Assembly (NCBI GenBank): GCA_022614805.1
Contig: JAKEHY010000038.1
Span: 186,001-250,000, forward strand
Length of the DNA: 64,000 nucleotides
DNA from: Candidatus Zixiibacteriota bacterium
GTDB taxonomy: Bacteria > Zixibacteria > MSB-5A5 > DSPP01
Reading direction: 5' to 3'
Shown one piece after another: positions 1 through 64,000 of this stretch. The position numbers and the translations under genes were made by a program. How positions within the stretch are numbered: the first letter of the stretch is position 1; every line of letters begins with the position of its first letter. The notes beneath the pieces are model-generated. The model had not been told where the DNA came from. It did no database searches and saw only the letters and a list, made by a program, of their open reading frames with translations.

Positions 1-94
1 GGTTTAAGGCCTGACCGGTTGCCTTCTCCACTTCCTGGTTGCAGGCAAAAAGACCGGTTGAGAACAAAACCATCAGGAACGACATTTTGCTCAT
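1..94 (-). CDS. Lipoprotein, N-terminal fragment (3-prime end outside window)
   Basis: Reading the minus strand from the ATG at 92-94 gives 31 open codons to the window edge. They start with a hydrophobic stretch and the lipobox-like LFAC (Cys at residue 18), followed by NQEVEKATGQ. An AGG sits immediately upstream of the ATG. This is the pattern of a short bacterial lipoprotein signal peptide processed by signal peptidase II, so the product is probably membrane anchored. It begins one base after the stop codon of the 128-residue gene at 96-482 and so is likely the last visible gene of the larE-headed minus-strand run. The mature domain lies outside the window, so no function can be given. 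Confidence 0.6.
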   Translation of the reverse strand, partial: MSKMSFLMVLFSTGLFACNQEVEKATGQALN

Positions 95-95
95 C

Positions 96-482
96 CTACG
101 AGGGGGAACTTTTTTTGCGTTTGAACCATCTCAAAAGCCGACTTTCCTTTCTGGTTGCCTTTTCTTTTTCCAGCGCCTCCCCGTCGAAACGCTCGATTCG
201 CGTCAAAAGTTCCTCCACATTACGCCGGTCTTCCATAATGATGCGAAAGTCGTCGTATTCGGCAAAGCTGAAAACCGCCTTCACCATCGGCTCAAAGAAA
301 ACCATCGTCTGGCTGCCGATGTAGGAAAGTGGTTTGACCGTTTCCAGAAACATAATCGCCGGCACGGTCATTTTGTAGCCGACCACCTTTTGCGCCAGCT
401 TGTCCAAAAGCTCCGACTGCTTTTCGGTCAGTTTCGGCTTGTCCCCTTCGGGATGCAGGGCAAAAGCGTCCTTAAACGACAT
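96..482 (-). CDS. Conserved hypothetical protein, 128 aa
   Basis: I do not recognise this protein. It is soluble-looking, with a Glu/Lys-rich C-terminus ending in a basic RWFKRKK segment. In the middle is a moderately hydrophobic stretch (KMTVPAIMFLETVKPLSYIG, about residues 38-57) that could be a membrane-apposed helix. Its start overlaps the end of the two-TM protein gene (472-885) by 11 bases, and its stop is one base before a lipoprotein start, so it is almost certainly cotranscribed with both. The basic tail and the membrane-protein neighbours suggest an inner-membrane-associated role, but this is weak inference. Confidence 0.6.
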   Translation of the reverse strand: MSFKDAFALHPEGDKPKLTEKQSELLDKLAQKVVGYKMTVPAIMFLETVKPLSYIGSQTMVFFEPMVKAVFSFAEYDDFRIIMEDRRNVEELLTRIERFDGEALEKEKATRKESRLLRWFKRKKSSPS

Positions 483-885
483 TGGTTTCCTTTTTGGCCA
501 GAGCGTTCAAAACGAACCGGTCAACTTCCCCTTTGTTTCCATCATAGCGTACGAAAACCCCTCGGTAGTGCTCCAGAAAGCTCTTACGGGCAAACGGCGA
601 AAGAAAAATGCCGTTTTTTTCCGGCTCCGCGCGGACAAAACCACTCCATTTTTTAACCTGTTTGGTGCCCAGAAATTCAACTGTAATCTCGTCCTCCGCA
701 AGTGTGTAGCGGGTGGGGAAAAAGAATACACCGAGTGAAGCAGTTAAAATCAAACCAGCGAGGAAAGCAAAGATGGCCGACTGCGAATACCACCAAACAA
801 AAACCCCAAAGGCCAAAATTACAGCACAAGCTAAGGCAGTTTTGGCTTTGGTTTTAGCCGCCGGATGGTAACGCCAGGAAAGCAT
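472..885 (-). CDS. Two-TM membrane protein with small C-terminal cytosolic domain
   Basis: A 137-residue protein. Two hydrophobic segments (about residues 16-33 and 36-53) form a hairpin ending in FFFPTRYTL, followed by a beta-rich roughly 80-residue domain (EDEITVEFLGTKQVKKW onward). This layout is shared by small bacterial membrane proteins with a PH-like or YcxB-like cytosolic domain. That assignment rests on architecture only; no diagnostic motif is visible. It overlaps the next gene by 11 bases and lies 25 bases downstream of the 67-aa gene, in the same minus-strand run. It could be a membrane anchor or sensor for the neighbouring unknown proteins. Confidence 0.55.
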   Translation of the reverse strand: MLSWRYHPAAKTKAKTALACAVILAFGVFVWWYSQSAIFAFLAGLILTASLGVFFFPTRYTLAEDEITVEFLGTKQVKKWSGFVRAEPEKNGIFLSPFARKSFLEHYRGVFVRYDGNKGEVDRFVLNALAKKETNVV

Positions 886-910
886 AAAATTAATGAAAGA
901 TGTTAAACGG

Positions 911-1114
911 TTATTCGGTGCGGTAGCGCTCTTTTTTCACTTCCCGCAAAGCCTTCAAAAATTCTTCCGGAGAGATAATCTTCTTTTCAATCAATACCTT
1001 CACCAGGGCTTCCTGGGACATATGCACGGAGAGGGCCAACTCCTCGTAGCTGATTTCACGCACCTGGTCGCCGGTGACCAGCTTGATGGCGGGCTTTTTT
1101 GGCTCATCCGCCAT
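911..1114 (-). CDS. Small hypothetical protein, 67 aa
   Basis: This short, highly charged protein overlaps the 3-prime end of larE by 11 bases, which supports it being real and translationally coupled. The C-terminal half (SQEALVKVLIEKKIISPEEF) looks like a compact helical motif of the kind that starts with an acidic helix and ends in a ligand- or DNA-contacting helix. There is no metal-binding or catalytic signature. No family could be assigned. An alternative is a fortuitous ORF, but the overlap, codon use and absence of a competing frame favour a genuine gene. Confidence 0.55.
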   Translation of the reverse strand: MADEPKKPAIKLVTGDQVREISYEELALSVHMSQEALVKVLIEKKIISPEEFLKALREVKKERYRTE

Positions 1115-1946
1115 TCCCGCCCCCTTTTCGCAAGGCCTCGTTCAAACTGCCGGTGCGGTAGCCGACCAAATCGAGGGTGACGTAAAGAAATCCAAGCTCA
1201 CGCAATTTTTGTTGGACTTGCGCGCGCAGGTCAAAATCGGAAAAGCGGCTCCATTCCTCCGGCTCCACTTCGATTCTGGCGATTTTTTCGTGATGCCGCA
1301 CCCGCACCTGCCGGAAACCGAACTGGTGCAAAAGCTTTTCCGCTTGCGCCACTTGGGAAAGTTTTTCGACGGTCACCTCCTGCCCGTAGGGAATGCGAGA
1401 CGACAAGCAGGCCATTTGCGGTTTGTCCCAAAAGCTCAAATTATGCGCCCGGGCAATCTCCCGTATTTCCGGTTTGGTCAACCCGGCTTCCAGAAGCGGG
1501 CTTTTTATCCGCCATTTCTCCCCCGCCTTTCGCCCGGGGCGAAAATCCCCGACATCGGAAGCATTGAAACCGTCCAGAACGTGCACTATGGAGTGTAGTT
1601 CAGCCAACTTCGTCAACTTGGAATAAAGTTCGTCTTTGCAGAAAAAACAGCGGGAGGATTGATTGGCACGGTAGCCTTCAATCTCTAATTCATTGGTTTC
1701 GATAAGCCAGTGATTCTTGGCGATTCCAAAGCTTTGTGCCAGTTCCTTCGCCTCTCCCAACTCCTCGGGCGCCAAGCTGGGAGAAACAGCCGTTACGGCA
1801 AACACGTTCTTCTTCGGCAAAACCTGTGCCGCCGCCCAGAGCACAAAGGAGGAATCCACTCCGCCGGAAAAAGCAACCAAAACTCGCTCGTAACAGTGAA
1901 GATTGGTTTTTAAGGTTTCAAATTTTCCCTGCACTTCCATTGTCAA
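1104..1946 (-). CDS. larE: ATP-dependent sulfur transferase LarE
   Basis: LarE is a PP-loop ATPase. It activates the pyridinium-3,5-biscarboxylate mononucleotide cofactor precursor by adenylation and inserts sulfur, for the nickel-pincer cofactor of lactate racemase and relatives. The 280-residue protein has the PP-loop motif AFSGGVDSS near residue 27, the RCFFCKDELY segment and the ACLSSRIPYG segment, in the order expected for the family and at normal length. The CxxC plus the later Cys give three cysteines. That matches homologs which carry an iron-sulfur cluster rather than using a single sacrificial cysteine (family knowledge; cluster binding here is inferred). It heads a minus-strand run of small unknown genes. 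No larA, larB or larC is visible nearby. Confidence 0.85.
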   Translation of the reverse strand: MTMEVQGKFETLKTNLHCYERVLVAFSGGVDSSFVLWAAAQVLPKKNVFAVTAVSPSLAPEELGEAKELAQSFGIAKNHWLIETNELEIEGYRANQSSRCFFCKDELYSKLTKLAELHSIVHVLDGFNASDVGDFRPGRKAGEKWRIKSPLLEAGLTKPEIREIARAHNLSFWDKPQMACLSSRIPYGQEVTVEKLSQVAQAEKLLHQFGFRQVRVRHHEKIARIEVEPEEWSRFSDFDLRAQVQQKLRELGFLYVTLDLVGYRTGSLNEALRKGGGNGG

Positions 1947-2044
1947 AAAGATAATAAATCCCTATTAGAAAAGACAGGCCTTAGGTTACAGCTAATCTTT
2001 AAAATTTGCTGGTTACAGAGTTGTTTCGTTCGTTGCGATAATTC

Positions 2045-2059
2045 AATGATTCAATCATT
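2045..2059. promoter_or_regulatory. 15-bp palindrome upstream of larE
   Basis: AATGATT and AATCATT flank a single C, inside an AT-rich intergenic stretch (1947-2107) with several near-repeats of ATTCAA. It lies about 100 bases upstream of the larE start and just past the end of the permease gene. It could be an operator, but no known regulator site was recognised. Confidence 0.25.
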
Positions 2060-2107
2060 CAACGAATCAATACTTTAAATCCCTGCATTTTCAGCCAAGC
2101 GCAAGAA

Positions 2108-3406
2108 CTACTCGTAGCGCAGGGCTTCGATGGGGTTCAAGGAGGCGGCTTTTTTGGCGGGGTACAAGCCGAAGAAAATCCCGACCGTGGCGGAAAAAAT
2201 GAAGGCCAACAAAATCGAGCCGGAAGAAATCAAAGTGGACCAGCCGGCCAGCTTGGACATCAAAATCGTGGCCCCCACTCCCAAGCCGATGCCGATAATC
2301 CCGCCAACCAAAGAGAGGGTTATCGCCTCGGTCAAAAACTGGGCCAAAACATCCCTTTTGCGCGCCCCCAAAGCCCGGCGGACGCCGATTTCGCGCGTCC
2401 GTTCCGTCACCGAAACTAACATAATGTTCATAATCCCGATGCCGCCGACCATCAAGGAAACGAAAGCCACGGAGGCCAAAAGATAGGTCAAAGTCTTGGC
2501 GGTCTCCGTGCGGGTGGCCATGATGTCGGACTGGTTGCGGATGGAAAAATCGTTCTCCTCCTGCCCGGTGAGCCGGTGGCTTCTACGCAAAACCTGCTCG
2601 ATATCCATTGAGACCTGCTCCATCAAGGAAATGTCGGCCACCTGCACGTTGATGTTGGTGAAGAAATCCAGCCCCAAAAGCCTTTTCTGGGCGGTCTGCA
2701 AGGGGATTACGACGATGTCGTCCTGGTTCATCCACCCCTGCTGCCCCTTGGCTTTCAAAACGCCGATTACGGCAAAGCTGATGTTGTTGATTTTAATTTG
2801 TTTGCCGACCGGGTCCTCCTCCGGCTCGAACAAATTTTCCACCACGGTCGGGCCGACCATCGCCACCCGCTGGCGGAGGGCGTCATCCTGCCGGGTGAAA
2901 AAAGTCCCTTTTTCCAGCCGGGCGTTGCGGACGAACTCGTAGTCCGGGGTGGTGCCGACCACCCGGGCGTTCCAGTTTTTGTTGTCGTATTTCAACTGCC
3001 CGAAGCGGGAAAGCTCCGGAGCGATGGCCTGTATGCCGGTGACTTTGGTTTGAATCGCCTTCAGGTCATCCTCGTTCAAACGGATGGAGGAGCCAGCGCC
3101 GAGGCGGACCATTCCTTGGCGGGCCGAGCCGGGATTTATCATCAACAGATTGGTACCCAGAGCAGAAATTGAATCCTCCACCGCCTTTCTGGCCCCCTGC
3201 CCCAGGGCAATCATCGCAATCACCGCCCCCACGCCGATGATGATGCCCAGCATCGTCAGAATCGAGCGGATTTTGTTGGCCCGCAAGGCATTGACGGCCA
3301 CGGAAAGACTTTCCAAAAAGTTGATGTTGGAACGGGCGGGACGGGGAATTGCAACGGCCGGTGCTTCGGCTTCTACGCCCGGAGCGGAAAGAGTCTGGAC
3401 CTTCAT
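2108..3406 (-). CDS. MacB-type ABC transporter permease
   Basis: A 432-residue inner-membrane permease. After a short cytosolic N-terminus it has a TM near residues 50-70 (IRSILTMLGIIIGVGAVIAM), then a roughly 220-residue periplasmic MacB-PCD-like domain, and three C-terminal TMs forming the FtsX-like core (about 310-330, 355-385, 395-420). The signature ERTREIGVRRALGARKRDV precedes TM3. The N-terminal TM start (SLSVAVNALRANKIRSILT) is typical of permeases split from their ATPase. It overlaps the adaptor gene by 4 bases. Permeases of this kind pair with a MacA-like adaptor and a LolD-type ATPase to export peptides, antibiotics or lipids across the envelope. No ATPase gene is present here, so it must be encoded elsewhere. 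Confidence 0.88.
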   Translation of the reverse strand: MKVQTLSAPGVEAEAPAVAIPRPARSNINFLESLSVAVNALRANKIRSILTMLGIIIGVGAVIAMIALGQGARKAVEDSISALGTNLLMINPGSARQGMVRLGAGSSIRLNEDDLKAIQTKVTGIQAIAPELSRFGQLKYDNKNWNARVVGTTPDYEFVRNARLEKGTFFTRQDDALRQRVAMVGPTVVENLFEPEEDPVGKQIKINNISFAVIGVLKAKGQQGWMNQDDIVVIPLQTAQKRLLGLDFFTNINVQVADISLMEQVSMDIEQVLRRSHRLTGQEENDFSIRNQSDIMATRTETAKTLTYLLASVAFVSLMVGGIGIMNIMLVSVTERTREIGVRRALGARKRDVLAQFLTEAITLSLVGGIIGIGLGVGATILMSKLAGWSTLISSGSILLAFIFSATVGIFFGLYPAKKAASLNPIEALRYE

Positions 3407-4884
3407 CGCCGCCCGCTCGTCCCGCTGCCGCCGCTCATCCCGGGGATGCCGCCGAAGGAGCGGAAGCGCTGCATCATCGCCTCCCTTTCCTTGGCCAGCA
3501 TCGAGGTGGGCTGGGCAATCACTTCCTTCCCTTCGGAAAGCCCGGAGATGATTTCGGTGTTGTCTAAATTGGAAATCCCGGCCAAAACCTGCTTGGGAGT
3601 GATTTTATCCTTTTCTTTCACCAGGACCCAGCGGGGGGTCGCTTCAACTCCCGCCGAGTCCCCTTTGGCTTTCCGTTCCGCCCGTTTGGCCGAAAATTCC
3701 CGCATCCGGGCGCGTGTTTCCGGGCCCATTTTGGTCGTATCCATCTTCGAGGGGTCGAAATTTCGCCTGACTTGACGATTGCCACCACCCGCCCGCCCGC
3801 TACCTCCGCCGCCGGGACCTCCCTGCATCACGATAACCTGTTGCCCACCGCTACCACCGGCCGGGGAGGTTCGGGAACGGTTTTCTCCGTCCATCATTGT
3901 TGCAAATTTTTTCTGCTCCTCTTCGGAAAAATACTGCATCACGTCCATCAACTCTTTCACCGCCTCGTTGGGGACCAGCAAGACGTTTCGGGCCTCGGCG
4001 GTCATAATCTGCACGTTGGCGTTCATCCCGGATTTCAAAAGATGCCGGGGATTATCCACTTCCGCCGTCACCTCGAAGGTGGTGACATTCTGTTCCACCT
4101 TCGCCAGCGGGGCGACTTTCAATACCCGGCCGACGAACTCCTGGTCGGGAAAGGCGTCCGCCACGGCCTTTACCGTCTGCCCCACTTTCACCCGGCCGAT
4201 GTCGGTTTCGTCCACGTCCGCCAGAACGTTCACCTTGTCCAGGTTGGCCAAAAGGGCGATGGTCGTTCCGCCGGAGACCGAAGAAACGCCTGAGGAGATA
4301 ACCTGCCCTGCCTCCACGTCCTTTCTCAAAATGATGCCGTCGATGGGGGCTTTCAATTCCGTCTCCGCCAGCCGCTCGGCGGCGGTGGAAAGCGCGGCCT
4401 CCGCCCGAACTCGCTGGGAATGAGCCTGCTGATAGGCCAGCTCGGCGTTGTCCCGCTCCACTTCGGAAACCAGTTTCTTTTCAAAGAGCTCCAGAATCCG
4501 GTCGAATTCCTTTTTCTGCTTTTTTTCGGCCGCCAGCCCCACTTCATAATCCGCTTTGGCCTGTTCGTGGTCGTTTTTGGCCGTGGTCTGGTCCAGCTTG
4601 CAAATCAAATCCCCCTTTTTTACGTAGTCCCCCGCATCAATGGGAAGGGCAATGATTTCGCCGGAAGCCTTCGATTTTAGTTCGACGGTCTGAATGGGGC
4701 GGGCGATGCCGGTGGCGGTGATGGAGGCCAGCAAATTTCCCCGCGTCACCCGGGCGATTTTAAGCGTGGCGGCGCCGTTTTTTTCCTTTCTGTTGGAACG
4801 GGCGAAGGCCAAGACGACGCCGACGACAACCACCCCCAACACCACCCAAAACCAGGGTTTGCGGAACATTGCACTCCTTATCAA
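3403..4884 (-). CDS. HlyD/MacA-family periplasmic adaptor
   Basis: A 493-residue membrane-fusion protein. It has an N-terminal TM anchor (residues 9-27), then a barrel-sandwich lipoyl half (ASGEIIALPIDAGDYVKKGD), a long alpha-hairpin (about 100-175, rich in Glu/Lys/Ala), the second lipoyl half (ELKAPIDGIILRKDVEAGQV) and a beta-barrel domain. Beyond about residue 330 there is an unusual insertion of about 100 residues: a Gly-rich low-complexity tract (QGGPGGGGSGRAGGG) and a charged segment. The membrane-proximal domain resumes after it at WVLVKEKDKI. The adaptor links the MacB-type permease to an outer-membrane channel. The two genes overlap by 4 bases (ATGA-type coupling), and a promoter is visible just upstream. 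Confidence 0.88.
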   Translation of the reverse strand: MIRSAMFRKPWFWVVLGVVVVGVVLAFARSNRKEKNGAATLKIARVTRGNLLASITATGIARPIQTVELKSKASGEIIALPIDAGDYVKKGDLICKLDQTTAKNDHEQAKADYEVGLAAEKKQKKEFDRILELFEKKLVSEVERDNAELAYQQAHSQRVRAEAALSTAAERLAETELKAPIDGIILRKDVEAGQVISSGVSSVSGGTTIALLANLDKVNVLADVDETDIGRVKVGQTVKAVADAFPDQEFVGRVLKVAPLAKVEQNVTTFEVTAEVDNPRHLLKSGMNANVQIMTAEARNVLLVPNEAVKELMDVMQYFSEEEQKKFATMMDGENRSRTSPAGGSGGQQVIVMQGGPGGGGSGRAGGGNRQVRRNFDPSKMDTTKMGPETRARMREFSAKRAERKAKGDSAGVEATPRWVLVKEKDKITPKQVLAGISNLDNTEIISGLSEGKEVIAQPTSMLAKEREAMMQRFRSFGGIPGMSGGSGTSGRR

Positions 4885-4903
4885 TCAACCTCCGTCTGGC
4901 GGC

Positions 4904-4933
4904 AATATAGGGCCGCCGACATAGGTTTTACAA
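4904..4933 (-). promoter_or_regulatory. Sigma70-like promoter of the adaptor/permease operon
   Basis: On the minus strand TTGTAA (4933-4928) and TATATT (4909-4904) are separated by 18 bases. This would start transcription about 10-15 bases upstream of a GGAG-containing leader that leads into the ATG at 4884. Confidence 0.5.
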
Positions 4934-5027
4934 GTGGGGGGAAAGAAGGTTTAATCCGAATTTCCCGGTAGGATTCCAAAACCCGAGAGAGGAAGGGAAA
5001 GCACTCCGACTTTCGACAAAATTAAGA

Positions 5028-5052
5028 GGGTTCCCTCCCCACAAGGGAACCC
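5028..5052. repeat. Perfect hairpin GGGTTCCCT/AGGGAACCC
   Basis: Nine-base perfect inverted repeat with a 7-base loop (CCCCACA) in the intergenic region. No clear U-run follows on either strand, so it is not a canonical terminator. It may be a repeat element or a weak end signal. Confidence 0.4.
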
Positions 5053-5370
5053 CTCATTACCACCTGGTTGGTCTGCCTGAAAGTTTGAAATCACTTTCAA
5101 TTCTTTCAGTCCACCAGAAATGCTACTGCGTTGTTAGTCGCCAATCTGTACAAGCATCAATTTTCGTGCCACCACGTAGAAATTTGCCGCATAAAAGAAC
5201 TGCTTGTACTGCAAAGGGTTAAGGGGATTCGAGTTGGATTTAGAAATGATTCTTTGCGGCCATTTCGCAGAAGCTGCGAATTGTGGTCAGGCGAAAGAGC
5301 GGATGTTTTTTCCTAAGTGCAAGGAACTTGGCTGATTACCTGTTGGGCGCAATTTCTGCGAGGGATTTGG
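5053..5370. other. 318-bp gap without a recognisable gene
   Basis: No convincing coding frame or tRNA was found. The only structures seen are two small inverted repeats: GAAAGT/ACTTTC near 5080-5100, and TTCGCAG-AAG-CTGCGAA at 5264-5280. The base composition is more AT-rich than the flanking genes. It lies between the end of the minus-strand HMA gene and the adaptor promoter. Confidence 0.4.
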
Positions 5371-5598
5371 CTATTCGATTACCTGATAGCCGAGCGCAAC
5401 GATAGCTTCTTTGACCTTTTGCAAACCCAGTCCCCCGGATTTATCCGGTTCGATGACCACCTTTTGGCGGATGCGGGAAGCGGCGGCTTTTTTGACGCCC
5501 GGCAGCCGGCCAAGCACCTGCTCTATTTTTAATTCGCAATGCCCGCAAGTCATTCCGGTGACTTTGAGTTCGATTTTGTCTTTGGTTTCAAAGAGCAT
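5371..5598 (-). CDS. Heavy-metal-associated (HMA) domain protein, CopZ-like
   Basis: A 75-residue protein that is a single ferredoxin-like HMA domain. The metal-binding loop GMTCGHCELKIEQ supplies the CxxC pair near residues 17-20, and the C-terminal ALGYQV motif is typical of the fold. Such proteins bind Cu(I), or less often Hg(II) or Zn(II), and act as cytosolic metallochaperones. No metal-transporting P-type ATPase or copper regulator is adjacent, so the partner is unknown. It ends the minus-strand run redoxin-thrC-SSP411-HMA, 10 bases after the SSP411-like gene, which suggests cotranscription. The tryptic-style loop and length match family norms. Confidence 0.85.
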   Translation of the reverse strand: MLFETKDKIELKVTGMTCGHCELKIEQVLGRLPGVKKAAASRIRQKVVIEPDKSGGLGLQKVKEAIVALGYQVIE

Positions 5599-5608
5599 AA
5601 GTTTCCAT

Positions 5609-7570
5609 TCAGTTCGTTTGTGCGAAAAATTTTTTCAGCTTATCTGGAGCGGTAGTCGGGTCGGAAATGGGAGAGGAACAAAAGGACTGGCGGCAGGCGA
5701 AAAGGGCCGGCTTGTCCATCTCCGGAAATTCGATTTCTCCCACTTTCAAGGGCTTGGTCCCCTTGTCCAAAAAGATGACCACCTTGTTCGGGTCGTAGTA
5801 GCGCAGGGCGGCGGCATACAGGGCCTGGGCAGCTTTATCCTTCGGGTTGCCGACAATCACGATTTGATTAGGATAGGAACTGAAAAACCGCAGGGCGGCG
5901 GCAAATGTGCCGGCCATATGGCCGCGGTTAGTATAAAACTTGGATAAGAGCTTTAGCGTATGCTCGGCGGCTTTTTTGTAGGAGGTATCGCCGGTCAGCC
6001 GGTAGAGTTCAATCAAGGCCAGAGCGGTGGTCGAATTTTCGTCGAACGGTTTGTCGGGAATGGAAAGATTGCCGTGGGAAAGGTTGGCGAGGGGCACGGA
6101 ATAGAAACCGCCCCCTTTGGCATCCTGCAGAGTCTTCAAGACCCAGGCCATAATTTCCCTGGCGAAATCGAGATATTCTTTTTTGCCGGTTACCTGATAG
6201 GCCGCCTGCGCGGCGCGGGCGACTTCCACCTGGTCGGCAATCAAACCATGCACCACCGTTTTGGCGGCGGGATTGTGAGCCATCCCAAATACCGCATGCC
6301 AAGCGGTTTTTTTAATGCGGCCTAGGGATAAAAGAGCGAAATCGAGCAGTTTCTTTTCGCCAAGAACAGGATAGGCAATCAAGTAGGCCCGAATCATCTG
6401 GCCGTTCCAGTCGGAGTAAATGTTCTTATCTACGTGCGGAATCCCGAGCTTGTGCCGGGCGTCGTCGTCAAAATTAAAATACTCCTCGCCAGCAATAAAC
6501 TCCCCTTCCGGCTCGTGGCTGCCGACGTCGGCATCCTGGCTGCCGTAAAAGCCCCCCTTGGGGTCCTGCATAAAATTTTCCAGCCAGCGGATCACCTCCA
6601 AAGCGGTCTTTTTGTAACCCTCCTCGCCGGTGGCTTGGTAGGCGTTGATATAATTTTCCACCAGCTCGGCGTTGGCGGAAAGCATCTTTTCGTAATGCGG
6701 ATGGCTCCAGTCCGGCTTCGTGGCGTAGCGGTAAAACCCGCCCCAGACGGGGTCCAACAGCTGTTGCTGGTTTTTAAGCGTGAGATAAAGAACATTTTCG
6801 ATTTTTGAGTTCTTTTTGAAATGATTTTCCAGCAAGAGCAACGCCATCGTTCCCGGCGCAGGGAATTTCTGGCCGTCGCCAAAGCCGCCATTAACCGTGT
6901 CCAGATTCTCGATGGCGGAATTGACCGCATCTTCAATCGCTTCCAGCTTCAACTCGTCCGGCAGCGGGGCCGGTTTGGCCATCGCTTCCGAAACCTGCGT
7001 CTTGAAAGAGTCGATGCGGGCCTGAACAGCGGCTTTGTTTTTGCGATAGTAATCTTCCACCTGTGCCAGCACCTGCCGCAGCTGTTGGGGCGGGACGTAG
7101 GTGCCGCTCCAGAGCACTTCGCCCGTGGGGACTAAAACGGCGGTGGTGGGCCAGCCGCCGGAAAGGTAGCGGTTCTGCACGTCCGGGCGCTGGTCGGCTT
7201 CCACCCGGACGGGAATCATCCGCGCGTTCAGCAAGCGAATGACTTCCGGGTCGGAGTAGGAGGTTTCGTCCATCACGTGGCACCAGTGACACCAGACGGC
7301 GGTGATGTCTAAAAGCAGCAACCTGTCTTCTTTTTTGGCGCGCTCAAAAGCGGCGTCCGACCATTCTACCCATTTGATTTCGTGGTCTTTTTTCGTCCTT
7401 TTGCCGACCGGTGCCAGCCCTTCCAACGTTCCGGCGCCGCCCTTGGTTATTTGCACGGGTTTTTCTTTTTTTTCAGTCTGCATTTTATCCGACTGCGGCC
7501 AGCCACCGCCATCAAGAATGCAAAAAATCAGAAATGTTGCAAGTGGCAGGGTAATTTTTCTTTTTAGCAT
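5609..7570 (-). CDS. Thioredoxin-domain protein, YyaL/SSP411 (DUF255) family, exported variant
   Basis: A 653-residue protein. It has a hydrophobic N-terminus resembling a signal peptide (MLKRKITLPLATFLIFCIL), a thioredoxin-like DUF255 domain with the WCHWCHVMDETS motif near residues 92-103, and a long C-terminal alpha/alpha-toroid region of the six-hairpin glycosidase type (repeated GGFYRYA, GGFYGSQDAD, GGFYSVP). The CxxC of WCHWCH is intact. The family (human SPATA20, bacterial YyaL) is widespread and its substrate remains poorly known. Both a redox and a glycan or epimerase-like role have been proposed. The start abuts the thrC stop, so the genes are translationally adjacent. The apparent export signal is unusual for the family and worth checking. 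Confidence 0.85.
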   Translation of the reverse strand: MLKRKITLPLATFLIFCILDGGGWPQSDKMQTEKKEKPVQITKGGAGTLEGLAPVGKRTKKDHEIKWVEWSDAAFERAKKEDRLLLLDITAVWCHWCHVMDETSYSDPEVIRLLNARMIPVRVEADQRPDVQNRYLSGGWPTTAVLVPTGEVLWSGTYVPPQQLRQVLAQVEDYYRKNKAAVQARIDSFKTQVSEAMAKPAPLPDELKLEAIEDAVNSAIENLDTVNGGFGDGQKFPAPGTMALLLLENHFKKNSKIENVLYLTLKNQQQLLDPVWGGFYRYATKPDWSHPHYEKMLSANAELVENYINAYQATGEEGYKKTALEVIRWLENFMQDPKGGFYGSQDADVGSHEPEGEFIAGEEYFNFDDDARHKLGIPHVDKNIYSDWNGQMIRAYLIAYPVLGEKKLLDFALLSLGRIKKTAWHAVFGMAHNPAAKTVVHGLIADQVEVARAAQAAYQVTGKKEYLDFAREIMAWVLKTLQDAKGGGFYSVPLANLSHGNLSIPDKPFDENSTTALALIELYRLTGDTSYKKAAEHTLKLLSKFYTNRGHMAGTFAAALRFFSSYPNQIVIVGNPKDKAAQALYAAALRYYDPNKVVIFLDKGTKPLKVGEIEFPEMDKPALFACRQSFCSSPISDPTTAPDKLKKFFAQTN

Positions 7571-8737
7571 CTACAAATACCTCGCCAAGCTTTCCGCATA
7601 AAGGGCGCCGGAGCCGGTATTGAATATAACAATCTTTTGTTGCGGCTGGAGCCAGCCGGAGGCCTTCAATTTCCAGACAGCCGCTAGGGCCGCACCCCCT
7701 TCCGGGGCGGCGAAAATTCCTTCGGTTCCCAGCTTCTTTACGCCTTCGACCAGTTCCCCTTCCGAAACGGCAACGGCAGAGCCGCCGGAGTCGCGCAACA
7801 ATTTCAACATAATGAAATCGGCCAGGGCCGAAGGGACGCGCAGGCCGTAGGCCATCGTGGCAGCGTTTTCCCAGAAATCGGCTTTTTCCTTTCCTTCCTG
7901 AAATGCTTTAACAATCGGGGCGCAGCCTTCCGTTTGCACGCAAAGCATTTTGGGACGCTCGGGGCCAATCCAGCCAAGCTTTTCCATTTCATCAAATGCC
8001 TTCCACATTCCGACCAGGCCGGTGCCGCCACCGGTGGGGTAGATAATCACATCGGGCAGTTTCCAGTCGAACTGCTCGACTAACTCGTAACCCATCGTTT
8101 TTTTCCCTTCGACTCGATACGGCTCGCGCAGGGTTGAAAGAAGATAAAAGCGGTCGCTGGCATTCAATTCGTTTATTCTTATGCCCGCTTCGGCGATGGT
8201 GCCATCCACCAATTCCACCGTTGCGCCGGACAAACGGGCGGAAGTGACGAAAGCAGAAGGGGTATCTTTCGGCATCGTGATGTAGCATTTGATTCCAGCC
8301 CGGGCGGCATAGAGGGCGGCTGCGCCGCCGGCATTGCCGGCGGTCGGCAGGGCGACTTCTTTGGCGCTCAATTCAAAGGCTTTCGAAACCGCCACCGATA
8401 GCCCGCGGGCTTTGAAGGAACCGCCCGGATTGCCGGATTCGTCCTTTACGAAAAGATGGGGCAGGTCAAATTCTTTCGAAAGCTTCGGCACGGATAAAAT
8501 CGGGGTTTGGCCCTCCCCCAAGTCGAGGCGGAATTTTTTGTTACGGATGGGAAGGAGCGCCGCATAGCGCCAAAGGGAGTCGCCGGCGAGTTTGTTTTTG
8601 TCCAATTCCTTCTTAGCGCGGGGCAAATCATACTGCGCCAAGAGCGGGGCGCCGCAGGAGCAGAGAAATTGGGGCTCGTCCGCCGAATATTCCTTGGAGC
8701 AGCGGCTGCAGGAAAGCCCCAGAAGGTAGCTTTTCAC
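7571..8737 (-). CDS. thrC: Threonine synthase
   Basis: PLP enzyme converting O-phosphohomoserine to threonine in the cytosol. The 388-residue protein opens with a zinc-ribbon-like segment (LSCSRCSKEYS... FLCSCGAPL), found in many class II threonine synthases. The type II PLP fold follows, with the Schiff-base lysine in NPGGSFKARG (about residue 105) and the Gly-rich PTAGNAGGAAAL phosphate-binding loop. TGGGTGLVG and NTGSGAL near the end complete the cofactor site. The other possibility in this fold is a threonine dehydratase, but the N-terminal zinc ribbon favours ThrC. It sits between a redoxin gene (46 bases upstream) and the SSP411-like gene (immediately downstream). No other threonine-pathway gene is in the window. 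Confidence 0.85.
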   Translation of the reverse strand: MKSYLLGLSCSRCSKEYSADEPQFLCSCGAPLLAQYDLPRAKKELDKNKLAGDSLWRYAALLPIRNKKFRLDLGEGQTPILSVPKLSKEFDLPHLFVKDESGNPGGSFKARGLSVAVSKAFELSAKEVALPTAGNAGGAAALYAARAGIKCYITMPKDTPSAFVTSARLSGATVELVDGTIAEAGIRINELNASDRFYLLSTLREPYRVEGKKTMGYELVEQFDWKLPDVIIYPTGGGTGLVGMWKAFDEMEKLGWIGPERPKMLCVQTEGCAPIVKAFQEGKEKADFWENAATMAYGLRVPSALADFIMLKLLRDSGGSAVAVSEGELVEGVKKLGTEGIFAAPEGGAALAAVWKLKASGWLQPQQKIVIFNTGSGALYAESLARYL

Positions 8738-8783
8738 CTATTTGCAGAAATGCGCACGGCTTAAACTAAGCCGAACGGGATTC

Positions 8784-9272
8784 TCAACCGGGTTTGAGCT
8801 CCACGACGTTTTCTTCCGGATTAAAAAGTCCCAGAATCTCGGCGCCGGTTTTTTCCGCTAAAAGCGTCGCCAAGTCAACGTATTCCTTTTTGACCCAACC
8901 TTCGCCCGTGGCGAGGACTTTCAGGTTTCCATCGAGCAGATACCAGGTTGGCACAATCGATATGCCGTAGATTTTGGAAACGAGGTGGGGCCGGTCGTCA
9001 ATCAGGTGCGGGAAGGAGGTTCCATACTGCCGGGCAAATTCCAGGGCCTTATCCATTGGGTCCTGCACGATGCCCCAGAAGGGGATGCCTTTATCCTTAA
9101 TTTTTTGATGGATGCGTTCCAAAAACGGGAAGGTGTACTGGCAGGTGGGGCAGGAGACCTTGAAAAAGGCGAAAAAGCCGATGCCTTTGTTTTTTATTTC
9201 ATCCAGGCCGTGTTTTTTCCCGTCCGTGCCTGCCAGCGAAAGGGCGGGGGCGGTATTGCCGGTTTTTATCAT
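8784..9272 (-). CDS. TlpA/AhpC-type redoxin
   Basis: A 162-residue thioredoxin-fold protein with the active-site motif KVSCPTCQYTFPF (CPTC, about residues 38-41) and a cis-proline region SIVPTWYLLDG. No signal peptide is visible, so it probably works in the cytosol, reducing disulfides or peroxides. It resembles the peroxiredoxin-like redoxins more than the exported TlpA/CcmG proteins, so it is unlikely to supply the missing CcmG of the cytochrome cluster. It is divergent from the ferredoxin gene, and the 241-base intergenic region between them holds a perfect palindrome (see the feature at 9411-9430). Confidence 0.8.
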   Translation of the reverse strand: MIKTGNTAPALSLAGTDGKKHGLDEIKNKGIGFFAFFKVSCPTCQYTFPFLERIHQKIKDKGIPFWGIVQDPMDKALEFARQYGTSFPHLIDDRPHLVSKIYGISIVPTWYLLDGNLKVLATGEGWVKKEYVDLATLLAEKTGAEILGLFNPEENVVELKPG

Positions 9273-9397
9273 TCAGACCTCCTTGCCGACTTCTGGCAGC
9301 CGCGATTTTATCGCGAGTTCCGCTTTTCCGATACCAAAATATCGGCTACCATCGGTAAGCGGAAAGTTAAAAAGATTCCGGTGGAAAGTCCAATCTA

Positions 9398-9430
9398 TTG
9401 CAAGCATAAAGGGTTCAATATATTGAACCC
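9398..9430 (+). promoter_or_regulatory. Promoter with overlapping 20-bp perfect palindrome
   Basis: TTGCAA (9398-9403) and TATTGA (9421-9426) are spaced by 17 bases. A perfect palindrome, GGGTTCAATATATTGAACCC (9411-9430), covers the -10 region. A dimeric repressor bound here would block transcription of the ferredoxin-DUF4242 genes starting at 9514. The regulator is unknown. The remaining intergenic sequence has two small hairpins: CGCGAT-TTT-ATCGCG at 9301-9315, and CCGATA/TATCGG near 9329-9344. Confidence 0.5.
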
Positions 9431-9513
9431 CTACAAGAACGACAAAAGGCGAAAATCCAAGGTTGAAATTATGAGGCGGAAACATATATTGCCGGAGAGG
9501 AGAAGGAGTTGAA

Positions 9514-9771
9514 ATGGCGTACGTAATAGCGGAACCGTGCATCAACGTAAAGGATAAAAGCTGCCTGGCGGTCTGTCCGGTCAACTGCATCTACGAAGGG
9601 CCGGATATGCTCTACATCAACCCGGACGAGTGCGTCTCGTGCGATTTGTGCGTGCCGGAATGCCCGGTGGACGCCATTTTCAACGAGGACGACATACCCG
9701 AAAAGTGGAAACATTTTACCGAAATAAACAAGAACTTTTTCAAACCGAAGCCGGCGACCGAACAAACATAA
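9514..9771 (+). CDS. fdxA: 7Fe-type ferredoxin
   Basis: An 85-residue electron carrier. The first cluster ligands follow the pattern C-x7-C-x3-CP (EPCINVKDKSCLAVCPVNC). The second set is CVSCDLCVPECP, with the trailing EKWKHFTEINKNFF segment typical of FdxA proteins, which hold one [3Fe-4S] and one [4Fe-4S] cluster. An AAGGAG ribosome-binding site lies 6 bases before the ATG. It sits 25 bases upstream of a DUF4242 gene in a short two-gene unit ending at a strong terminator. The partner oxidoreductase is not obvious from the neighbourhood. Confidence 0.92.
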   Translation: MAYVIAEPCINVKDKSCLAVCPVNCIYEGPDMLYINPDECVSCDLCVPECPVDAIFNEDDIPEKWKHFTEINKNFFKPKPATEQT

Positions 9772-9795
9772 AACATTATAACGAAGGGAGGCCAA

Positions 9796-10071
9796 ATGCC
9801 CAAATACGTCATCGAGCGGGAAATTCCGGGTGCGGGAAAACTTTCAACCCAGGAGCTGCAGGCGATTTCGCAAAAGTCCTGCGGTGTTTTGCAAAAGCTG
9901 GGGCCGCAAATCCAGTGGATTCACAGTTACGTTACCGGGGACAAAATTTACTGCGTTTATATCGCCCCGAACGAGGAAATGATTCGGGAACATGCCCGGC
10001 AGGGTGGGTTCCCGGCCAACCGGGTATCGGAAATTAAAAGAATGATTGACCCAACCACGGCGGAAATGTAA
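9796..10071 (+). CDS. DUF4242 domain protein
   Basis: A 91-residue protein in which MPKYVIEREIPGAG begins the domain, SYVTGDKIYCVYIAP is the central strand pair and the C-terminus is EHARQGGFPANRVSEIKRM. These match the DUF4242 family, small ferredoxin-fold dimers for which a nickel-binding role has been reported in one Streptomyces member. The ATG has a GGAGG-type site (AGGGAGGCC) 5 bases upstream. It lies directly after fdxA and before a strong terminator, so it is cotranscribed with the ferredoxin. The biochemical role is unknown, and association with metal or redox stress is inference. Confidence 0.8.
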   Translation: MPKYVIEREIPGAGKLSTQELQAISQKSCGVLQKLGPQIQWIHSYVTGDKIYCVYIAPNEEMIREHARQGGFPANRVSEIKRMIDPTTAEM

Positions 10072-10093
10072 TTTTTTCAATCGTTTTCATAAG

Positions 10094-10119
10094 AGCCCCG
10101 ATTTTTGCGGGGCTTTTTT
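10094..10119 (+). terminator. Intrinsic terminator of the fdxA/DUF4242 unit
   Basis: Stem AGCCCCG/CGGGGCT (10094-10100, 10108-10114) with a 7-base loop, followed by a T-run at 10114-10119, 23 bases after the DUF4242 stop codon. Confidence 0.9.
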
Positions 10120-10332
10120 ATTCCTGTTTTCGTAACACCGGCTTAATATTCCCGTCATTTTTCGGCCATACGCAAAGCTTTTCTTGCCCGCGGCGAGAGT
10201 ATGTGGAAAAATAACCATAGGATTGCATACCGGCCCCAAAATTATACCCGCAACCCCGTGTCTTTCAAGGCGAAAGAAAGTTTGGCGGAGGGCAGGCGGC
10301 TTGCGGATGAGAATACCTTTGGAGGCGATGGT

Positions 10333-10560
10333 ATGGAGAACCCGGAAAAGACCGAGAACGTTTTGGCGCAAACGGTCGAGGTAACCGTAAAAAAGAAAAG
10401 GAAGATGAAAAGGCATTGCCCGGTCTGCGGCAAGCGGTTATACCAGGACGGCTCCGAGCGCTGGTATTGCCCCCACTGCCAGGCGGAAGTGGACGGGGAA
10501 CGGATAAGTTTCAATTACGTCCCCGAGGGGGAACTGGATATTCTTTTGCAAACCGGATGA
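10333..10560 (+). CDS. Small zinc-ribbon protein, 75 aa
   Basis: Two CxxC knuckles, HCPVCGKRLY and YCPHCQAEV, form a zinc ribbon after a basic linker (VKKKRKMKR). The start is chosen as the ATG at 10333 (MENPEKTENV). A GGAGG at 10321-10325 lies 7 bases upstream of it, and sequence 5-prime of it is not protein-like even though the frame stays open. Zinc ribbons of this size occur in transcription- or translation-associated accessory proteins and in general nucleic-acid contacts, but no specific family was recognised. Its stop codon lies within the first hairpin of the terminator that follows. Confidence 0.6.
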   Translation: MENPEKTENVLAQTVEVTVKKKRKMKRHCPVCGKRLYQDGSERWYCPHCQAEVDGERISFNYVPEGELDILLQTG

Positions 10561-10578
10561 TTTAAGGCCGGTTTTTTT
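10551..10578 (+). terminator. Terminator overlapping the zinc-ribbon stop codon
   Basis: Stem AACCGG/CCGGTT (10551-10556, 10568-10573) followed by a run of T to 10578. The 5-prime arm covers the last codons, and the TGA is in the loop. Confidence 0.65.
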
Positions 10579-10587
10579 GTATTGCAG

Positions 10588-10630
10588 CGCAGGATAAAGA
10601 CCGCTTTTGGCGGTCCCATCCTGCGTTTTT
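10588..10630 (+). terminator. Second, two-stem terminator
   Basis: Outer arms CGCAGGAT/ATCCTGCG (10588-10595, 10618-10625) enclose an inner hairpin GACCGC/GCGGTC (10599-10604, 10610-10615). A TTTTT run follows at 10626-10630. It stacks behind the first terminator and insulates the phosphohexomutase gene. Confidence 0.85.
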
Positions 10631-10645
10631 CTTTGGAGGGGATAA

Positions 10646-10674
10646 GCGCAGGTTGGGTAAGACTCAACCTGCGC
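10646..10674. repeat. 10-bp perfect inverted repeat before the phosphohexomutase gene
   Basis: GCGCAGGTTG and CAACCTGCGC flank a 9-base spacer (GGTAAGACT). There is no T-run afterwards, so it is not a terminator. It may be a dispersed intergenic repeat or a leader hairpin, located 28 bases upstream of the ATG at 10703. Confidence 0.55.
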
Positions 10675-10702
10675 CACAAGAAAAAGCGTTATATTCGCGG
10701 AA

Positions 10703-12043
10703 ATGAATTTTGACCCGGGGATTTTCAAGGCGTACGATGTGCGAGGGACCTATCCGGACCAAATCAACAAAGAAATTGCCTACCAGTTCGGGCGGGCGTT
10801 TGCCACTTTTTTGCGTCCTCCGGCCGCCGTCGTGGGGTGGGATATGCGGCTTTCTTCGCCGGAGTTATTCGAGGGGGTTTCGTCGGGGCTTACTGATTCC
10901 GGAGTCAACGTCATCGACATCGGGCTTTGCTCCACGGATGCGCTGTATTTCGCGGCGGGAAAATGGGGGGTGCCAGCAGGGGTGATGATTACCGCTTCGC
11001 ACAATCCGAAAGAGTACAACGGGTTCAAAACTTGCCGGGGGGAGGCGGTGCCGCTTTCCGCTTCCGAAGGGTTGAATTTGATTCGGGATATAATGAGGAA
11101 AGGGAAGTACGAGCCGATTCGGGCTAAAGGAAAAATAGTCCGGCGGGAGGTTTTGCCGGAGTTCGTTCAGCACGTTCTAAGTTTCATCGACCCCAAAAAG
11201 CTAAAACCATTCCATATCGCTGTGGATGCTGGCAATGGAATGGCGGGGAGGTTGATACCCGAACTTTTCAAAAATCTACCGTGCAAACTCACGCCGCTTT
11301 ATTTCGAACTGGACGGCTCGTTTCCCAACCATCCGGCCAGCCCGATTGAGCCGCAAAATACCGAGGGGCTGCGAAAGCTGGTGAAGCAGGAAGGCCTCGA
11401 TTTAGGTGCGGCCTTTGACGGCGACGCCGACCGGATGTTTTTGGTAGACGAAACGGGGAAACTTTTGGGCGGGGACGTGGTGACCGGTTTGGTCGCCAAA
11501 AAATTGCTGGAAAAAGCGCCAGGGTCGGCGGTCGTCTATAATCTGATTTGCTCCCATCTTGTTCCGGAAACGATTAAAAAAGCGGGGGGAAGGCCGATGC
11601 GTTCGCGGGTGGGCCATACCTACATCAAACCCCTGATGAAAGCCGAAAACGCCATTTTCGGCGGAGAGCATTCCGGGCACTTCTACTTTCGCGACAATTG
11701 GTATGCCGATTCGGGCGTGATTGCGCTGGTGGTTTGTTTGGAACTGCTTTCGGAAGCAGGGCGACCGCTTTCGCAAATGGCCAAAGAAATCGACCCCTAC
11801 TTCCGTTCCGGGGAAATCAACTTTCGGGTTTCCGAACAGCAAAAAGTCATCAAAAAAGCGGCCGGGCGGTTTTCCGACGGGAAAGCGGACAGGGAAGACG
11901 GGTTGACGGTCGAGTATCCGGACTGGTGGTTCAATTTGCGCCCCTCCAATACGGAGCCGCTTTTGCGGTTGAATGTGGAGGCGGACTCACCGGAGCTTTT
12001 GCAGGAAAAGCTTTCTTTGTTGCAGATGGAAATAACGTCGTAG
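10703..12043 (+). CDS. Phosphomannomutase/phosphoglucomutase
   Basis: An alpha-D-phosphohexomutase of 446 residues that interconverts hexose 1- and 6-phosphates to feed nucleotide-sugar synthesis for envelope polysaccharides. The catalytic phosphoserine is in MITASHNPKEYNG (Ser near residue 99), the Mg-binding loop is AFDGDADRMF, the sugar-binding loop GGEHSGHFYF, and the phosphate-binding RPSNTEPLLRL loop is near the C-terminus. Order and length match the AlgC/ManB group. Either mannose or glucose phosphate could be preferred, and sequence alone does not settle it. The gene stands alone between terminators upstream and the convergent folP gene. Confidence 0.9.
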   Translation: MNFDPGIFKAYDVRGTYPDQINKEIAYQFGRAFATFLRPPAAVVGWDMRLSSPELFEGVSSGLTDSGVNVIDIGLCSTDALYFAAGKWGVPAGVMITASHNPKEYNGFKTCRGEAVPLSASEGLNLIRDIMRKGKYEPIRAKGKIVRREVLPEFVQHVLSFIDPKKLKPFHIAVDAGNGMAGRLIPELFKNLPCKLTPLYFELDGSFPNHPASPIEPQNTEGLRKLVKQEGLDLGAAFDGDADRMFLVDETGKLLGGDVVTGLVAKKLLEKAPGSAVVYNLICSHLVPETIKKAGGRPMRSRVGHTYIKPLMKAENAIFGGEHSGHFYFRDNWYADSGVIALVVCLELLSEAGRPLSQMAKEIDPYFRSGEINFRVSEQQKVIKKAAGRFSDGKADREDGLTVEYPDWWFNLRPSNTEPLLRLNVEADSPELLQEKLSLLQMEITS

Positions 12044-12085
12044 AAACGCGGTCTGAAACTTAGGGCTCATCCCTTAGTCGCGCCA

Positions 12086-12967
12086 CTACTGTGCGTATTG
12101 GATGGCGGCCAAGATTTTCAGCAAATCGGCGGTTTCGGCTGTGTCGTGGGCGCGGATGATGTCCGCGCCGGAAAGGGCGCCCCAGGCGGCGGCGGCCAGG
12201 GAACCGGAAAGCCGCCCCTCCGGAGGCCGGTCGGCCAATGCCTTGCCGATAAAGCTCTTGCGGGAAACGCCCAACAAGAGCGGAAAGCCCAATTCCTTGA
12301 AGCGGGAATGGTAGTAAAGAAGTTTTAGATTGTCCTCGTAACGCTTGCCGAAACCGATGCCGACGTCGAGAATAACGTTTTCCGGTTGTATGCCTGCTTT
12401 TTGGGCGGATTGAAGCCGTTCCTGAAAATACTGATACACTTCCTCCACCACATCCTCGTAATGGGGATTTTGCTGCATCGTTCTGGGGGTGCCTTTGATG
12501 TGCATAATGACCACCGGGCAGTTGCACCGGGCAACCAGCGCCGGCATTTGGGTGTCAAATTGCAGGCCGGAGATGTCGTTGACCAGTTCGGCGCCGGCGC
12601 CCAACGCTTTTTCTGCCACGGCAGAGCGGTAGGTGTCGATGGAGATCGGAATGGGATAATTTTCTTTGACAAGTTTCTCGACAAGCGGCACCGTTCGCCG
12701 CAACTCCTCGGCCTCCTCCACCGGTTCGGAGCCGGGGCGGGTGGAAAGGCCGCCAACGTCCAGAAAATCAGCCCCTTGCTCAGCCACTTTCTGCGCACGG
12801 CTATAGGCGGCATCAAAATCGAAAAACCGCCCGCCGTCGAAAAAAGAATCCGGCGTGACATTCAAAACTGCCATCAAATAGGTTTTTTTGCCGAGGGGGT
12901 AAGTCTTGGCGCGAAACTTTAAGGTTTTGGAAGCAGAAACTTCCACCGGTTCGACTCCGCTCACCAC
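12086..12967 (-). CDS. folP: Dihydropteroate synthase
   Basis: Condenses 6-hydroxymethyl-7,8-dihydropterin diphosphate with p-aminobenzoate in folate synthesis. The 293-residue TIM barrel shows the pterin-site motif MAVLNVTPDSFFDGGR, the DVGGLSTRPGSEPV loop (the usual GGESTRPG, here GGLSTRPG), NDISGLQ, and the KSFIGKAL loop near the C-terminus. It is the last gene of the lptF-lptG-tilS-hpt-ftsH-folP minus-strand unit, starting 8 bases after the ftsH stop. FolP next to ftsH and hpt is a common bacterial arrangement. The N-terminal extension before LGKKTYLM is slightly long, so the exact start is uncertain. Confidence 0.92.
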   Translation of the reverse strand: MVSGVEPVEVSASKTLKFRAKTYPLGKKTYLMAVLNVTPDSFFDGGRFFDFDAAYSRAQKVAEQGADFLDVGGLSTRPGSEPVEEAEELRRTVPLVEKLVKENYPIPISIDTYRSAVAEKALGAGAELVNDISGLQFDTQMPALVARCNCPVVIMHIKGTPRTMQQNPHYEDVVEEVYQYFQERLQSAQKAGIQPENVILDVGIGFGKRYEDNLKLLYYHSRFKELGFPLLLGVSRKSFIGKALADRPPEGRLSGSLAAAAWGALSGADIIRAHDTAETADLLKILAAIQYAQ

Positions 12968-12975
12968 AGGAAAAC

Positions 12976-14919
12976 TTACTTGTGGACGATGGGGGTGGGG
13001 CTGGGAAGTTCCTGACCGGTCACCAGTTTATCGATTTCCTCGCCATCCAGCGATTCGTGCTCCAGGAGGGCTTTGGCCACGGTATGCAGCTTGTCCAGGT
13101 TTTTGGTCAACAGGTCGGTTGCCCTGGTTTCGGCTTTTTCCACGATGGAGCGGACCTCCTCGTCAATCAGCTGGGCGGTTTTTTCGGAGTAGTCCCGGTG
13201 GCGGGCGATTTCCCGCCCCAGAAAGATTTCCTCCTCCTTTTTTCCGAAAGTCAAAGGCCCGAGCCGGTCGGACATTCCCCACTCGCAGACCATCTTGCGG
13301 GCCAGCTCGGTGGCGCGCTCCAAATCGTTGCCGGCCCCGGTGGTCAACTGACTGAAGACCAGCTTTTCCGCCACCCGTCCGCCCATAAACTGCAAAAGGA
13401 CGGTGTCCAGGTAGGGGCGGGAGTAGGTGTGGCGTTCGTCAATCGGGAGGTAGTGGGTCAAACCCAAAGCCCGGCCGCGGGGAATGATGGTCACCTTGTG
13501 CACGGGGTCGGAGCCGGGGGTCAACTTGGCCATAAGGGCATGGCCGGCTTCGTGATAGGCGGTGATGCGCTTTTCCTCCGGCGAAATCACCAAACTCCTG
13601 CGTTCTATACCCATCATCACCTTGTCCTTGGCCTCCTCGAAATCGTTCATCGTCACCTTGTCGTGGTTGCGCCGGGCGGCCAGAAGGGCGGCTTCGTTGA
13701 CCAAGTTGGCCAAGTCGGCGCCGGATAGGCCGGGGGTGCCGCGGGCCAGAATCTCCAACGCCACGTCAGAGGCCAGCGGGATGCGGCGGGTGTGCACTTT
13801 CAAAATTCCTTCGCGGCCTTTCACGTCGGGGGCGTCCACCACCACCTGCCGGTCGAAGCGGCCGGGGCGCAAAAGGGCGGGGTCCAGAACGTCCGGGCGG
13901 TTGGTGGCGGCCATAATGATTACCCCCTCGTTGGACTCGAATCCGTCCATTTCCACCAATAGCTGGTTCAAAGTCTGCTCCCGCTCGTCGTGTCCGCCAC
14001 CCAGTCCGGCGCCGCGGTGGCGGCCGACGGCGTCCATTTCATCGATAAAAATGATACAGGGGGCGTTGCGTTTTCCCTGCTCGAATAAATCCCGCACGCG
14101 GGAGGCCCCCACGCCGACGAACATTTCAACGAAATCGGAGCCGGACATCGAAAAGAAGGGAACCCCCGCCTCCCCCGCCACGGCCCGGGCCAGAAGAGTT
14201 TTGCCGGTTCCGGGCGGGCCCAACAAGAGAACCCCCTTGGGAATTTTGCCGCCCAGTTTTTGAAACTTGGCCGGCTCGCGCAAAAACTCGATGATTTCGT
14301 GCAACTCTTCCTTGGCCTCATCCGCCCCGGCCACGTCGGCGAAGGTGACTTTCGGCTTTTCCTGATTGGCGAGCCGGGCTCGGCTTTTGCCGAAGGAGAA
14401 AAGCCCCTTGGGGCCGGACTGCATCTGCCGGAACATAAAGACCCAGAACAGAATCAAGAGAATCCAGGGCAAAGTCGAGAGAAGTATCGTCCCCCAGTTC
14501 AGGTTTTCCGATTGGGCGTACACTTCCGCTTTGTGGCTGCGGAGCCGTTCCAACAGCTGTGGGTCTTCGAAAGGAATGTAGAGCTGAAAACGGCCGTAGT
14601 TTCCCGAGCGGCCAGAGTTGGCGTCGGTGCGGGTGATTTTCTCCTTGAATTCCCCTTTTATCGTTTTTTCGTAAAAGGTGGCTTTTTTGACGTTTTCCTT
14701 ATCGACTTCGGCGATGAAATCGGAGTAGGAGATGTTCCAGACATCCTTTCCCTCCGGGGAGAAGAAGCGCCAGGCGAAGATGGCCAGAAGCAAAAGGACG
14801 ACCCAGAAGGCGGCCGCTTTTCCCCCCCGTTTCCAGCCCGGTTCTTCCTTCAAGACCGGCGGCAGCCGCCGCCGGCCGTCCGGGCCGGGGCCTTCTTTTC
14901 TCTCGTCTTTTTCGCTCAT
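12976..14919 (-). CDS. ftsH: ATP-dependent zinc metalloprotease FtsH
   Basis: Hexameric membrane-anchored AAA+ protease that degrades misfolded membrane and regulatory proteins. The 647-residue protein has TM1 at about 36-52, a roughly 90-residue periplasmic domain, and TM2 at about 144-163. It then has Walker A GPPGTGKT (about 234-241), Walker [12 protein letters not shown], the SRH region [20 protein letters not shown], and the zinc site [10 protein letters not shown]. The length is typical. It lies between hpt (35-base gap) and folP (8-base gap). Nothing unusual in the catalytic residues. Confidence 0.97.
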
Positions 14920-14954
14920 ACTAAATTTATCGACACTCCCTTTATATTCTACGT

Positions 14955-15497
14955 TTACTTTTCGGGCTGGTTTACGCTTCGGGCCAAAAAAGCCAAGCCG
15001 GGAAGATGGCGGTATTTCTCGTTGTAGTCAAGTCCGTAGCCGACCAGAAAGCCGCCCGGCACCCAGAATCCCCGGTAGCGGACAGGAACTTTTACCCGTT
15101 TGGAGCGCTTTCGTTCCAACAACGTCACCACGGCAAAACTTTTCGGCTTTTTGGCCAGCAGGCTCCGTTCGAGGTAGGACAGCGTCAAGCCGGAGTCGAT
15201 AATGTCTTCCACCAAAAGCACCTCCCGGCCGGTGATTTCCGAGCGCAAATCCTTCAAGAGCCGCACCACGCCGGAAGTCAAGGTGGAAGGGCCGTAGCTT
15301 TCGGTTTCGAGAAAATCCACCTCGTGGGGAATGGTCAGCTTGCGGGACAAATCGGAAAGGAAGACGAAGCTTCCCTTCAATACCCCCACTAAAACCGGTT
15401 TTTTGCCGTCGTAGTCGCGGGAGATTTTACGGGCCAGCTCGGCCACTTTCTTTTGAATTTGGCCAGCGGAAAGAAACGGTATCAACTCATCTTCCAT
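14955..15497 (-). CDS. hpt: Hypoxanthine phosphoribosyltransferase
   Basis: Purine salvage enzyme making IMP/GMP from hypoxanthine or guanine with PRPP. The start is taken at MEDELIPF (15497), because an upstream extension in the same frame lies entirely within tilS. That gives 180 residues and an 11-base overlap with the tilS end. Visible motifs are [14 protein letters not shown], the PRPP loop [14 protein letters not shown] and the base-contact region near the C-terminus ([20 protein letters not shown]). tilS-hpt-ftsH is a conserved bacterial gene order, and the overlap supports translational coupling. Confidence 0.92.
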
Positions 15498-16860
15498 TCG
15501 GCTCCGCCTTAAAGTAGACAACCTCTTTGGTATCCGTCCCGACTTTGAAATCTTCCGCAATCCGGTGGCCGACGACCCAGCAGATTTTTCCGGCGGAAGT
15601 CAGAAGCAGGACGTTTTGGCGCTGAAAAACTGGCACTTTGGCGTCGGTGAAAAAATCCCCCACTTTTTTGGAAATTTTCATCCCGAGGGGAATAAACCGG
15701 TCGCCCTTTTCGATCGGTCGCAAAAGGAGGGGAGGTTTCAGAGCGTCGGCATCCAGATAGGCCTGCCAGCCGTCCGTCAGAACAAGCGATTTAAGCCGGT
15801 TGCGGGAAATTTTTTTGGCATGCAGCACTAAGCCGTTGGCCCTCACCAACTTCCGCAACGGCAATTTTAGCTCGACCGATTCCGGTTTTTTCCCCAGCCG
15901 GTAAAACCACAAAATCCCAATCCTCGTCGAGTCGGCAAAAAACTTTTTGGACAACTCGGTTTTGCCGGGTTCTTCAAGCAAGTTAAACAGCCGTTCAATG
16001 GCTGTAAATTCCAGACTCAAGTTAAAGTACCGCTCACAGACCATTTGAAAAATCTCACGCCAGATGGCCCTGGGCGCTTTCGAGAGAACGGGAAGTTTTA
16101 GACCTAATGCCTGATTTTCATCAACCGCCGCTTTTTTCAGCACTTTTTCCGCCTCGGCCTGCAAAAACTTCTTTTCTTCCGAGAAGATTTCGGCCAGCCG
16201 GATTAAAGCGGAACGGATTTGGGGGTTGAATTCCTTCTCCAAGAGGGGCAGAAGCTGGTTGCGGACCCGGTTACGGGCAAATTTCTTGCCTTTGTTGGAG
16301 GGGTCGGTGCGATAAGAAAGCTTTTTCTGTTTCAAGAACGTCAGAACGTCCTTGCGGGCAGCCCACAAAATCGGACGGATGATTTCGCCGCGTTGGGCCG
16401 GAATGCCGGTCGGTCCGCCGCTGCCGCGAATCAATTGCAGCAATACCGTCTCGGCCACATCGTCAGCGGTGTGGGCGGTGGCGATTTTGTCGAACTTTTC
16501 GTCTTTGGCCACCTGTTCAAAGAATTCGTAGCGCAGATTTCTTCCGGCTTCCTCCAGTGACCATTTGTTTTCTTTGGCAACTCTTTTGGTATCCACTTTC
16601 GAATAGAAAAAGGACAGTTTCAACTCATGCGATAGTTTTTTGAGGAGGGCGGCATCCTTTCCCGCTTCCGGACGGAGCTTATGGTTCAAATGCGCCACGC
16701 CCAGCTTCAGCTTTAAGTCTTTCGACAAAGCTCTCAAAGCAAAAAGCAAAGCGACCGAATCCGGCCCGCCGGAACAGGCCACCAGCACTTTTTCTTTGCC
16801 GATTAAAAGCGTTTTTCTCTGAACAAAATCGGCTGTTTTTTGAACAAAATCGGATTCCAT
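15487..16860 (-). CDS. tilS: tRNA(Ile)-lysidine synthase
   Basis: Modifies C34 of the CAU-anticodon tRNA-Ile to lysidine, allowing AUA decoding. The 457-residue protein has the PP-loop motif VACSGGPDSVALLFAL near residues 27-42, the LRYEFFE substrate-contact region and the C-terminal TilS domain (about 360-450, including the RFIPLGM strand). Length and order match long-form TilS. It follows lptG after 47 bases and overlaps hpt by 11 bases. The Lys-rich composition of the middle section is normal for tRNA-binding. Confidence 0.93.
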   Translation of the reverse strand: MESDFVQKTADFVQRKTLLIGKEKVLVACSGGPDSVALLFALRALSKDLKLKLGVAHLNHKLRPEAGKDAALLKKLSHELKLSFFYSKVDTKRVAKENKWSLEEAGRNLRYEFFEQVAKDEKFDKIATAHTADDVAETVLLQLIRGSGGPTGIPAQRGEIIRPILWAARKDVLTFLKQKKLSYRTDPSNKGKKFARNRVRNQLLPLLEKEFNPQIRSALIRLAEIFSEEKKFLQAEAEKVLKKAAVDENQALGLKLPVLSKAPRAIWREIFQMVCERYFNLSLEFTAIERLFNLLEEPGKTELSKKFFADSTRIGILWFYRLGKKPESVELKLPLRKLVRANGLVLHAKKISRNRLKSLVLTDGWQAYLDADALKPPLLLRPIEKGDRFIPLGMKISKKVGDFFTDAKVPVFQRQNVLLLTSAGKICWVVGHRIAEDFKVGTDTKEVVYFKAEPNGR

Positions 16861-16907
16861 TAGGAGTAATCTAAAAAATTATGAGGGGGAAACCAAGAGG
16901 GAGAGAG

Positions 16908-17987
16908 CTACCGGCGAGCCCAGAAAAGCAGTGAGAGACCAGCGACGAAAAAGAGCAGGTCAACCCCCCAGGCGGCGACAAGAACCGGCAGGCTGCCGGT
17001 TTCACCGAGCACTTGAAACAAGCGGAAAAGGACGATGCCAAGGAAGGCGATGGCGACGGCGATGATGAAATTCAAGGCGAAGCCGGATTTGCGGATTTTG
17101 ACCGCAATCGGCGCGCCGATGAAGACAATCAGGGCGTTCAAAAGGGGCAGGGAAATTTTCAGATGCAGGCCGACTTCTTCTTTAACCGTCGGCTGGCCCG
17201 CTTTTTTCTTGGCGGCAATCACGGTGGCCAGCTCGGAAAAGGTCATCTGGTTGGGCTGTTCTCTCCGGCGCAGCAACTTGGCTGGGCTGGTGGTCATATC
17301 CAGCATTTCAAAGCGGGCAAAGGTGGTGAAACTTTCCTTTCCATCCCCCGGAAAATTTCGATGCCGTCCCTGCTCCAGAACCCAGAATCGGCCGGAAAAT
17401 TCGAGCGCCTCGGCTTCCAGCACCTCCGTTAGTCGGCCTTTCTCGAAGCGCTGGGCCAGAATGGTATAGGCTTTTTTGGCGTTCGGGTCGAAGCTTCCGA
17501 AGTAAAATATCCATCCCCCCGGCGCGGCCAGAAAGACAGCCGCCTGTTCCGGGTCGGTTTGGGCCTGTTTTTCAATTTCGATTTTTTTAATGTACTCGCT
17601 CTGACTGGAAGCAAAGGGAACCACGTATTCCCCCATCAAAAAAACCAACCCCGCCAGAAAGAGCGAAAAAAGAAAAACCGGCCAGAAGAGCCGAAACAGC
17701 CCGAAGCCGGAGGAGCGGATGGCCAACAGTTCATTGTATTTCACCAGCGCGGCGGTGGCAAACAGAATGGCCAAGAGCATTGCCACCGGCACCACCCGCA
17801 CGATTTGGGTGGGGGCCCAAAAGAAATAGTAGGAGAGAATCTGATGGGCGGTGGCGTTTCTATCCAGAAAGCGGTCGATGTGGTCCACCATATCTATAAT
17901 CACCAAAAGCGCCATAAAACCGACCAGGGCGAAGGCCAAAACGGTCAGGAATTTTTTGAAAAAATATTCCTGCAAAATGTAAAGCAT
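16908..17987 (-). CDS. lptG: LptG-like lipopolysaccharide export permease
   Basis: A YjgP/YjgQ-family integral membrane protein (359 aa). Three N-terminal TMs (about 12-32, 55-80, 100-122) precede a periplasmic jelly-roll domain (about 130-270), followed by TMs near 275-295, 303-323 and 332-355. With its LptF partner and the LptB ATPase it extracts lipopolysaccharide from the inner membrane and passes it to the LptC-A-D bridge. The gene starts 3 bases after lptF stops. LptF and LptG are told apart mainly by position here: the upstream member is called LptF by analogy with E. coli. Confidence 0.85.
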   Translation of the reverse strand: MLYILQEYFFKKFLTVLAFALVGFMALLVIIDMVDHIDRFLDRNATAHQILSYYFFWAPTQIVRVVPVAMLLAILFATAALVKYNELLAIRSSGFGLFRLFWPVFLFSLFLAGLVFLMGEYVVPFASSQSEYIKKIEIEKQAQTDPEQAAVFLAAPGGWIFYFGSFDPNAKKAYTILAQRFEKGRLTEVLEAEALEFSGRFWVLEQGRHRNFPGDGKESFTTFARFEMLDMTTSPAKLLRRREQPNQMTFSELATVIAAKKKAGQPTVKEEVGLHLKISLPLLNALIVFIGAPIAVKIRKSGFALNFIIAVAIAFLGIVLFRLFQVLGETGSLPVLVAAWGVDLLFFVAGLSLLFWARR

Positions 17988-17990
17988 CGG

Positions 17991-19388
17991 TCAGCGCCCT
18001 GTTCCGAGCGTAGTCGAGGAAGCGGCGGGCTGGAAGATTCGTTTTATTTTTCCCGCAAGCTGGATGGCCAGCTCCTGCGTCCAGTCCCAGATCCGCAGGC
18101 GGTTTTCCTTTTCCATCATATAGTAGTAAAGAATTCCAAAGCCGGCCAAAACGAGATTGGCGAACCACATCGCCCAGAAGGGGGTGATTTTCCCCCGGTC
18201 GGCCAGTTCCTCGCCGCCAATCAGACAGGCCCAGTAAAAGATGAAAAATCCGAGCGAAAGCCCGGCGGCGGTGCCAAAGCCCCCCTTGCGCACGGCCGCG
18301 CCGAGCGGGGCTCCCACGAGAACGAAGACGAAGCAGGCGGCCGCGAGGGAATATTTTTTGTGAATTTCCACCCGATAGGCGTCCATTTGGCTTTTTTGAG
18401 CCGCCTGCCCCGCAGCAGCGTCCCGCAGTTGCGCCAAAACTATTTTTTCCTCTTCGGCCGGTTTTTTCCCCGCCGCCAAGAGCGCGGCTGGCCTGGGTCG
18501 GCCGAAAAGGCGGTGGCGAATCTCTTCGGAGGCGAGTTGGGAGAGCTTTTGGCGGTAGCTTTCGGCCGCCGCGGCCAGCGCAGCCATCCGTTCCTTCATC
18601 ATTCTGACATTCATTTCCCGCTCGCCGTAGTAGCTCTCCTCTCCGAAGAGGGCCTGGTCGGATTCCTTCAAAGTTACTTTTTGACGGTGGAAGAAGACGC
18701 GGCGGTACTGCTCCGGGTCCTGCGCGTCGCCTTCCGCCACTTCGCCGGCGAAAAGTTCAAAGACGATTCCAGAAGAGCCGCCCGTCACTCCCCGCTGGCG
18801 GATATGCACCCAGCCGCGCGGCGCTGAAATCGTGCGGGGGACCATACGGCCGGCCTGTTCGAAGATGCGGACGTCTTTCACCTCGCTGGTTAAAGGGTTG
18901 ATTTCCTTCAGATAAATTTGATAGCCGGGTATCTGGTTGTTGAAAACCCCCGGCTGCAAAACAACCAAGGGTTTCTTTTGCGCCAAGCGGGTCATTTTCA
19001 CCCGGGCTTCGTGATTCGATTCCGGCAGAAGGTGATTGTTGAATAAAAACATCAAGACCGCCATCGCCGCCCCCCAAATCAAGGCCGGCGTGGCCAGCCG
19101 CCGCCAGCTCCAGCCGGAGGCCTTCAGGGCCAGAATTTCGGAATCGGAGGCGAGCCGGCCGTAGGCCATAATCGTGCCGACCAGAACCGACATCGGCACG
19201 GAAAGGGCCAGCATCCAGGCCAGGTTCAAACCGAAAATTTCCAAAACCTCCCAAGCGCCGACCCCCTTGGTGATGATGGACTGCATTACTTCGAGGATAA
19301 AATCCATAACCAAAACGAGCGTGATGACGGCAAAGCCGAAAAAAAAGGGGCCGATGTGCTCTTTCAAAATGTAGCGGGCGACGATCAC
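17991..19388 (-). CDS. lptF: LptF-like lipopolysaccharide export permease with long insertion
   Basis: A YjgP/YjgQ-family membrane protein of 465 residues. The N-terminal TMs (about 15-35, 52-72 and 100-120) and C-terminal TMs (about 350-370, 378-398 and 408-428) follow the family pattern. It is about 100 residues longer than usual. Between about residues 245 and 345 it has a charged, Ala/Gln-rich predicted coiled-coil insertion (MKERMAALAAAAESYRQKL... EEEKIVLAQLRD) between the periplasmic jelly-roll and the second TM bundle. It heads the lptF-lptG-tilS-hpt-ftsH-folP operon. The insertion could lie in the periplasm or reach LptC. Confidence 0.85.
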   Translation of the reverse strand: MIVARYILKEHIGPFFFGFAVITLVLVMDFILEVMQSIITKGVGAWEVLEIFGLNLAWMLALSVPMSVLVGTIMAYGRLASDSEILALKASGWSWRRLATPALIWGAAMAVLMFLFNNHLLPESNHEARVKMTRLAQKKPLVVLQPGVFNNQIPGYQIYLKEINPLTSEVKDVRIFEQAGRMVPRTISAPRGWVHIRQRGVTGGSSGIVFELFAGEVAEGDAQDPEQYRRVFFHRQKVTLKESDQALFGEESYYGEREMNVRMMKERMAALAAAAESYRQKLSQLASEEIRHRLFGRPRPAALLAAGKKPAEEEKIVLAQLRDAAAGQAAQKSQMDAYRVEIHKKYSLAAACFVFVLVGAPLGAAVRKGGFGTAAGLSLGFFIFYWACLIGGEELADRGKITPFWAMWFANLVLAGFGILYYYMMEKENRLRIWDWTQELAIQLAGKIKRIFQPAASSTTLGTGR

Positions 19389-19447
19389 GGCTTATGAATA
19401 TAGCCGGAGGGAGGGGTTTCTCAAGCGGTTTTGGAGCAGTCCGCATT

Positions 19448-19500
19448 TGCCGTAGGCCGGGTTTTAACCCGGCGGCGGCATTAAAATGCCGCCTACGGCA
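19448..19500. repeat. Cloverleaf-like intergenic repeat (three-way junction)
   Basis: Outer stem TGCCGTA/TACGGCA (19448-19454, 19494-19500) closes two perfect inner hairpins, CCGGGTT-TT-AACCCGG (19457-19472) and GGCGGCATT-AA-AATGCCGCC (19474-19493). The layout matches the element at 20640-20700. It lies between the lptF start and the convergent end of the porin gene. Confidence 0.6.
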
Positions 19501-19513
19501 CGCGGGTAGATAT

Positions 19514-20563
19514 TTAAAAACCGATTTGGAGATTTGTTAGAACAAAATATTTGTCTCGGTTTTCCTGTAGATATACCTGAGTAACGTTGCTTTGTAAATT
19601 AACTTGGAATTTAGTATATGGCGCAAAAAAGAAAGTGTAACCAAAGGTGATAACAAAATTATAGTCCCTTGTAAAGTTAGAGTTAGCAACCGGGTCAAAT
19701 ACTTCGAGGCGCGTGCCTAACTGGTGTTTTTTGGACAAATTGTACAACGTTGAGAAATAACCTCCCCAAGAATAAAAGTGCTGAATTACCTCTCGTTGCG
19801 ATCCATTAAAATAAATTATTAATGGAACATCCTCTCTTTCCCATATTGCCTCCGATCTGATTCCAACATTTCTGTAGTCAATTTTTATTTCTCCTCCAAG
19901 ATGTATTATATCGAAGTTCGATTGTCTTTTAATGAAGTTGCCATAATATTCTTTACCCCAATAACCCGAAGCGCCAAGCTGAAAGCCTCCCACAGGTTTT
20001 AGCACAAAACGTCCAACCAGATCTTTGAAGTCGTTGAGGAGCGACCCGTTAAATGCTCCGGCTTGCCATTCGATGGCAGTATACTTACCAGATAGCATCG
20101 CACCAATGTCCCGCCTATCAGCAAAAGCTCGAACCACGACTGCTCGCTCTATGAAGTCAAGCTCACCATCTGGAGTCAAATTTTCCATTGAAAGGGGAAA
20201 CTTGAATTGCCCAGCCTGAAACTTCAATCTCGGGATGTAATACAAATCTATATGGGCATCTTGCAAAAGATATCGGGCTACCGGGTCAATCATCAATTCC
20301 CAGCCAATTTTTTCGCCTTCAGTTTTGCCCAAAAATTTTAATTGTGAACGGCGGATACTAAACTCACTTCTACCTGCAAACCTTCTTTCCATTCCAAATG
20401 GCACAGTTCCCCAAATCTGCGTCAAGGCCCCGAATTGAATTTCCACGCCGTTTGTGAATAGGGTCACTTTTTCTTCAGCTGAAGGCGAAATAGGTAGGAA
20501 TGCCAGAAACAGGACGAAAAGGATACCACCCTTAATTTGCACCCCTTTGGTTGATTGCGGCAT
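19514..20563 (-). CDS. Phosphate-selective-porin-type outer-membrane protein
   Basis: A 349-residue secreted beta-barrel. It has a signal peptide with h-region GGILFVLFLAFLPIS (about 12-26), then alternating amphipathic strands (SEFSIRRSQLKFLGKTEGEKIGWELMID, KFQAGQFKFPLSMEN), as in the OprO/OprP porin family that imports anions such as phosphate. The protein ends in Phe (LQIGF), matching the aromatic terminus recognised by BamA. The DNA is visibly AT-richer than its neighbours, and the gene is bracketed by cloverleaf-like repeats. Both could reflect acquisition. The substrate is inferred from family only. Confidence 0.7.
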   Translation of the reverse strand: MPQSTKGVQIKGGILFVLFLAFLPISPSAEEKVTLFTNGVEIQFGALTQIWGTVPFGMERRFAGRSEFSIRRSQLKFLGKTEGEKIGWELMIDPVARYLLQDAHIDLYYIPRLKFQAGQFKFPLSMENLTPDGELDFIERAVVVRAFADRRDIGAMLSGKYTAIEWQAGAFNGSLLNDFKDLVGRFVLKPVGGFQLGASGYWGKEYYGNFIKRQSNFDIIHLGGEIKIDYRNVGIRSEAIWEREDVPLIIYFNGSQREVIQHFYSWGGYFSTLYNLSKKHQLGTRLEVFDPVANSNFTRDYNFVITFGYTFFFAPYTKFQVNLQSNVTQVYLQENRDKYFVLTNLQIGF

Positions 20564-20574
20564 AGCGGGAAATT

Positions 20575-20609
20575 AAAAAGACCGCCAGCCATTGAGCAAG
20601 CGGTCTTTT
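20575..20609 (-). terminator. Terminator reading from thiC
   Basis: Arms AAAAGACCGC/GCGGTCTTTT (20576-20585, 20600-20609). On the minus strand the stem is followed by a T-rich tail, so it ends transcripts coming from thiC and the repeats before the porin gene. It also works on the plus strand. Confidence 0.7.
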
Positions 20610-20639
20610 GCAATTCTTTCCCCAGTGTTGCTCTCACAC

Positions 20640-20700
20640 GGGTAGTCCCGGAGCCCCTGCTCCGGGGAAAGCCCCCCAGCGGGGGCTGGGGGGGCTACCC
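20640..20700. repeat. Cloverleaf-like intergenic repeat, second copy
   Basis: Outer stem GGGTAG/CTACCC (20640-20645, 20695-20700). Inner hairpins CCCGGAGC/GCTCCGGG (20647-20654, 20659-20666) and CCCCCCAGC/GCTGGGGGG (20672-20680, 20685-20693). A T-run follows at 20702-20707. The architecture matches the element at 19448-19500, although the stems differ in sequence. Confidence 0.65.
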
Positions 20701-20721
20701 ATTTTTTCGTTTGTTTAATGA

Positions 20722-20780
20722 TTAGCCCAGGGGCTTCTGCCCCTGGGGAAAGAATCCCTCGGCAGAAGTCGGGGGGCTAA
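20722..20780. repeat. Cloverleaf-like intergenic repeat, third copy
   Basis: Outer stem TTAGCCC/GGGCTAA (20722-20728, 20774-20780). One strong inner hairpin CCCAGGGGC/GCCCCTGGG (20726-20734, 20739-20747) and a weaker second one around 20756-20773. It lies just downstream of the thiC stop codon. Confidence 0.55.
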
Positions 20781-20809
20781 GCAGGATTATTGTGAATTTA
20801 CGCTATGGC

Positions 20810-22180
<1,371 letters not shown>

Positions 22181-22228
22181 TCAAACTTTGTGTCCCGAAT
22201 TCTCTTTGGTGCGGTAGCAGAAGGGAAC

Positions 22229-22256
22229 AAAAAAGCGCATCCCGGGGGTTTGCGCT
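22229..22256 (-). terminator. Attenuator of the TPP riboswitch
   Basis: On the minus strand AGCGCA and TGCGCT pair (22256-22251 with 22239-22234), followed by a run of T (22234-22229). Its 5-prime arm lies next to the aptamer end, so the P1 stem and the terminator can compete. Confidence 0.8.
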
Positions 22257-22357
<101 letters not shown>

Positions 22358-22570
22358 TCTAATTTCAGCAATTGGGTGGGGCGTGTCAATAGGTATCGGT
22401 GAAGGTTATTTCGGAGTGGCTTCGGAATTGGATGAGCGAAAGCATTCTTCTCGGGAGAATCCTAATTGCTGCATAAATCGACGAATTTTTAATCCCCTCC
22501 TTCGAAAGTCACGCACCGGTATGGAGTAAATCCCATACCCATTGGTCGGCCATTTGGCCAGGGTTATTCG

Positions 22571-23308
22571 TTGGACGGTAAACTTTTGCAGGGGGCTACC
22601 GATACTTTAGATGTGGCCGACCTGACTACCACCGAACGGGGGAAAATATCTTTTCGCCGAGGAACCCGTCCCATCTGGCGGGATTACCTTGAAGTGGCGG
22701 TTGTCGCTTTGATTTTGGCCTTCATTTTGAGGGCTTACGTGGTGCAGGCTTTTCGCATTCCCACCGGTTCGATGGAAAACACCCTTTTGCCCGGTGATTT
22801 CGTTCTGACCAACAAGTTCATTTTCCATTTCAAAGACCCGGCACCGGGTGACGTCGTCGTGTTCCGCTACCCCTTGAATCCGGAACGGGTTTTCATAAAG
22901 CGCTGCGTGGCAGTCGGCGGACAGACGGTGGAAATCCGCAACAAAATTTTGCGGGTGGACGGCAAGGTGGTGCCCAATCCGAGCGACGCCAAGCACAAGG
23001 ACCCAAAAATTCTGCCCCGCGACTTTTCGGCCCGCGACAACTTCGGCCCCAAGCAGGTGCCGTTGGACCAGTTTTTCGTTCTGGGGGATAACCGGGACGA
23101 AAGCCAGGATTCGCGGGAGTGGGGTTTTTTGGAACGGAAATATCTAATCGGGAAACCTATTGTCGTGTACTGGTCCTGGAAACCCGACCCCCAGGAACCG
23201 AGGCTGGAACCGCCTTACGTCATCGAGTTCATCAGCCTTACCTTTTACAACCTGATGCATTTGTTCGAGCGGCTGCGCTTCGACCGTTTAGGGATGGTTG
23301 TAGATTAG
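22571..23308 (+). CDS. lepB: Signal peptidase I
   Basis: Type I signal peptidase (245 aa). The N-terminal TM is WRDYLEVAVVALILAFILRA. The catalytic Ser is in the FRIPTGSMENTL box (about residue 68) and the general-base Lys in RVFIKRCVAVGG (about residue 112). The GDNRDESQDSREWG box is present. It cleaves Sec/Tat signal peptides on the outer face of the inner membrane. The start is a TTG; no in-frame ATG precedes the TM, and the next ATG is the one in GSMENT, which would remove the TM. The C-terminal helix (LTFYNLMHLFERLRF) is an extra amphipathic segment. Confidence 0.9.
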   Translation: MDGKLLQGATDTLDVADLTTTERGKISFRRGTRPIWRDYLEVAVVALILAFILRAYVVQAFRIPTGSMENTLLPGDFVLTNKFIFHFKDPAPGDVVVFRYPLNPERVFIKRCVAVGGQTVEIRNKILRVDGKVVPNPSDAKHKDPKILPRDFSARDNFGPKQVPLDQFFVLGDNRDESQDSREWGFLERKYLIGKPIVVYWSWKPDPQEPRLEPPYVIEFISLTFYNLMHLFERLRFDRLGMVVD

Positions 23309-23482
23309 CCGCAAAAAGCTTGCTTTGAATTTTTTTTCAATTTCCCCATTTTGGGCGTCTAACTTTTTGTCTTCAGATTTCTCTTAAATCCTACAAGTAG
23401 TGGTGTCGCAGTTGAAAGTGCCCATATGTTGACTGGAATTGAATTTGCGGTCTATTTTTTCTGGTTTTTTGCAAAAAAGTGC
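23309..23482. other. Gap before the first microprotein promoter
   Basis: No coding frame or RNA gene was seen in this AT-rich stretch between the lepB stop and the -35 box at 23483. It probably contains only the end of the lepB transcript and the upstream promoter region. Confidence 0.4.
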
Positions 23483-23512
23483 TTGACTTTTGTGGGATTT
23501 TTCCCATACTTT
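23483..23512 (+). promoter_or_regulatory. Promoter of the first microprotein unit
   Basis: TTGACT (23483-23488), 18-base spacer, TACTTT (23507-23512). The spacer carries a small inverted repeat (TGGGA/TCCCA) that could bind a regulator. The second unit has the same TTGACT box and an 18-base spacer. Confidence 0.6.
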
Positions 23513-23521
23513 TATGTGGCT

Positions 23522-23653
23522 AAAAGTATATGTACTTTTGCTTCCGGGTTTATCCCGGAGGAAGGGCCCCGGATTTTTGGGGCAGGACGGCGGTCCCCTC
23601 GAGTCGTTTGAGGGGGTGGGTTAACGCATAACTTTTGCGGGAGGTGAGTTTTA
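23522..23653 (+). ncRNA. Structured leader of microprotein unit 1
   Basis: Hairpins follow one another: AAAAGTA/TACTTTT (23522-23539), CTTCCGGG pairing with CCCGGAGG (23541-23561), GCCCC/GGGGC (23566-23583), then the unpaired GGACG (23585-23589), then CCCCTC/GAGGGG (23595-23600, 23610-23615). A ribosome-binding GGGAGGTGAG follows before the ATG at 23654. The hairpin-GGACG-hairpin order is shared with the leader of unit 2, which suggests a conserved cis-acting RNA. Confidence 0.45.
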
Positions 23654-23725
23654 ATGTACGAACTGCTCATCGAACAACTTGAGGAGAAGGTGGCCCCCGG
23701 CGGTGGTGGTTCCGGCGGTCTATAG
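23654..23725 (+). CDS. 23-residue microprotein, copy 1
   Basis: The ORF is below usual annotation cut-offs. The peptide is MYELLIEQLEEKVAPGG followed by GGSGGL: an acidic amphipathic N-terminal helix, then a Gly/Ser-rich tail. It has a good ribosome-binding site (GGGAGGTGAG, 7 bases before the ATG). A second locus at 24114 encodes a near-identical peptide. Between them I count eight synonymous codon differences, two substitutions (E/A, G/L) and one one-codon gap, so selection is on the peptide. Function is unknown. A secreted signal, a RiPP-like precursor, a toxin-type peptide or a leader peptide are all possible, and no modification enzyme is visible next to it. Confidence 0.7.
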   Translation: MYELLIEQLEEKVAPGGGGSGGL

Positions 23726-23756
23726 TACGAGCAGCCTTATCCTTCGAAGGTAATAG

Positions 23757-23782
23757 GGGCTGCCGCAGGGCGGCCCTTTTTT
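23757..23782 (+). terminator. Terminator of microprotein unit 1
   Basis: Stem GGGCTGCC/GGCGGCCC (23757-23764, 23769-23776) with one G-T pair, a four-base loop and a run of six T ending at 23782. It closes the short unit 31 bases after the stop codon. Confidence 0.85.
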
Positions 23783-23972
23783 ATTTGGGCGCAATTTTTT
23801 CGGCAAGCTTTTTGGTTTTCATCTCCCAAAATACATCAATACATCAGACTTCGAGAAGCTCTTTGTGCTGTATTTTGCTAATTGCTTGGAAAATTTAAGG
23901 TTACACGAAGAGGGAAAATTTTTCCCATTTTCACTTTTCAGCTTAAATCGGAGAACTGTTTACAAACAAATG
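23783..23972. other. Gap between microprotein units
   Basis: AT-rich DNA without a credible gene. Short runs of AAATTTTTCCC-type sequence and a TTTCGGCAAGC stretch occur, with no RNA or coding signal beyond the promoter of unit 2 at the end. Confidence 0.4.
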
Positions 23973-24002
23973 TTGACTTTTTTTGTTGGAAATTCGTATT
24001 TC
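23973..24002 (+). promoter_or_regulatory. Promoter of the second microprotein unit
   Basis: TTGACT (23973-23978), 18-base spacer, TATTTC (23997-24002). The -35 box and spacing are the same as for unit 1, although the surrounding sequence differs. Confidence 0.55.
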
Positions 24003-24008
24003 ATATTG

Positions 24009-24113
24009 CAAGTGTTCCGAAATACCAGCTACGAAAAGGCCGCAAGGCCTGGACGCTTGGTTCCTTCTAGGGAACTGGAGGGGAAACCGACGTAGCTCAC
24101 AGGAGGTGAGCCG
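24009..24113 (+). ncRNA. Structured leader of microprotein unit 2
   Basis: An outer stem AGCTACG/CGTAGCT (24027-24033, 24091-24097) encloses AGGCC-GCAA-GGCCT (24037-24050, a GNRA tetraloop), an unpaired GGACG(C) (24051-24056) and a second hairpin GTTCC/GGAAC (24060-24075). GAGGTGAG follows and the ATG is at 24114. A tetraloop hairpin followed by GGACGC resembles part of the class I cyclic-di-GMP riboswitch, but the downstream CAAAGCC block is absent, so identity is not claimed. Confidence 0.45.
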
Positions 24114-24185
24114 ATGTACGAACTGCTCATCGAACAGCTTGAGGCTAAAGTCGCTCCGGGACTGGGTTCCGGCGGCCTGCAATAG
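24114..24185 (+). CDS. 23-residue microprotein, copy 2
   Basis: Peptide MYELLIEQLEAKVAPG followed by LGSGGLQ, the paralog of the product of 23654-23725. Its ribosome-binding site GGAGGTGAG is 3-4 bases from the ATG, closer to consensus than copy 1. The first ten codons differ from copy 1 by a single synonymous base, and further on most differences are at third positions. It ends 17 bases before a strong bidirectional terminator, which it shares with the convergent Ser/Thr kinase gene. Function is unknown; the N-terminal amphipathic helix could bind a TPR protein or a membrane. Confidence 0.7.
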   Translation: MYELLIEQLEAKVAPGLGSGGLQ

Positions 24186-24202
24186 CAGAAGCTGTCAACA
24201 CG

Positions 24203-24233
24203 CAAAAGCCGCCTTTGGGCGGCTTTTGTTTTT
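24203..24233. terminator. Bidirectional terminator between microprotein 2 and the kinase
   Basis: Perfect stem CAAAAGCCGCC/GGCGGCTTTTG (24203-24213, 24218-24228) with a TTTG loop and T-run on the plus strand. The minus strand also ends in TTTTG after the stem. It overlaps the kinase stop codon. Confidence 0.85.
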
Positions 24234-27200
24234 AGTTTCCCAGGATTTCTGCTACGTTTTTTATCTCTGACAGGAGATTGACTTTTTCCGGGTCTTGAAA
24301 GTAGCGGGCCAAATTTTCCTCCGAGCCGAGGTTTTCCTTCAACCCGTTGAGAACCTGCGCTGCCGATTGGAGCTCCCCGAAGGCCTTTTGATAATTTTTT
24401 TCCTCCATCCACAGCCGGGCCATAAAATGATGCAGCCGCCAGATTTTTTCCGGTTCATTAAGCTTGTAGGCCAGACGCAACGCTTGGGCAGCCTGGCGGC
24501 GGGCCTCTTCCCATTGACCGAAACGAAAGGCGGACTGGGCTTCGAGGAAGAACCCTTCACAAGAAAGGATAGGACTCGCTGGCGCGGCCGAAAGCATGCG
24601 AACGCCGGACAGCAGTTCCTCGATTTTTTCCGTCCGATCTTCCAACCCTGTCAATTCGAACCGCTCCAGTGCCAGCCGGTGGCGCTCCGGAAAATATTCG
24701 CTTTCGGACAAAAATTTTTCCGCTTCGTCCAGATTTTTTTTCATTTCTGCGGTTTTCCCCCGGTGGGCAGCCAGCTTTGCCAAGAGCATAAACAAGCGCG
24801 CCCTTAAGCTGCGATCCGAAACCCCCTTTATTCTTTCGGATGTCTCGGCGGCTGCCTTTTCCGCTTCCGGCAAGTCGTTTACCTGAAGGGCCAGTTCGAT
24901 TCTTTCCAACCGGAGTGGGATCTCGCTCGGCAAATCGTGAATTTCCTTCACCAAGGAGAGCCCGTGGGCCAAATACTTTTCCGCTTTGGCATATTGACCT
25001 TGGGCCTTTAAGCTGCCCCCTAGCGTGGCGAGGAGGGAAAGGTGGTTGCCTTTGAAGTTTATTTTTTCAGAAAGTTCCAGACCCAAAAGAGCGTAGCGAA
25101 TGGCCTCCGGATAATTGCCTGATCGATAAGCTACGATGGCCAAGTTGTCGAGATTAAGGACCTCCCATTTCTGGCTGCCAATCTGGCGATTCAGTTCCAG
25201 CGCTTCCAAAAGGAGCGTTTTAGACCCGTCGAATTCCCCCCGCTGGGCCAGAATGAAACCCAAATTATTCAAACACAAGGCGATTTGCTCTTTTTCATCC
25301 AATTTCCGGTTCAATTGCAGAGCCTCCCGCAAAAAACCGACGGCTTCTTGCAAGTGGTCGGCCATCATATGGGCCACACCGATGTTGTTCAACGTGACAG
25401 CCAAGTTTTTGTCGGCTCCCAACCGACGGTGGATTTCGGCGGCTTTGTTGTAATGGGCCAGCGCCTCTTCCGTGCGCAGTTGATGGGCATAGGTGGCGCC
25501 GAGATTGTGGTAGGCGCGGGAAGCCTCCGATTCCTTCGCAAGCTTCAAAAAGAGTTTGAGCGCTTTCTTCAGACTCTTTTCCGCTTTTGGAAAGTCCGGT
25601 TTTTGGCGGAAATGATTCCCCAGCCGGTTGTAGGCATCTGCTTCCTCGTAGGTGTTTTTAAGTTTTTTTGCCAATTTCAATTGGCGGGAATATTCGGCTA
25701 TGGCCCGCTCAAGTTCTCCCTGCTTGCCGAAGAAGTTGCCCCCTTCTCGATGAATGTCCAAAAACAGTTTTTTCTGCTCGGCCCCTGCGGGCATTTTTTG
25801 CACCCATTTAAGCGCCCGGTTCAGGTACCAGAGCTCGGTTTTAAAATCCTCCTTGGCGTCCGCTTGCTCCCCCGCCGCTAAGGCCTGCCGGGCGGCCTCT
25901 TCCCACATTTCCGCACCGGCGGCTTGATGCTCCCATTCATACGAGCGGGTTTTGTCGGCGGTTTGGCCGCTTCGGGCAAAGTAGTCCCAGATTTTTCGAT
26001 GATTTTCCTTCCGGTTTTTTAGGGTGTAGTACAGGGCCTCCCGCAGACCCGGGCGGGAAAAGAAGAAGTCGTCATCCTTTGCAATCAGAAAACCGGACTG
26101 GAGCAGGTTTTTTAACGGCGATTCGAGGTTTTCATTTTCACAAATTCCGGTTTGGGCCACCTCCGCCGGCTTGAAGAAGTCCAAAAAGAGAGAAAGCCTG
26201 GCCAAAAGCTGCCGCTCTTCGTCCGAGAGAGTGGCGGCGAGGGCCAGAAGCTCCTTTTGCGCACTGGGGGAGAGCGCGACATCTTTAAGGCGGGTTTCCT
26301 CTATTTTCCAAGTTGCTCCGTTCCAGTTTAGAAGCTTTTGCTTTTGCCAAGAGGATAGTTCCAACTCCAAAAGCGAGACCTCCCCGGAAGTTTTTTGCCA
26401 TAATATTTTTACGGATTCCTTGGAAGCGCCGAAGCTGGCGGAAAACCAATTGTCCAATTCCGCTTGCGACAGGCGAGGATATGCAGCAGAAGAGAGCCCC
26501 GATTCGATTTTAAGTCCAATCGCCGGAACGACCGAAGACTTTTCCACGTCCCGCCAGTCGGCCAGCTCGGCTTTCGCCCGGCTGACGGTGGCCGGTACTT
26601 CGGCGGAAAGCTCCGTTCCGGAAACGGGAGGCCCTTGCTGCCAGAAGCGGGGCAGAAGCGTCCGGCACCACTCGGCGACCGATTCGGGCAAACCGGCCAT
26701 TTTTTTTCGCAGGGCGGCGTCTTCGAGAAGCCGGGCCAAAACTTCGGCCCCTGTCTGGGGCCGTTCCTCCTTGTTTTTAGCCGCCAGCCAGTTCGTCAGA
26801 CTCTGCCAGAAGGTTTTTTCTTTTTGGGCGCGTATGGGAAGCTCCGGCAGCGGAGCTTCCTGATGGCGGGCCAGGGTTACGGCCGGGTCCTTGTCGGCAA
26901 AGGGAGGGCGCCCGAGGAAAAGCTCGGTTAGAATTATTCCGCAGGCATAAAAATCGGCCCGATGGTCTGGTTTTTCCTTCCGAATCAGCTCGGGCGCCAG
27001 GTAGTCCACCGTTCCCCCGACGCTTTCACCCTCCCTCGGCTCGGCGGATTGAGCTAGTCCCAAATCCATTATTTTCAACTGCAGAGGAATTCGGGCTTCC
27101 GGCCGGGGGATAGTCAAAAGATTAGACGGCTTCAGGTCGCGGTGCACCAATCCCTTTTTATGCAAAAGGGTAAGCCCTAAGAGAAGCTGGTAGCAGAGGA

Positions 27201-27534
27201 GCTTTCGGGCCGCAAAATCGAGCTTAGGCCAGAGCTTTTTTAGTTCCGTTCCCCTGAGGTATTCCATCGTATAGAACGGCGTCTTTTCTTCCGTCCATCC
27301 GAAGCGGAAAAAGCGGACGAAAGCGGGATGGCGAAGATTTTTCCCCAAAAGAAATTCCTGTTTGAAAGACTCAACAGCCGTTGCGTGGCCCGGTTTCAGA
27401 ATCTTGACCGCCAGGTTTTGGTTTTCCCATTTGGCCAAAAAAACTTCGGCGAAAGCGCCTTCTCCCAGCAATCGAACCGTTTCAAGAGGCTTTTCGTCTA
27501 AAAACAACCGGGGAAAATCCTGGGAGCGGCCCAT
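24232..27534 (-). CDS. Ser/Thr protein kinase with TPR repeats
   Basis: A 1100-residue cytosolic protein. The kinase domain is complete: GEGAFAEV (24-31), Lys44 in AVK, HRDLKPSN (131-138), DLG (157-159), GTVDYLAPE. A linker region of about 250 residues has no recognised domain. From about residue 600 onward a long series of tetratricopeptide-like repeats follows (for example AEYSRQLKLAKKLKNTYEEADAYNRLG, about ten units), a scaffold for protein or peptide binding. The kinase has no TM, unlike PknB. The start overlaps the histidine kinase stop by one base (TGATG), so the two are translationally coupled. The TPR region could bind the 23-residue peptides encoded convergently, but that is speculation. 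Confidence 0.9.
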   Translation of the reverse strand: MGRSQDFPRLFLDEKPLETVRLLGEGAFAEVFLAKWENQNLAVKILKPGHATAVESFKQEFLLGKNLRHPAFVRFFRFGWTEEKTPFYTMEYLRGTELKKLWPKLDFAARKLLCYQLLLGLTLLHKKGLVHRDLKPSNLLTIPRPEARIPLQLKIMDLGLAQSAEPREGESVGGTVDYLAPELIRKEKPDHRADFYACGIILTELFLGRPPFADKDPAVTLARHQEAPLPELPIRAQKEKTFWQSLTNWLAAKNKEERPQTGAEVLARLLEDAALRKKMAGLPESVAEWCRTLLPRFWQQGPPVSGTELSAEVPATVSRAKAELADWRDVEKSSVVPAIGLKIESGLSSAAYPRLSQAELDNWFSASFGASKESVKILWQKTSGEVSLLELELSSWQKQKLLNWNGATWKIEETRLKDVALSPSAQKELLALAATLSDEERQLLARLSLFLDFFKPAEVAQTGICENENLESPLKNLLQSGFLIAKDDDFFFSRPGLREALYYTLKNRKENHRKIWDYFARSGQTADKTRSYEWEHQAAGAEMWEEAARQALAAGEQADAKEDFKTELWYLNRALKWVQKMPAGAEQKKLFLDIHREGGNFFGKQGELERAIAEYSRQLKLAKKLKNTYEEADAYNRLGNHFRQKPDFPKAEKSLKKALKLFLKLAKESEASRAYHNLGATYAHQLRTEEALAHYNKAAEIHRRLGADKNLAVTLNNIGVAHMMADHLQEAVGFLREALQLNRKLDEKEQIALCLNNLGFILAQRGEFDGSKTLLLEALELNRQIGSQKWEVLNLDNLAIVAYRSGNYPEAIRYALLGLELSEKINFKGNHLSLLATLGGSLKAQGQYAKAEKYLAHGLSLVKEIHDLPSEIPLRLERIELALQVNDLPEAEKAAAETSERIKGVSDRSLRARLFMLLAKLAAHRGKTAEMKKNLDEAEKFLSESEYFPERHRLALERFELTGLEDRTEKIEELLSGVRMLSAAPASPILSCEGFFLEAQSAFRFGQWEEARRQAAQALRLAYKLNEPEKIWRLHHFMARLWMEEKNYQKAFGELQSAAQVLNGLKENLGSEENLARYFQDPEKVNLLSEIKNVAEILGN

Positions 27535-29306
27535 CAGGGGCGGGTGGAGACGGGGAAGCTTAAAGCGAAGGTGGTTCCAGAACCAGGCCGGCTTTCCACC
27601 GTGATTTTACCGCCGTGGGTCTCCATAATCCGCCGGCAATTGGCCAAACCGAGTCCGTGGCCGGTCGGTTTGGTGGTGAAGCGGGGCTCAAAGACGCGAT
27701 TTAAGTTTTGTTGAGCGATTCCGGGCCCGTCGTCTTTCACTTTTATCTCTATGACCTGTTGGTCGACCCGAAAAACGGCGGAGATTTCGACGTTACCGGC
27801 GGACTTGCCGGCCTCCTTTATCGCCTCGGCCGCGTTTTTAATCAGGTTGAAGAAGACCTGCTGCACCTGACCTACATCGATGGTGACGGGGGGGAGGTTG
27901 GCCGGCAGGTGTGTGAAGAAGCGGATGTGGCTGAAGCTTTTTTGCGGCTTCAAGGAAAAGAGCAAATCCTCCACCAGCCGGCGCAAGTCGAATTCGCGCA
28001 TTTCCGGCTCCAGCTTGGAAAAATCCATCAGACTGTCTGTAAAGCGCTTCATTTTGCCGATATTTTCCAAAACCGCCTCGCTGTTGGCAACCACCTTGTC
28101 CCAGGCAGTTTTCTTAATGTTTAGCTGCATCATTTCCGCATTGGAATAGATGATGGAAAGGTAGTTGTTCAGTTCGTGTCCCACGGAGGCAGCCATTTCC
28201 TCCTTGGCCACCAGCTTTTCGGAAAGGATGATGTATTTTTCCAATAGCACCTTTTCGGTGATGTCGTCAATTACCAGAATGGCGGAGTTCTTTTTTCTTT
28301 CGGGGGTGGCCAGGGGGTGCGCCTTCCAGGCCAGAACCGCCTCCTCCTTCCCCCGGGTCAGAAAGTAGCGGGCTTCCTCGAAGGAGCGGGCCGAGCGGAT
28401 GACCTCCTCGCAGGTTTCCTCCCAGTAGGCCACGTGGTCGGGCGGCAGAAAGTCGGCCAGTTTAATCGGGCGGGAGGAATCACGAACCGGCTCCTTTCCG
28501 AAAATCTTGTAGGCGGTACGGTTGGCAGTGGTGACTTCCAAAGCCTCGTTTAAGACCAGAATCCCCACCGGGGTGTGGTTGATGACATCCTCGTTGTAGC
28601 GCTTGAGCTGGAAGACGGAATCGTACAGCCGGGCGTTTTCGATGGCGATGGCGGCCTGACCGGCAAAAAGTTCGAACAGGTACAGGTCGGACTCCAAAAA
28701 AAGCGAGGCCTGCTGGGCGGAAGAATCCAGATAGATGATGCCGATGACTTCGTCTTTCACCTTCAACGGCACGCACATAATCGAGCGGAGGTGCAGCTCG
28801 GCAATCGATTTCTGGGAAGAAAAGCGGGGGTCGGCCTGGGCGTCCGAAGTGTAAATTGACTCCCCCGTTTCGGCCACCTTCATTGCGATGGAGGAGGAGA
28901 TTTTGAAATCCTCCTCGGAAAGATGTTCCTTCTGGATGTTGTGGGCGGTACGGAATTCCAGATCGCCGGTTTCGCCTTTGAGCATCAAAAAGCCCCGCTC
29001 GGCCTTCAAAAACTCCACCGCCCGTTGCATCACAATGGATAAAATTTCTTCCGTGAAGAGGGAGGAGGAGATGACCTTGGTGATTAAAAGCAAAGCCTCC
29101 AGGTCCTCGTGGCGGTATTTGGAGCCCGCCTCGGAGGTGTCCACCCGGGGGTGAGCCTTCCGGATTCGGTTCAGGGTCTCCTGCATTTCCTCCACAATGT
29201 TCTTGGGGAGGGCCGGACGGATTGATTTTACGGAAAGCCTATCCGTGTTGCCGAATCCCTTAGGGGGATGAGGCTCTTTTTTCTTTTTAGCAACGTTTCC
29301 CGCCAT
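27534..29306 (-). CDS. GAF-PAS sensor histidine kinase
   Basis: A 590-residue soluble sensor kinase. It has a basic N-terminus, a GAF domain (about 70-225), a PAS domain (about 240-350), and a dimerisation/phosphoacceptor region with VGHELNNYLSI (His near residue 370). The HATPase region carries the N-box FNLIKNAAEAI, the G1 box DDGPGIAQ and the G2 box GHGLGLANCRRIM. The H-box HELNN is of the NtrB/HisKA_7-like type. No response regulator is adjacent. It is followed by a Ser/Thr kinase with 1-base overlap, an unusual two-kinase pairing. The signal for the GAF and PAS domains is unknown. No TM is present. Confidence 0.9.
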   Translation of the reverse strand: MAGNVAKKKKEPHPPKGFGNTDRLSVKSIRPALPKNIVEEMQETLNRIRKAHPRVDTSEAGSKYRHEDLEALLLITKVISSSLFTEEILSIVMQRAVEFLKAERGFLMLKGETGDLEFRTAHNIQKEHLSEEDFKISSSIAMKVAETGESIYTSDAQADPRFSSQKSIAELHLRSIMCVPLKVKDEVIGIIYLDSSAQQASLFLESDLYLFELFAGQAAIAIENARLYDSVFQLKRYNEDVINHTPVGILVLNEALEVTTANRTAYKIFGKEPVRDSSRPIKLADFLPPDHVAYWEETCEEVIRSARSFEEARYFLTRGKEEAVLAWKAHPLATPERKKNSAILVIDDITEKVLLEKYIILSEKLVAKEEMAASVGHELNNYLSIIYSNAEMMQLNIKKTAWDKVVANSEAVLENIGKMKRFTDSLMDFSKLEPEMREFDLRRLVEDLLFSLKPQKSFSHIRFFTHLPANLPPVTIDVGQVQQVFFNLIKNAAEAIKEAGKSAGNVEISAVFRVDQQVIEIKVKDDGPGIAQQNLNRVFEPRFTTKPTGHGLGLANCRRIMETHGGKITVESRPGSGTTFALSFPVSTRP

Positions 29307-29409
29307 AGTCTGCCTGGCCGTGCAAGGGATTTCCCGTAATCCCGCAGGGCTGTTACAGTTATCGGCATAAATGAAAGGAACTGCAGAGCCGGAAAAGAGG
29401 GATTTTGGG

Positions 29410-30474
29410 CTACAGCCGGGCTTCGGGCAACTGGCGGACGATTAAATCGCCGCAGGCGGAGGTGGAGAGACCGGAGGAGGAATCGAGGGAGGAGATTTTT
29501 TGGGTTTTCAGGAGTTCGGCGATGGAATTCTCAATCCGTTCTGCAGCCCGGTGTTCCCCCAAATACTCCAGCATCATCCCGCAGGCGGCGATGGCCGCTA
29601 CGGGGGAGGCTACCCCTTTACCTTTATATTTGGGGGCCGAGCCGTGAATCGGTTCGAACATCGAAACCTGGCCGGGGTGGATGTTGCCGGAGGCTGCGAT
29701 GCCCATTCCTCCCTGCAAAACAGCCCCAAGGTCAGTCAGAATGTCGCCAAAGATGTTGTTGGTCACCACGGTATCGAACTGCTCCGGGTTTTTTACCAGC
29801 CACATACAGGCGGCATCGATATAGGCATGGTCGGTGACCACTTGCGGGTATTCCTTTCCCACCTCCGCAAACGTCCGAGTCCAGATATCCATCGCCCGGA
29901 TGGCGTTGGTCTTGTCCACAAGCGTCAGCTTTTTGCGTCTTTTGGCCGCCAAATCGAAGGCGTAGCGTATAACCCGCTCGCAACCTTTGCGGGTGAAGAC
30001 CATCTCTTGCAGGGCGACTTCGTCCGGCGTTCCTTTTTTCAAAAAACCGCCGATGCCGGCATACAAATCCTCCGTGTTTTCCCGCACCACCACCATATCG
30101 ATATCTTCCGGTTTTTTATCCTTGACGGGGCAGAGGTGCTCGGCCAAGAGTTTGATGGGGCGCAAGTTGACGTACAAATCCAACCCGAAACGGATACCGG
30201 CGATGATGGCCCGCTCCACCAGCCCCACTTCCACCCGCGGGTCGCCGATGGCGCCCAAGTAGATGGCGTCCTGCTGTTTCAGTTCGTTCAAAACCGAATC
30301 CGGGAAGAGTTCCTTGGTTTTTATGTAATGTTCCGAGCCGTGGGGGTAATGCGTCAATTTGTAATTAAAACTCTCGATTTCGGCTACCCCTTTTAAGACC
30401 TTCAGCCCCTCCGCCACGACCTCCGGCCCGATGCCGTCGCCGGGTAAAACGGCAATTTGGTATTCTTTTCCCAT
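29410..30474 (-). CDS. Isocitrate/isopropylmalate dehydrogenase family enzyme
   Basis: An NAD(P)-dependent beta-hydroxyacid oxidative decarboxylase of 354 residues. The N-terminus IAVLPGDGIGPEV, the motif RENTEDLYAGIGG, the catalytic Lys in VDKTNAI, the NNIFGDILTDLGA metal-binding region and the HGSAPKYKGKG cofactor loop are all present. Isopropylmalate dehydrogenase (leucine synthesis) is the most likely activity, but homoisocitrate or isocitrate use cannot be excluded from sequence: the RENTEDLYAG form is shared with those enzymes. The usual leuA/leuC/leuD neighbours are absent. It is transcribed opposite to the tRNA-Glu gene, from which it is separated by about 100 bases. Confidence 0.8.
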   Translation of the reverse strand: MGKEYQIAVLPGDGIGPEVVAEGLKVLKGVAEIESFNYKLTHYPHGSEHYIKTKELFPDSVLNELKQQDAIYLGAIGDPRVEVGLVERAIIAGIRFGLDLYVNLRPIKLLAEHLCPVKDKKPEDIDMVVVRENTEDLYAGIGGFLKKGTPDEVALQEMVFTRKGCERVIRYAFDLAAKRRKKLTLVDKTNAIRAMDIWTRTFAEVGKEYPQVVTDHAYIDAACMWLVKNPEQFDTVVTNNIFGDILTDLGAVLQGGMGIAASGNIHPGQVSMFEPIHGSAPKYKGKGVASPVAAIAACGMMLEYLGEHRAAERIENSIAELLKTQKISSLDSSSGLSTSACGDLIVRQLPEARL

Positions 30475-30538
30475 TGCCCTGCAAAATTAGAGCTTTTCGT
30501 CAAAAAGGAAAGCGGTTTTATCTGGGTTTTCAAAGCGC

Positions 30539-30567
30539 TTGACCGGCTTTGCAAAAGCGGGTATTTT
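30539..30567 (+). promoter_or_regulatory. Promoter of tRNA-Glu
   Basis: TTGACC (30539-30544), 17-base spacer, TATTTT (30562-30567), with the mature tRNA 5-prime end 11 bases further at 30578. Close to the sigma70 consensus, as expected for a tRNA gene. Confidence 0.75.
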
Positions 30568-30577
30568 CGATTGTGTC

Positions 30578-30652
30578 GTCCCCATCGTCTAGCCCGGCTT
30601 AGGACACCGCCCTTTCACGGCGGTAACACGGGTTCGAATCCCGTTGGGGACG
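30578..30652 (+). tRNA. tRNA-Glu (TTC)
   Basis: A 75-base gene with acceptor stem GTCCCCA/TGGGGAC and discriminator G. Anticodon loop CTTTCAC is closed by CCGCC/GGCGG, and the T-arm is CGGGTTCGAATCCCG. The anticodon TTC reads glutamate codons. CCA is not encoded. A T-run (CTTTTTTA) directly follows and probably terminates transcription. Confidence 0.97.
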
Positions 30653-30744
30653 CTTTTTTATCTTTACAAAAGCCAAAAACTCGCTTTTTTCCGGTTTTCG
30701 GGGATGGAACACCCTGAATTGGATTTGAGCAGAAGAGAAAGGCG

Positions 30745-31674
30745 ATGAGTTTGACGCGCAAGGCACTTATCTGGATTTCGGAAAATCAAACATTAAGGCA
30801 AAAGCTGCCCCGCTACCGCTTCGTCCAGCGGGCGGTCTCCCGCTTTATGCCGGGAGAAAAGTTGGAGGATGCACTTTTGGCGGCGGAGATGATGAAAGAG
30901 AAGAGCATCACTTCCCTGCTTACCCTCCTGGGGGAGAACATCGCCGAGCCGGAAGAAGCGAAGGCGGTCGCCCAACATTACATCGACGCCCTGCCGCAAA
31001 TTCAACAAAGATCTCTCGATGGACATATTTCCGTCAAGCTCACACAGCTGGGGCTGGATTTGGGGGAGGAGCTTTGCTACCGAAACCTTGCGGCCATCAT
31101 CCTCCGTGCAAAGGAATTTGACAACTGGGTTTGGATTGATATGGAGCAGAGCAAATATGTTGATAAGACGCTTGCGCTCTACAAAAAAGCCCGCCAAGAG
31201 TATCCGAAAGTCGGCGTCTGTCTCCAAGCCTATCTTTATCGAACCGTCAAAGACATTGAAGATTTGCTGCCACTTTCTCCCGGTATACGGCTGGTCAAAG
31301 GGGCCTATGCCGAGCCAGCCAATCTTGCCTATCCGAAGAAAAGAGACGTGGACGCCAATTTTATGACGCTCGCCAAGGTTTTGCTGGGCAATATCAAAAA
31401 GCGGGGGGTTAGTTTCTGCATCGGTACTCACGATTTGACCATCATTCAAAAGATGCAGCAAGAAGCGGAGACATTGGGTCTCTCGAAGAAGGATTACGAA
31501 TTTCAGCTTTTGTACGGCATCCAGAGCGAAGTGCAACTGCGATTGGCGCAGGCGGGGTACCGCGTTCGCTGCCTCATCAGCTACGGACATTTCTGGTTCC
31601 CCTGGTACGTCCGGCGGCTGGCGGAGCGGCCGGCCAACATTTTCTTTGCCGTAAAACAGCTCTTTCGGAGCTAA
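30745..31674 (+). CDS. Proline dehydrogenase
   Basis: A FAD-dependent enzyme oxidising proline to pyrroline-5-carboxylate, feeding the respiratory chain. The 309-residue single-domain TIM-barrel protein has the conserved DGHISVKLTQLG segment, WVWIDMEQS (a flavin/substrate contact strand), VGVCLQAYLYRT, IRLVKGAYAEP, FCIGTHD, and LLYGIQ. These residue blocks define the monofunctional bacterial ProDH group. It lacks the P5C dehydrogenase domain of PutA, and no rocA-type gene is next to it. It is the first gene after tRNA-Glu and 74 bases upstream of the S9 peptidase, which could supply proline from peptides. Confidence 0.93.
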   Translation: MSLTRKALIWISENQTLRQKLPRYRFVQRAVSRFMPGEKLEDALLAAEMMKEKSITSLLTLLGENIAEPEEAKAVAQHYIDALPQIQQRSLDGHISVKLTQLGLDLGEELCYRNLAAIILRAKEFDNWVWIDMEQSKYVDKTLALYKKARQEYPKVGVCLQAYLYRTVKDIEDLLPLSPGIRLVKGAYAEPANLAYPKKRDVDANFMTLAKVLLGNIKKRGVSFCIGTHDLTIIQKMQQEAETLGLSKKDYEFQLLYGIQSEVQLRLAQAGYRVRCLISYGHFWFPWYVRRLAERPANIFFAVKQLFRS

Positions 31675-31748
31675 ATCATTATATTCCGCCTTTCCCGTAA
31701 GGCGATAGAAATGCCGGGGGGGCGTATGAAAAAAATCGAGGAGTACGA

Positions 31749-33758
31749 ATGCCGAAAGCCAAACGATTAATCACCGCCGAAGATTTGCTGAAGTTCAAGT
31801 GGGTGCGCTCGGTGGCCCTTTCGCCGGACGAGTCAAAAATTGCCTTCACGCTTGAGTGGATTGACGGGAACCGGCAAAAGTACTGGTCGAATCTCTGGGT
31901 TGTTCCAGCTTCCGGAGGAATGCCGCGGCGGTTCACCACCGGCAAGGTGAAAGACCACCAGCCGGCCTGGTCGCCGGACGGGAAATTCATCGCCTTCCTG
32001 TCGAACCGCAATGAAGAGGAAGGCATCTACATCATCCCGGCCGACGGCGGCGAGGCGCGCAAGCTGGTGTCGATGGACGGCATCTTTAGCTCGCTTTCCT
32101 GGTCGCCGGACGGAAAAAAATTGCTTTGCGCTTTCCGTAAAAACGACTCGTCACCGGTTGGCGGGGACGGCAAACCGGACAAAAAGGCATCTCCGGTTTT
32201 CCGGCACATCACCCGGCTTTTTTACAAGCTGGACGGAGAGGGATTTTTGCCCAAGGACGGATTCCACGCCTGGACTTTTGAGATGGCCTCCGGCAAGGGG
32301 AAACAACTCACCTTTGGCCGTTTCGAGGAGCTTACTCCCGTTTTTTCGCCGGACGGCCGATGGATTTGCTTTGCTTCCAACCGCCAGCCGGACCCCGACC
32401 GGGAAAGTTTGCGCATCGATTTATGGGTTGTTCCGTCAAGCGGCGGAAGGATGCGAAAAATTCCAACCCCGCCTGGGCCGGTGTGGATGCTCTCTTGGTC
32501 GCCGGACGGAAAAAAGATTGCCTACATCGGCCACGCCAATCCGGACGACGCTTGGGGAGAGGAGAACGACCATATTTGGGTGGCCCGGGTCGATGGCAAA
32601 GGAGTAGCAAAGGACCTTACACCCGATTTTGACCGTCCTTGCAACGATTCCACCATCAGCGATATGCAGGAGGGGCACGGGGTTCCGGCGCCAGCCTGGT
32701 CGGCGGATGGGAGGCGGCTTTACTTTATGGCTTCCGATTCCGGAAGCACTTCGTTGTACACCGTTCCCTCCACCGGCGGCAAGGTCGCACGGATTCTGAC
32801 CCGCCCGGGGCATTTGCAGCGTTTTTCGGCGGCCAAAAGCGCTAGGACCGCCGCTTTGGTGTTTTCCGATTTTTCGATTCCAACCGAGGTTTTCACTTTG
32901 AAATTATCGGGACAAACGGCGCAGCCGAAACAGATTACGCATTTTTCAAAAGAATTCTTGGATGGGATTTTACTTTCCCGGCCGGAGCCGGCGGATTTCA
33001 AAAGTTTTGACGGGTCTCCGGTCGGGGCCTGGATTATGAAGCCGACCAACTTCAAGTCGGGGCACAAATATCCGGCCATCGTGCAGGTTCACGGCGGGCC
33101 GGCGGTTCAATACGGCGTCTCTTTTTTCCATGAATTCCAGCTTTTGGCCGCGCGTGGCTACGTCATCTTTTTCTCCAACCCCCGCGGCAGCCAGGGATAC
33201 GGCAAGGCGTTTGCCGGGGCCATTGTCGCCGACTGGGGAAATTTGGATTACAAAGACGTAATGGCCGGCACGGATGAGCTGGTCAAAAGGCCTTTCGTCG
33301 ACTCCAAGCGGGTTGGGGTAACCGGGGGGAGCTACGGCGGGTTTATGACCAACTGGATTGTGGGGCATACCGACCGCTACAAAGCCGCCATCACCGGCCG
33401 TTCGGTGGTGAACCAGTACAGCATGTCCGGCAGTTCGGACATCGGCCACGAGGTTTATCGCGAAATGAAAACCCACATCTGGGACGACCCGGACAAGCTT
33501 ATGCGGCTTTCCCCCATTTCCTACGTCAAAAACGTTAAAACGCCCCTTTTGATTTTGCACAACGAGTTCGATTTGCGCTGCCCCATCGGCCAGGGGGAGG
33601 AGCTTTATTTGGCGCTCAAGATGCTGAAGAAAAAAGTGGAATTCGTCCGCTTTCCGGAAGAGCCGCACGGGCTTTCGCGCCACGGGCGGCCCGACCGGCG
33701 GCTGGCACGACTGGCCTGGATGTTGAAGTGGTTTGACCGGTATTTGAAGGGGCGTTGA
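31749..33758 (+). CDS. S9 family prolyl-oligopeptidase-type peptidase
   Basis: A 669-residue serine peptidase. The N-terminal half (about 1-400) is a beta-propeller of PD40/WSPDGK-type repeats. The C-terminal alpha/beta-hydrolase domain carries the nucleophile in VTGGSYGGFMTNW, with the Asp in NEFDLRCPIGQ and the His in EEPHGLSRHGR completing the triad. The family includes acylaminoacyl- and dipeptidyl-peptidases that release residues from short peptides. No signal peptide is visible, so it probably works in the cytosol. A GAGGAG site lies 3-8 bases before the ATG. It follows proline dehydrogenase, consistent with peptide and proline catabolism. Confidence 0.92.
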   Translation: MPKAKRLITAEDLLKFKWVRSVALSPDESKIAFTLEWIDGNRQKYWSNLWVVPASGGMPRRFTTGKVKDHQPAWSPDGKFIAFLSNRNEEEGIYIIPADGGEARKLVSMDGIFSSLSWSPDGKKLLCAFRKNDSSPVGGDGKPDKKASPVFRHITRLFYKLDGEGFLPKDGFHAWTFEMASGKGKQLTFGRFEELTPVFSPDGRWICFASNRQPDPDRESLRIDLWVVPSSGGRMRKIPTPPGPVWMLSWSPDGKKIAYIGHANPDDAWGEENDHIWVARVDGKGVAKDLTPDFDRPCNDSTISDMQEGHGVPAPAWSADGRRLYFMASDSGSTSLYTVPSTGGKVARILTRPGHLQRFSAAKSARTAALVFSDFSIPTEVFTLKLSGQTAQPKQITHFSKEFLDGILLSRPEPADFKSFDGSPVGAWIMKPTNFKSGHKYPAIVQVHGGPAVQYGVSFFHEFQLLAARGYVIFFSNPRGSQGYGKAFAGAIVADWGNLDYKDVMAGTDELVKRPFVDSKRVGVTGGSYGGFMTNWIVGHTDRYKAAITGRSVVNQYSMSGSSDIGHEVYREMKTHIWDDPDKLMRLSPISYVKNVKTPLLILHNEFDLRCPIGQGEELYLALKMLKKKVEFVRFPEEPHGLSRHGRPDRRLARLAWMLKWFDRYLKGR

Positions 33759-33851
33759 GGTAGCCGAACAGTCCTTGACCCCTCCCTTAATCCCTGCCCT
33801 CAAAGGGGAGGAAAAATAAAATTTCTTCAACAAAGACAACCTCACCCCTGA

Positions 33852-33874
33852 CCCCTCTCCGGAACGGAGAGGGG
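33852..33874. repeat. Hairpin repeat CCCCTCTCC/GGAGAGGGG
   Basis: A nine-base perfect inverted repeat with a five-base loop, in the 219-base gap (33759-33977) after the S9 peptidase gene. A weaker related sequence (CCCCTCCCTTAATCCCTGCCC... AAAGGGGAGG) precedes it. The text resembles dispersed intergenic repeats of the CCCCTGACCCCTC type. No gene was seen in the gap. Confidence 0.5.
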
Positions 33875-33977
33875 GATGTTATTCCCGACCCTGAAGTGCC
33901 GGCTACCATTTTACCATAAGTTTTTGATTTTGTGCGTATAATTCTTTGAATTGCGGGGGCTGGGAAGGAGAGGTACA

Positions 33978-34349
33978 ATGAAGTCGAAATTTTGGTTGGC
34001 CGGTTTGGCGGCGGTAGCGGTTTTGAGCTTGAGTTGCAGCAAGAAAGGCGCTTCCAGCTCCGGTGGCGGGAGCACGATTACTTATTCATCCACCCCTAAC
34101 ATAAGCGTTCTGGACAGTCGCTTTTCACCACAGAACGACAGCGTAGCGGTAGGAACAACTATAACCTGGACTTACTCCGCCTCCTTAACGCACACAGTGA
34201 CCAGCGACCAAGCCGGTTTGTTCAACTCCGGCGATATGCCGACGAACGGACCGACTTTCACCCATACTTTCAATAGCCCGGGTATTTTCACTTATCATTG
34301 TATTTACCATCAAGCAATGGGGATGACAGGAAGAATTAAGGTTCAGTAG
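33978..34349 (+). CDS. Plastocyanin-like cupredoxin lipoprotein
   Basis: A 123-residue blue-copper protein. The start at ATG 33978 (MKSKFWLAGLA) has a GGAGAGG site 6 bases upstream. A frame extension 27 bases upstream is not needed. The lipobox VLSLSC gives an N-terminal lipid anchor, so the cupredoxin faces the periplasm. Copper ligands appear as the His of SLTHTV (about residue 83) and HCIYHQAMGM (Cys, His and Met), the plastocyanin-type set. A Ser/Gly-rich linker joins anchor and domain. It could shuttle electrons to a terminal oxidase or to the cytochrome conduit transcribed on the opposite strand, but no specific partner is shown. Confidence 0.88.
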   Translation: MKSKFWLAGLAAVAVLSLSCSKKGASSSGGGSTITYSSTPNISVLDSRFSPQNDSVAVGTTITWTYSASLTHTVTSDQAGLFNSGDMPTNGPTFTHTFNSPGIFTYHCIYHQAMGMTGRIKVQ

Positions 34350-34359
34350 AAACAACAAT

Positions 34360-34380
34360 GGGCGGCTGATTAAGCCGCCC
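34360..34380. terminator. Hairpin between cupredoxin and ccmF
   Basis: Stem GGGCGGC/GCCGCCC (34360-34366, 34374-34380) with a TGATTAA loop between convergent genes. A T-run is short on both sides, so terminator strength is uncertain. Confidence 0.5.
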
Positions 34381-34402
34381 AGCCTTTCTCAAAGAATTTC
34401 TC

Positions 34403-36682
34403 TTACTGCTGTTTTGAAGCCAAAACCATTTGGGGTTCGCGCTTTTCTTTTGCGGTCAGGTCGATGGGGAGTTTGGAGGGAGGCAGTTCCTTGCTGCGGC
34501 GGATGACGGAAATAATGCCGCCGATGGTCACCAAAACCGTTCCAAACCAGACAAAGATGATGAAGGGCTTTTTAGAAACCTCAATGGAAACTACGTCCTG
34601 CGTGGCCGCCGCCGGGGAGACGGACGGGCCGGCGAACTTCAAAACCACCTGACGAGGGTCGGGGCGGGCGTCGATTAAGGCCACCGTGTTGCCGTTGGAG
34701 ATTTCCACCGGCTCCGAAACCCGTTCGCCGGAGTTTTTAATCGTCACCGCCGGTTTGCGCACGCCGTGGGCGCCGTAGCCAGCCACTTCCAAAAGGGCCG
34801 TAATCGCAATCTCTCCGCCGTCCGGGTCCATTTTGGTTTCGCCAAAACCCTTAAAGCTTATTTTGTAACCAAAGGCATCTTCCTTCGTTTCGCCGTCGCC
34901 AAAGACCAAAACGCCGGGCTCCTCCTGCTGTTCGGAAGCGCGGGAATGGTTGATGGGAGAAATGTAGAGGTCATACAAAATTCCCTTTTGAATGGCCGGT
35001 TTGCGCATATATCCCTGGCTGTAGTCAGACCAGTAAAAGCGGGGACGGGCTTCCGTTTGTTTACCCTTGTGCTCGACGGCAAAAATGAGGGCGTTTTCGG
35101 TCTTTTTCAAATCCCCCTCCGTCCCCTTGTAGGTCAAGGCGTAGCCGAAGGCCTCCCCCTTTTCTCCCAGCGCCAAATTCAAGCGTTTTTCCTGCGAATA
35201 AACGGAGGAAAAAATGAATCCGGCCAGAAGCATCGCCACGCCAACATGGGACAGATGGCCGCCGGAGTTGACCGGCCGGGCGGTGGCGGAACGGAAAAAG
35301 ATAACGATGTTGGAAAAAAGGGCGAAAAAGGTCAAAAAGTGGAAGAGCGGATAGATGCCTTCGCCAAAGCCGACGGCGAATGTCAAAACGGTGCAGCCAA
35401 GGGCCAGAATTGCCGGCCAGAGGGCTTTTTTCAGCTTTTCATACGGCGTGGCGGAGCGCCAGAAAAGGTAGGGGGATAAACCAACGAGTGTGGCGATGGC
35501 AATACCTATCGGCAGGTGGGTTTTTACGTAATAGGAAATCTCCACGTTGGAAGGCTGGCCGAAAAGGCGGGTTATCAAGGGGGAAGAGGTGCCCAGAAGC
35601 ACCATAAAGGCGGAAAGGGAGATGAACAAAATCATCAACAAGACGTTGAAATCCTGATTGACAACCGGGCCGGAGTAGGAAGGGCCTTTGATTTCACGGG
35701 AACGCCAGAGAAGCATCCCGTAACCGACGATAATGAAGGTGAAAAGAAAGAGAACCAAAAAGCCGTTGATACCCAAATCGACGAAGGAATGGACGGAAAA
35801 ATCAGCCAGAACTCCCGAACGGGTCAGGAAAGTCCCGTAAACGACCAAAAGAAAAGCGGTGATGGCCAGAAAGAAATTGGTTTTGGGAAGCGAGCCTTTG
35901 TTTTTCTGAATCAGAAAACCGTGGGTCAAGGCCAGCCCTCCCAAAAAAGGCATCAGGGAGGCGTTTTCGACCGGGTCCCAGCCCCAATAGCCGCCCCAGC
36001 CAAGTACCTTGTAGGCCCAAAAGCCCCCCATTATGATGGCAGTGCCCAGAACCATCCGGCCTAAGTTGACCCAGGGGAAGGCGGTGGTAACCCAGTTGCG
36101 GTATTCCCGTTTGGTTAAAGCAGCCATCGCTAAAGCAAAGGGAATAGCCATTGCCGCGAAGCCCAAAAACATCACCGGCGGGTGAATGACCATCCAGTAA
36201 TCCTGCAACAGGGGATTTAACCCCCTGCCGTCGGCCAAAGGCGTCGCCGCCAGCGCAAATGGGGAACGCCTGACCAAAATGAAAAGCAGGAAAAGCTGTA
36301 CGAGCAGGTAAAAGAACATACCGCGCTCTTCGTATTCCCCCAGCCGTTTCCCCATAAAAAGACCGAGGATGGCCGACCAGCCGAGCCAGAGGAGAAAAGA
36401 GCCCTGCTGCCCGGCCCAGACGGAGGAAAAAAGATAGTGGAAGGGCAAATCGGAGGAGGAATATTCGGCGACGTAAGTTATTTCGTAGTGCTTGGTGACG
36501 AAAAGGTAGAAAAGGTAGACCAAGGTGCCGACCGAAAAGAAAGTGGAAGCCCAATAGAAGCGGCGGCCCCAGACTAGGGTGCCTTTGGCTTGTCCCCAGG
36601 CGTATAGATAACTCACGATTGCAAGCGCGCAGAAGGTAAGTGCGGCGCCCAGAAAGAGGTTGCCGAGCAGGGAGACGTTCAT
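34403..36682 (-). CDS. ccmF: Cytochrome c heme lyase CcmF
   Basis: A large polytopic inner-membrane protein that transfers heme from holo-CcmE to apocytochrome c. The start is placed at MNVSLLGNLF (36682), because it overlaps the ccmE stop by the classic ATGA, giving 759 residues. A WGWDPVENA block with the tryptophan-rich segment sits at about residue 235, flanked by multiple TMs. A C-terminal periplasmic part is followed by a last TM near residues 710-735. CcmH, its usual partner, is not in the window. It ends the cytochrome-maturation operon. Confidence 0.95.
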   Translation of the reverse strand: MNVSLLGNLFLGAALTFCALAIVSYLYAWGQAKGTLVWGRRFYWASTFFSVGTLVYLFYLFVTKHYEITYVAEYSSSDLPFHYLFSSVWAGQQGSFLLWLGWSAILGLFMGKRLGEYEERGMFFYLLVQLFLLFILVRRSPFALAATPLADGRGLNPLLQDYWMVIHPPVMFLGFAAMAIPFALAMAALTKREYRNWVTTAFPWVNLGRMVLGTAIIMGGFWAYKVLGWGGYWGWDPVENASLMPFLGGLALTHGFLIQKNKGSLPKTNFFLAITAFLLVVYGTFLTRSGVLADFSVHSFVDLGINGFLVLFLFTFIIVGYGMLLWRSREIKGPSYSGPVVNQDFNVLLMILFISLSAFMVLLGTSSPLITRLFGQPSNVEISYYVKTHLPIGIAIATLVGLSPYLFWRSATPYEKLKKALWPAILALGCTVLTFAVGFGEGIYPLFHFLTFFALFSNIVIFFRSATARPVNSGGHLSHVGVAMLLAGFIFSSVYSQEKRLNLALGEKGEAFGYALTYKGTEGDLKKTENALIFAVEHKGKQTEARPRFYWSDYSQGYMRKPAIQKGILYDLYISPINHSRASEQQEEPGVLVFGDGETKEDAFGYKISFKGFGETKMDPDGGEIAITALLEVAGYGAHGVRKPAVTIKNSGERVSEPVEISNGNTVALIDARPDPRQVVLKFAGPSVSPAAATQDVVSIEVSKKPFIIFVWFGTVLVTIGGIISVIRRSKELPPSKLPIDLTAKEKREPQMVLASKQQ

Positions 36683-37068
36683 TTTTCCGCCTTGTAGGAT
36701 TGCACTTCCTCCCCCTGATACTTGGAGGGGCATTTGACCAAAAGCTGGTCGGCCTCGAAGACTTGGGCTTTATAATTGCCGATGGCCACAATCTGGGTGG
36801 CCTGGTCGAAGTTGCCCGGGCGCACCCCCTTGTATGAGACCTGCAAAAGCTCCCCTTCTTTGCTCTTCAACGTGAAATACAAAAGCCCGGCCGTGGTGTC
36901 GTACCTGGTTGCGCTTTTCTCCAATTCCCCCATCACCTGCACGGTCTGGGGGGAGCTTTTGGCTTCGGCAAAGGAGACGTACGGGGTCAAGCTGGTCTTC
37001 AAACTGACGGCTCCGTAAATGACGAAACCGATGATGATGACCAGCGCGATGATATAGCGGGCTTTCAT
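36679..37068 (-). CDS. ccmE: Cytochrome c maturation heme chaperone CcmE, Cys-type
   Basis: A 129-residue membrane-anchored OB-fold heme chaperone that binds heme covalently in the periplasm and hands it to CcmF. It has an N-terminal TM (about 4-22), then the barrel domain. The heme-attachment segment is LLVKCPSKYQG: the classical HxxxY is CxxxY here (Cys near residue 112), as in the Cys-type CcmE known from Desulfovibrio and archaea. That makes the attachment a thioether rather than a histidine bond (family knowledge). It overlaps ccmF and ccmD by 4 bases each. Confidence 0.93.
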   Translation of the reverse strand: MKARYIIALVIIIGFVIYGAVSLKTSLTPYVSFAEAKSSPQTVQVMGELEKSATRYDTTAGLLYFTLKSKEGELLQVSYKGVRPGNFDQATQIVAIGNYKAQVFEADQLLVKCPSKYQGEEVQSYKAEK

Positions 37069-37187
37069 ACTTCCTTCTTCTCGTTTTTCAACAATCGGTC
37101 AACTTTTTTTTCGAGGCGCAGAAGATAAAAAAACAGAGCCGCCCAGACCAGCAGGACAACGGCCATTACCACGTAGTTATGATTCAC
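37065..37187 (-). CDS. ccmD: CcmD, small heme-exporter subunit
   Basis: Forty residues read from a GTG start at 37187, which overlaps the ccmC stop in GTGA. The stop overlaps the ccmE start in ATGA. The single TM is VVMAVVLLVWAALFFYLL (about 6-23), followed by a basic, charged tail (RLEKKVDRLLKNEKKEV). This matches CcmD, which stabilises the CcmABC complex during release of holo-CcmE. It is too short for many gene callers and is easily missed. Position and overlaps on both sides make the call firm. Confidence 0.9.
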   Translation of the reverse strand: MNHNYVVMAVVLLVWAALFFYLLRLEKKVDRLLKNEKKEV

Positions 37188-37849
37188 GGCGTTTCTTTCC
37201 TCCCCAGCTCCGCCACTTTGATACGGGCGCCAAGGCGGTACAACTGATAATATAAGAAAGTAAAGCCGGCCAAAGAAGCGAAAAATATCCAGCGCACGGT
37301 TGGGCCCAAGTTGAATTCGGCCTCCTTCCCGACCACCGTGTCGGAGGGATGCAGGGATGCGGTCACCCGGGGAACAACGAAAATCAGAAAAGGAACGGTC
37401 AGAAAAGCAAGAATGGCGTAGGCGGCCGAAAAAGTGGCGCGCTTTTCAGTTTCGCCGATGCTTCCGCGCAGGGAGAAATAAGCGAAGTAAATCAAAAGCT
37501 GCAGGAAAATGGAGGTCTGGCGGGGGTCCCAGTTCCAGAAGGCCCCCCAGGCAAAACGGGCCCAGATGGAGCCGGACAGGGTGGCCAAAATGCAGAAAAT
37601 CAATCCCAACTGGGCGGAAAGGACGGCTTTGGCGTCCAGCGTTATCTCCTTTTTGAGCAAGTAGCGCACGGAAAAAAAGGCTGTCATAAAAAAAGCCAGC
37701 ACGCAAACCCAGGCACAGGGAACGTGGAAATAGAAAATGCGGGAGGTTTCGCCGATTTGCTGTTGGGGGGCTGGTTGGGCAAAGGCAAAGAAGATAACCG
37801 CCGCCAGCCAGAAGAAGAGCAACCAACGCAACATTTTTTGAATATACAT
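37184..37849 (-). CDS. ccmC: Heme exporter/handling protein CcmC
   Basis: A 221-residue six-TM protein with the tryptophan-rich WGAFWNWDPRQTS motif and conserved histidines before and after it (FYFHVPCAW and SLHPSD, the axial heme ligands in the family). It loads heme onto CcmE on the periplasmic side. It is coupled to ccmB by a one-base overlap (TGATG) and to ccmD by GTGA. Length and motif order are normal. It belongs to the ccmABCDEF operon behind the multiheme cytochrome genes. Confidence 0.95.
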   Translation of the reverse strand: MYIQKMLRWLLFFWLAAVIFFAFAQPAPQQQIGETSRIFYFHVPCAWVCVLAFFMTAFFSVRYLLKKEITLDAKAVLSAQLGLIFCILATLSGSIWARFAWGAFWNWDPRQTSIFLQLLIYFAYFSLRGSIGETEKRATFSAAYAILAFLTVPFLIFVVPRVTASLHPSDTVVGKEAEFNLGPTVRWIFFASLAGFTFLYYQLYRLGARIKVAELGRKETP

Positions 37850-38517
37850 CAGACCTCCCAGATAAAGTCAAACAGAATCGAGGAGCCGGCCCCCACCACG
37901 GCGACGTAGGAAATCAGGGCCTTTACCGGGTTGGCCATTTGCTCCCAGCCGAAGCCCGCGAAGACGGCTTTGGTTCCGGCCATCGCAAAAATCAAAAGCG
38001 GCGCCAGAATCGGGAAGGCCAGAATCACGAACAGTACCCCCTTCGATTCGGCCTTGGCCACCATTGCGGCGGATAGAGTGGTGCCGGCCACAAGCCCAAG
38101 ACTCCCCAGAGCTAAAATCAAAATAAAGCCGGATAAGTTGACCCCGCTGACGTTCAGCCAGACAAAAAACAGCGGCACCAGCACCAGTTCGAGAAAAAGG
38201 AGTAAAAACAGGTTAAAGAAAAATTTTCCCCAGAACACGGCGGCGGGGCCGGCCAGAAGCCGGAGGGCCAGAATGGTTTTGGTTTCTTCCTCTTTCAAAA
38301 AGGAACGGGAGAGGCCGGCCGTGGAGGCAAAAAAGAGGGTGACCCAGAAGAAGGCAGAGAGGATGCCGGGGGTCAGGCTTCCGGCTCCGAGCGAAAAGGA
38401 AACGACAAATACGGTGACCAGCCCGAAGAGCAGAAGCAAAGCCGAGCTCCAGCGGCGGCGCAGCTCCGAGCGGAGCTCTTTTTTCAGAATCGCGCCGGTT
38501 TCAGCGGCCCAGCTCAA
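37849..38517 (-). CDS. ccmB: Heme exporter protein CcmB
   Basis: A 222-residue integral membrane protein with six predicted TMs (for example LLLFGLVTVFVVSFSLGAGSL... and AVFWGKFFFNLFLLLFLELVLV). It is the permease subunit of the CcmAB ABC unit that drives release of holo-CcmE. The typical CcmB features are the N-terminal KKELRSELRRR segment and the EETKTILALRLL cytosolic loop. It overlaps ccmA by 17 bases and ccmC by one base. Confidence 0.9.
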   Translation of the reverse strand: MSWAAETGAILKKELRSELRRRWSSALLLLFGLVTVFVVSFSLGAGSLTPGILSAFFWVTLFFASTAGLSRSFLKEEETKTILALRLLAGPAAVFWGKFFFNLFLLLFLELVLVPLFFVWLNVSGVNLSGFILILALGSLGLVAGTTLSAAMVAKAESKGVLFVILAFPILAPLLIFAMAGTKAVFAGFGWEQMANPVKALISYVAVVGAGSSILFDFIWEV

Positions 38518-39118
38518 GCTTTTTATCCCCCCAGGCGTATTCGTTCGGGTCGTTGGTGGCGATGACGGCCAGGCCGCGTTTTTTTTGTTCGGCCAACAAA
38601 TCGGTTACGATTTTTATTCCGGTTTCATCGAGGTTGGCGGTCGGTTCATCCAGAAGCAGAAATTTCGGTTCGAGCAAAAAAGCCAAAGCATACTTGACCC
38701 GCTGCCGCATTCCGAGCGAAAAGCCGGCCAGTTCGTCATTTTCCCTTCCTTCGAGGCCGACACGAAAGAGGGCTTCGGTCACTTTTTCGGCTTTGCGGCC
38801 CAAAAGGGAAAGGAAGAAATTCAGGTTTTCGCGGGCGGTCAATTCCTCGTAAAAGGAGAGGTCCGGGGAAACCATATAGAGGAACCGGCGGTGGTTTTCC
38901 TTCGGGATTATTTCCATCGCATCGTGAAACTCGATTCGGCCGGAGGAAGGGGACAACAGCCCGGCGGCGATTTTGAGCAAAGTTGATTTGCCGCTGCCGT
39001 TGGGGCCGGCAACGACCAGCACCTCGCCGGCGGACACGGAGAAATCGAGGGGGGAAAAGACTTTCAAGTCCCCGAAAAACTTGGAGAGACCGGCGGCGGA
39101 AAGGGAGACCGGCATCAA
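38501..39118 (-). CDS. ccmA: Heme exporter ATP-binding protein CcmA
   Basis: A 205-residue ABC ATPase that powers CcmE release with CcmB. Walker A is VAGPNGSGKSTLL, the signature FSLGMRQRVKYALA, and Walker B FLLLDEPTANLDE. The gene starts 4 bases before the multiheme cytochrome stop (ATGA-type overlap) and overlaps ccmB by 17 bases. Length is typical of CcmA and shorter than most exporters' ATPases. Confidence 0.93.
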   Translation of the reverse strand: MMPVSLSAAGLSKFFGDLKVFSPLDFSVSAGEVLVVAGPNGSGKSTLLKIAAGLLSPSSGRIEFHDAMEIIPKENHRRFLYMVSPDLSFYEELTARENLNFFLSLLGRKAEKVTEALFRVGLEGRENDELAGFSLGMRQRVKYALAFLLEPKFLLLDEPTANLDETGIKIVTDLLAEQKKRGLAVIATNDPNEYAWGDKKLELGR

Positions 39119-40191
39119 TCGTCCCAGAGCGTGTCGGCAGGGGTGGTGGTGTGGCAGGGGGCCCCGGAGATTCCGCTGCAGCTTCGAGCCGCCGGGTTAA
39201 AGACTGTATTCGGGGCAATGGAGGGGTCGAAATCGACGTCAAAAATTCCGTTGACATGTTTGCCGGAAGAAAGCCGTATCGAGTCGGCGCTAACCACGGT
39301 GGCAAAATGGCAGGAGAGGCAGGGAACGGCAAGGTCGTCGTGCTTTTTGTGCTGGCCGGAAAGGCGGGTAAAGTCTTGGCCCGACAAGGCGACATGGCAG
39401 CTGCCACAAAAGGCTGTGCCCGAGCCGAGGTAAAAATACATTTCGCGGGTGGTGTCGCCGCCGGGAAAGGCGCCGTGGCAGTAGACATTGGTGCAACGGC
39501 CGCCGAAAGCGGTGGTGTCGAAAACCGGCTCGCTGTAGCGGGTCGAGAAAAGTCGGGCCAGGCCGGAAAAGACCACTTCGGCTCTCCCGTCGGCGCCCGC
39601 TCCAGTTGGGGTGAAGTGACTCGGTGACAGGACAAAGGCGGGCTTGATATGGCAGGTCTGGCAGTCCGTGCCGGAGAAAAACTGTTTTCCGTTTACCATT
39701 GCCGGATGGCCACCGACGCCGCGGTCGGAAAATAGACTGTCGTGGGCCAGCGTATAGGGAGGGGCGCCAGTTGAATCGAGGGTTGAGTCAATCGGATTTA
39801 CACCCCCTCCGTGGCAGCCCGTGCAAACGATTAGGCGCAGGGTGCTGTCGCGGCGCTGGTTGTGGCAGCCGACGCAAGAAACACCGACCGTGCCGCCGGA
39901 ATAGTCTTCTCCATGGCAGCTTTTGCAGGCCTGGCCGTATTCGGGCTGAAGATTGTTGGCGAAGATAAAATTCGGATGTTCGGAAACCCAATTGGTTGGG
40001 TGGATGCGCAGCTGGGTCGGTTTGGATTTGCGAGCGGAGCAAGCGAGGAAAATTGAAAAGGGAATGACCAAAAATGTAAGAACCACTCCAAAGACAAAGA
40101 ATTTTGACCTCCTGCTTGCCTCGCCGAATCGAGGCAAGGGTCTCCCTTCGTAAGGGGGACAGGAATTAGGCGTTGAACTTTGCTTTAACAT
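39115..40191 (-). CDS. Multiheme c-type cytochrome lipoprotein (about 8 hemes)
   Basis: A 358-residue protein with a TM/lipobox near residues 32-52 (IFLAC), then periplasmic heme motifs. I count six CXXCH (CKSCH, CVGCH, CTGCH, CQTCH, CGSCH, CLSCH), one CX4CH (CTNVYCH) and one CX7CH (CSGISGAPCH). CX4CH is used by some Geobacter cytochromes; CX7CH is unusual and may or may not carry heme. The ATG at 40191 is preferred over a GTG three bases earlier. The first 30 codons run through an inverted-repeat element (see 40115-40159), so the real N-terminus is uncertain. It sits between the 12-heme cytochrome and ccmA, overlapping both neighbours closely. Confidence 0.85.
   Translation of the reverse strand: MLKQSSTPNSCPPYEGRPLPRFGEASRRSKFFVFGVVLTFLVIPFSIFLACSARKSKPTQLRIHPTNWVSEHPNFIFANNLQPEYGQACKSCHGEDYSGGTVGVSCVGCHNQRRDSTLRLIVCTGCHGGGVNPIDSTLDSTGAPPYTLAHDSLFSDRGVGGHPAMVNGKQFFSGTDCQTCHIKPAFVLSPSHFTPTGAGADGRAEVVFSGLARLFSTRYSEPVFDTTAFGGRCTNVYCHGAFPGGDTTREMYFYLGSGTAFCGSCHVALSGQDFTRLSGQHKKHDDLAVPCLSCHFATVVSADSIRLSSGKHVNGIFDVDFDPSIAPNTVFNPAARSCSGISGAPCHTTTPADTLWDD
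40115..40159. repeat. Two-hairpin palindromic element inside the 8-heme cytochrome gene
   Basis: CTTGCCTCG/CGAGGCAAG (40115-40123, 40130-40138) and TCTCCCTT/AAGGGGGA (40141-40148, 40152-40159, one G-T pair) lie in the 5-prime coding part. The frame stays open through both. The text resembles intergenic repeats seen at 33.8 kb, which suggests that a mobile palindrome entered the coding region. Confidence 0.5.
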
Positions 40192-40193
40192 CA

Positions 40194-41114
40194 CTAATTA
40201 TCGTGGCAGCCGGCGGAGGCGCAGGTCGGTTCGTCCGTCTGATGGCAAGAAAGACAGTACTCAACATCTCGCCGGGCTTCGATGGCGTGGCGGGAGGGAA
40301 CGCCGGTCAGCGTGACCGTCCAGTTGGGGGCCGAGTGGGAAAGGGGCTGGACCGCTTCGGTCTTGTGACAAGAAACGCAAAAGCTTTCGATTTCGTGGCA
40401 GCTCTGGCAGTCCGATTTTTTGGCCTTCACGTCCAAAGGATGGAAAAATAAAAAATTGACCGGGTGCGAGGAGCCAAGCAGGTTATCCCCCCGATGGCAG
40501 GCCAGGCAGCTTTCTTCCTGCCGATGGCAGGAGGCGCAGGCGGCGGCGTCCAGTCCGGCCAAGAGCTTGTGGGCGTGCAGGTACCCGGCGGGGTGAATCA
40601 GGCGGCGGAGGGTTTTGGCATCGGAATGACAGATCTCGCATTCGGAACTTTCCGAAGCCCCGTCGTGGCAGGCAAAGCAAGTCTGCATTTCCGGCATTTG
40701 GTCAGCCGTGAGCACGGGTTTGGCGTCGGAACCAGGATGACAGGTAAAGCAATCAATATTCTGCTCGACGTGAAGCTTGTGCGAAAAGAGGATTTTTCGT
40801 TCCAAGGGCGGGTAGGTTTTGATGTCCTTGACATCCCGATGACAGAGAGCGCACTCTTTGGAGGCGACTTCGCCGTTGTGGCAGGTCAGGCAGACTTCCT
40901 CTTTGGGCAAAATCAAATCGACTGATTTTTCGCTTTCGGCAGCAGCGTGGCAATGGTTGCAGTCAAGATTGAATTCTTTGGCGTGTTTTTTGTGGTCAAA
41001 GATGATGGAGGAGACCGGAAGGGTAAATTTGGCCTGGGCCCCGCGCCAACTGAAATAGGCTACGGCCGTTGCCGCCAGGAAGAGCGCAAAAGAAAAAAGG
41101 CGCAAAAGCTTCAC
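40194..41114 (-). CDS. Dodecaheme c-type cytochrome
   Basis: A 306-residue periplasmic cytochrome with a signal-anchor (LLRLFSFALFLAATAVAYFSW). There are eleven CXXCH sites (CNHCH, CLTCH, CALCH, CFTCH, CFACH, CEICH, CASCH, CLACH, CQSCH, CVSCH, CLSCH) plus one CX4CH (CASAGCH) near the end. Spacing is dense, about one heme per 25 residues, as in long electron-conducting cytochromes such as MtrA. It overlaps the outer-membrane barrel gene by 4 bases and the second cytochrome gene by one base. The likely role is periplasmic electron transfer towards or from an outer-membrane partner. Confidence 0.92.
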   Translation of the reverse strand: MKLLRLFSFALFLAATAVAYFSWRGAQAKFTLPVSSIIFDHKKHAKEFNLDCNHCHAAAESEKSVDLILPKEEVCLTCHNGEVASKECALCHRDVKDIKTYPPLERKILFSHKLHVEQNIDCFTCHPGSDAKPVLTADQMPEMQTCFACHDGASESSECEICHSDAKTLRRLIHPAGYLHAHKLLAGLDAAACASCHRQEESCLACHRGDNLLGSSHPVNFLFFHPLDVKAKKSDCQSCHEIESFCVSCHKTEAVQPLSHSAPNWTVTLTGVPSRHAIEARRDVEYCLSCHQTDEPTCASAGCHDN

Positions 41115-42343
41115 TTTTTGACCTCAAAGCGCCAGCGGGCGCGGAGGAAAAGCCGGTTGTCGTAACGGAAATCAGCGTTGGACAAAACCTGATAGAGGGC
41201 TTCCAGCAACAGCGCGCGGCCGGGCTGCCAGCCGGCGCCTATCAGTAAATTGGCCACGCGGGATTCTTCGTCCAATGACGGGTCGGCCGTGTCGGCAACG
41301 AGGCGGAACTGGGACAAATCGAAGGCGCCGGTGAAAAGGAAAGGGCCTTTCTGGTAGGTGACCTGTGAGAATACGCCGTCGTAGCTTCGGCCCAGCCCGC
41401 CGACGCGGCGATAACCGAACGAGACGGCATCGGCCTTCAAGCTCACATCCACCCGGTAACCGGTCTGGCCGTCATAGAGAATCATTCCCGGCTCGGCCGA
41501 AAGCCCCAGCCGGTCGGAGAGGGGATAGTCGAAGGCGGCCCGCAGGTCGGTATAGCGCGCAGCCGGCAAACGGGAAAAGATGGAGTTCTGATAGAAAACC
41601 GGCTTGTGGTCGGCGGCTTCGAATTGGGTGGAGAGATTTTTTATTTTCGGGAGCGTCAAGCGGGCGACGCTGCGCACCAACTGCTCGGTGCGCCGGTCGT
41701 AAACCGTCTTGCCGTAAAGCCCCCAGCTTTTGTACAGGTAGGCAAATTCGCCAAAACCGCCCCGGACACGGTTTTGCCCCTCAAAAAAGCGGGCCCCCCA
41801 GCCGGCTTTGAGTTTGAAGTAAGGGGAAGTCGAAATCGCCATCGAAGCGCCCCAGGTCTCGTTTTCCTTAACGGGGCCGACCCGGTCGGGAAAGACCGGA
41901 TTGACAGAGGCGCCGTAGAAACCGAGCATTTCAACTCGTTTTACCGGACGCAGTCGGGTGAAAACGCCGTCCAGATTGGTTCCCACGGTAGGAAAAGCGA
42001 CAAACTGGCGGCCGAAGCGCCAATCGAAAAGCCCAAAGAGGCGCTCGTATCCCAAATAGAGGTTGTAGAAGTTGAACTGGACGTTTTTTTGGGGGCCGCG
42101 CAAAAAGTCGGAGCGCAACCGCACGGTGGAGCCGAGCTCGAAGCCCTTTGATTTCCCGACCCGTCCGAAGCCAGCGGCCAGAAAGGAAAAGGTTTGATAC
42201 TGGCGAATGTGTTGCATGGACGTATCGGTTGCGGTTTTCCCTTCAAAGAGGTAGTAGGAGCTGTTGAACTGCCCGGTCAGGCGGAAGCCGAAGGCAGGCG
42301 AGGTGCAAAGGAGAAGAAAGAGCGCAAGCCCGACTTGCTTCAC
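41111..42343 (-). CDS. Outer-membrane beta-barrel, porin of a cytochrome conduit
   Basis: A 410-residue protein with a signal peptide (MKQVGLALFLLLCTSPAFG) and many amphipathic alternating strands typical of outer-membrane barrels (LFLRARWRFEV at the end). It has no sequence resemblance I can name to MtrB/OmbB-type porins. It precedes two multiheme cytochromes and ccmABCDEF in one overlapping unit. In porin-cytochrome conduits a barrel embeds a multiheme cytochrome and carries electrons across the outer membrane. That role is inferred from context. The terminal residues (KK) lack the usual aromatic end. Confidence 0.75.
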   Translation of the reverse strand: MKQVGLALFLLLCTSPAFGFRLTGQFNSSYYLFEGKTATDTSMQHIRQYQTFSFLAAGFGRVGKSKGFELGSTVRLRSDFLRGPQKNVQFNFYNLYLGYERLFGLFDWRFGRQFVAFPTVGTNLDGVFTRLRPVKRVEMLGFYGASVNPVFPDRVGPVKENETWGASMAISTSPYFKLKAGWGARFFEGQNRVRGGFGEFAYLYKSWGLYGKTVYDRRTEQLVRSVARLTLPKIKNLSTQFEAADHKPVFYQNSIFSRLPAARYTDLRAAFDYPLSDRLGLSAEPGMILYDGQTGYRVDVSLKADAVSFGYRRVGGLGRSYDGVFSQVTYQKGPFLFTGAFDLSQFRLVADTADPSLDEESRVANLLIGAGWQPGRALLLEALYQVLSNADFRYDNRLFLRARWRFEVKK

Positions 42344-42375
42344 GAGGCAAAGTTAGCCGAAAGCGTTTTAAATTG

Positions 42376-43314
42376 TCAAGAAAAATAGGCATAGGCCGCG
42401 CCCCAGCGGAGGCCATGGTCGGAAATAATAACTTTCCTGACGCCCAGTCGATTCAGGATTTCAAGGAGGATGATACCGCCGGGAACGATGATGTCGGCGC
42501 GGGCCGGATCGAAGGAGAGGGCCCGGCGACGCTCGAATAGGGAAAGGCGGGAAAATTTGTCCACCAATTTTTTCAGCCTTTTTGGAGTGGTTTTGAGACC
42601 GTGAACTTTTTCTCCTTTGTATTTTTTCAAACCGAACGAAAAAGCGGCCAGCGTGGTGGCGGTGCCGCCGGTCAAAACGGCCAGGGGATAATCTTTTGTT
42701 TGCTTGAGTTTGGAAACTTTCTTTGCGGTCTCGGCTTGCAAGCTTTGGAGAGCGTCGCCGGTATAGCCTTTTAGTGCAGGAAATGCCTCCTTCAAGCGGA
42801 CGGCGCCAACTTCAAAAGAGACTTTCTTTTTAATGTTTTTACCCCGACCCCAGATAATTTCGCTGGAGCCGCCGCCAACATCCACCACAACGACTTTGGA
42901 GGGCGTTTTCAAGCCGGAAGTTGCGCCCAAGAATTCGAGACGGGCTTCCTCCGCTGCGGAGAGAATTAAAAATGGGATGCCCAATTCTTTTTCAAAATAC
43001 CGGGCGGCCGTCTGGCCGTCTTTGGCGCGGCGGTAAATGTTGGTGCCGAGGGCCAAATAAAAATCCGGTTTGAAGCGACCGGTCTCCCGTTTCAGTTTTT
43101 TCAATGCCCGCAAGGTTCGGGCGATGGCTTTGAGCTTCAGCTTCCCTTTTCCAGTCAGCCCCTCGCCCAAACGGGGGGAGGCGATGGTCTGATGGAGTGC
43201 GGTTATTTTTCCGTTCGGCTGCAGGCGGGCGATCAGGAGCAAAACACTGTTGGTTCCACAGTCGAAGATGGCGACCGTGGCCGGGAGTTTTACAAAACGT
43301 GGAAAACGAAACAT
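42376..43314 (-). CDS. Exopolyphosphatase/guanosine pentaphosphatase (Ppx/GppA) family
   Basis: A 312-residue ASKHA-fold phosphatase. The phosphate-binding loops AIFDCGTNSVLLLIARL (about 14-30) and VVDVGGGSSEIIWG (about 145-158), and TGGTATTLAA near residue 215, are present. It cleaves polyphosphate or the pppGpp 5-phosphate. The first glycine loop reads DCGTNS, where DIGSNS or DIGTNS is usual. The gene overlaps the end of the methyltransferase gene by 25 bases, suggesting coupling. Its length equals the short Ppx forms that lack the C-terminal HD-like domains. Confidence 0.9.
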   Translation of the reverse strand: MFRFPRFVKLPATVAIFDCGTNSVLLLIARLQPNGKITALHQTIASPRLGEGLTGKGKLKLKAIARTLRALKKLKRETGRFKPDFYLALGTNIYRRAKDGQTAARYFEKELGIPFLILSAAEEARLEFLGATSGLKTPSKVVVVDVGGGSSEIIWGRGKNIKKKVSFEVGAVRLKEAFPALKGYTGDALQSLQAETAKKVSKLKQTKDYPLAVLTGGTATTLAAFSFGLKKYKGEKVHGLKTTPKRLKKLVDKFSRLSLFERRRALSFDPARADIIVPGGIILLEILNRLGVRKVIISDHGLRWGAAYAYFS

Positions 43315-44459
43315 TTCAGGTATTCGGTTTCCGGCATCGCCGTTAGGATGGGATGGTCGGGGGCTTGGGTTCCATAATCGACCAGGCGCAACTTGCGACC
43401 GACCTTCAAGGCGGCGACGTTAACCAATTCCCTGAAGGATTCTTTATCCATATGATAGGAACAGCTGCAGGTAACCAAAATGCCGCCGGGAGCGAGCCGA
43501 TCCAGGGCGCGGCGGTTCAAAGTGAAATACCCTTTCTTGCCTTCCTCCAAATTTTTTTTGCTTTTTATCAGGGCGGGCGGGTCGAGAATAACCACGTCGA
43601 ATTTTTTGTCAGCGGAGGGAGGCGCGGTCAAATAATCGAACACATCCGCCTTTTCGAAACGAATTTTGGTTTCCATCCTGTTTAACAAGGCATTTTTGGA
43701 AGCCAAATTTAGGGCCGGCTGCGAATCGTCAACCCCCACCGCTTCGGAGGCACCGTGGTGCAAAGCCGCAAGTCCCCAGGCACCGGTGTAGCAAAAGAGG
43801 TCCAAGACTTTTTTCCCCTTGACCCAGGGTGCTAATTTTTTGCGGTTTTCCTTCTGGTCCAGAAAGAAGCCGGTTTTCTGGCCGTTTTTCAAATCGACGC
43901 TGAAGGCCAGTTTTCCTTCCATCATCTCCACCGTATCGGGAATTTCGCCCAGAAAAACTTCGCGCATTAAAGGCAGATTCTCAAGTTGACGTGCCGGGGA
44001 ATCGCAAACCCAGAGGGCGCCTTTGGGGAAGGTTTTTTCCAGAAGCACTGGCAGCCAGTCCTCTTTTAACTTTTCCATTCCGAGCGTCTGCACCTGAACA
44101 GCTAAATAGTCTCCGTAGCGGTCGGCTACCAAACCGGGAAGAAAATCGGATTCGCCGTAAAGCAAGCGGCAGGCCTCCTTTCGAGATACCTGTCGGGGCG
44201 AAAAGTTCAAAGCGGCTTCGATGTGGCGGCGGAAAAAATTGGGGCCGATGGGGTCGGGGTCGAAACTCAAAATCCGGGCCGCAATGAGCGTTTTAGGATT
44301 ATAGTAGCCGACGGCCAAAAAGCGGCCGGAGGAATCGAAAATTTCGGCCAGGCCCCCTTCGGATGCCTCTTCCGTTTTTTCGATTTCGTTGGAAAAAATC
44401 CAGAGGTGGCCCTTTTTCAGCCGGCGCTCTTCATTTTTTTTGAGGAAAATTTTGGCCAT
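43290..44459 (-). CDS. Class I SAM-dependent rRNA methyltransferase, RlmI-like
   Basis: A 389-residue protein starting at MAKIFLKKN (44459). It has an N-terminal PUA-like domain (about 1-75), a central region, and a Rossmann methyltransferase domain with DLFCYTGAWGLAAL (motif I), GVDDS and the catalytic-site motif VILDPPALIKS. RlmI methylates C1962 of 23S rRNA and members act on m5C. Substrate specificity for this protein is inferred from family. It follows spoVG by about 107 bases and overlaps ppx by 25 bases. A short perfect hairpin (CCGGC/GCCGG) sits just upstream of the ATG, and no clear ribosome-binding site was seen. Confidence 0.88.
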   Translation of the reverse strand: MAKIFLKKNEERRLKKGHLWIFSNEIEKTEEASEGGLAEIFDSSGRFLAVGYYNPKTLIAARILSFDPDPIGPNFFRRHIEAALNFSPRQVSRKEACRLLYGESDFLPGLVADRYGDYLAVQVQTLGMEKLKEDWLPVLLEKTFPKGALWVCDSPARQLENLPLMREVFLGEIPDTVEMMEGKLAFSVDLKNGQKTGFFLDQKENRKKLAPWVKGKKVLDLFCYTGAWGLAALHHGASEAVGVDDSQPALNLASKNALLNRMETKIRFEKADVFDYLTAPPSADKKFDVVILDPPALIKSKKNLEEGKKGYFTLNRRALDRLAPGGILVTCSCSYHMDKESFRELVNVAALKVGRKLRLVDYGTQAPDHPILTAMPETEYLKCFVFHVL

Positions 44460-44566
44460 AACGGCCGGCTTTTGCCGGAAGCTGGAAGGTATATCGAGGC
44501 GAGGCGGAGGGCAAATCAAAATGAGAGCCGGCCTGAAACGCCGCTTTTAGACCGAGATTGACAGTG

Positions 44567-44881
44567 TTAGAAGTTCTCTCCCCGTTTGGGAGGGACCGCC
44601 AGGTTACCGACGGGAACAGGCTTTTGGTTTTCCAAGACATTCTGATAGGCCTTCAAAACCGCTTCTTCCAGCTGCCGGCGCATATCGGGGGTAATTGGGT
44701 GGGCAATATCCTGGTAGGTCCCGTCCGTGCGTCTTCGGGAGGGCATCGAAACGAAAAAGCCGGCTTGGCCGGAAATGATTTTCATCCCGCGCACCACGAA
44801 GGCGTTGTCGAAAGTGACGTTGGCGAACCCCTTCAATTTCGGCTCGTCTTTGACGACAACGCGTACGTCGGTGATTTCCAT
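44567..44881 (-). CDS. spoVG: SpoVG-family RNA/DNA-binding regulator
   Basis: A 104-residue protein matching SpoVG closely: MEITDVRVVVKDEPKLKGFANVTF, the FVVRGMKIISGQAGFFVSMP core and PITPDMRRQLEEAVLKAY. SpoVG is a small nucleic-acid-binding regulator. It was first known in Gram-positive sporulation and cell-wall control, but it is found in many other phyla, including spirochaetes. It lies 13 bases after ispE in the same unit. Its presence in a Gram-negative cell without sporulation genes here points to a general regulatory role. Confidence 0.95.
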   Translation of the reverse strand: MEITDVRVVVKDEPKLKGFANVTFDNAFVVRGMKIISGQAGFFVSMPSRRRTDGTYQDIAHPITPDMRRQLEEAVLKAYQNVLENQKPVPVGNLAVPPKRGENF

Positions 44882-44894
44882 TTTGCCTCCCCTT

Positions 44895-45833
44895 TCAGGC
44901 CGGCCGGCCTCCCACCGAAACCTTTGCGCAGGCGGCCAGCGGGCGGACGATAAAGAACCGAGGTGGGGGGGTCAGGCCCGACCGAATCAAGGTTTTCCGA
45001 ATCCTCGCACGCTGTTTTTCCATCTGACCCGCACCGGTTTGCCGTTCGGATTTTTCGGGGAAAGCCGCCCACACCGTCGGCCCGGAGCCGGACATCAGGA
45101 CCGGTTCAAAACCGGCGGAGTCGAACGTTTTCTTTACCCGCTCTATTTCCGGGAAGCGCCGAAAGACCGGAGCTTCCAGGTCATTGGAGAAGGGAAGTGC
45201 GCGTGGGGAGCTTCGAAGGTCTTCTCCAATGACTTTTTCTTTTCCTGTTGGTAAAAAGTTACCCCCGTTCGTATCGCTTGTCAAGCGTAAATTGAGGGCT
45301 TGATAAGCCCAGGGGGTGGCGACGGCAAAAGGGGGGGAAACGAGCGCAATCAAGTAATCGGTCGGCAGGGAAAGCTCGGTCAATTTTTCACCCCTTCCCC
45401 GGGCGCGGGCCTGACCGGAGGTGAAAAAAAAGGGGACATCGGAGCCGATTTGCGAGCCGAGGTAAGACAGCTCACTTACACTTAAAGGGATTTGCCAGAG
45501 CCGGCAGGCCCCCAGCAAGGCAGCCGCAGCATCCGAGCTCCCCCCTCCCAAGCCGGCGGCGACCGGGATTTTCTTTTCGATGACCACCCGGATGCCCTTC
45601 TTCAAGCCGGTGTATTCCAGCAACAAACGGAGGGCTTTGGTAACCAAGTTGTCCTCTTCGGGGATATGGTGGCCTTTGGTTACTACTTGGATTTTGAAAC
45701 CCGGGGAGAAATTCAGACGGTCGAAAAGGGTGACCGCCTGCATTACCGTGTCGATTTTGTGGTAGCCGTCGGAGCGCTTGTAAAGGACTTTTAAGTAAAG
45801 GTTGATTTTAGCCGGAGCCAAAAGGGAAAACAT
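44895..45833 (-). CDS. ispE: 4-diphosphocytidyl-2-C-methyl-D-erythritol kinase
   Basis: A GHMP kinase of the MEP isoprenoid pathway, phosphorylating CDP-ME at the 2-hydroxyl. The 312-residue protein opens with LLAPAKINLYLKVL, has the ATP-binding PVAAGLGGGSSDAAAAL motif (about residues 92-108) and SGSGPTVWAAF near the end. It is about 30 residues longer than average, mainly in a loop between about 190 and 220 and a C-terminal tail. The gene lies 6 bases after the upstream barrel gene and 13 bases before spoVG; ispE-spoVG is a known bacterial pair. Confidence 0.95.
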   Translation of the reverse strand: MFSLLAPAKINLYLKVLYKRSDGYHKIDTVMQAVTLFDRLNFSPGFKIQVVTKGHHIPEEDNLVTKALRLLLEYTGLKKGIRVVIEKKIPVAAGLGGGSSDAAAALLGACRLWQIPLSVSELSYLGSQIGSDVPFFFTSGQARARGRGEKLTELSLPTDYLIALVSPPFAVATPWAYQALNLRLTSDTNGGNFLPTGKEKVIGEDLRSSPRALPFSNDLEAPVFRRFPEIERVKKTFDSAGFEPVLMSGSGPTVWAAFPEKSERQTGAGQMEKQRARIRKTLIRSGLTPPPRFFIVRPLAACAKVSVGGRPA

Positions 45834-45839
45834 CGCAAT

Positions 45840-47423
45840 TCAATACCGGTTTTCCCACCAGAAGTTGTAACCCAACTGCAAGCTGATAAAACGGTCGCGG
45901 CTGGCGGCGCCGGAGACATTGCCGACGTTATCGCGATTTTTGGTGCCAAAATCCAATCTGGTGAAAAGATTGGCTTTGTACTGATAAGCGAATGAAAACT
46001 GAACGGCCAGAGTTTTCTCCACCACATCCAGGGGAAATTCGGCGAAGGAAACCTTTATGGCGGGATGGACGGCAATGCTGTCCTGGCCGTGGCGGCGGTA
46101 TTCGACCGAAAAGCCGGCATAGAAGTTTTTGCTGAAATATTGCCGGTAGCGCAGAAGCAGATAATCGCTGCTCGGCCCTTGGGGGGCGCCGATGGGAACG
46201 CCCTGATAGAGGTAAAGATTGTAATACCGGTTCTGGCCATAGACATAATTGTTGACCCGGCTGTATTCCAGATTCAGGGAGTTATTTTTATACGGGCCGA
46301 GCGAATTTGCCAGAAGCCCCAAACGGACGCCGATTTGCTGTGGCTCGGAGCAGTCGCCGCCGATGCAGTCGATTTGAAAATCGTCGATTAAAAACTCCCC
46401 GTAGTGGGCGAAATTTTTGTGGGGCCGTACGCTCCAGTCTATGGCCCAAAGGGGATTGTCGTCTTTGAAATTGTTGTACTGTTCGCCGTAGAAAGGGACG
46501 AAGGGCATCAGGTAATACCATTCCAGCTGGCGGTTGGGGCCACCATAGAGGACCACCTCCGACAGGGAGACCTCCAGCCAGCGCCGGGGTTTGACCGCCA
46601 ACCGGTGGACGGAAAAATAGCGAGGGACGGTATCGAAAGGAGAGGCCGGGTTTATGGCATCGTCGAGTCGGTTGAAAAAGAACTGAAAGCGGATGGCTTT
46701 GTAGGTTGCCTTTAACCGTAGCATATCGAAAGGGGGCGGGTTGGGGGAAATCAAATCCACTTCCGCAAAGCCGGGGCCCCATTGCAGGCGCTGGCGACCG
46801 AAGAGGAGGTCGAAATATTTGTGGTGATATTTCAAATAGGTATCGTCGAGCGTGCCGCCCAAATCGTTGTGGGTCCAAGCGCGGGCGCGAACGGAAGGGT
46901 TCTGGCTGACGTGGTTTTCCACCCGGGCGCGGGTGCGGAAGTAGAAACGGCCACCAAGCTCGGCGCCGACATAAGCGTTGAAAACCGGCTTATGGAATGG
47001 CTCACCTTCTTTGTGGAAGTCGGATTTGAGATTAAAAGCGGAACCCCAGCGAAAGCTTAGGGGAAGTTCATCAGTGGTTTCACCTTCGCTACTGTTTGCT
47101 GTTAGCTCCAGTTTGAATTCATCGAAAAGCCTTTGGAACAGCCAGAGCTGGTGGGATTTCAAATTCAAAGTCCCCCCGTCAATCCCTTGCTTTACCCCGA
47201 CCAAATAGGCGGAGATTTCGCCGCGGGTGTAGGGTTTGTCGGCGATGAAAAGCTTGGGGAAAAAGCCTTGAAAGTAAAGCTCGTCAATAACCGGATAAAC
47301 CCAGGAATCGAGGGGGATTTCCTCAAGTTGGTTGGAATGGGCTTTTGAAAATATGGCGAAAAAAAACAATGAAATGGTTACGAGCGGTTTCGTGATTCTC
47401 GGCATCCGGGACTTAAATACCAA
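45840..47423 (-). CDS. Wzi-like outer-membrane barrel (capsule assembly family)
   Basis: A 527-residue protein with an N-terminal signal (KPLVTISLFFFAIFSKAHS) and an outer-membrane beta-barrel layout. The FGRQRLQWGPGF and YYLMPFVPFYGEQYN blocks, and a helix-rich N-terminal segment (PLDSWVYPVIDELYF), match the Wzi-like family, which in E. coli anchors group 1 capsule to the surface. A short form lacking the capsule genes makes that role uncertain. It heads the operon ispE-spoVG-rlmI-ppx, with only 6 bases to ispE. The start may be Met1 or the Met at residue 7. Confidence 0.75.
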   Translation of the reverse strand: MVFKSRMPRITKPLVTISLFFFAIFSKAHSNQLEEIPLDSWVYPVIDELYFQGFFPKLFIADKPYTRGEISAYLVGVKQGIDGGTLNLKSHQLWLFQRLFDEFKLELTANSSEGETTDELPLSFRWGSAFNLKSDFHKEGEPFHKPVFNAYVGAELGGRFYFRTRARVENHVSQNPSVRARAWTHNDLGGTLDDTYLKYHHKYFDLLFGRQRLQWGPGFAEVDLISPNPPPFDMLRLKATYKAIRFQFFFNRLDDAINPASPFDTVPRYFSVHRLAVKPRRWLEVSLSEVVLYGGPNRQLEWYYLMPFVPFYGEQYNNFKDDNPLWAIDWSVRPHKNFAHYGEFLIDDFQIDCIGGDCSEPQQIGVRLGLLANSLGPYKNNSLNLEYSRVNNYVYGQNRYYNLYLYQGVPIGAPQGPSSDYLLLRYRQYFSKNFYAGFSVEYRRHGQDSIAVHPAIKVSFAEFPLDVVEKTLAVQFSFAYQYKANLFTRLDFGTKNRDNVGNVSGAASRDRFISLQLGYNFWWENRY

Positions 47424-47451
47424 AGAAGCGGTTTTTCGTCAAGGAGAAGAT

Positions 47452-47796
47452 TTATTCGGGTTGTTTTTTTGTTTTTTGAGCAGTTTTTAAACCTTTATCT
47501 GTTATGCGATATAATAGGCCGCTCTCGTGTTTAATTAAACCTTTATCCATAAGCTTTTCTTTGGCATCGAGATACTTTATTCGAGTCGAAGGGTCGGGAT
47601 TGTCAAAATAGCCGTATTGTCCAATTTTTATGTAATCACCTTGTTGATCGGAACTCAAGACATAGAGCAATCCTTTATTTTCCATCGTTGCAAGGAGAAG
47701 TTCCTCTTCGTGCTTTGTTAAAATTTTATTTTTAAAATAATTCCATACAGGGGATATTAACTTCAAAAGACCGTTCAATTCACCGAGAGCAACCAT
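47452..47796 (-). CDS. Hypothetical protein with winged-helix-like C-terminus
   Basis: A 114-residue protein. Its C-terminal half ends with KGLIKHESGLLYRITDKGLKTA, the wing and recognition pattern of many small bacterial winged-helix domains. The N-terminal half is helical. The gene is notably AT-richer than its neighbours and sits in a patch that includes the next gene. It might sense a ligand or bind nucleic acid, but no specific family was identified. It is 5 bases downstream of the 193-residue exported protein gene and may be cotranscribed with it. Confidence 0.45.
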   Translation of the reverse strand: MVALGELNGLLKLISPVWNYFKNKILTKHEEELLLATMENKGLLYVLSSDQQGDYIKIGQYGYFDNPDPSTRIKYLDAKEKLMDKGLIKHESGLLYRITDKGLKTAQKTKKQPE

Positions 47797-47801
47797 GTAA
47801 T

Positions 47802-48383
47802 TTATTTAGTTTTCAATAAACTTATGGCTTGGTCTGCAATGGTTTTTATTGAAGGGAGTTGTTCTACGGAGAAAAAACAGGAAGTTTGGCCTATTATGCC
47901 ACTTGAAGCGAATGCTGTGAATTTGCTTTCTTTCTGATAAAACCCGATTTTGAAATCGTCTTTTGTTGAGAACATTATCTCGGAGTAATCTTTGGTACTT
48001 CCCTTCCATTGATCTATTAAGTTAGCCATATAAGAAATAGCCTTTGAAAGACTTTCGATTTCTTCAATGTCGAGAAAGGATGAATGTGTTTGCCGATAAG
48101 TTCCCTCTTCTTCTATCTCGATTTTGAGACCTTGCGTTTTCTCGGATTCCTGTCCAGGTATATAAGCATTCAGAGCACTAAAATTCATACTTGTTGCATA
48201 ATTCCCCGATATTTCTGAAAGCTTGTAAAAATCTTTAATGACTAAAGTGCCCTTTTTACTCAAAAAGGCTTCCACCTTTGTAGCGGGTGCCTTTGAAGTA
48301 TCAGGTTTGGTTGGCTGAGAAACTGCCGTAGAATGTATCGAACCGACAATGAGAAGAATCGTCAAATACCAATGTTTTTTCAT
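47802..48383 (-). CDS. Exported hypothetical protein, 193 aa
   Basis: The start is taken at the ATG at 48383 (MKKHWYLTILLIVGSI): GGAGG is spaced 8 bases from it, whereas the ATG 6 bases upstream is too close. The protein has a Sec signal (about 1-20), a Thr/Pro/Lys-rich linker (SQPTKPDTSKAPATK), then an unrecognised domain. DNA is AT-rich, unlike most of the window. It may be part of a small acquired patch with the 114-residue gene. No catalytic motif is visible. An in-frame extension to 48668 exists but overlaps the promoter of the next gene and is probably not translated. Confidence 0.45.
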   Translation of the reverse strand: MKKHWYLTILLIVGSIHSTAVSQPTKPDTSKAPATKVEAFLSKKGTLVIKDFYKLSEISGNYATSMNFSALNAYIPGQESEKTQGLKIEIEEEGTYRQTHSSFLDIEEIESLSKAISYMANLIDQWKGSTKDYSEIMFSTKDDFKIGFYQKESKFTAFASSGIIGQTSCFFSVEQLPSIKTIADQAISLLKTK

Positions 48384-48517
48384 CTTCATACCTCCGTATG
48401 ATAAAGTTGTGAACGTCAAATTGCAACTGCCCAAACTACGCCGGTTTGACCAGAAAGCGCCGGAGGGCGCCGATTTTGCCGCGTGGCAGCCCTCGTGCAG
48501 AGAGGCCGAACTTATAC

Positions 48518-48546
48518 TTGACGCTCGCAGAGAAAGGAATAAATTG
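48518..48546 (+). promoter_or_regulatory. Promoter of the barrel-sandwich/KOW protein gene
   Basis: TTGACG (48518-48523), 17-base spacer, TAAATT (48541-48546). A 5-prime leader of about 75 bases leads to the ATG at 48627. A second, weaker TTGAGT/TATGTA pair lies closer to the ATG. Confidence 0.55.
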
Positions 48547-48626
48547 GAGTTCTTCGACTTGGCGCACATCAGCCCGTCATGGTCGCAATTTGAGTTTAAG
48601 CTGCTGAAAGTATGTAGGACAACATA

Positions 48627-49751
48627 ATGGGACACGCATACACACCCGGACTTAAAGTAACCGACCATCTGGTCATAACCAAAAAGCGGATTTTGCCGCT
48701 CAAAGGAGAGGTTTTAGTCAAAGCGGGCGATTCCGTCGCACCGGACACGGTGGTGGCGCAGACGCACTTGCCCGGGCCGGTGGAACCGGTAAACGTGGCC
48801 AATATCCTGGGGCTGGCTCCCGCCGACGTGCCGGCCCATATGCTCAAAAAAGCGGGGGAGGCGGTGCAGGCAGGGGAGGTCATCGCCACAGCTAAAAGTT
48901 TTTTCGGGCTATTCAAATCGGAGTGTAAATCGAAAATAAACGGCATGATTGAAAACATCTCTTCGGTCACCGGCCAGGTGCTTTTGCGGGGGGAGCCGAT
49001 GCCGGTGGAGGTGAAAGCCTACCTGCCGGGAGAAGTGGTGGAGGTCTTTCCGAAAGAAGGGGTGGCCATCCGCGCTGCCGGAGCTTTTGTGCAGGGGATT
49101 TTTGGCATCTCGGGCGAAACGCACGGGGAACTGAAGGTGGTGGTGCCGGACCGAAAAACGGTTTTGACCGACAACTTCATCGATTCGACCTGCGTCGGAA
49201 AAGTCATTGTGGGGGGCTCGCTGGTCACCGCCTCTGCTTTGCGCAAGGCGATTTCCGTTGGGGCCGCGGCAGTGGTGGTCGGTGGCTTTGACGACAAAGA
49301 CTTGCGGGACTTTCTGGGCTACGATTTGGGGGTGGCCATTACCGGCTCGGAGGAGATAGGGATTACACTGGTGGTAACGGAAGGATTCGGGCAGATTGAT
49401 ATGGCCGAGAAAACCTTTGACCTGCTCAAACATTTCGAAGGGAAACTGGCTTTGGCCAACGGCGCCACCCAGATTCGGGCCGGGGTCATCCGACCGGAGG
49501 TCATCATCCCGCTCGAACAGAAAGTGGAGAGAATAAAGGAAGAACAGTTCGAGCAGGAGGGGCTTTCGGTCGGCTCGCCGGTGCGGGTCATCCGCTCCCC
49601 TTATTTCGGCCGTTTGGGAAAAGTGTCCGGTTTGCCCGTGCAGCTGCAGAAGCTGGAATCGGAATCCCACGCCCGGGTTCTGGAAGTGGAGTTTGAGGAT
49701 GGCCGCCGGGCCATCGTCCCCCGCGCCAACGTGGAGATGATAGAAAGTTAG
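48627..49751 (+). CDS. Conserved protein with barrel-sandwich hybrid and KOW-like domains
   Basis: A 374-residue soluble protein. The N-terminal part (about 20-130) is a barrel-sandwich hybrid of the type seen in RnfC/NqrA and lipoyl carriers (LPLKGEVLVKAGDSVAPDT, then VLLRGEPMPVEVKAYLPGEV). A central alpha/beta region follows (VIVGGSLVTASALRKAISVGAAAVVVG). The C-terminal roughly 70 residues resemble a KOW/SH3-like barrel (GSPVRVIRSPYFGRLGKVSGLPV). No catalytic residues are evident. I do not recognise a named family. It sits 228 bases upstream of the eight-gene membrane operon and points the same way, so it may be its soluble accessory. Confidence 0.6.
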   Translation: MGHAYTPGLKVTDHLVITKKRILPLKGEVLVKAGDSVAPDTVVAQTHLPGPVEPVNVANILGLAPADVPAHMLKKAGEAVQAGEVIATAKSFFGLFKSECKSKINGMIENISSVTGQVLLRGEPMPVEVKAYLPGEVVEVFPKEGVAIRAAGAFVQGIFGISGETHGELKVVVPDRKTVLTDNFIDSTCVGKVIVGGSLVTASALRKAISVGAAAVVVGGFDDKDLRDFLGYDLGVAITGSEEIGITLVVTEGFGQIDMAEKTFDLLKHFEGKLALANGATQIRAGVIRPEVIIPLEQKVERIKEEQFEQEGLSVGSPVRVIRSPYFGRLGKVSGLPVQLQKLESESHARVLEVEFEDGRRAIVPRANVEMIES

Positions 49752-49803
49752 CTCCTCCACGGCCTTTTTCCGTTCCATAAAGCAGTTTTTGGCAAAGTTT
49801 TTC

Positions 49804-49832
49804 TTGACAGCCAACGGGTTGGCCGATATTTT
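49804..49832 (+). promoter_or_regulatory. Consensus promoter of the eight-gene membrane operon
   Basis: TTGACA (49804-49809), 17-base spacer, TATTTT (49827-49832). The spacer contains the inverted repeat GCCAAC-GG-GTTGGC (49810-49823), a possible operator. This is the best -35/-10 match in the window. Confidence 0.8.
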
Positions 49833-49839
49833 CTGAATT

Positions 49840-49976
49840 CTAAAATGAGGCACCGCTGGGGAGGCGTTTGAGACAGAAGCGGGGTTGTCGGTTCGAGCTT
49901 TCGCCCCACGAAAGCAGTCGTTTGAGCCGGAAGGATTGAACCAGTCGCCACCTGATACAGGTGGTTTTTCTTTTTT
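49840..49976 (+). ncRNA. Structured leader RNA upstream of the membrane operon
   Basis: About 137 bases from the predicted start site to the terminator. Visible elements: GCTTTCG-CCCCA-CGAAAGC (near 49900-49925; the CCCCA loop could pair with TGGGG at about 49857, forming a pseudoknot), GGTTC/GAACC bracketing it, and CCGGAAGG with a GGAA tetraloop. No known riboswitch class or SRP/6S RNA was matched. It ends in the attenuator-like terminator at 49948-49976. It could be a cis-acting riboswitch or a short stand-alone RNA. Confidence 0.5.
49948..49976 (+). terminator. Attenuator-like terminator before the first start codon
   Basis: Stem CCACCTG/CAGGTGG (49948-49954, 49958-49964) with a three-base loop and T-rich tail (TTTTTCTTTTTT, to 49976), ending four bases before the ATG at 49980. 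The only purine-rich stretch that could act as a ribosome-binding site, AGGTGG, is in the 3-prime arm, so termination and translation initiation would both depend on opening it. Confidence 0.8.
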
Positions 49977-49979
49977 GGG

Positions 49980-51158
49980 ATGAAAGTCAAAACGGGCGTT
50001 TTAGGAATCGGACTGATTTTACTGCTTGCTGCGGGTGCAGTGGGGCAGTGGCTTTTGCCGCCTTTGGAGGTAGGTGCAAAAGATGCACCCAACGATGCCG
50101 GCAAAAGCCTTTTGGTTCTCTGGAAACTCTCCCCATCCGACACCAAAGGAGATAAAGCGGTCGAGGGGTACCAAATTTTACGGGCCCGTTCTGCGGAAGG
50201 GCCATTCGAGCCGGTCGGGACGGCGGCCAAGGGTGATACCCTTTTCACCGACCACGTGCCTCAAAATGGAACGGATTACTATTACAAGGTTCGGGCGTTG
50301 GGGCCGGAGGGCGTTTTTGCCGAATCAGAAACCAGCGGGCCGGCCCAGTCGAAGGCGCAGTGGTTCAACACCGAGCGGGTGAACGCGCTTCTTGCGGTGG
50401 TCATCCTGGTTTCGTCGATTTTGTACTTCGTATATAAAGCCCAATCCGGAAGGGAACTTTACATCCGCAAAATCGCCGGGCTGGAAGAGGTGGACAATGC
50501 CGTGGGGCGGGCGACGGAAATGGGGAAAAAAATAGTTTTCTGCCCCGGCCGGCTGGATATGGACAATGTCCAGACCATTGCCGCCGTTCTCATTTTGGGC
50601 CGCGTAGCGAAGCTGGCCGCCGAGTACGACACCAAACTGGAGGTTCCAAACGTCTATTCGATGGTGATGGTGAGTTGCCGGGAAGTGGTCAAAGAAGCGT
50701 TTTTGAAAGCGGGAAAACCGGATGCGTACCGCGAGGACGACATCCACTACATCACCCAAGACCAGTTTGGATACGCGGCGGCGGTGGACGGAATCATGAT
50801 GCGGGATAAACCGGCGGCGGTTTTTTACCAGGGGGCGTTTTTCGCCGAATCGCTCCTCTTTGCCGAGACCGGCAACTCCATCGGAGCCATTCAAATCGCC
50901 GGGACGGCCCAGCCGGCCCAACTGCCGTTTTTTGTGGTGGCCTGCGACTATACCTTAATCGGCGAGGAGCTTTTTGCCGCTTCCGCTTATTTGTCCAAAG
51001 AGCCGCGCCTTTTGGGTTCGCTCAAGGGACAAGATGTGGGAAAAGTCTTCACGATGGCGGCCATTTCCTTGGGCGTGCTTCTGGCGACTTTGCAAACACT
51101 CGGGCTTTTCCCGCGTGAATGGGTGGCGGCTTTCGCCAATCTCTTTCTGGTGCGATGA
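49980..51158 (+). CDS. Cassette 1, protein A: FN3, TM and cytosolic domain protein
   Basis: A 392-residue protein with an N-terminal signal/TM (about 5-24) and an extracytoplasmic fibronectin type III-like domain (about 45-125; VEGYQILRARSAEGPFEP... YYYKVRALG). A TM follows (about 137-156), then a 190-residue cytosolic domain and a final TM (about 355-375). The cytosolic part carries conserved blocks: GRATEMG, VVACDYTLIGEEL, FAASAYLSKEP and KGQDVGKV. It resembles proteins annotated DUF6754, a family without known function. Its start codon is 4 bases after the leader terminator. It overlaps the next gene by TGATG. The paralog in cassette 2 is at 53432. Confidence 0.75.
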   Translation: MKVKTGVLGIGLILLLAAGAVGQWLLPPLEVGAKDAPNDAGKSLLVLWKLSPSDTKGDKAVEGYQILRARSAEGPFEPVGTAAKGDTLFTDHVPQNGTDYYYKVRALGPEGVFAESETSGPAQSKAQWFNTERVNALLAVVILVSSILYFVYKAQSGRELYIRKIAGLEEVDNAVGRATEMGKKIVFCPGRLDMDNVQTIAAVLILGRVAKLAAEYDTKLEVPNVYSMVMVSCREVVKEAFLKAGKPDAYREDDIHYITQDQFGYAAAVDGIMMRDKPAAVFYQGAFFAESLLFAETGNSIGAIQIAGTAQPAQLPFFVVACDYTLIGEELFAASAYLSKEPRLLGSLKGQDVGKVFTMAAISLGVLLATLQTLGLFPREWVAAFANLFLVR

Positions 51159-51853
51159 TGCGGCGCGAAATTCCCCTCTTTATAACCAGCGTGGTCGGCT
51201 TTATTTTCGTCATCCGCTTTTTCATACCGCACGAGCCGTTCTATTCGCTGGAAGACGTCTCCTCCTCCTGGATACAGGTTATTCAGGCGTTCGCCATCTG
51301 GCTGGGGATTTTGAACCTCTTGAAAGTCTCGTTAGACAAAATTTATAAAAAAGAAAGGGGATGGGGGTATTCCGGCGTCATCATCTTTTCCTTTCTGGCC
51401 ATCTCCATTGCCGGATTTTTCTTTCCCCTGTGGGAAGAGCGGCCGGCCGGATACAGCTATTTGCAGCATGCCCGCGAGTTTTTGAAGCCGGGAACGTCGT
51501 TCGACTGGTTTTACTGGTACGTTTATTCCCCCCTCTCCTCCACGATGTTTGCCACTCTGGCTTTCTTTATCGCTTCGGCTTCCTTCCGGGCTTTCCGGGC
51601 CCGCAGTTTTCAGGCCACGCTTTTGCTTCTGTCCGGTTTTGTTGTGATGTTTGGGAGCGTGCCGGTCGGGAACGTGCTTTTCGGCTGGCTGCCGGCGGGG
51701 TGGCAGGTTTCCGACATCGCTGACTGGGTGCGGAACGTTCCTCAAGTGGCGGGCCAGCGGGCGATTCAAATCGGCATCGCCTTGGGAATCATTTCCACTT
51801 CGCTCCGGCTCATTTTGGGCCTGGAGCGGGCGCACCTTGGAAGGGAAGAATGA
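51158..51853 (+). CDS. Cassette 1, protein B: polytopic membrane protein
   Basis: A 231-residue protein with about five to six TMs and no periplasmic domain. Landmark motifs shared with the cassette 2 paralog are RxEIPL at the N-terminus, FFxPHE near residues 22-27, STMFATLAFFIASASFRAFRA in the middle and GLERAxLG at the end. The start at 51158 (MRREIPL) follows the A stop by the TGATG overlap; an ATG three bases earlier is also possible. Function is unknown. In such a module it is probably a channel or membrane subunit that complexes with proteins A, C and D. Confidence 0.7.
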   Translation: MRREIPLFITSVVGFIFVIRFFIPHEPFYSLEDVSSSWIQVIQAFAIWLGILNLLKVSLDKIYKKERGWGYSGVIIFSFLAISIAGFFFPLWEERPAGYSYLQHAREFLKPGTSFDWFYWYVYSPLSSTMFATLAFFIASASFRAFRARSFQATLLLLSGFVVMFGSVPVGNVLFGWLPAGWQVSDIADWVRNVPQVAGQRAIQIGIALGIISTSLRLILGLERAHLGREE

Positions 51854-52722
51854 GCCAGCCCAACCCTTCTGCACCCACATTGGGTCCGGGCTTCTGGGAA
51901 AAGTTCGCCCTTCTGGACCGGCGCATCATCTTCGCTTTTATATTTCTGGGTTTGGCCCTGCCGCTTTTTTACACCATCCGCCAACCCATCCCCGTTTCGC
52001 CGGAGGGGCGGGCCTATTATCAGTCGATTGAGAATCTGCCGGCCGGGTCGAAGGTGCTGCTCTCCTTTGACTACGACCCGCCTTCTTCGCCGGAGCTCCA
52101 GCCGATGGCCGAAGCAACCTTCAAACAGCTTTTCACCAAAAACTGCAAGTTGGTGGTCATCGGCCTTTGGCCCCAGGGGCCTCAACAGGCGGAGCAGGCC
52201 TTGGCAACCGCTTTGCGCGACCCGCGCTTTAAGGACAAGAAGTTGGAATACGGGGTGAATTACGCCAATTTGGGATATATGGCCGGGAACGAAATCGTGA
52301 TTCAAAAAATGAACGCTGACATCATTTCCACCTTCCCGTCCGATTATAAAGGGAACGCCACCGCCTCCCTGCCGATTATGCGGGGAGTCAGAAACTACAA
52401 GAACTTCGATTTTATCATCAACTTTTCTTCCGGTTTTGTCGGAACGCGGGAATGGGTGCAGTTCTGCGTGGACCGCTCCGGGGCCAAAATGATTGCCGGC
52501 AACACGGCCGTGCAGGCGCCGGAAAATTACCCGTATTTCCGCAGCGGTCAGCTAAAGGGGCTTTTGGCCGGAATGAAAGGGGCGGCCGAGTATGAAACGG
52601 TCGCCGGTCAGCCGGGGAAGGGGATTTCGTTTATGGGTTCGCAGTCGGTGGCCCACCTTGTCGTCATCCTTTTCGTGATATTAGGGAACATCGCCTACTT
52701 CGTTTCCCGGAGGAAATGGTGA
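51850..52722 (+). CDS. Cassette 1, protein C: two TMs with extracytoplasmic domain
   Basis: A 290-residue protein with an N-terminal TM (IIFAFIFLGLALPLFYTI, about 27-44), a roughly 210-residue domain and a C-terminal TM (SVAHLVVILFVILGNIAYFV). Positive charges at both ends (DRR, SRRKW) place the domain outside the cytoplasm. Shared blocks with the cassette 2 paralog include SPELQPMAEATF/IPEVQPMAHAFL, LPIMRG/LPMMRG and SGQL...GLKGAAEYE. The domain is of unknown fold. It starts with the ATGA overlap at the B stop. Confidence 0.7.
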   Translation: MSQPNPSAPTLGPGFWEKFALLDRRIIFAFIFLGLALPLFYTIRQPIPVSPEGRAYYQSIENLPAGSKVLLSFDYDPPSSPELQPMAEATFKQLFTKNCKLVVIGLWPQGPQQAEQALATALRDPRFKDKKLEYGVNYANLGYMAGNEIVIQKMNADIISTFPSDYKGNATASLPIMRGVRNYKNFDFIINFSSGFVGTREWVQFCVDRSGAKMIAGNTAVQAPENYPYFRSGQLKGLLAGMKGAAEYETVAGQPGKGISFMGSQSVAHLVVILFVILGNIAYFVSRRKW

Positions 52723-53432
52723 TGCCGGGTATGGTTTCCTTGACGCTGGCCGGCTTTCTTACCCTCGGAATTATGTCCTTCGTTTACAAGGACAACCCGA
52801 TTTACAAGTTCTGCGAATCGATTTTCATCGGCGTTTCGGCGGGATACTATTTCGTTTTGATTTTCTACCAGAGTTTACTGCCGCAATTGACCGATAAAAT
52901 CGGCCTTACTGGCGCGCTGACGGATTCCGCTCTGGCTTATTACCGCCAGAGCGGCAGCCTGGCTTCGGTGCAGTGGTTCAACCTGATTGCGGCAGTTTTG
53001 GGGATGATGATGCTTATGCGCCTTTTGCCGAAAATCGGCTGGATTTCCCGCTGGCCTTTGGCTTTTGTCATCGGCTCCATAGCCGGGCTTAAGCTTATCG
53101 GCGAGCTGCAGACCAACATTATGACGCAGATTCAGAAGTCCATTCTGCCTTTGTGGGCCCCGCAGTACGTCGACGGCAGCTTGAGTCTGGCCGCCTCCAT
53201 CGGCCAATCCCTCACCAACATCGTTCTGGTGGGGGGGATTCTGACCGGCGTCATTTACTTCTTTTTCTCCAAGGAACATAAAGGGGTTTTCGGGGGGGCG
53301 GCCAGAGTCGGCATCTGGTTTTTAATGGTCACCTTTGGGGCGGCCTTCGGGTTAACCGTTATGTCCCGTATGTCATTGCTCATTGCGCGTATTGACTTTT
53401 TGCTCCGGGATTGGTTACATTTGCTCGGCTGA
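52722..53432 (+). CDS. Cassette 1, protein D: polytopic membrane protein
   Basis: A 236-residue hydrophobic protein with about six TMs. Recognisable blocks, also in the cassette 2 paralog, are YKDNPIYKF near residue 23, GVSAGYYF, FFFSKEHKGVFGG near residue 185 and a terminal RIDFLLRDW. The start at 52722 gives MPGMVSL, following the C stop by TGATG; an upstream ATG at 52716 or GTG at 52719 is possible. Its stop overlaps the start of the second protein A by TGATG, so the two cassettes form one coupled operon. No transporter family was recognised. Confidence 0.7.
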   Translation: MPGMVSLTLAGFLTLGIMSFVYKDNPIYKFCESIFIGVSAGYYFVLIFYQSLLPQLTDKIGLTGALTDSALAYYRQSGSLASVQWFNLIAAVLGMMMLMRLLPKIGWISRWPLAFVIGSIAGLKLIGELQTNIMTQIQKSILPLWAPQYVDGSLSLAASIGQSLTNIVLVGGILTGVIYFFFSKEHKGVFGGAARVGIWFLMVTFGAAFGLTVMSRMSLLIARIDFLLRDWLHLLG

Positions 53433-54610
53433 TGCGAAAACCACTTATACTCTTCCCGCTGGTTTTCCTTTTTTTATTTGTTTTCGCATCGGCCCAAACC
53501 CCGCCCACGCCGGTTGACAGCCTCCAGGCTGTCGATACGCCCGACGATGCCGGAGGCCAGGTCGACTTAACTTGGAAACCCTCGCCGGATGAAGGACGGG
53601 CCGTCAGCCCGGTCATCGGCTATCAAATTCTGGCCGCGCCCGCGGCCGATTCCACTTTCGTTCCGATTGGCACCGCCTCGGCCGGGGCCACATCGGTCAC
53701 CGCCAAAGACAGGTTGGAAAATGGCCGGCCGTATTACTTCAAAATCCGCGCCTACGCGATGGACAGCAGCTATGCGGAATCGGAGGTGGCCGGCCCCGTG
53801 GTTCCAAAAGGTTCCTGGTGGAACACCAAACCGGCCTACCTTCGGATTGTTATCTGGATGGTTTTTGTAGTCGGTTTTATTCTCTACAATATCCGGAAGG
53901 CGGGAAAAAAAGAGCTCTACATTCGTCCCATCGCCGGCATTGACGCCATCGACGAAGGGATTGGGCGCGCCACCGAAATGGGGCGGCCGATTCTTTTTAT
54001 CTGCGGGCTGGGGGATGCTGCCCAAGCGGCCACCCTGGCCGCTTTTTCCGTTCTGGGTCGGGTGGCCCAGAAAACCGCACAGTACCAAACCCGATTAATT
54101 GTTCCCTGCTACGAACCGATTGTGTTCACCATCTGTCAGGACATCGTCAAGGGGGCTTATCTTAATGCCGGGCGGCCGGAGGCGTATAATGAGAAGGACG
54201 TTTTCTTTGTTGTCTACGACCAATTTCCGTATGTGGCGGCGGTGAACGGCATTATGCTGCGGGAAAAGCCGGCCACCAATTTTTACCTGGGGCAATTTTA
54301 CGCCGAGTCGTTGATGCTGGCGGAGACCGGCTTTGAGGCCGGTTCCATTCAAATCGCCGGCACCGACCAGCTCATCCAGATGTCGTTTTTCATCGTGGCC
54401 TGTGATTTTACCCTTATCGGCGAGGAGCTTTTTGCCGCTTCGGCCTATCTCTCCAAAGAGCCGGAACAGGTCGGCTCCATCAAAGGGCAGGACTGGGGGA
54501 AGGTGATTTTCGCCGGGCTTTCCATTTTGGGGGTCGTATCGGTTCTTTTGGATGAGAACCTTCGGGTTCACTTTTTCGGGTTTTTCCGGAAACTTATGTT
54601 AAACGAGTGA
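53432..54610 (+). CDS. Cassette 2, protein A: FN3, TM and cytosolic domain protein
   Basis: A 392-residue paralog of 49980-51158. It has a signal peptide (MRKPLILFPLVFLFLFVFAS), an FN3-like domain (about 40-115), a TM (about 128-147), a cytosolic domain (GRATEMG, ACDFTLIGEEL, FAASAYLSKEP, KGQDWGKV) and a C-terminal TM (about 360-378). Both proteins keep the same domain order and length, but most surface residues differ, indicating an old duplication with subfunctionalisation. It is coupled to the D1 stop. Confidence 0.75.
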   Translation: MRKPLILFPLVFLFLFVFASAQTPPTPVDSLQAVDTPDDAGGQVDLTWKPSPDEGRAVSPVIGYQILAAPAADSTFVPIGTASAGATSVTAKDRLENGRPYYFKIRAYAMDSSYAESEVAGPVVPKGSWWNTKPAYLRIVIWMVFVVGFILYNIRKAGKKELYIRPIAGIDAIDEGIGRATEMGRPILFICGLGDAAQAATLAAFSVLGRVAQKTAQYQTRLIVPCYEPIVFTICQDIVKGAYLNAGRPEAYNEKDVFFVVYDQFPYVAAVNGIMLREKPATNFYLGQFYAESLMLAETGFEAGSIQIAGTDQLIQMSFFIVACDFTLIGEELFAASAYLSKEPEQVGSIKGQDWGKVIFAGLSILGVVSVLLDENLRVHFFGFFRKLMLNE

Positions 54611-54614
54611 GCAG

Positions 54615-55277
54615 ATGAGAAAAGAAATTCCTCTGGTCATAATGGTAGCCTGCGGCGTTTTTATGGCCATACAGTTTTTCGTTCCTCACGAACTGCCGGC
54701 TTTAATTTATCAAAACCTCAACAAAACCGTGCAGGTGGTGGGAGCGGTGGCTTTGGTATTGGGAATCGTTTCGCTTTTGTCCCTGCATTTCGCCAAAATC
54801 AACCGCCGCCAGCCAGGGTATGGCTACAGCTACATCCTAATCGCCTTTTTCTTTATGATGGCGGCTTCTGGATTTTTGCCGGCCAAAGTCAACTTGGGGT
54901 CCTTCTTGGGAACGGGGGACCGGGTGGAAGGTTCTTTTTACCTCAATTTGTATAACTACGTATTGACCCCCGTGCAGGCGACCATGTTCGCGCTTTTGGC
55001 TTTTTTCATCGCTTCGGCTGCTTTCCGGGCCTTCCGGGCGCGCAGCGTGATCGCCACCCTTTTGCTTTTGACCGCCATTATCGTGATGATTGGTCGAGTG
55101 CCTATCGGCCCGTTTGTTTTGGGAGACTGGATTTCCGATTTGGCCGACTGGATAATGGCGGTGCCGAACGCCGCCGCCAAGCGGGCCGTGATCGTCGGCG
55201 TCGGGTTGGGCATTCTCTCCCTGTCGCTCAAGATGGTACTGGGCATTGAGCGGGCTTGGCTGGGAGGGGGGCGGTGA
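54615..55277 (+). CDS. Cassette 2, protein B: polytopic membrane protein
   Basis: A 220-residue paralog of 51158-51853, with RKEIPL at the start, FFVPHE, ATMFALLAFFIASAAFRAFRA and GIERAWLG at the end. It has about five TMs. A GTGAGCAG stretch lies between the A2 stop and the ATG, so it is not overlap-coupled but separated by four bases. It is slightly shorter than its cassette 1 partner, mainly in a loop around residues 80-100. Confidence 0.7.
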   Translation: MRKEIPLVIMVACGVFMAIQFFVPHELPALIYQNLNKTVQVVGAVALVLGIVSLLSLHFAKINRRQPGYGYSYILIAFFFMMAASGFLPAKVNLGSFLGTGDRVEGSFYLNLYNYVLTPVQATMFALLAFFIASAAFRAFRARSVIATLLLLTAIIVMIGRVPIGPFVLGDWISDLADWIMAVPNAAAKRAVIVGVGLGILSLSLKMVLGIERAWLGGGR

Positions 55278-56104
55278 AGGAATTTTTCCAAAAGCTTTTG
55301 AAAATCGACCGGCGCTGGATTTTTTTGATTACCGGTGTTGCCATCGTCATTCCCTTCTTCTTTTTCATCGGGCTGCCCATCAAGGCCACCCGGGAAGTGC
55401 GGGCTTTATATGATGCCGTTGAGGCGTTGAAGCCCGGTGACGTGGTCTTTTACGCCCCGGAATACGACCCGGCCACCATCCCGGAGGTGCAGCCGATGGC
55501 GCACGCTTTTTTGCGCCAGGTTTTCCGGAAAAACGTCCGTGTGGTCGCTACCGGCCTTTTCCAACTGGGAGTGGCCCTGGCGGAGCAGGATTTGACCCTT
55601 ATGGCCAAGGAGATGGGGAAAAAGTACGGAGAGGATTATGTTTTTTTGGGATACAAACCCTATCCGGAACAGGTGATTTTGAATATGGGGGAGGATTTCC
55701 GCAAATCGTTTCCCACCGACTACTACGGCAACGACGTGAATGCCTTGCCGATGATGCGCGGGCTTAAAAACTACTCCGATACCAAGATGATTGTTTCGAT
55801 GACCGCCGTCTCCGGCGCCGATTACTGGATTCGTTCGGCCCACGGCCGCTACAATATTCCACTCGCTTTGGGGGTCACCGCCGTTATGGCGACCGATTAC
55901 TACACCTATTACCAGTCCGGCCAGCTTTTTGCCCTGATGGGGGGATTGAAAGGGGCGGCGGAATACGAGCAGATGGTCGGCATCAAGGGAAAGGCGGCCA
56001 AGGCGACTTTGCGGATGGACATCCAATCGTTTGCCCATCTGGCCATCATCATTTTGGTGATTCTGGGCAATTTGGCCTATTTTGCCACACGGGAGAAAAA
56101 GTAG
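55274..56104 (+). CDS. Cassette 2, protein C: two TMs with extracytoplasmic domain
   Basis: A 276-residue paralog of 51850-52722. The start is a GTG (VKEFFQKLLKIDRRW) that overlaps the B2 stop as GTGA; the in-frame ATG at 55256 would overlap B2 further. It has an N-terminal TM (about 15-35), an extracytoplasmic domain and a C-terminal TM (FAHLAIIILVILGNLAYFA). The IPEVQPMAHAFL, LPMMRGLKNY and GGLKGAAEYE blocks are shared. The domain's overall layout matches C1. Confidence 0.7.
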   Translation: MKEFFQKLLKIDRRWIFLITGVAIVIPFFFFIGLPIKATREVRALYDAVEALKPGDVVFYAPEYDPATIPEVQPMAHAFLRQVFRKNVRVVATGLFQLGVALAEQDLTLMAKEMGKKYGEDYVFLGYKPYPEQVILNMGEDFRKSFPTDYYGNDVNALPMMRGLKNYSDTKMIVSMTAVSGADYWIRSAHGRYNIPLALGVTAVMATDYYTYYQSGQLFALMGGLKGAAEYEQMVGIKGKAAKATLRMDIQSFAHLAIIILVILGNLAYFATREKK

Positions 56105-56105
56105 T

Positions 56106-56789
56106 ATGCCGGAAGTCTCTTACGTGCAGGTGATTTGGACGACGTTGGCGGTCTTTTTCACCCTGTTTATTTTTTCCTTTTTGTACAAGGATAATCCGCT
56201 GTACAAAATCGCCGAGCACGTGGTGGTGGGGGTTTCCAACGGCTACTGGATGATTCTGCTTTTCCGCGACACCTTCAAGCCGCTCTGGCTGGATCCGGCC
56301 TGGAATTTGGTTTCGGGGAAAGGGTTGAGCGCCGAACTCACCATTTTCGTTCTGGTGAATCTGGTTTTCTCCGTTTTTATGCTGCTGCGGCTGGTGGGGG
56401 GGAACGCGGCTTTGCTTTCCCGCTGGGCGATGGCGGTCGTTTTGGGGGTTTCTGCCGGGGTTTTAATCCCCCTTTCCGTGCAGACCTATATGTATGAACA
56501 ATTAAAGGGGAACGTTTTGACCTTTGGTGCCTTTCCCTTTCCCTTCGTCTCCGTCGTCAGCCAAACGGCTTTCAACAATCTGCTCATCATTGTCGGCTCC
56601 CTTTCGGGGCTGGCGTACTTTTTCTTTTCCAAAGAGCACAAAGGAGTCTTTGGGGGGACGGCGAAACTGGGGATTTGGTTTTTGATGATTGGATTTGGCG
56701 CCACCTTCGGCTACACAGTGATGGGACGGCTTTCGCTTTTAATCGGGCGGATTGAGTTTTTGAGGGACTGGCTTAATATGATTTTCTAA
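56106..56789 (+). CDS. Cassette 2, protein D: polytopic membrane protein
   Basis: A 227-residue paralog of 52722-53432, with FLYKDNPLYKI, GVSNGYWM, FFFSKEHKGVFGG and a final RIEFLRDW. About six TMs. It begins one base after the C2 stop (56104). It closes the operon, which ends at the terminator at 56806-56838. The shared FFFSKEHKGVFGG core between two otherwise diverged copies is the best family signature for the D component. Confidence 0.7.
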   Translation: MPEVSYVQVIWTTLAVFFTLFIFSFLYKDNPLYKIAEHVVVGVSNGYWMILLFRDTFKPLWLDPAWNLVSGKGLSAELTIFVLVNLVFSVFMLLRLVGGNAALLSRWAMAVVLGVSAGVLIPLSVQTYMYEQLKGNVLTFGAFPFPFVSVVSQTAFNNLLIIVGSLSGLAYFFFSKEHKGVFGGTAKLGIWFLMIGFGATFGYTVMGRLSLLIGRIEFLRDWLNMIF

Positions 56790-56805
56790 AATTTCGTCAA
56801 AGCTA

Positions 56806-56838
56806 AAAGCCCCTCCGCCTTTGCGGAGGGGCTTTTTT
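56806..56838 (+). terminator. Strong terminator of the membrane operon
   Basis: A 13-base perfect stem, AAAGCCCCTCCGC/GCGGAGGGGCTTT (56806-56818, 56823-56835), with a CTTT loop and T-run to 56838. It closes a roughly 7-kb transcription unit. Confidence 0.95.
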
Positions 56839-56896
56839 GTTCTTTTTCCAAGAAACAGAGGAGGACTTCCGGCAGCCGTTTTTCAGTCCGCTTGAA

Positions 56897-59800
56897 TCAC
56901 TGACAGGAAGTCAGGCAGAGGGGGCAGACCAGAGAGGGGTTTACCCCTCCCGGTGCGTTAAAGGTGCCGTTGATTACCGTCACGATGTCCGAGCCGGAGA
57001 GATATCCATCCCCGTTCACGTCGGCCACACATTTTGGCACCAATTGGCCGGACATTACATCCACCTGATTGAAAATGTAACCCACTTCGGCCACGATGTC
57101 GGCCCCCGAAAGGGCCCGGTCATAGTTCAGGTCTCCCCGCAAATGGGGCACAAGGGGGGCACTTCCGGCCTGCTCGGCAGAATGGTCCCAGAACCATTTG
57201 ACCGCCCTTTGGGCATTGCCGATAAGTCCGGACAGACCGGTGATGCTGCCGATGTGGATGACCGAATAGCTTTCTCCTGAACCCCGGAAGAAGGTATCGA
57301 CGGAAGCGGCCAGACTGCCGAGGCCGTAGCGCGCTACCGCTTCGCGGGCGGCGAGATTGACCGGGAAGTTATAGACCTTCTTGGCGATGGTCATATACCC
57401 CATATCCGCCCGATAGGCCTTCCCGGAAGCACATCGGGGACAGTTGTCTACTGGACAGCAGGGGCAGGTGAGAGAATCGCTGGCCGGGTCGTCGGTGCTG
57501 TGGAAGCCGGTGACGTTCCAACTCCAATGCTGTGCCTTCGATTCACCGATGAAGTAGGAGTAGCATTCAAGGTCGGAATAGAAGCTGACTTGGCGATACA
57601 CCACCGCAAGCCGCGGCTCCACCGTATCACCCCCCGGAGGGAGAGAAAGCGGGTCGGGAATGACGATAAAGCCATACAACTGGGAATTTGGCGTGCAGGT
57701 GTCCACCAGCACGTCGTTGCCGGCGATATAGCCGAGGTGGTAGTAGCGGCCATCGGCCCCTAAAATAATACTGTCACCCCCCACGTTGCGGAACGGATGA
57801 GAAATGTCAGAGTAGACGTCGATGTCATACAGCACTCCCATTGCCACGCTGTCGAGGCTGTTCTCGCTGGCGTTAATCGCCCTTACGTTCTGAACCAGCC
57901 AGTCGGAGGAATCCGGGTGGGTGGACTGCTCCCAGAGATTCAACCAGATAAGCGAGCTGTCCCCCACGTCGGTGGCGACCGAGCGCATCCACAGGTTATA
58001 GCCGCCGGTGGTGGGGACCGAATCCAATTCACCGTCGGCGATGCAGCGCAGGAAGTCATCGCCAAAAATCTGGCGTGTGACCTTTCGCGGGCCGCCATAA
58101 CATTCGCCGCCGTTCAGAGAGGAGTTGGCGATGAGGACGCCACCGTCGTAGAAGCGGTTGCTCTCGTTGGAGGCACCTGCGTTGTAGAGCAACCCAGCGG
58201 TGCCGGCTTGGTCGCCGATGGAGCCCTGGGTGCCGATATCGGTGACGTTGTTGCCGGAATGGATGCGTATCCGCCGATTCAGGCAATAGCTGGTCATAAC
58301 GTTAACGCTGGCCGCAATCAGTGCAACTGCTTGATTGTTTGGCGGAGTCACCGAAGGGTCGTTGGTGCGGCAATAGGCGCGTATGAGGCCACTGCGGTTG
58401 CCTGCGTCAAGAACCCCCACATCCGAAGCATCAAATATAACGCTGATGTGAATAAAGCTGCCCACGTCGATGAACTCCACAGGAGTGTATGTAAAAGTTA
58501 CCCTGAACCGGCCCGGGCCGTACCCTTCATCCAGCGAGGGGTCGGCCACCAGACTGTCGAGAAAGAACCCCACCATCCCGATGTTTTGCAAGCGCATTGT
58601 GACAGTGTGCCAACCACGCGGCGGTATCACCATCGAGGTCAAATCGGTGGTGTCTCCGGTTGTCAGGAGCAACTCCGGGCGCAGGAATGGCACCACTGGC
58701 CGGGCTGGGGCTTTGTAGAGCCTAATCTTGTTCAAGAGCATCTCAAATGAGCCGGGATCGGTGGCGATGCCGCTCTCGTAGGCCGCCTGCCGGATGCCCG
58801 GCTTCGGTCTGGTTATAGAGAGTATCCAGATGGTGTCGTTGACGACCTCCGGATAGGCCGCAAAGTAGTCTTCGTGTATGCAAGGGTCGGCGCTCGTTCC
58901 AGCGCAGCCCGGGTTTTTGGTATCGGTCAGGTTGACCGGATTGTCCCAGGCAATTCCGCCGTTGTTTGAAGCCGAGTAGTAGATGTCAAAGTTAGCCAAA
59001 AGCCCGGCCCACGGGTCGTCCCACTGGAAGGTGGGGTTGCCGGCGACATCGTACTCTTCTCTCGGTTGGGACCAGATGGCATACAGGGTGCTGGTCGCCG
59101 GATTATATGACAGGCCGAGGCCGGAACCCCAGGGCCCTTGGGCAAAGCCGAAGAGCGTAGTGGAACGGTCGGGGAGGCGGCCGTCAATGTTGATATTGGC
59201 GATTTTGTGCGGGCCGGAGACGGAACCATCCGCCGCAACCGAGGTGTGATGGACGTGTCCGCCAGGGCCGGGGAAGCCTTGGCCATTGTAGTTGTTCCAA
59301 TCAGTCCATATTACGTGAAGAGTGGTGCCAACCATTACTGCTTGAACCTGATGCGGAATGGCCTGAAAGGCGGGGAGTTCAAAATAGCCGGCGATATCAG
59401 TCAACAGGCCAAAGCTGATAGCCCCGGTGGCCGGATTATAAGTTCCTTTGAGGTAGACCGGGCGCTCAGTCCCCCAGCATTCAACCGGTTGAGGTGGGCA
59501 GCCAACCCCTACGAGATAGAAAACGTCCCCGCCATTGGCGGCAATCTCGACCGCGTTCCACCAAGAGGTAACCATAGGGCTGACTATCGGGGCTGTCCAA
59601 GTCAAACCCCGGTCGGTGGAGTAGTTGAAATAGACTTTATTCGGGTCTTCCCCGTCATAGGTCGCCACCCAGACCGACTCGTTTATCGCCCGCATCACCG
59701 GGTCGGTGTTTGGGATTGTGCACGCTTCCGGACACTGATTAGTTGTGTCCATATAAAACAGCCCAGCGCATTCAGAGCTGTCCCGGATGAGACCGATACC

Positions 59801-60520
59801 TTGGAAACGCCAGATGTAGGCACCCAAATCGGTTCTCTGGATGTAGCGGTTGCCGTAAACAATGGTAGTCTGCGTAGGGGAAGCGAAGTTCAAAACACCA
59901 CCCCCCCAGCCTAACTCCCGGGGGCGGTCATCCGGCGCAAGCTCGGGGAAGACGTGACTCATTCGGATACCCGGAGGGGAATGGTCGAGCATACCGCTGC
60001 CGCCGCAGTTGTAGGAATTGTAGAAGAGGGGGGTTCGGCTCTGAAGCGAGTCGGCGGTCGTGCCGCTCCACGGACTTGTATTAAAACCGGTGTATATCGG
60101 ATAAGCCATATGCACCTGGGCATTGCCGCCCACCAGATGCACGGAGATGGCATCGCGCATATAGTTGTTGGTTTGGGGAAATTCCACCGTTCCGGTCTGG
60201 ACATCGATAAAAGGAACGGTCGTGGCCCCGATTCGGCTGGGGGCCAGACTGCGGTATTCCGGCTCCTCGGCATCCCCCGGGAGCAGCAGGGAGATGGAGG
60301 AACTGGGAACAGGATTGCGGTCGGGACCGTACCGAACCGGATTGGCCGGTATCGGCCGTGCAGTTGCCGGTTGCTGGGCTTCCCCCAGCGTACCCGTGTT
60401 CCCCGGCACTGGGGGCTTTTGGTCTTTCGGCAGAGGGAAGGCCGAAAACGGGGGGAGCCAGAAAATGACAAATAGAAACAGGGCTAAAAGGAGGGAATAT
60501 TTCTCTTTAGAAGTCTGCAC
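56897..60520 (-). CDS. Secreted protein with BNR/Asp-box motifs and dockerin-like tail, copy 1
   Basis: The start is taken as a GTG at 60520 (MQTSKEKYSLL), where AAAGGAG is 8 bases upstream; the longer frame to 60562 lacks a site. The 1207-residue protein has a signal peptide (LLALFLFVIFWLPPFSAFP). It has several BNR/Asp-box-like motifs (STDRGLTW, SNNGGIAWD) in a propeller-like N-terminal half. A C-terminal dockerin-type pair with calcium-loop sequences (LRGDLNYDRALSGADIV, VADVNGDGYLSGSDIV) ends in a CPLCLTSCQ tail. Dockerin-like tails attach secreted enzymes or adhesins to surface scaffolds; whether this one has enzymatic activity is unknown. A tandem paralog follows upstream on the same strand. 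Confidence 0.8.
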   Translation of the reverse strand: MQTSKEKYSLLLALFLFVIFWLPPFSAFPLPKDQKPPVPGNTGTLGEAQQPATARPIPANPVRYGPDRNPVPSSSISLLLPGDAEEPEYRSLAPSRIGATTVPFIDVQTGTVEFPQTNNYMRDAISVHLVGGNAQVHMAYPIYTGFNTSPWSGTTADSLQSRTPLFYNSYNCGGSGMLDHSPPGIRMSHVFPELAPDDRPRELGWGGGVLNFASPTQTTIVYGNRYIQRTDLGAYIWRFQGIGLIRDSSECAGLFYMDTTNQCPEACTIPNTDPVMRAINESVWVATYDGEDPNKVYFNYSTDRGLTWTAPIVSPMVTSWWNAVEIAANGGDVFYLVGVGCPPQPVECWGTERPVYLKGTYNPATGAISFGLLTDIAGYFELPAFQAIPHQVQAVMVGTTLHVIWTDWNNYNGQGFPGPGGHVHHTSVAADGSVSGPHKIANINIDGRLPDRSTTLFGFAQGPWGSGLGLSYNPATSTLYAIWSQPREEYDVAGNPTFQWDDPWAGLLANFDIYYSASNNGGIAWDNPVNLTDTKNPGCAGTSADPCIHEDYFAAYPEVVNDTIWILSITRPKPGIRQAAYESGIATDPGSFEMLLNKIRLYKAPARPVVPFLRPELLLTTGDTTDLTSMVIPPRGWHTVTMRLQNIGMVGFFLDSLVADPSLDEGYGPGRFRVTFTYTPVEFIDVGSFIHISVIFDASDVGVLDAGNRSGLIRAYCRTNDPSVTPPNNQAVALIAASVNVMTSYCLNRRIRIHSGNNVTDIGTQGSIGDQAGTAGLLYNAGASNESNRFYDGGVLIANSSLNGGECYGGPRKVTRQIFGDDFLRCIADGELDSVPTTGGYNLWMRSVATDVGDSSLIWLNLWEQSTHPDSSDWLVQNVRAINASENSLDSVAMGVLYDIDVYSDISHPFRNVGGDSIILGADGRYYHLGYIAGNDVLVDTCTPNSQLYGFIVIPDPLSLPPGGDTVEPRLAVVYRQVSFYSDLECYSYFIGESKAQHWSWNVTGFHSTDDPASDSLTCPCCPVDNCPRCASGKAYRADMGYMTIAKKVYNFPVNLAAREAVARYGLGSLAASVDTFFRGSGESYSVIHIGSITGLSGLIGNAQRAVKWFWDHSAEQAGSAPLVPHLRGDLNYDRALSGADIVAEVGYIFNQVDVMSGQLVPKCVADVNGDGYLSGSDIVTVINGTFNAPGGVNPSLVCPLCLTSCQ

Positions 60521-60662
60521 AACCAACACTCCTTTCGCCGGGCGGGGGGTGCCCGCTTGCAAAATATAATACGCAGCTAAAACCGGTTGTTAGTAATTCA
60601 CCTACACGGTTTCGAGAAGCCGGGATGGCGGCTTGTTTGAATTCCTTTTCAGTCCTCCCGAA

Positions 60663-63600
60663 TCACTGGCAGGAGGTCAGGCAGAGGGGGCAGGCCGGAG
60701 AGGGATTCACCCCTCCCGGAGCGTTGAAGGTGCCGTTGATTACCGTCACGATGTCCGCTCCAGAGAGGTTTCCATCCCCGTTCACGTCGGCCACGCATTT
60801 CGGAATCAAGGAACCAAACGGGTTATCCATGCCGTTGAAGATGTAGCCCAGTTCAGCCACAATGTCCGCTCCCGAAAGATTCCGGTCATCGTTCAGGTCC
60901 CCCCGCAGGCCGGTCTGGGAGCCGGTCGTTCCTACATGCTGACCGGCGTGGTTCCAGAACCAGGCAACGGCTTTTCTGGCGCTGTTGATGAGTCCGGACA
61001 AGCCGGTGATGCTGCCAATGTGGATGACGGAGTAGCTTTCTCCCGAACCTCTGAAAAAAGTATCGACGGAGGCGGCCAGACTGCCGAGGCCGTAACGTGC
61101 CACAGCTTCGCGGGCGCCGAGGTTGGTTGGGAAATTATATACTTTTTTGGCGATGGTCATATAATCCATATCCGCGCGCCACAAGCGACCGTCCGAACAG
61201 GTGTCGGCAAAGGCGTGGGATGTATTGAGGTCGTAGATAAGGCTGTCATCGCCCCGGTTCGGGTCGCGGATGCGGTTGGTTGGACTGTGGAAGCCGGTAA
61301 CGTTCCAACTCCAGCGCTGGGCCAAACTGTCGCCGCCGGAAGCGTTACAGTCGAGGTTGTAGGCAAAGGCGGTTCCTCGGTGAACCACCGCCAGGCGCGG
61401 CTCCACCGTATCGCCAAGCGGTGGCGCAGAAAGCGGGTCGGGGATGACAATAAAGCCGTAGAGCTGGGAATTGGGCGTGCAGGTGTCCACCAGCACGTCG
61501 TTGCCGGCTATCCAGCCCAAATGATAGGAGCGGCTATCCGCTCCCAAAATGATGGTATCGCCGCCGACGTTGCGGGCCGGCTGGGAGATGTTGGAAAAGA
61601 CGTCGATGTCATACAGCGCTCCCAATGCCACGCTGTCGATGCTGTTTTCACTGGCGTTAATCGCCCTTACGTTCTGAACCAGCCAGTCGGAGGAATCGGG
61701 ATGGGTGGATTGCTCCCAGAGGTTCAACCATATTAGCGAACTGTCCCCCACGTCGGTGGCCACCGAACGCATCCACAGGTTATAGCCGCCGGTGGTGGGA
61801 ACCGAATCCAGTTCCCCGTCGGCAATGCAGCGCAAAAAGTCATCGCCGAAAATCTGGCGGGTTATCCGGCGGGGGTTCGACTCGCAAAGCCCGGCGTCCA
61901 GTTCCGAATTGGCAATCCAGACCCCGCCATCGTAGAAGCGGTTGCTCGCATCGCTGGCGCCCGGATAGTACATCAACCCGGCTGTGCCGGCCTCGTCGGC
62001 AATGGAACCTTGGGTGCCGATATCGGTGACGTTGGTGGCGGAATGGATGCGTATCTGCTGGTTCAGGCAGTAGCTGGGCACAATGTTCACGCTGGCCGCC
62101 ACAAGCACAACTGCTTGGTTGTTGGGGGGAGGCACCGAAGGGTCGTCTGTGTGGACGTAAAGCTTTATAAGCCCGCTGCGGGTGCCGGCGTCAAGGACCC
62201 CCACTTCGGAAGCGTCGAACGTTAGGGTGAAATCATAGAAGCCGCCCAGCGGAACAAATTGGCCCGGATTGAGAGTGTGTGTCACCTGTAAAAGCCCCGG
62301 GCCAGCCCCTTCATTCAGCGAGGGGTCAACCACCAAACTGTCGAGAAAGACTCCCGCGGGGTTGCAGCTGATGTTGCCGAAACGCAAGTTTACGGTATGC
62401 GAGCCGCGCGGTGGAATTACAATCGAGCTCATGTTGGTAGTGTCCGGCGCTCTCACAAACAGGTCTGCACGGGCATCGCATTGAAGCGGCCGGGCTGGGG
62501 CTTTGTAGAGCCGAATCTTGTTCAGCATAATCTGCCACGAGCCGGGGTCAGGCGTCTGGCCTGTGGGCCAGACCACCTCGCGGAAGCCCGGCTTGGGCCG
62601 GGTTATGGAAAGTATCCAGATGGTGTCGTTGACCACCTCCGGGTAGGCCGCAAAGTAATCCTCGTGGATGCAGGGACTGGCGGCGGTTCCGGCACAACCG
62701 GGGTTTTTGGTATCGGTCAGGTTGAACGGGATATCCCAAGCAATCCCGCCATTGTTTGAAACCGCATAGTAAATGTCAAAGTTGGCCAAAAGACCGGCCC
62801 AGGGGTCATCCCACTGGTAGGTGGGAGCACCGTTTATGTCGTATTGTTCTCTCGGCTGGGACCAGATGGCATACAGAGCGTTGTTTGCCGAGTTATACGA
62901 TAGGCCGAGGCCTGCGCCCCAAGGGCCTTGGGCAAAGCCGAACAGGGTGCCGGAACGGTCGGGCAGACGACCGTCGATGTTGATATTGGCTATCTTGTGC
63001 GGGCCGGATACCGAGCCATCCACCGCCACGGAAGCATGCCAGACGCGGCCGCCCACGCCGGGAAAACCATTGCCATTGTAATTGTTCCAGTCCGTCCATA
63101 TCACGTGCAGAATGGTTCCCACCAATACTCCTTGGAGTTGGTGGGGAATAGGGAGATAGGCTGGCAGGGAAAAATCGCCGGTGATGTCCGTCATCGGCCC
63201 CAAAGTAATGGAACCGGAGACCGGGTTGTACGTCCCCTTCACGTAGCACGGGCGCTCGGTAAGCCAGAAGGTGCTCGGGTTAGCCGGATTGGACATCCCC
63301 GTCAGGTAAAAAACGTCCCCGCCGTCGGAGGCAATCTCGACGGCGTTCCACCAGGAGGTGGACATTGGGCTCACTATTGGCGTTGTCCAAGTCAAACCCC
63401 GGTCGGTGGTGTAGTTGAAATAAACCTTGTTCGGGTCTTCGCCGTCATAGGTCGCCACCCAGACTGACTCGTTTATCGCCCTTGCCACCGGGTCGGTATT
63501 GGGAATTGTATAGTTGCCGTTCATCAACGTGTCGGGGGGAATCATAGAAAACCGCCCGGCGCATTCGGCGCTGTCCCGGATTGTGCCGGTACCCCGGAAG

Positions 63601-64000
63601 GACCAAATGTAAGCACCCAAATCAGTGCGCTGGATTAAGCGGTTGCCGTAAACAATTGTAGTTTGCGTGGGTGACGCGAAGTTCAGAACCCCGCCGCCCC
63701 ACATCAAATCAGAGATGTAGCCGTCACCGGTCGTGTCGGAGAGCCGGATGCCCGGAGGGGGATGGTCGAGCATACCGCTGCCGCCGCAGTTGTAGGAATT
63801 GTAGAAGAGGGGTATTCTGCTCTGAAGCGAGTCGGCTGCCGTACCGGTCCATGGAGACGTATTGTTACCGGTGAATATCGGGTAGACCATATGCACTTGG
63901 GCATTGCCGCCCACCAGATGCACCGAATGCTCACGCATATAGTTGTTGGTATAGGGAAACTCCACCGTTCCGGTCTGGACATCGATAAAAGGAACGGTCG
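60663..64000 (-). CDS. Secreted protein with BNR/Asp-box motifs and dockerin-like tail, copy 2 (5-prime partial)
   Basis: The frame is open from 60663 to the window edge (1112 codons). It includes TVPFIDVQTGTVEF, which is identical to copy 1, so the start lies beyond 64000. It has the same order of BNR motifs and dockerin-like end (LRGDLNDDRNLSGADIV, VADVNGDGNLSGADIV, CPLCLTSCQ). Long blocks are identical to copy 1 even in DNA (for example around 57880-58070 and 61670-61860), with diverged blocks between. This indicates a tandem duplication with later local gene conversion. A cysteine-rich insert of copy 1 (CPCCPVDNCPRC) is replaced here. Confidence 0.8.
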   Translation of the reverse strand, partial: TVPFIDVQTGTVEFPYTNNYMREHSVHLVGGNAQVHMVYPIFTGNNTSPWTGTAADSLQSRIPLFYNSYNCGGSGMLDHPPPGIRLSDTTGDGYISDLMWGGGVLNFASPTQTTIVYGNRLIQRTDLGAYIWSFRGTGTIRDSAECAGRFSMIPPDTLMNGNYTIPNTDPVARAINESVWVATYDGEDPNKVYFNYTTDRGLTWTTPIVSPMSTSWWNAVEIASDGGDVFYLTGMSNPANPSTFWLTERPCYVKGTYNPVSGSITLGPMTDITGDFSLPAYLPIPHQLQGVLVGTILHVIWTDWNNYNGNGFPGVGGRVWHASVAVDGSVSGPHKIANINIDGRLPDRSGTLFGFAQGPWGAGLGLSYNSANNALYAIWSQPREQYDINGAPTYQWDDPWAGLLANFDIYYAVSNNGGIAWDIPFNLTDTKNPGCAGTAASPCIHEDYFAAYPEVVNDTIWILSITRPKPGFREVVWPTGQTPDPGSWQIMLNKIRLYKAPARPLQCDARADLFVRAPDTTNMSSIVIPPRGSHTVNLRFGNISCNPAGVFLDSLVVDPSLNEGAGPGLLQVTHTLNPGQFVPLGGFYDFTLTFDASEVGVLDAGTRSGLIKLYVHTDDPSVPPPNNQAVVLVAASVNIVPSYCLNQQIRIHSATNVTDIGTQGSIADEAGTAGLMYYPGASDASNRFYDGGVWIANSELDAGLCESNPRRITRQIFGDDFLRCIADGELDSVPTTGGYNLWMRSVATDVGDSSLIWLNLWEQSTHPDSSDWLVQNVRAINASENSIDSVALGALYDIDVFSNISQPARNVGGDTIILGADSRSYHLGWIAGNDVLVDTCTPNSQLYGFIVIPDPLSAPPLGDTVEPRLAVVHRGTAFAYNLDCNASGGDSLAQRWSWNVTGFHSPTNRIRDPNRGDDSLIYDLNTSHAFADTCSDGRLWRADMDYMTIAKKVYNFPTNLGAREAVARYGLGSLAASVDTFFRGSGESYSVIHIGSITGLSGLINSARKAVAWFWNHAGQHVGTTGSQTGLRGDLNDDRNLSGADIVAELGYIFNGMDNPFGSLIPKCVADVNGDGNLSGADIVTVINGTFNAPGGVNPSPACPLCLTSCQ

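Follow-up and report, generated by a model that had tools for sequence, protein, structure and literature searches.

Among the described families and systems nearest to the locus analyzed here is DUF6754 (PF20539), the name of a domain to which no function is assigned. Others resemble the locus in part. Proteins of the GlmL/MutL family (PF13941, NF040745, and TIGR01319) are homologous to one of its predicted components, X, with which they have ASKHA motifs in common; the known client of GlmL is glutamate mutase, and ASKHA proteins undergo a change of shape with ATP. PilMNO and FtsA-type partners likewise bring together an ASKHA protein and membrane proteins with external domains. The likeness to ECF-type transporters lies in the proposed logic alone, a common energizer with several substrate modules, and that to the Rnf complex in a weakly RnfC-like barrel-sandwich segment of another component, E. 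A literature search found no paper naming DUF6754, PF20539 or PF13941, and nothing useful on the GlmL-like proteins of Chloroflexota.

The window, by which we mean the whole 64,000-nucleotide stretch of DNA that was analyzed, carries two copies of a cassette of four membrane-protein genes, A, B, C, and D. The existence of a membrane system composed of A-B-C-D together with X and E is well supported by the comparisons that follow. The initial annotation knew of no named system with this set of proteins; no published description was found, although A was already catalogued as DUF6754, and the six-gene system is therefore undescribed as far as these searches reach, its A domain excepted.

Two quartets in one operon

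The two cassettes occupy positions 49980-56789 of the window as eight genes in a single strand-continuous run (Table 1). The initial annotation had described two quartets in the same A-B-C-D order, joined by short start/stop overlaps at D1-A2 and most internal junctions, and all eight genes were found as placed; the overlaps are TGATG at A1-B1 and D1-A2, ATGA at B1-C1, and GTGA at B2-C2, and A2 and B2 are separated by a 4-bp gap. The short signatures said to be shared by the four component pairs (e.g., FAASAYLSKEP in A and GLKGAAEYE/GMKGAAEYE in C) are likewise present in both copies. Over their aligned parts, the cassettes are 50% (A), 49% (B), 41% (C), and 45% (D) identical, values that far exceed chance for all four pairs.

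Table 1. Features of the operon and its flanks in the window. Starts of the eight A-D genes are the most likely ones, chosen among possible starts.
Feature	Position	Strand	Description
E	48627..49751	+	374-aa cytosolic protein with barrel-sandwich and KOW-like segments; directly upstream of A1
Promoter-like site and conserved leader	49804..49979	+	TTGACA-17-TATTTT; directly before A1
A1	49980..51158	+	Signal/TM, FN3-like domain, TM, cytosolic DUF6754 domain, TM; PF20539 E=7e-121
B1	51158..51853	+	Polytopic membrane protein, motif AFFIASASFRAFRAR; no Pfam/NCBIfam family
C1	51850..52722	+	TM, external alpha/beta domain, TM; motif GMKGAAEYE; no family
D1	52716 (alternative start 52722)..53432	+	Polytopic membrane protein, motif FFFSKEHKGVFGG; no family
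A2	53432..54610	+	Domain layout as A1; PF20539 E=4e-106, fn3 E=0.001; AlphaFold pLDDT 91.9
B2	54615..55277	+	Polytopic membrane protein (hydropathy)
C2	55274..56104	+	TM, external Rossmann-like alpha/beta domain, TM; AlphaFold pLDDT 94.0
D2	56106..56789	+	Polytopic membrane protein (hydropathy)
Intrinsic terminator, operon end	56805..56836	+	14-bp stem, T run; strong

The leader before A1 contains a terminator-like hairpin (49947-49965), and its core is kept in a second genome of the genus, though the upstream gene differs there. An Rfam search matched the leader to no family, and its identification as a known riboswitch was rejected on that ground. Dockerin-like proteins adjoin the operon, a feature reminiscent of Zixibacteria. 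An origin from a mobile element was also rejected, since no relatives were found on plasmids, phages, or viral contigs.

Beyond the window, A, B, C, and D are not scattered; they recur as neighbors in three phyla, and in the stretches fetched from these all 232 of 232 complete quartets are ordered A-B-C-D, with up to four in tandem and with B-C and C-D junctions that often touch or overlap. Loci were located through A, so that lone B, C, or D genes lie outside this count. Broken runs fall mostly at the ends of contigs or stretches. Genuine departures from the order comprise some nine solitary copies of A, two loci that read A-A-B-C-D, one A-C-D, and a few cassettes of long-read genomes in which frame errors are probable. 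The quartet is a unit, and its conservation after duplication agrees with the earlier proposal of an obligate A-D complex; "obligate" is nonetheless too strong for A, because of its lone copies and the two loci with a doubled A.

The members of a cassette have also diverged jointly. Across quartets, the distances of the four proteins are correlated with one another (r 0.70-0.92), and when the four are paired within genomes, true pairings exceed swapped ones in 100-104 of the 104 cassette pairs (96-100%). Retained partners are the pattern expected of a complex, though linkage alone could preserve them too. Direct-coupling scores between proteins did not rise above within-protein noise in an alignment that had no power (230 quartets, effective number ~163; C-D pair left out). 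In a joint tree, the two cassettes of the window fall into different classes, and WOR-3 cassettes join each of them. Because both classes include WOR-3, the tree identifies the two cassettes as ancient paralogues that parted before the window's phylum and the WOR-3 phylum did. A recent tandem duplication was rejected, as the nearest kin of either cassette are members of its class from other genomes, WOR-3 cassettes being found on both sides; the duplication originally described stands, with an ancient date. Genomes of the window's phylum typically hold an additional cassette elsewhere that lacks FN3, represented in the window's genome by L054.

Folds and topology of the four membrane proteins

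A1 and A2 score 403 and 354 bits against DUF6754, for which the cut-off is 27, and are thus whole-domain, full members of the family. Scans of Pfam and NCBIfam returned no family over cut-off for B, C, or D (B1 was scanned as 51164-51850, two N-terminal residues being left out), and no relatives of these three were found in the PDB, where FN3 domains are the sole relatives of A. The searches run linked neither B nor D to a known transporter fold or family. Profile searches gave no match to the MotA_ExbB domain in B or D up to E 10 and no ABC match in the eight window genes or E, and A-D have no matches to the PilN, PilO, or Fts families.

The AlphaFold model of A2 consists of an N-terminal signal/TM segment, an FN3 domain (30-136), a TM helix (141-166), a six-stranded alpha/beta domain, and a last TM segment (351-384). 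Its FN3 domain matches solved FN3 structures at Z about 13, and such matches fill the fold-search lists obtained with the whole model. The model of C2 places a six-stranded alpha/beta domain between two TM segments. The solved folds nearest to this domain belong to Rossmann-like proteins of a generic kind (best Z 10.2); comparison with the fold of the CODH epsilon subunit and MTH777 gave Z 10.2 over 137 residues for 1kjn and Z 9.2 for 3cf4_G, and unrelated Rossmann-like folds were numerous at Z 7-8. Charges flanking the TM segments place the alpha/beta domain of A on the cytosolic side of the membrane and that of C on the external side, and these charges, together with the models, support the topology originally assigned.

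In Rossmann-like folds, the stretches just after the strands are the ligand-binding positions. Conserved residues are enriched just after strands in both the A domain (p 0.03) and the C domain (p 0.008), and control stretches have no such enrichment. The two alpha/beta domains also match in their order of strands and helices in the models of A2 and C2, which suggests that they may be related and lie on opposite faces of the membrane; this is a lead from structure models, and a profile comparison of the two domains gave kinship no support (probability 2.6%).

Conserved strand-end residues in alpha/beta domains on both membrane faces would also suit a system for transmembrane signaling, in which FN3 and the C domain sense the outside and the DUF6754 domain relays to X-E as an ATP-dependent switch; several paralogues with differing outer parts would fit as well. 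Two polytopic proteins, B and D, exceed the needs of sensing, however, and no output domain (kinase, cyclase, or DNA-binding) was found in the cluster. Signaling is an unlikely account of the locus.

Probable partners E and X and their distribution

Homologues of E adjoin ABCD and X in relatives and in Chloroflexota. Library matches of E are weak, the first being to RnfC_N (E=0.011; 16.1 bits against a cut-off of 25.6), with further weak matches to the KOW of SPT5 and the sandwich of RNAP beta'. This RnfC-type barrel-sandwich match, although below its cut-off, and the presence of the CODH epsilon subunit (Z about 9) among the Rossmann-like matches of the C domain might point to a membrane-bound enzyme or redox complex resembling Rnf, with E as its RnfC-like subunit. 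Such a complex is quite improbable here: A-E contain no conserved Cys, CxxC, heme, or flavin motif, and B and D match no Rnf/Nqr family.

In the window's genome, X lies about 67 kb from E (G000:C1:167618). It is a GlmL/MutL-family protein (PF13941, E=1.4e-130), homologous over the whole length of the family, and contains, in order, phosphate-1 (DCGSTTTK), phosphate-2 (DIGGATTD), and adenosine-like (GSGG) motifs, by which it is assigned to the ASKHA superfamily as a putative ATPase. It falls below the NCBIfam cut-offs for GlmL (237 vs. 475 bits for NF040745 and 177 vs. 204 bits for TIGR01319) and is ~130 residues longer at its C-terminus than the GlmL family. PilM and FtsA profiles do not match X, and for the X homologues of Chloroflexota MutL is the sole profile match.

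The order of genes in Chloroflexota is A-B-C-D-X-E. X stands beside E on the same strand at 30 loci of the window's phylum, where this is the usual arrangement and where X has moved away in the window's own genome, and at 16 of Chloroflexota, and it adjoins E and ABCD in most relatives; WOR-3 is mostly an exception, with X and E not adjoining ABCD in most of the stretches read. From this gene order and from co-occurrence, X and E very probably are parts of the same system as ABCD. The initial annotation had treated the four genes as the whole unit: they are indeed kept together, but E, just upstream, and X, elsewhere in the genome, would belong to it too.

Genomes were surveyed for A in three phyla, the window's own, WOR-3/Stahlbacteria, and Chloroflexota. 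All 132 genomes searched in the first contain DUF6754, nearly all of them in 2-6 copies, as do 94 of the 100 in the second and 67 of the 301 in the third; the 14 control genomes lack it, and it was not found in three individual genomes of Bacillota or in one of Bacteroidota. X is present in 123/132 genomes of the window's phylum and 95/100 of the WOR-3 phylum, two complete-looking genomes lack it, and it is mostly single-copy, while A usually has 2-6 copies per genome. Among Chloroflexota, 65 of the 67 genomes with A also have X (Fisher p 8e-32; X cut-off E 1e-10), and the A-X distance is at most 12 kb in 53 of 53 cases on the same contig. A separate search with D in that phylum found 70 genomes, including 66 of those 67, nearly always with a single D.

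Two readings of X bear on these counts. X might serve glutamate mutase as GlmL does, its adjacency to ABCD being incidental; the PF13941 match and the matches to NCBIfam GlmL models, though under their cut-offs, would favor such a role. Of the 132 genomes of the phylum, most of which have X, 125 (the window's among them) lack the E subunit of glutamate mutase (PF06368), however, so that X would not serve glutamate mutase here; the closeness of A and X wherever they share a contig in Chloroflexota also speaks against coincidence. This role is largely refuted in the window's phylum and is barely credible overall. Alternatively, ABCD might be a scaffold for envelope assembly or export that carries or anchors surface polymers or proteins, with X polymerizing or cycling in the manner of PilM or FtsA. 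The ASKHA motifs of X, the FN3 domains, and a near-universal presence that fits a core envelope function are consistent with this, but X matches MutL/GlmL instead of PilM or FtsA, the occurrence of the system in Chloroflexota implies no tie to an outer membrane, and no pilus or secretin gene was recognized in the segments scanned; we consider such a scaffold improbable.

A proposed ATPase-coupled complex and known systems

The best explanation, which taken in full we hold tentatively and at slightly less than an even chance, is an ASKHA-ATPase-coupled inner-membrane complex, with a single X-E unit for several ABCD modules. The four membrane proteins would assemble into one complex in the inner membrane, with FN3 and the C domain on its outer side and A's DUF6754 domain in the cytosol, where ABCD would have two partners, E as an adaptor and X as a GlmL-related, ASKHA-type ATP-binding protein. 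ATP would alter the shape of X, as in other ASKHA proteins, and X, acting via E and the DUF6754 domain, would gate or energize the membrane part; the outward domains would select or hold a ligand, and a molecule or signal would then cross the membrane. Because X is mostly single and ABCD multiple, several modules differing in their outer parts may share one X-E unit, by analogy with ECF transporters.

The components of this explanation differ in strength. That the members of the system form a physical complex is quite likely, and the family to which X belongs makes it reasonably probable that X is an energizer or switch. Transport, rather than signaling or envelope assembly, is a guess that could easily prove wrong. 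It is somewhat unlikely that the system constitutes a new class among transport or secretion machines, one whose four-subunit membrane modules are interchangeable and are driven, via a barrel-sandwich adaptor, by a GlmL-like ASKHA ATPase. Such a class would occur throughout one phylum and almost throughout WOR-3, and its alpha/beta domains for ligand binding would form a pair, one on either side of the membrane; should X drive transport, ABC, ExbBD, and Sec-type motors would be joined by a new family of energy coupling. Presence throughout one phylum, in nearly all of a second, and in about a fifth of a third, with several ancient paralogues per genome, leads us to expect a basic cell function, and none of A-E has a known one; an ASKHA ATPase and a constant order of genes are concrete starting points for experiments.

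Set against the described systems, the A-E/X system differs from each. Neither Fe-S nor flavin sites nor relatives of RnfA/D/E/G were seen that would ally it with Rnf, and PilMNO and FtsA-type systems are set apart by the GlmL-like character of X and by A-D, which are unmatched to PilN, PilO, and Fts families. Compared with ECF-type transporters, it has no ABC ATPases and no recognized ECF T component, its proposed energizer being an ASKHA protein. DUF6754 as a Pfam family comprises the A domain alone, and the B-C-D-X-E neighborhood is in no family searched. From GlmL, finally, X is distinguished by its lower scores, its C-terminal extension, its occurrence mostly without glutamate mutase, and its link to a membrane quartet.

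Leader between E and A1

The intergenic leader that separates E, the cytosolic barrel-sandwich/KOW-like partner, from A1, the first gene of cassette 1, has a core (GAGGYACCGSTGGGGAGGCGTTTGAGA ... CTYTCGCCCCACGAAAGC) that is conserved in the sole other searched genome of the genus, and the gene upstream of this core differs between the two genomes. A terminator-like hairpin lies 15 nt upstream of A1. A search of Rfam with the leader returned no match, and its predicted folding energy was not better than that of shuffled sequences; the leader may be an attenuator, riboswitch or small RNA.

Coordinates of the leader, inserted and neighboring genes, and variant loci
Feature	Source	Positions	Strand
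Promoter-like site, leader and terminator-like hairpin (E-A1 intergenic)	window	49804-49979
Leader counterpart, second genome of the genus	L055	11540-11720	minus
Secreted, C-terminally anchored protein between X and E	L065	14581-15351
same	L067	1475-2290
same	L070	3380-4120
SnoaL-like protein between B and C	L054	8650-9144
Tandem paralogous secreted proteins	window	56897-60562; 60663-63965	minus
Lone A gene locus, WOR-3-phylum genome	L198	1167-6416
same, second genome	L200	2040-7405
A-A-B-C-D arrangement	L131	7467-11929
same	L195	about 12200-13372

Inserted and adjacent genes

The protein inserted between X (GlmL/MutL-like ASKHA) and E, found in one family of the window's phylum, has ~250 aa and the motif SFNGKFYFEYPENW. 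The SnoaL-like insert (165 aa, with a TM segment at its start) interrupts the window genome's third, FN3-less cassette. The tandem secreted paralogues in the window (1221 aa and at least 1100 aa) both end in dockerin-like GDVNGDG repeats.

Variation in C and A

Chloroflexota loci, including L108 and L110, encode C proteins of up to 1480 aa with a long, probably cytosolic N-terminal extension, which carries repeated acidic DWLAGL-like motifs and, in some, zinc ribbons; X or E might dock at these elements. At L131 and L195, where two A genes occur in tandem, a single B-C-D set is common to both. The lone A genes at L198 and L200, in two WOR-3-phylum genomes, are convergent with genes that resemble TonB, ExbD and two ExbB genes when judged by eye.
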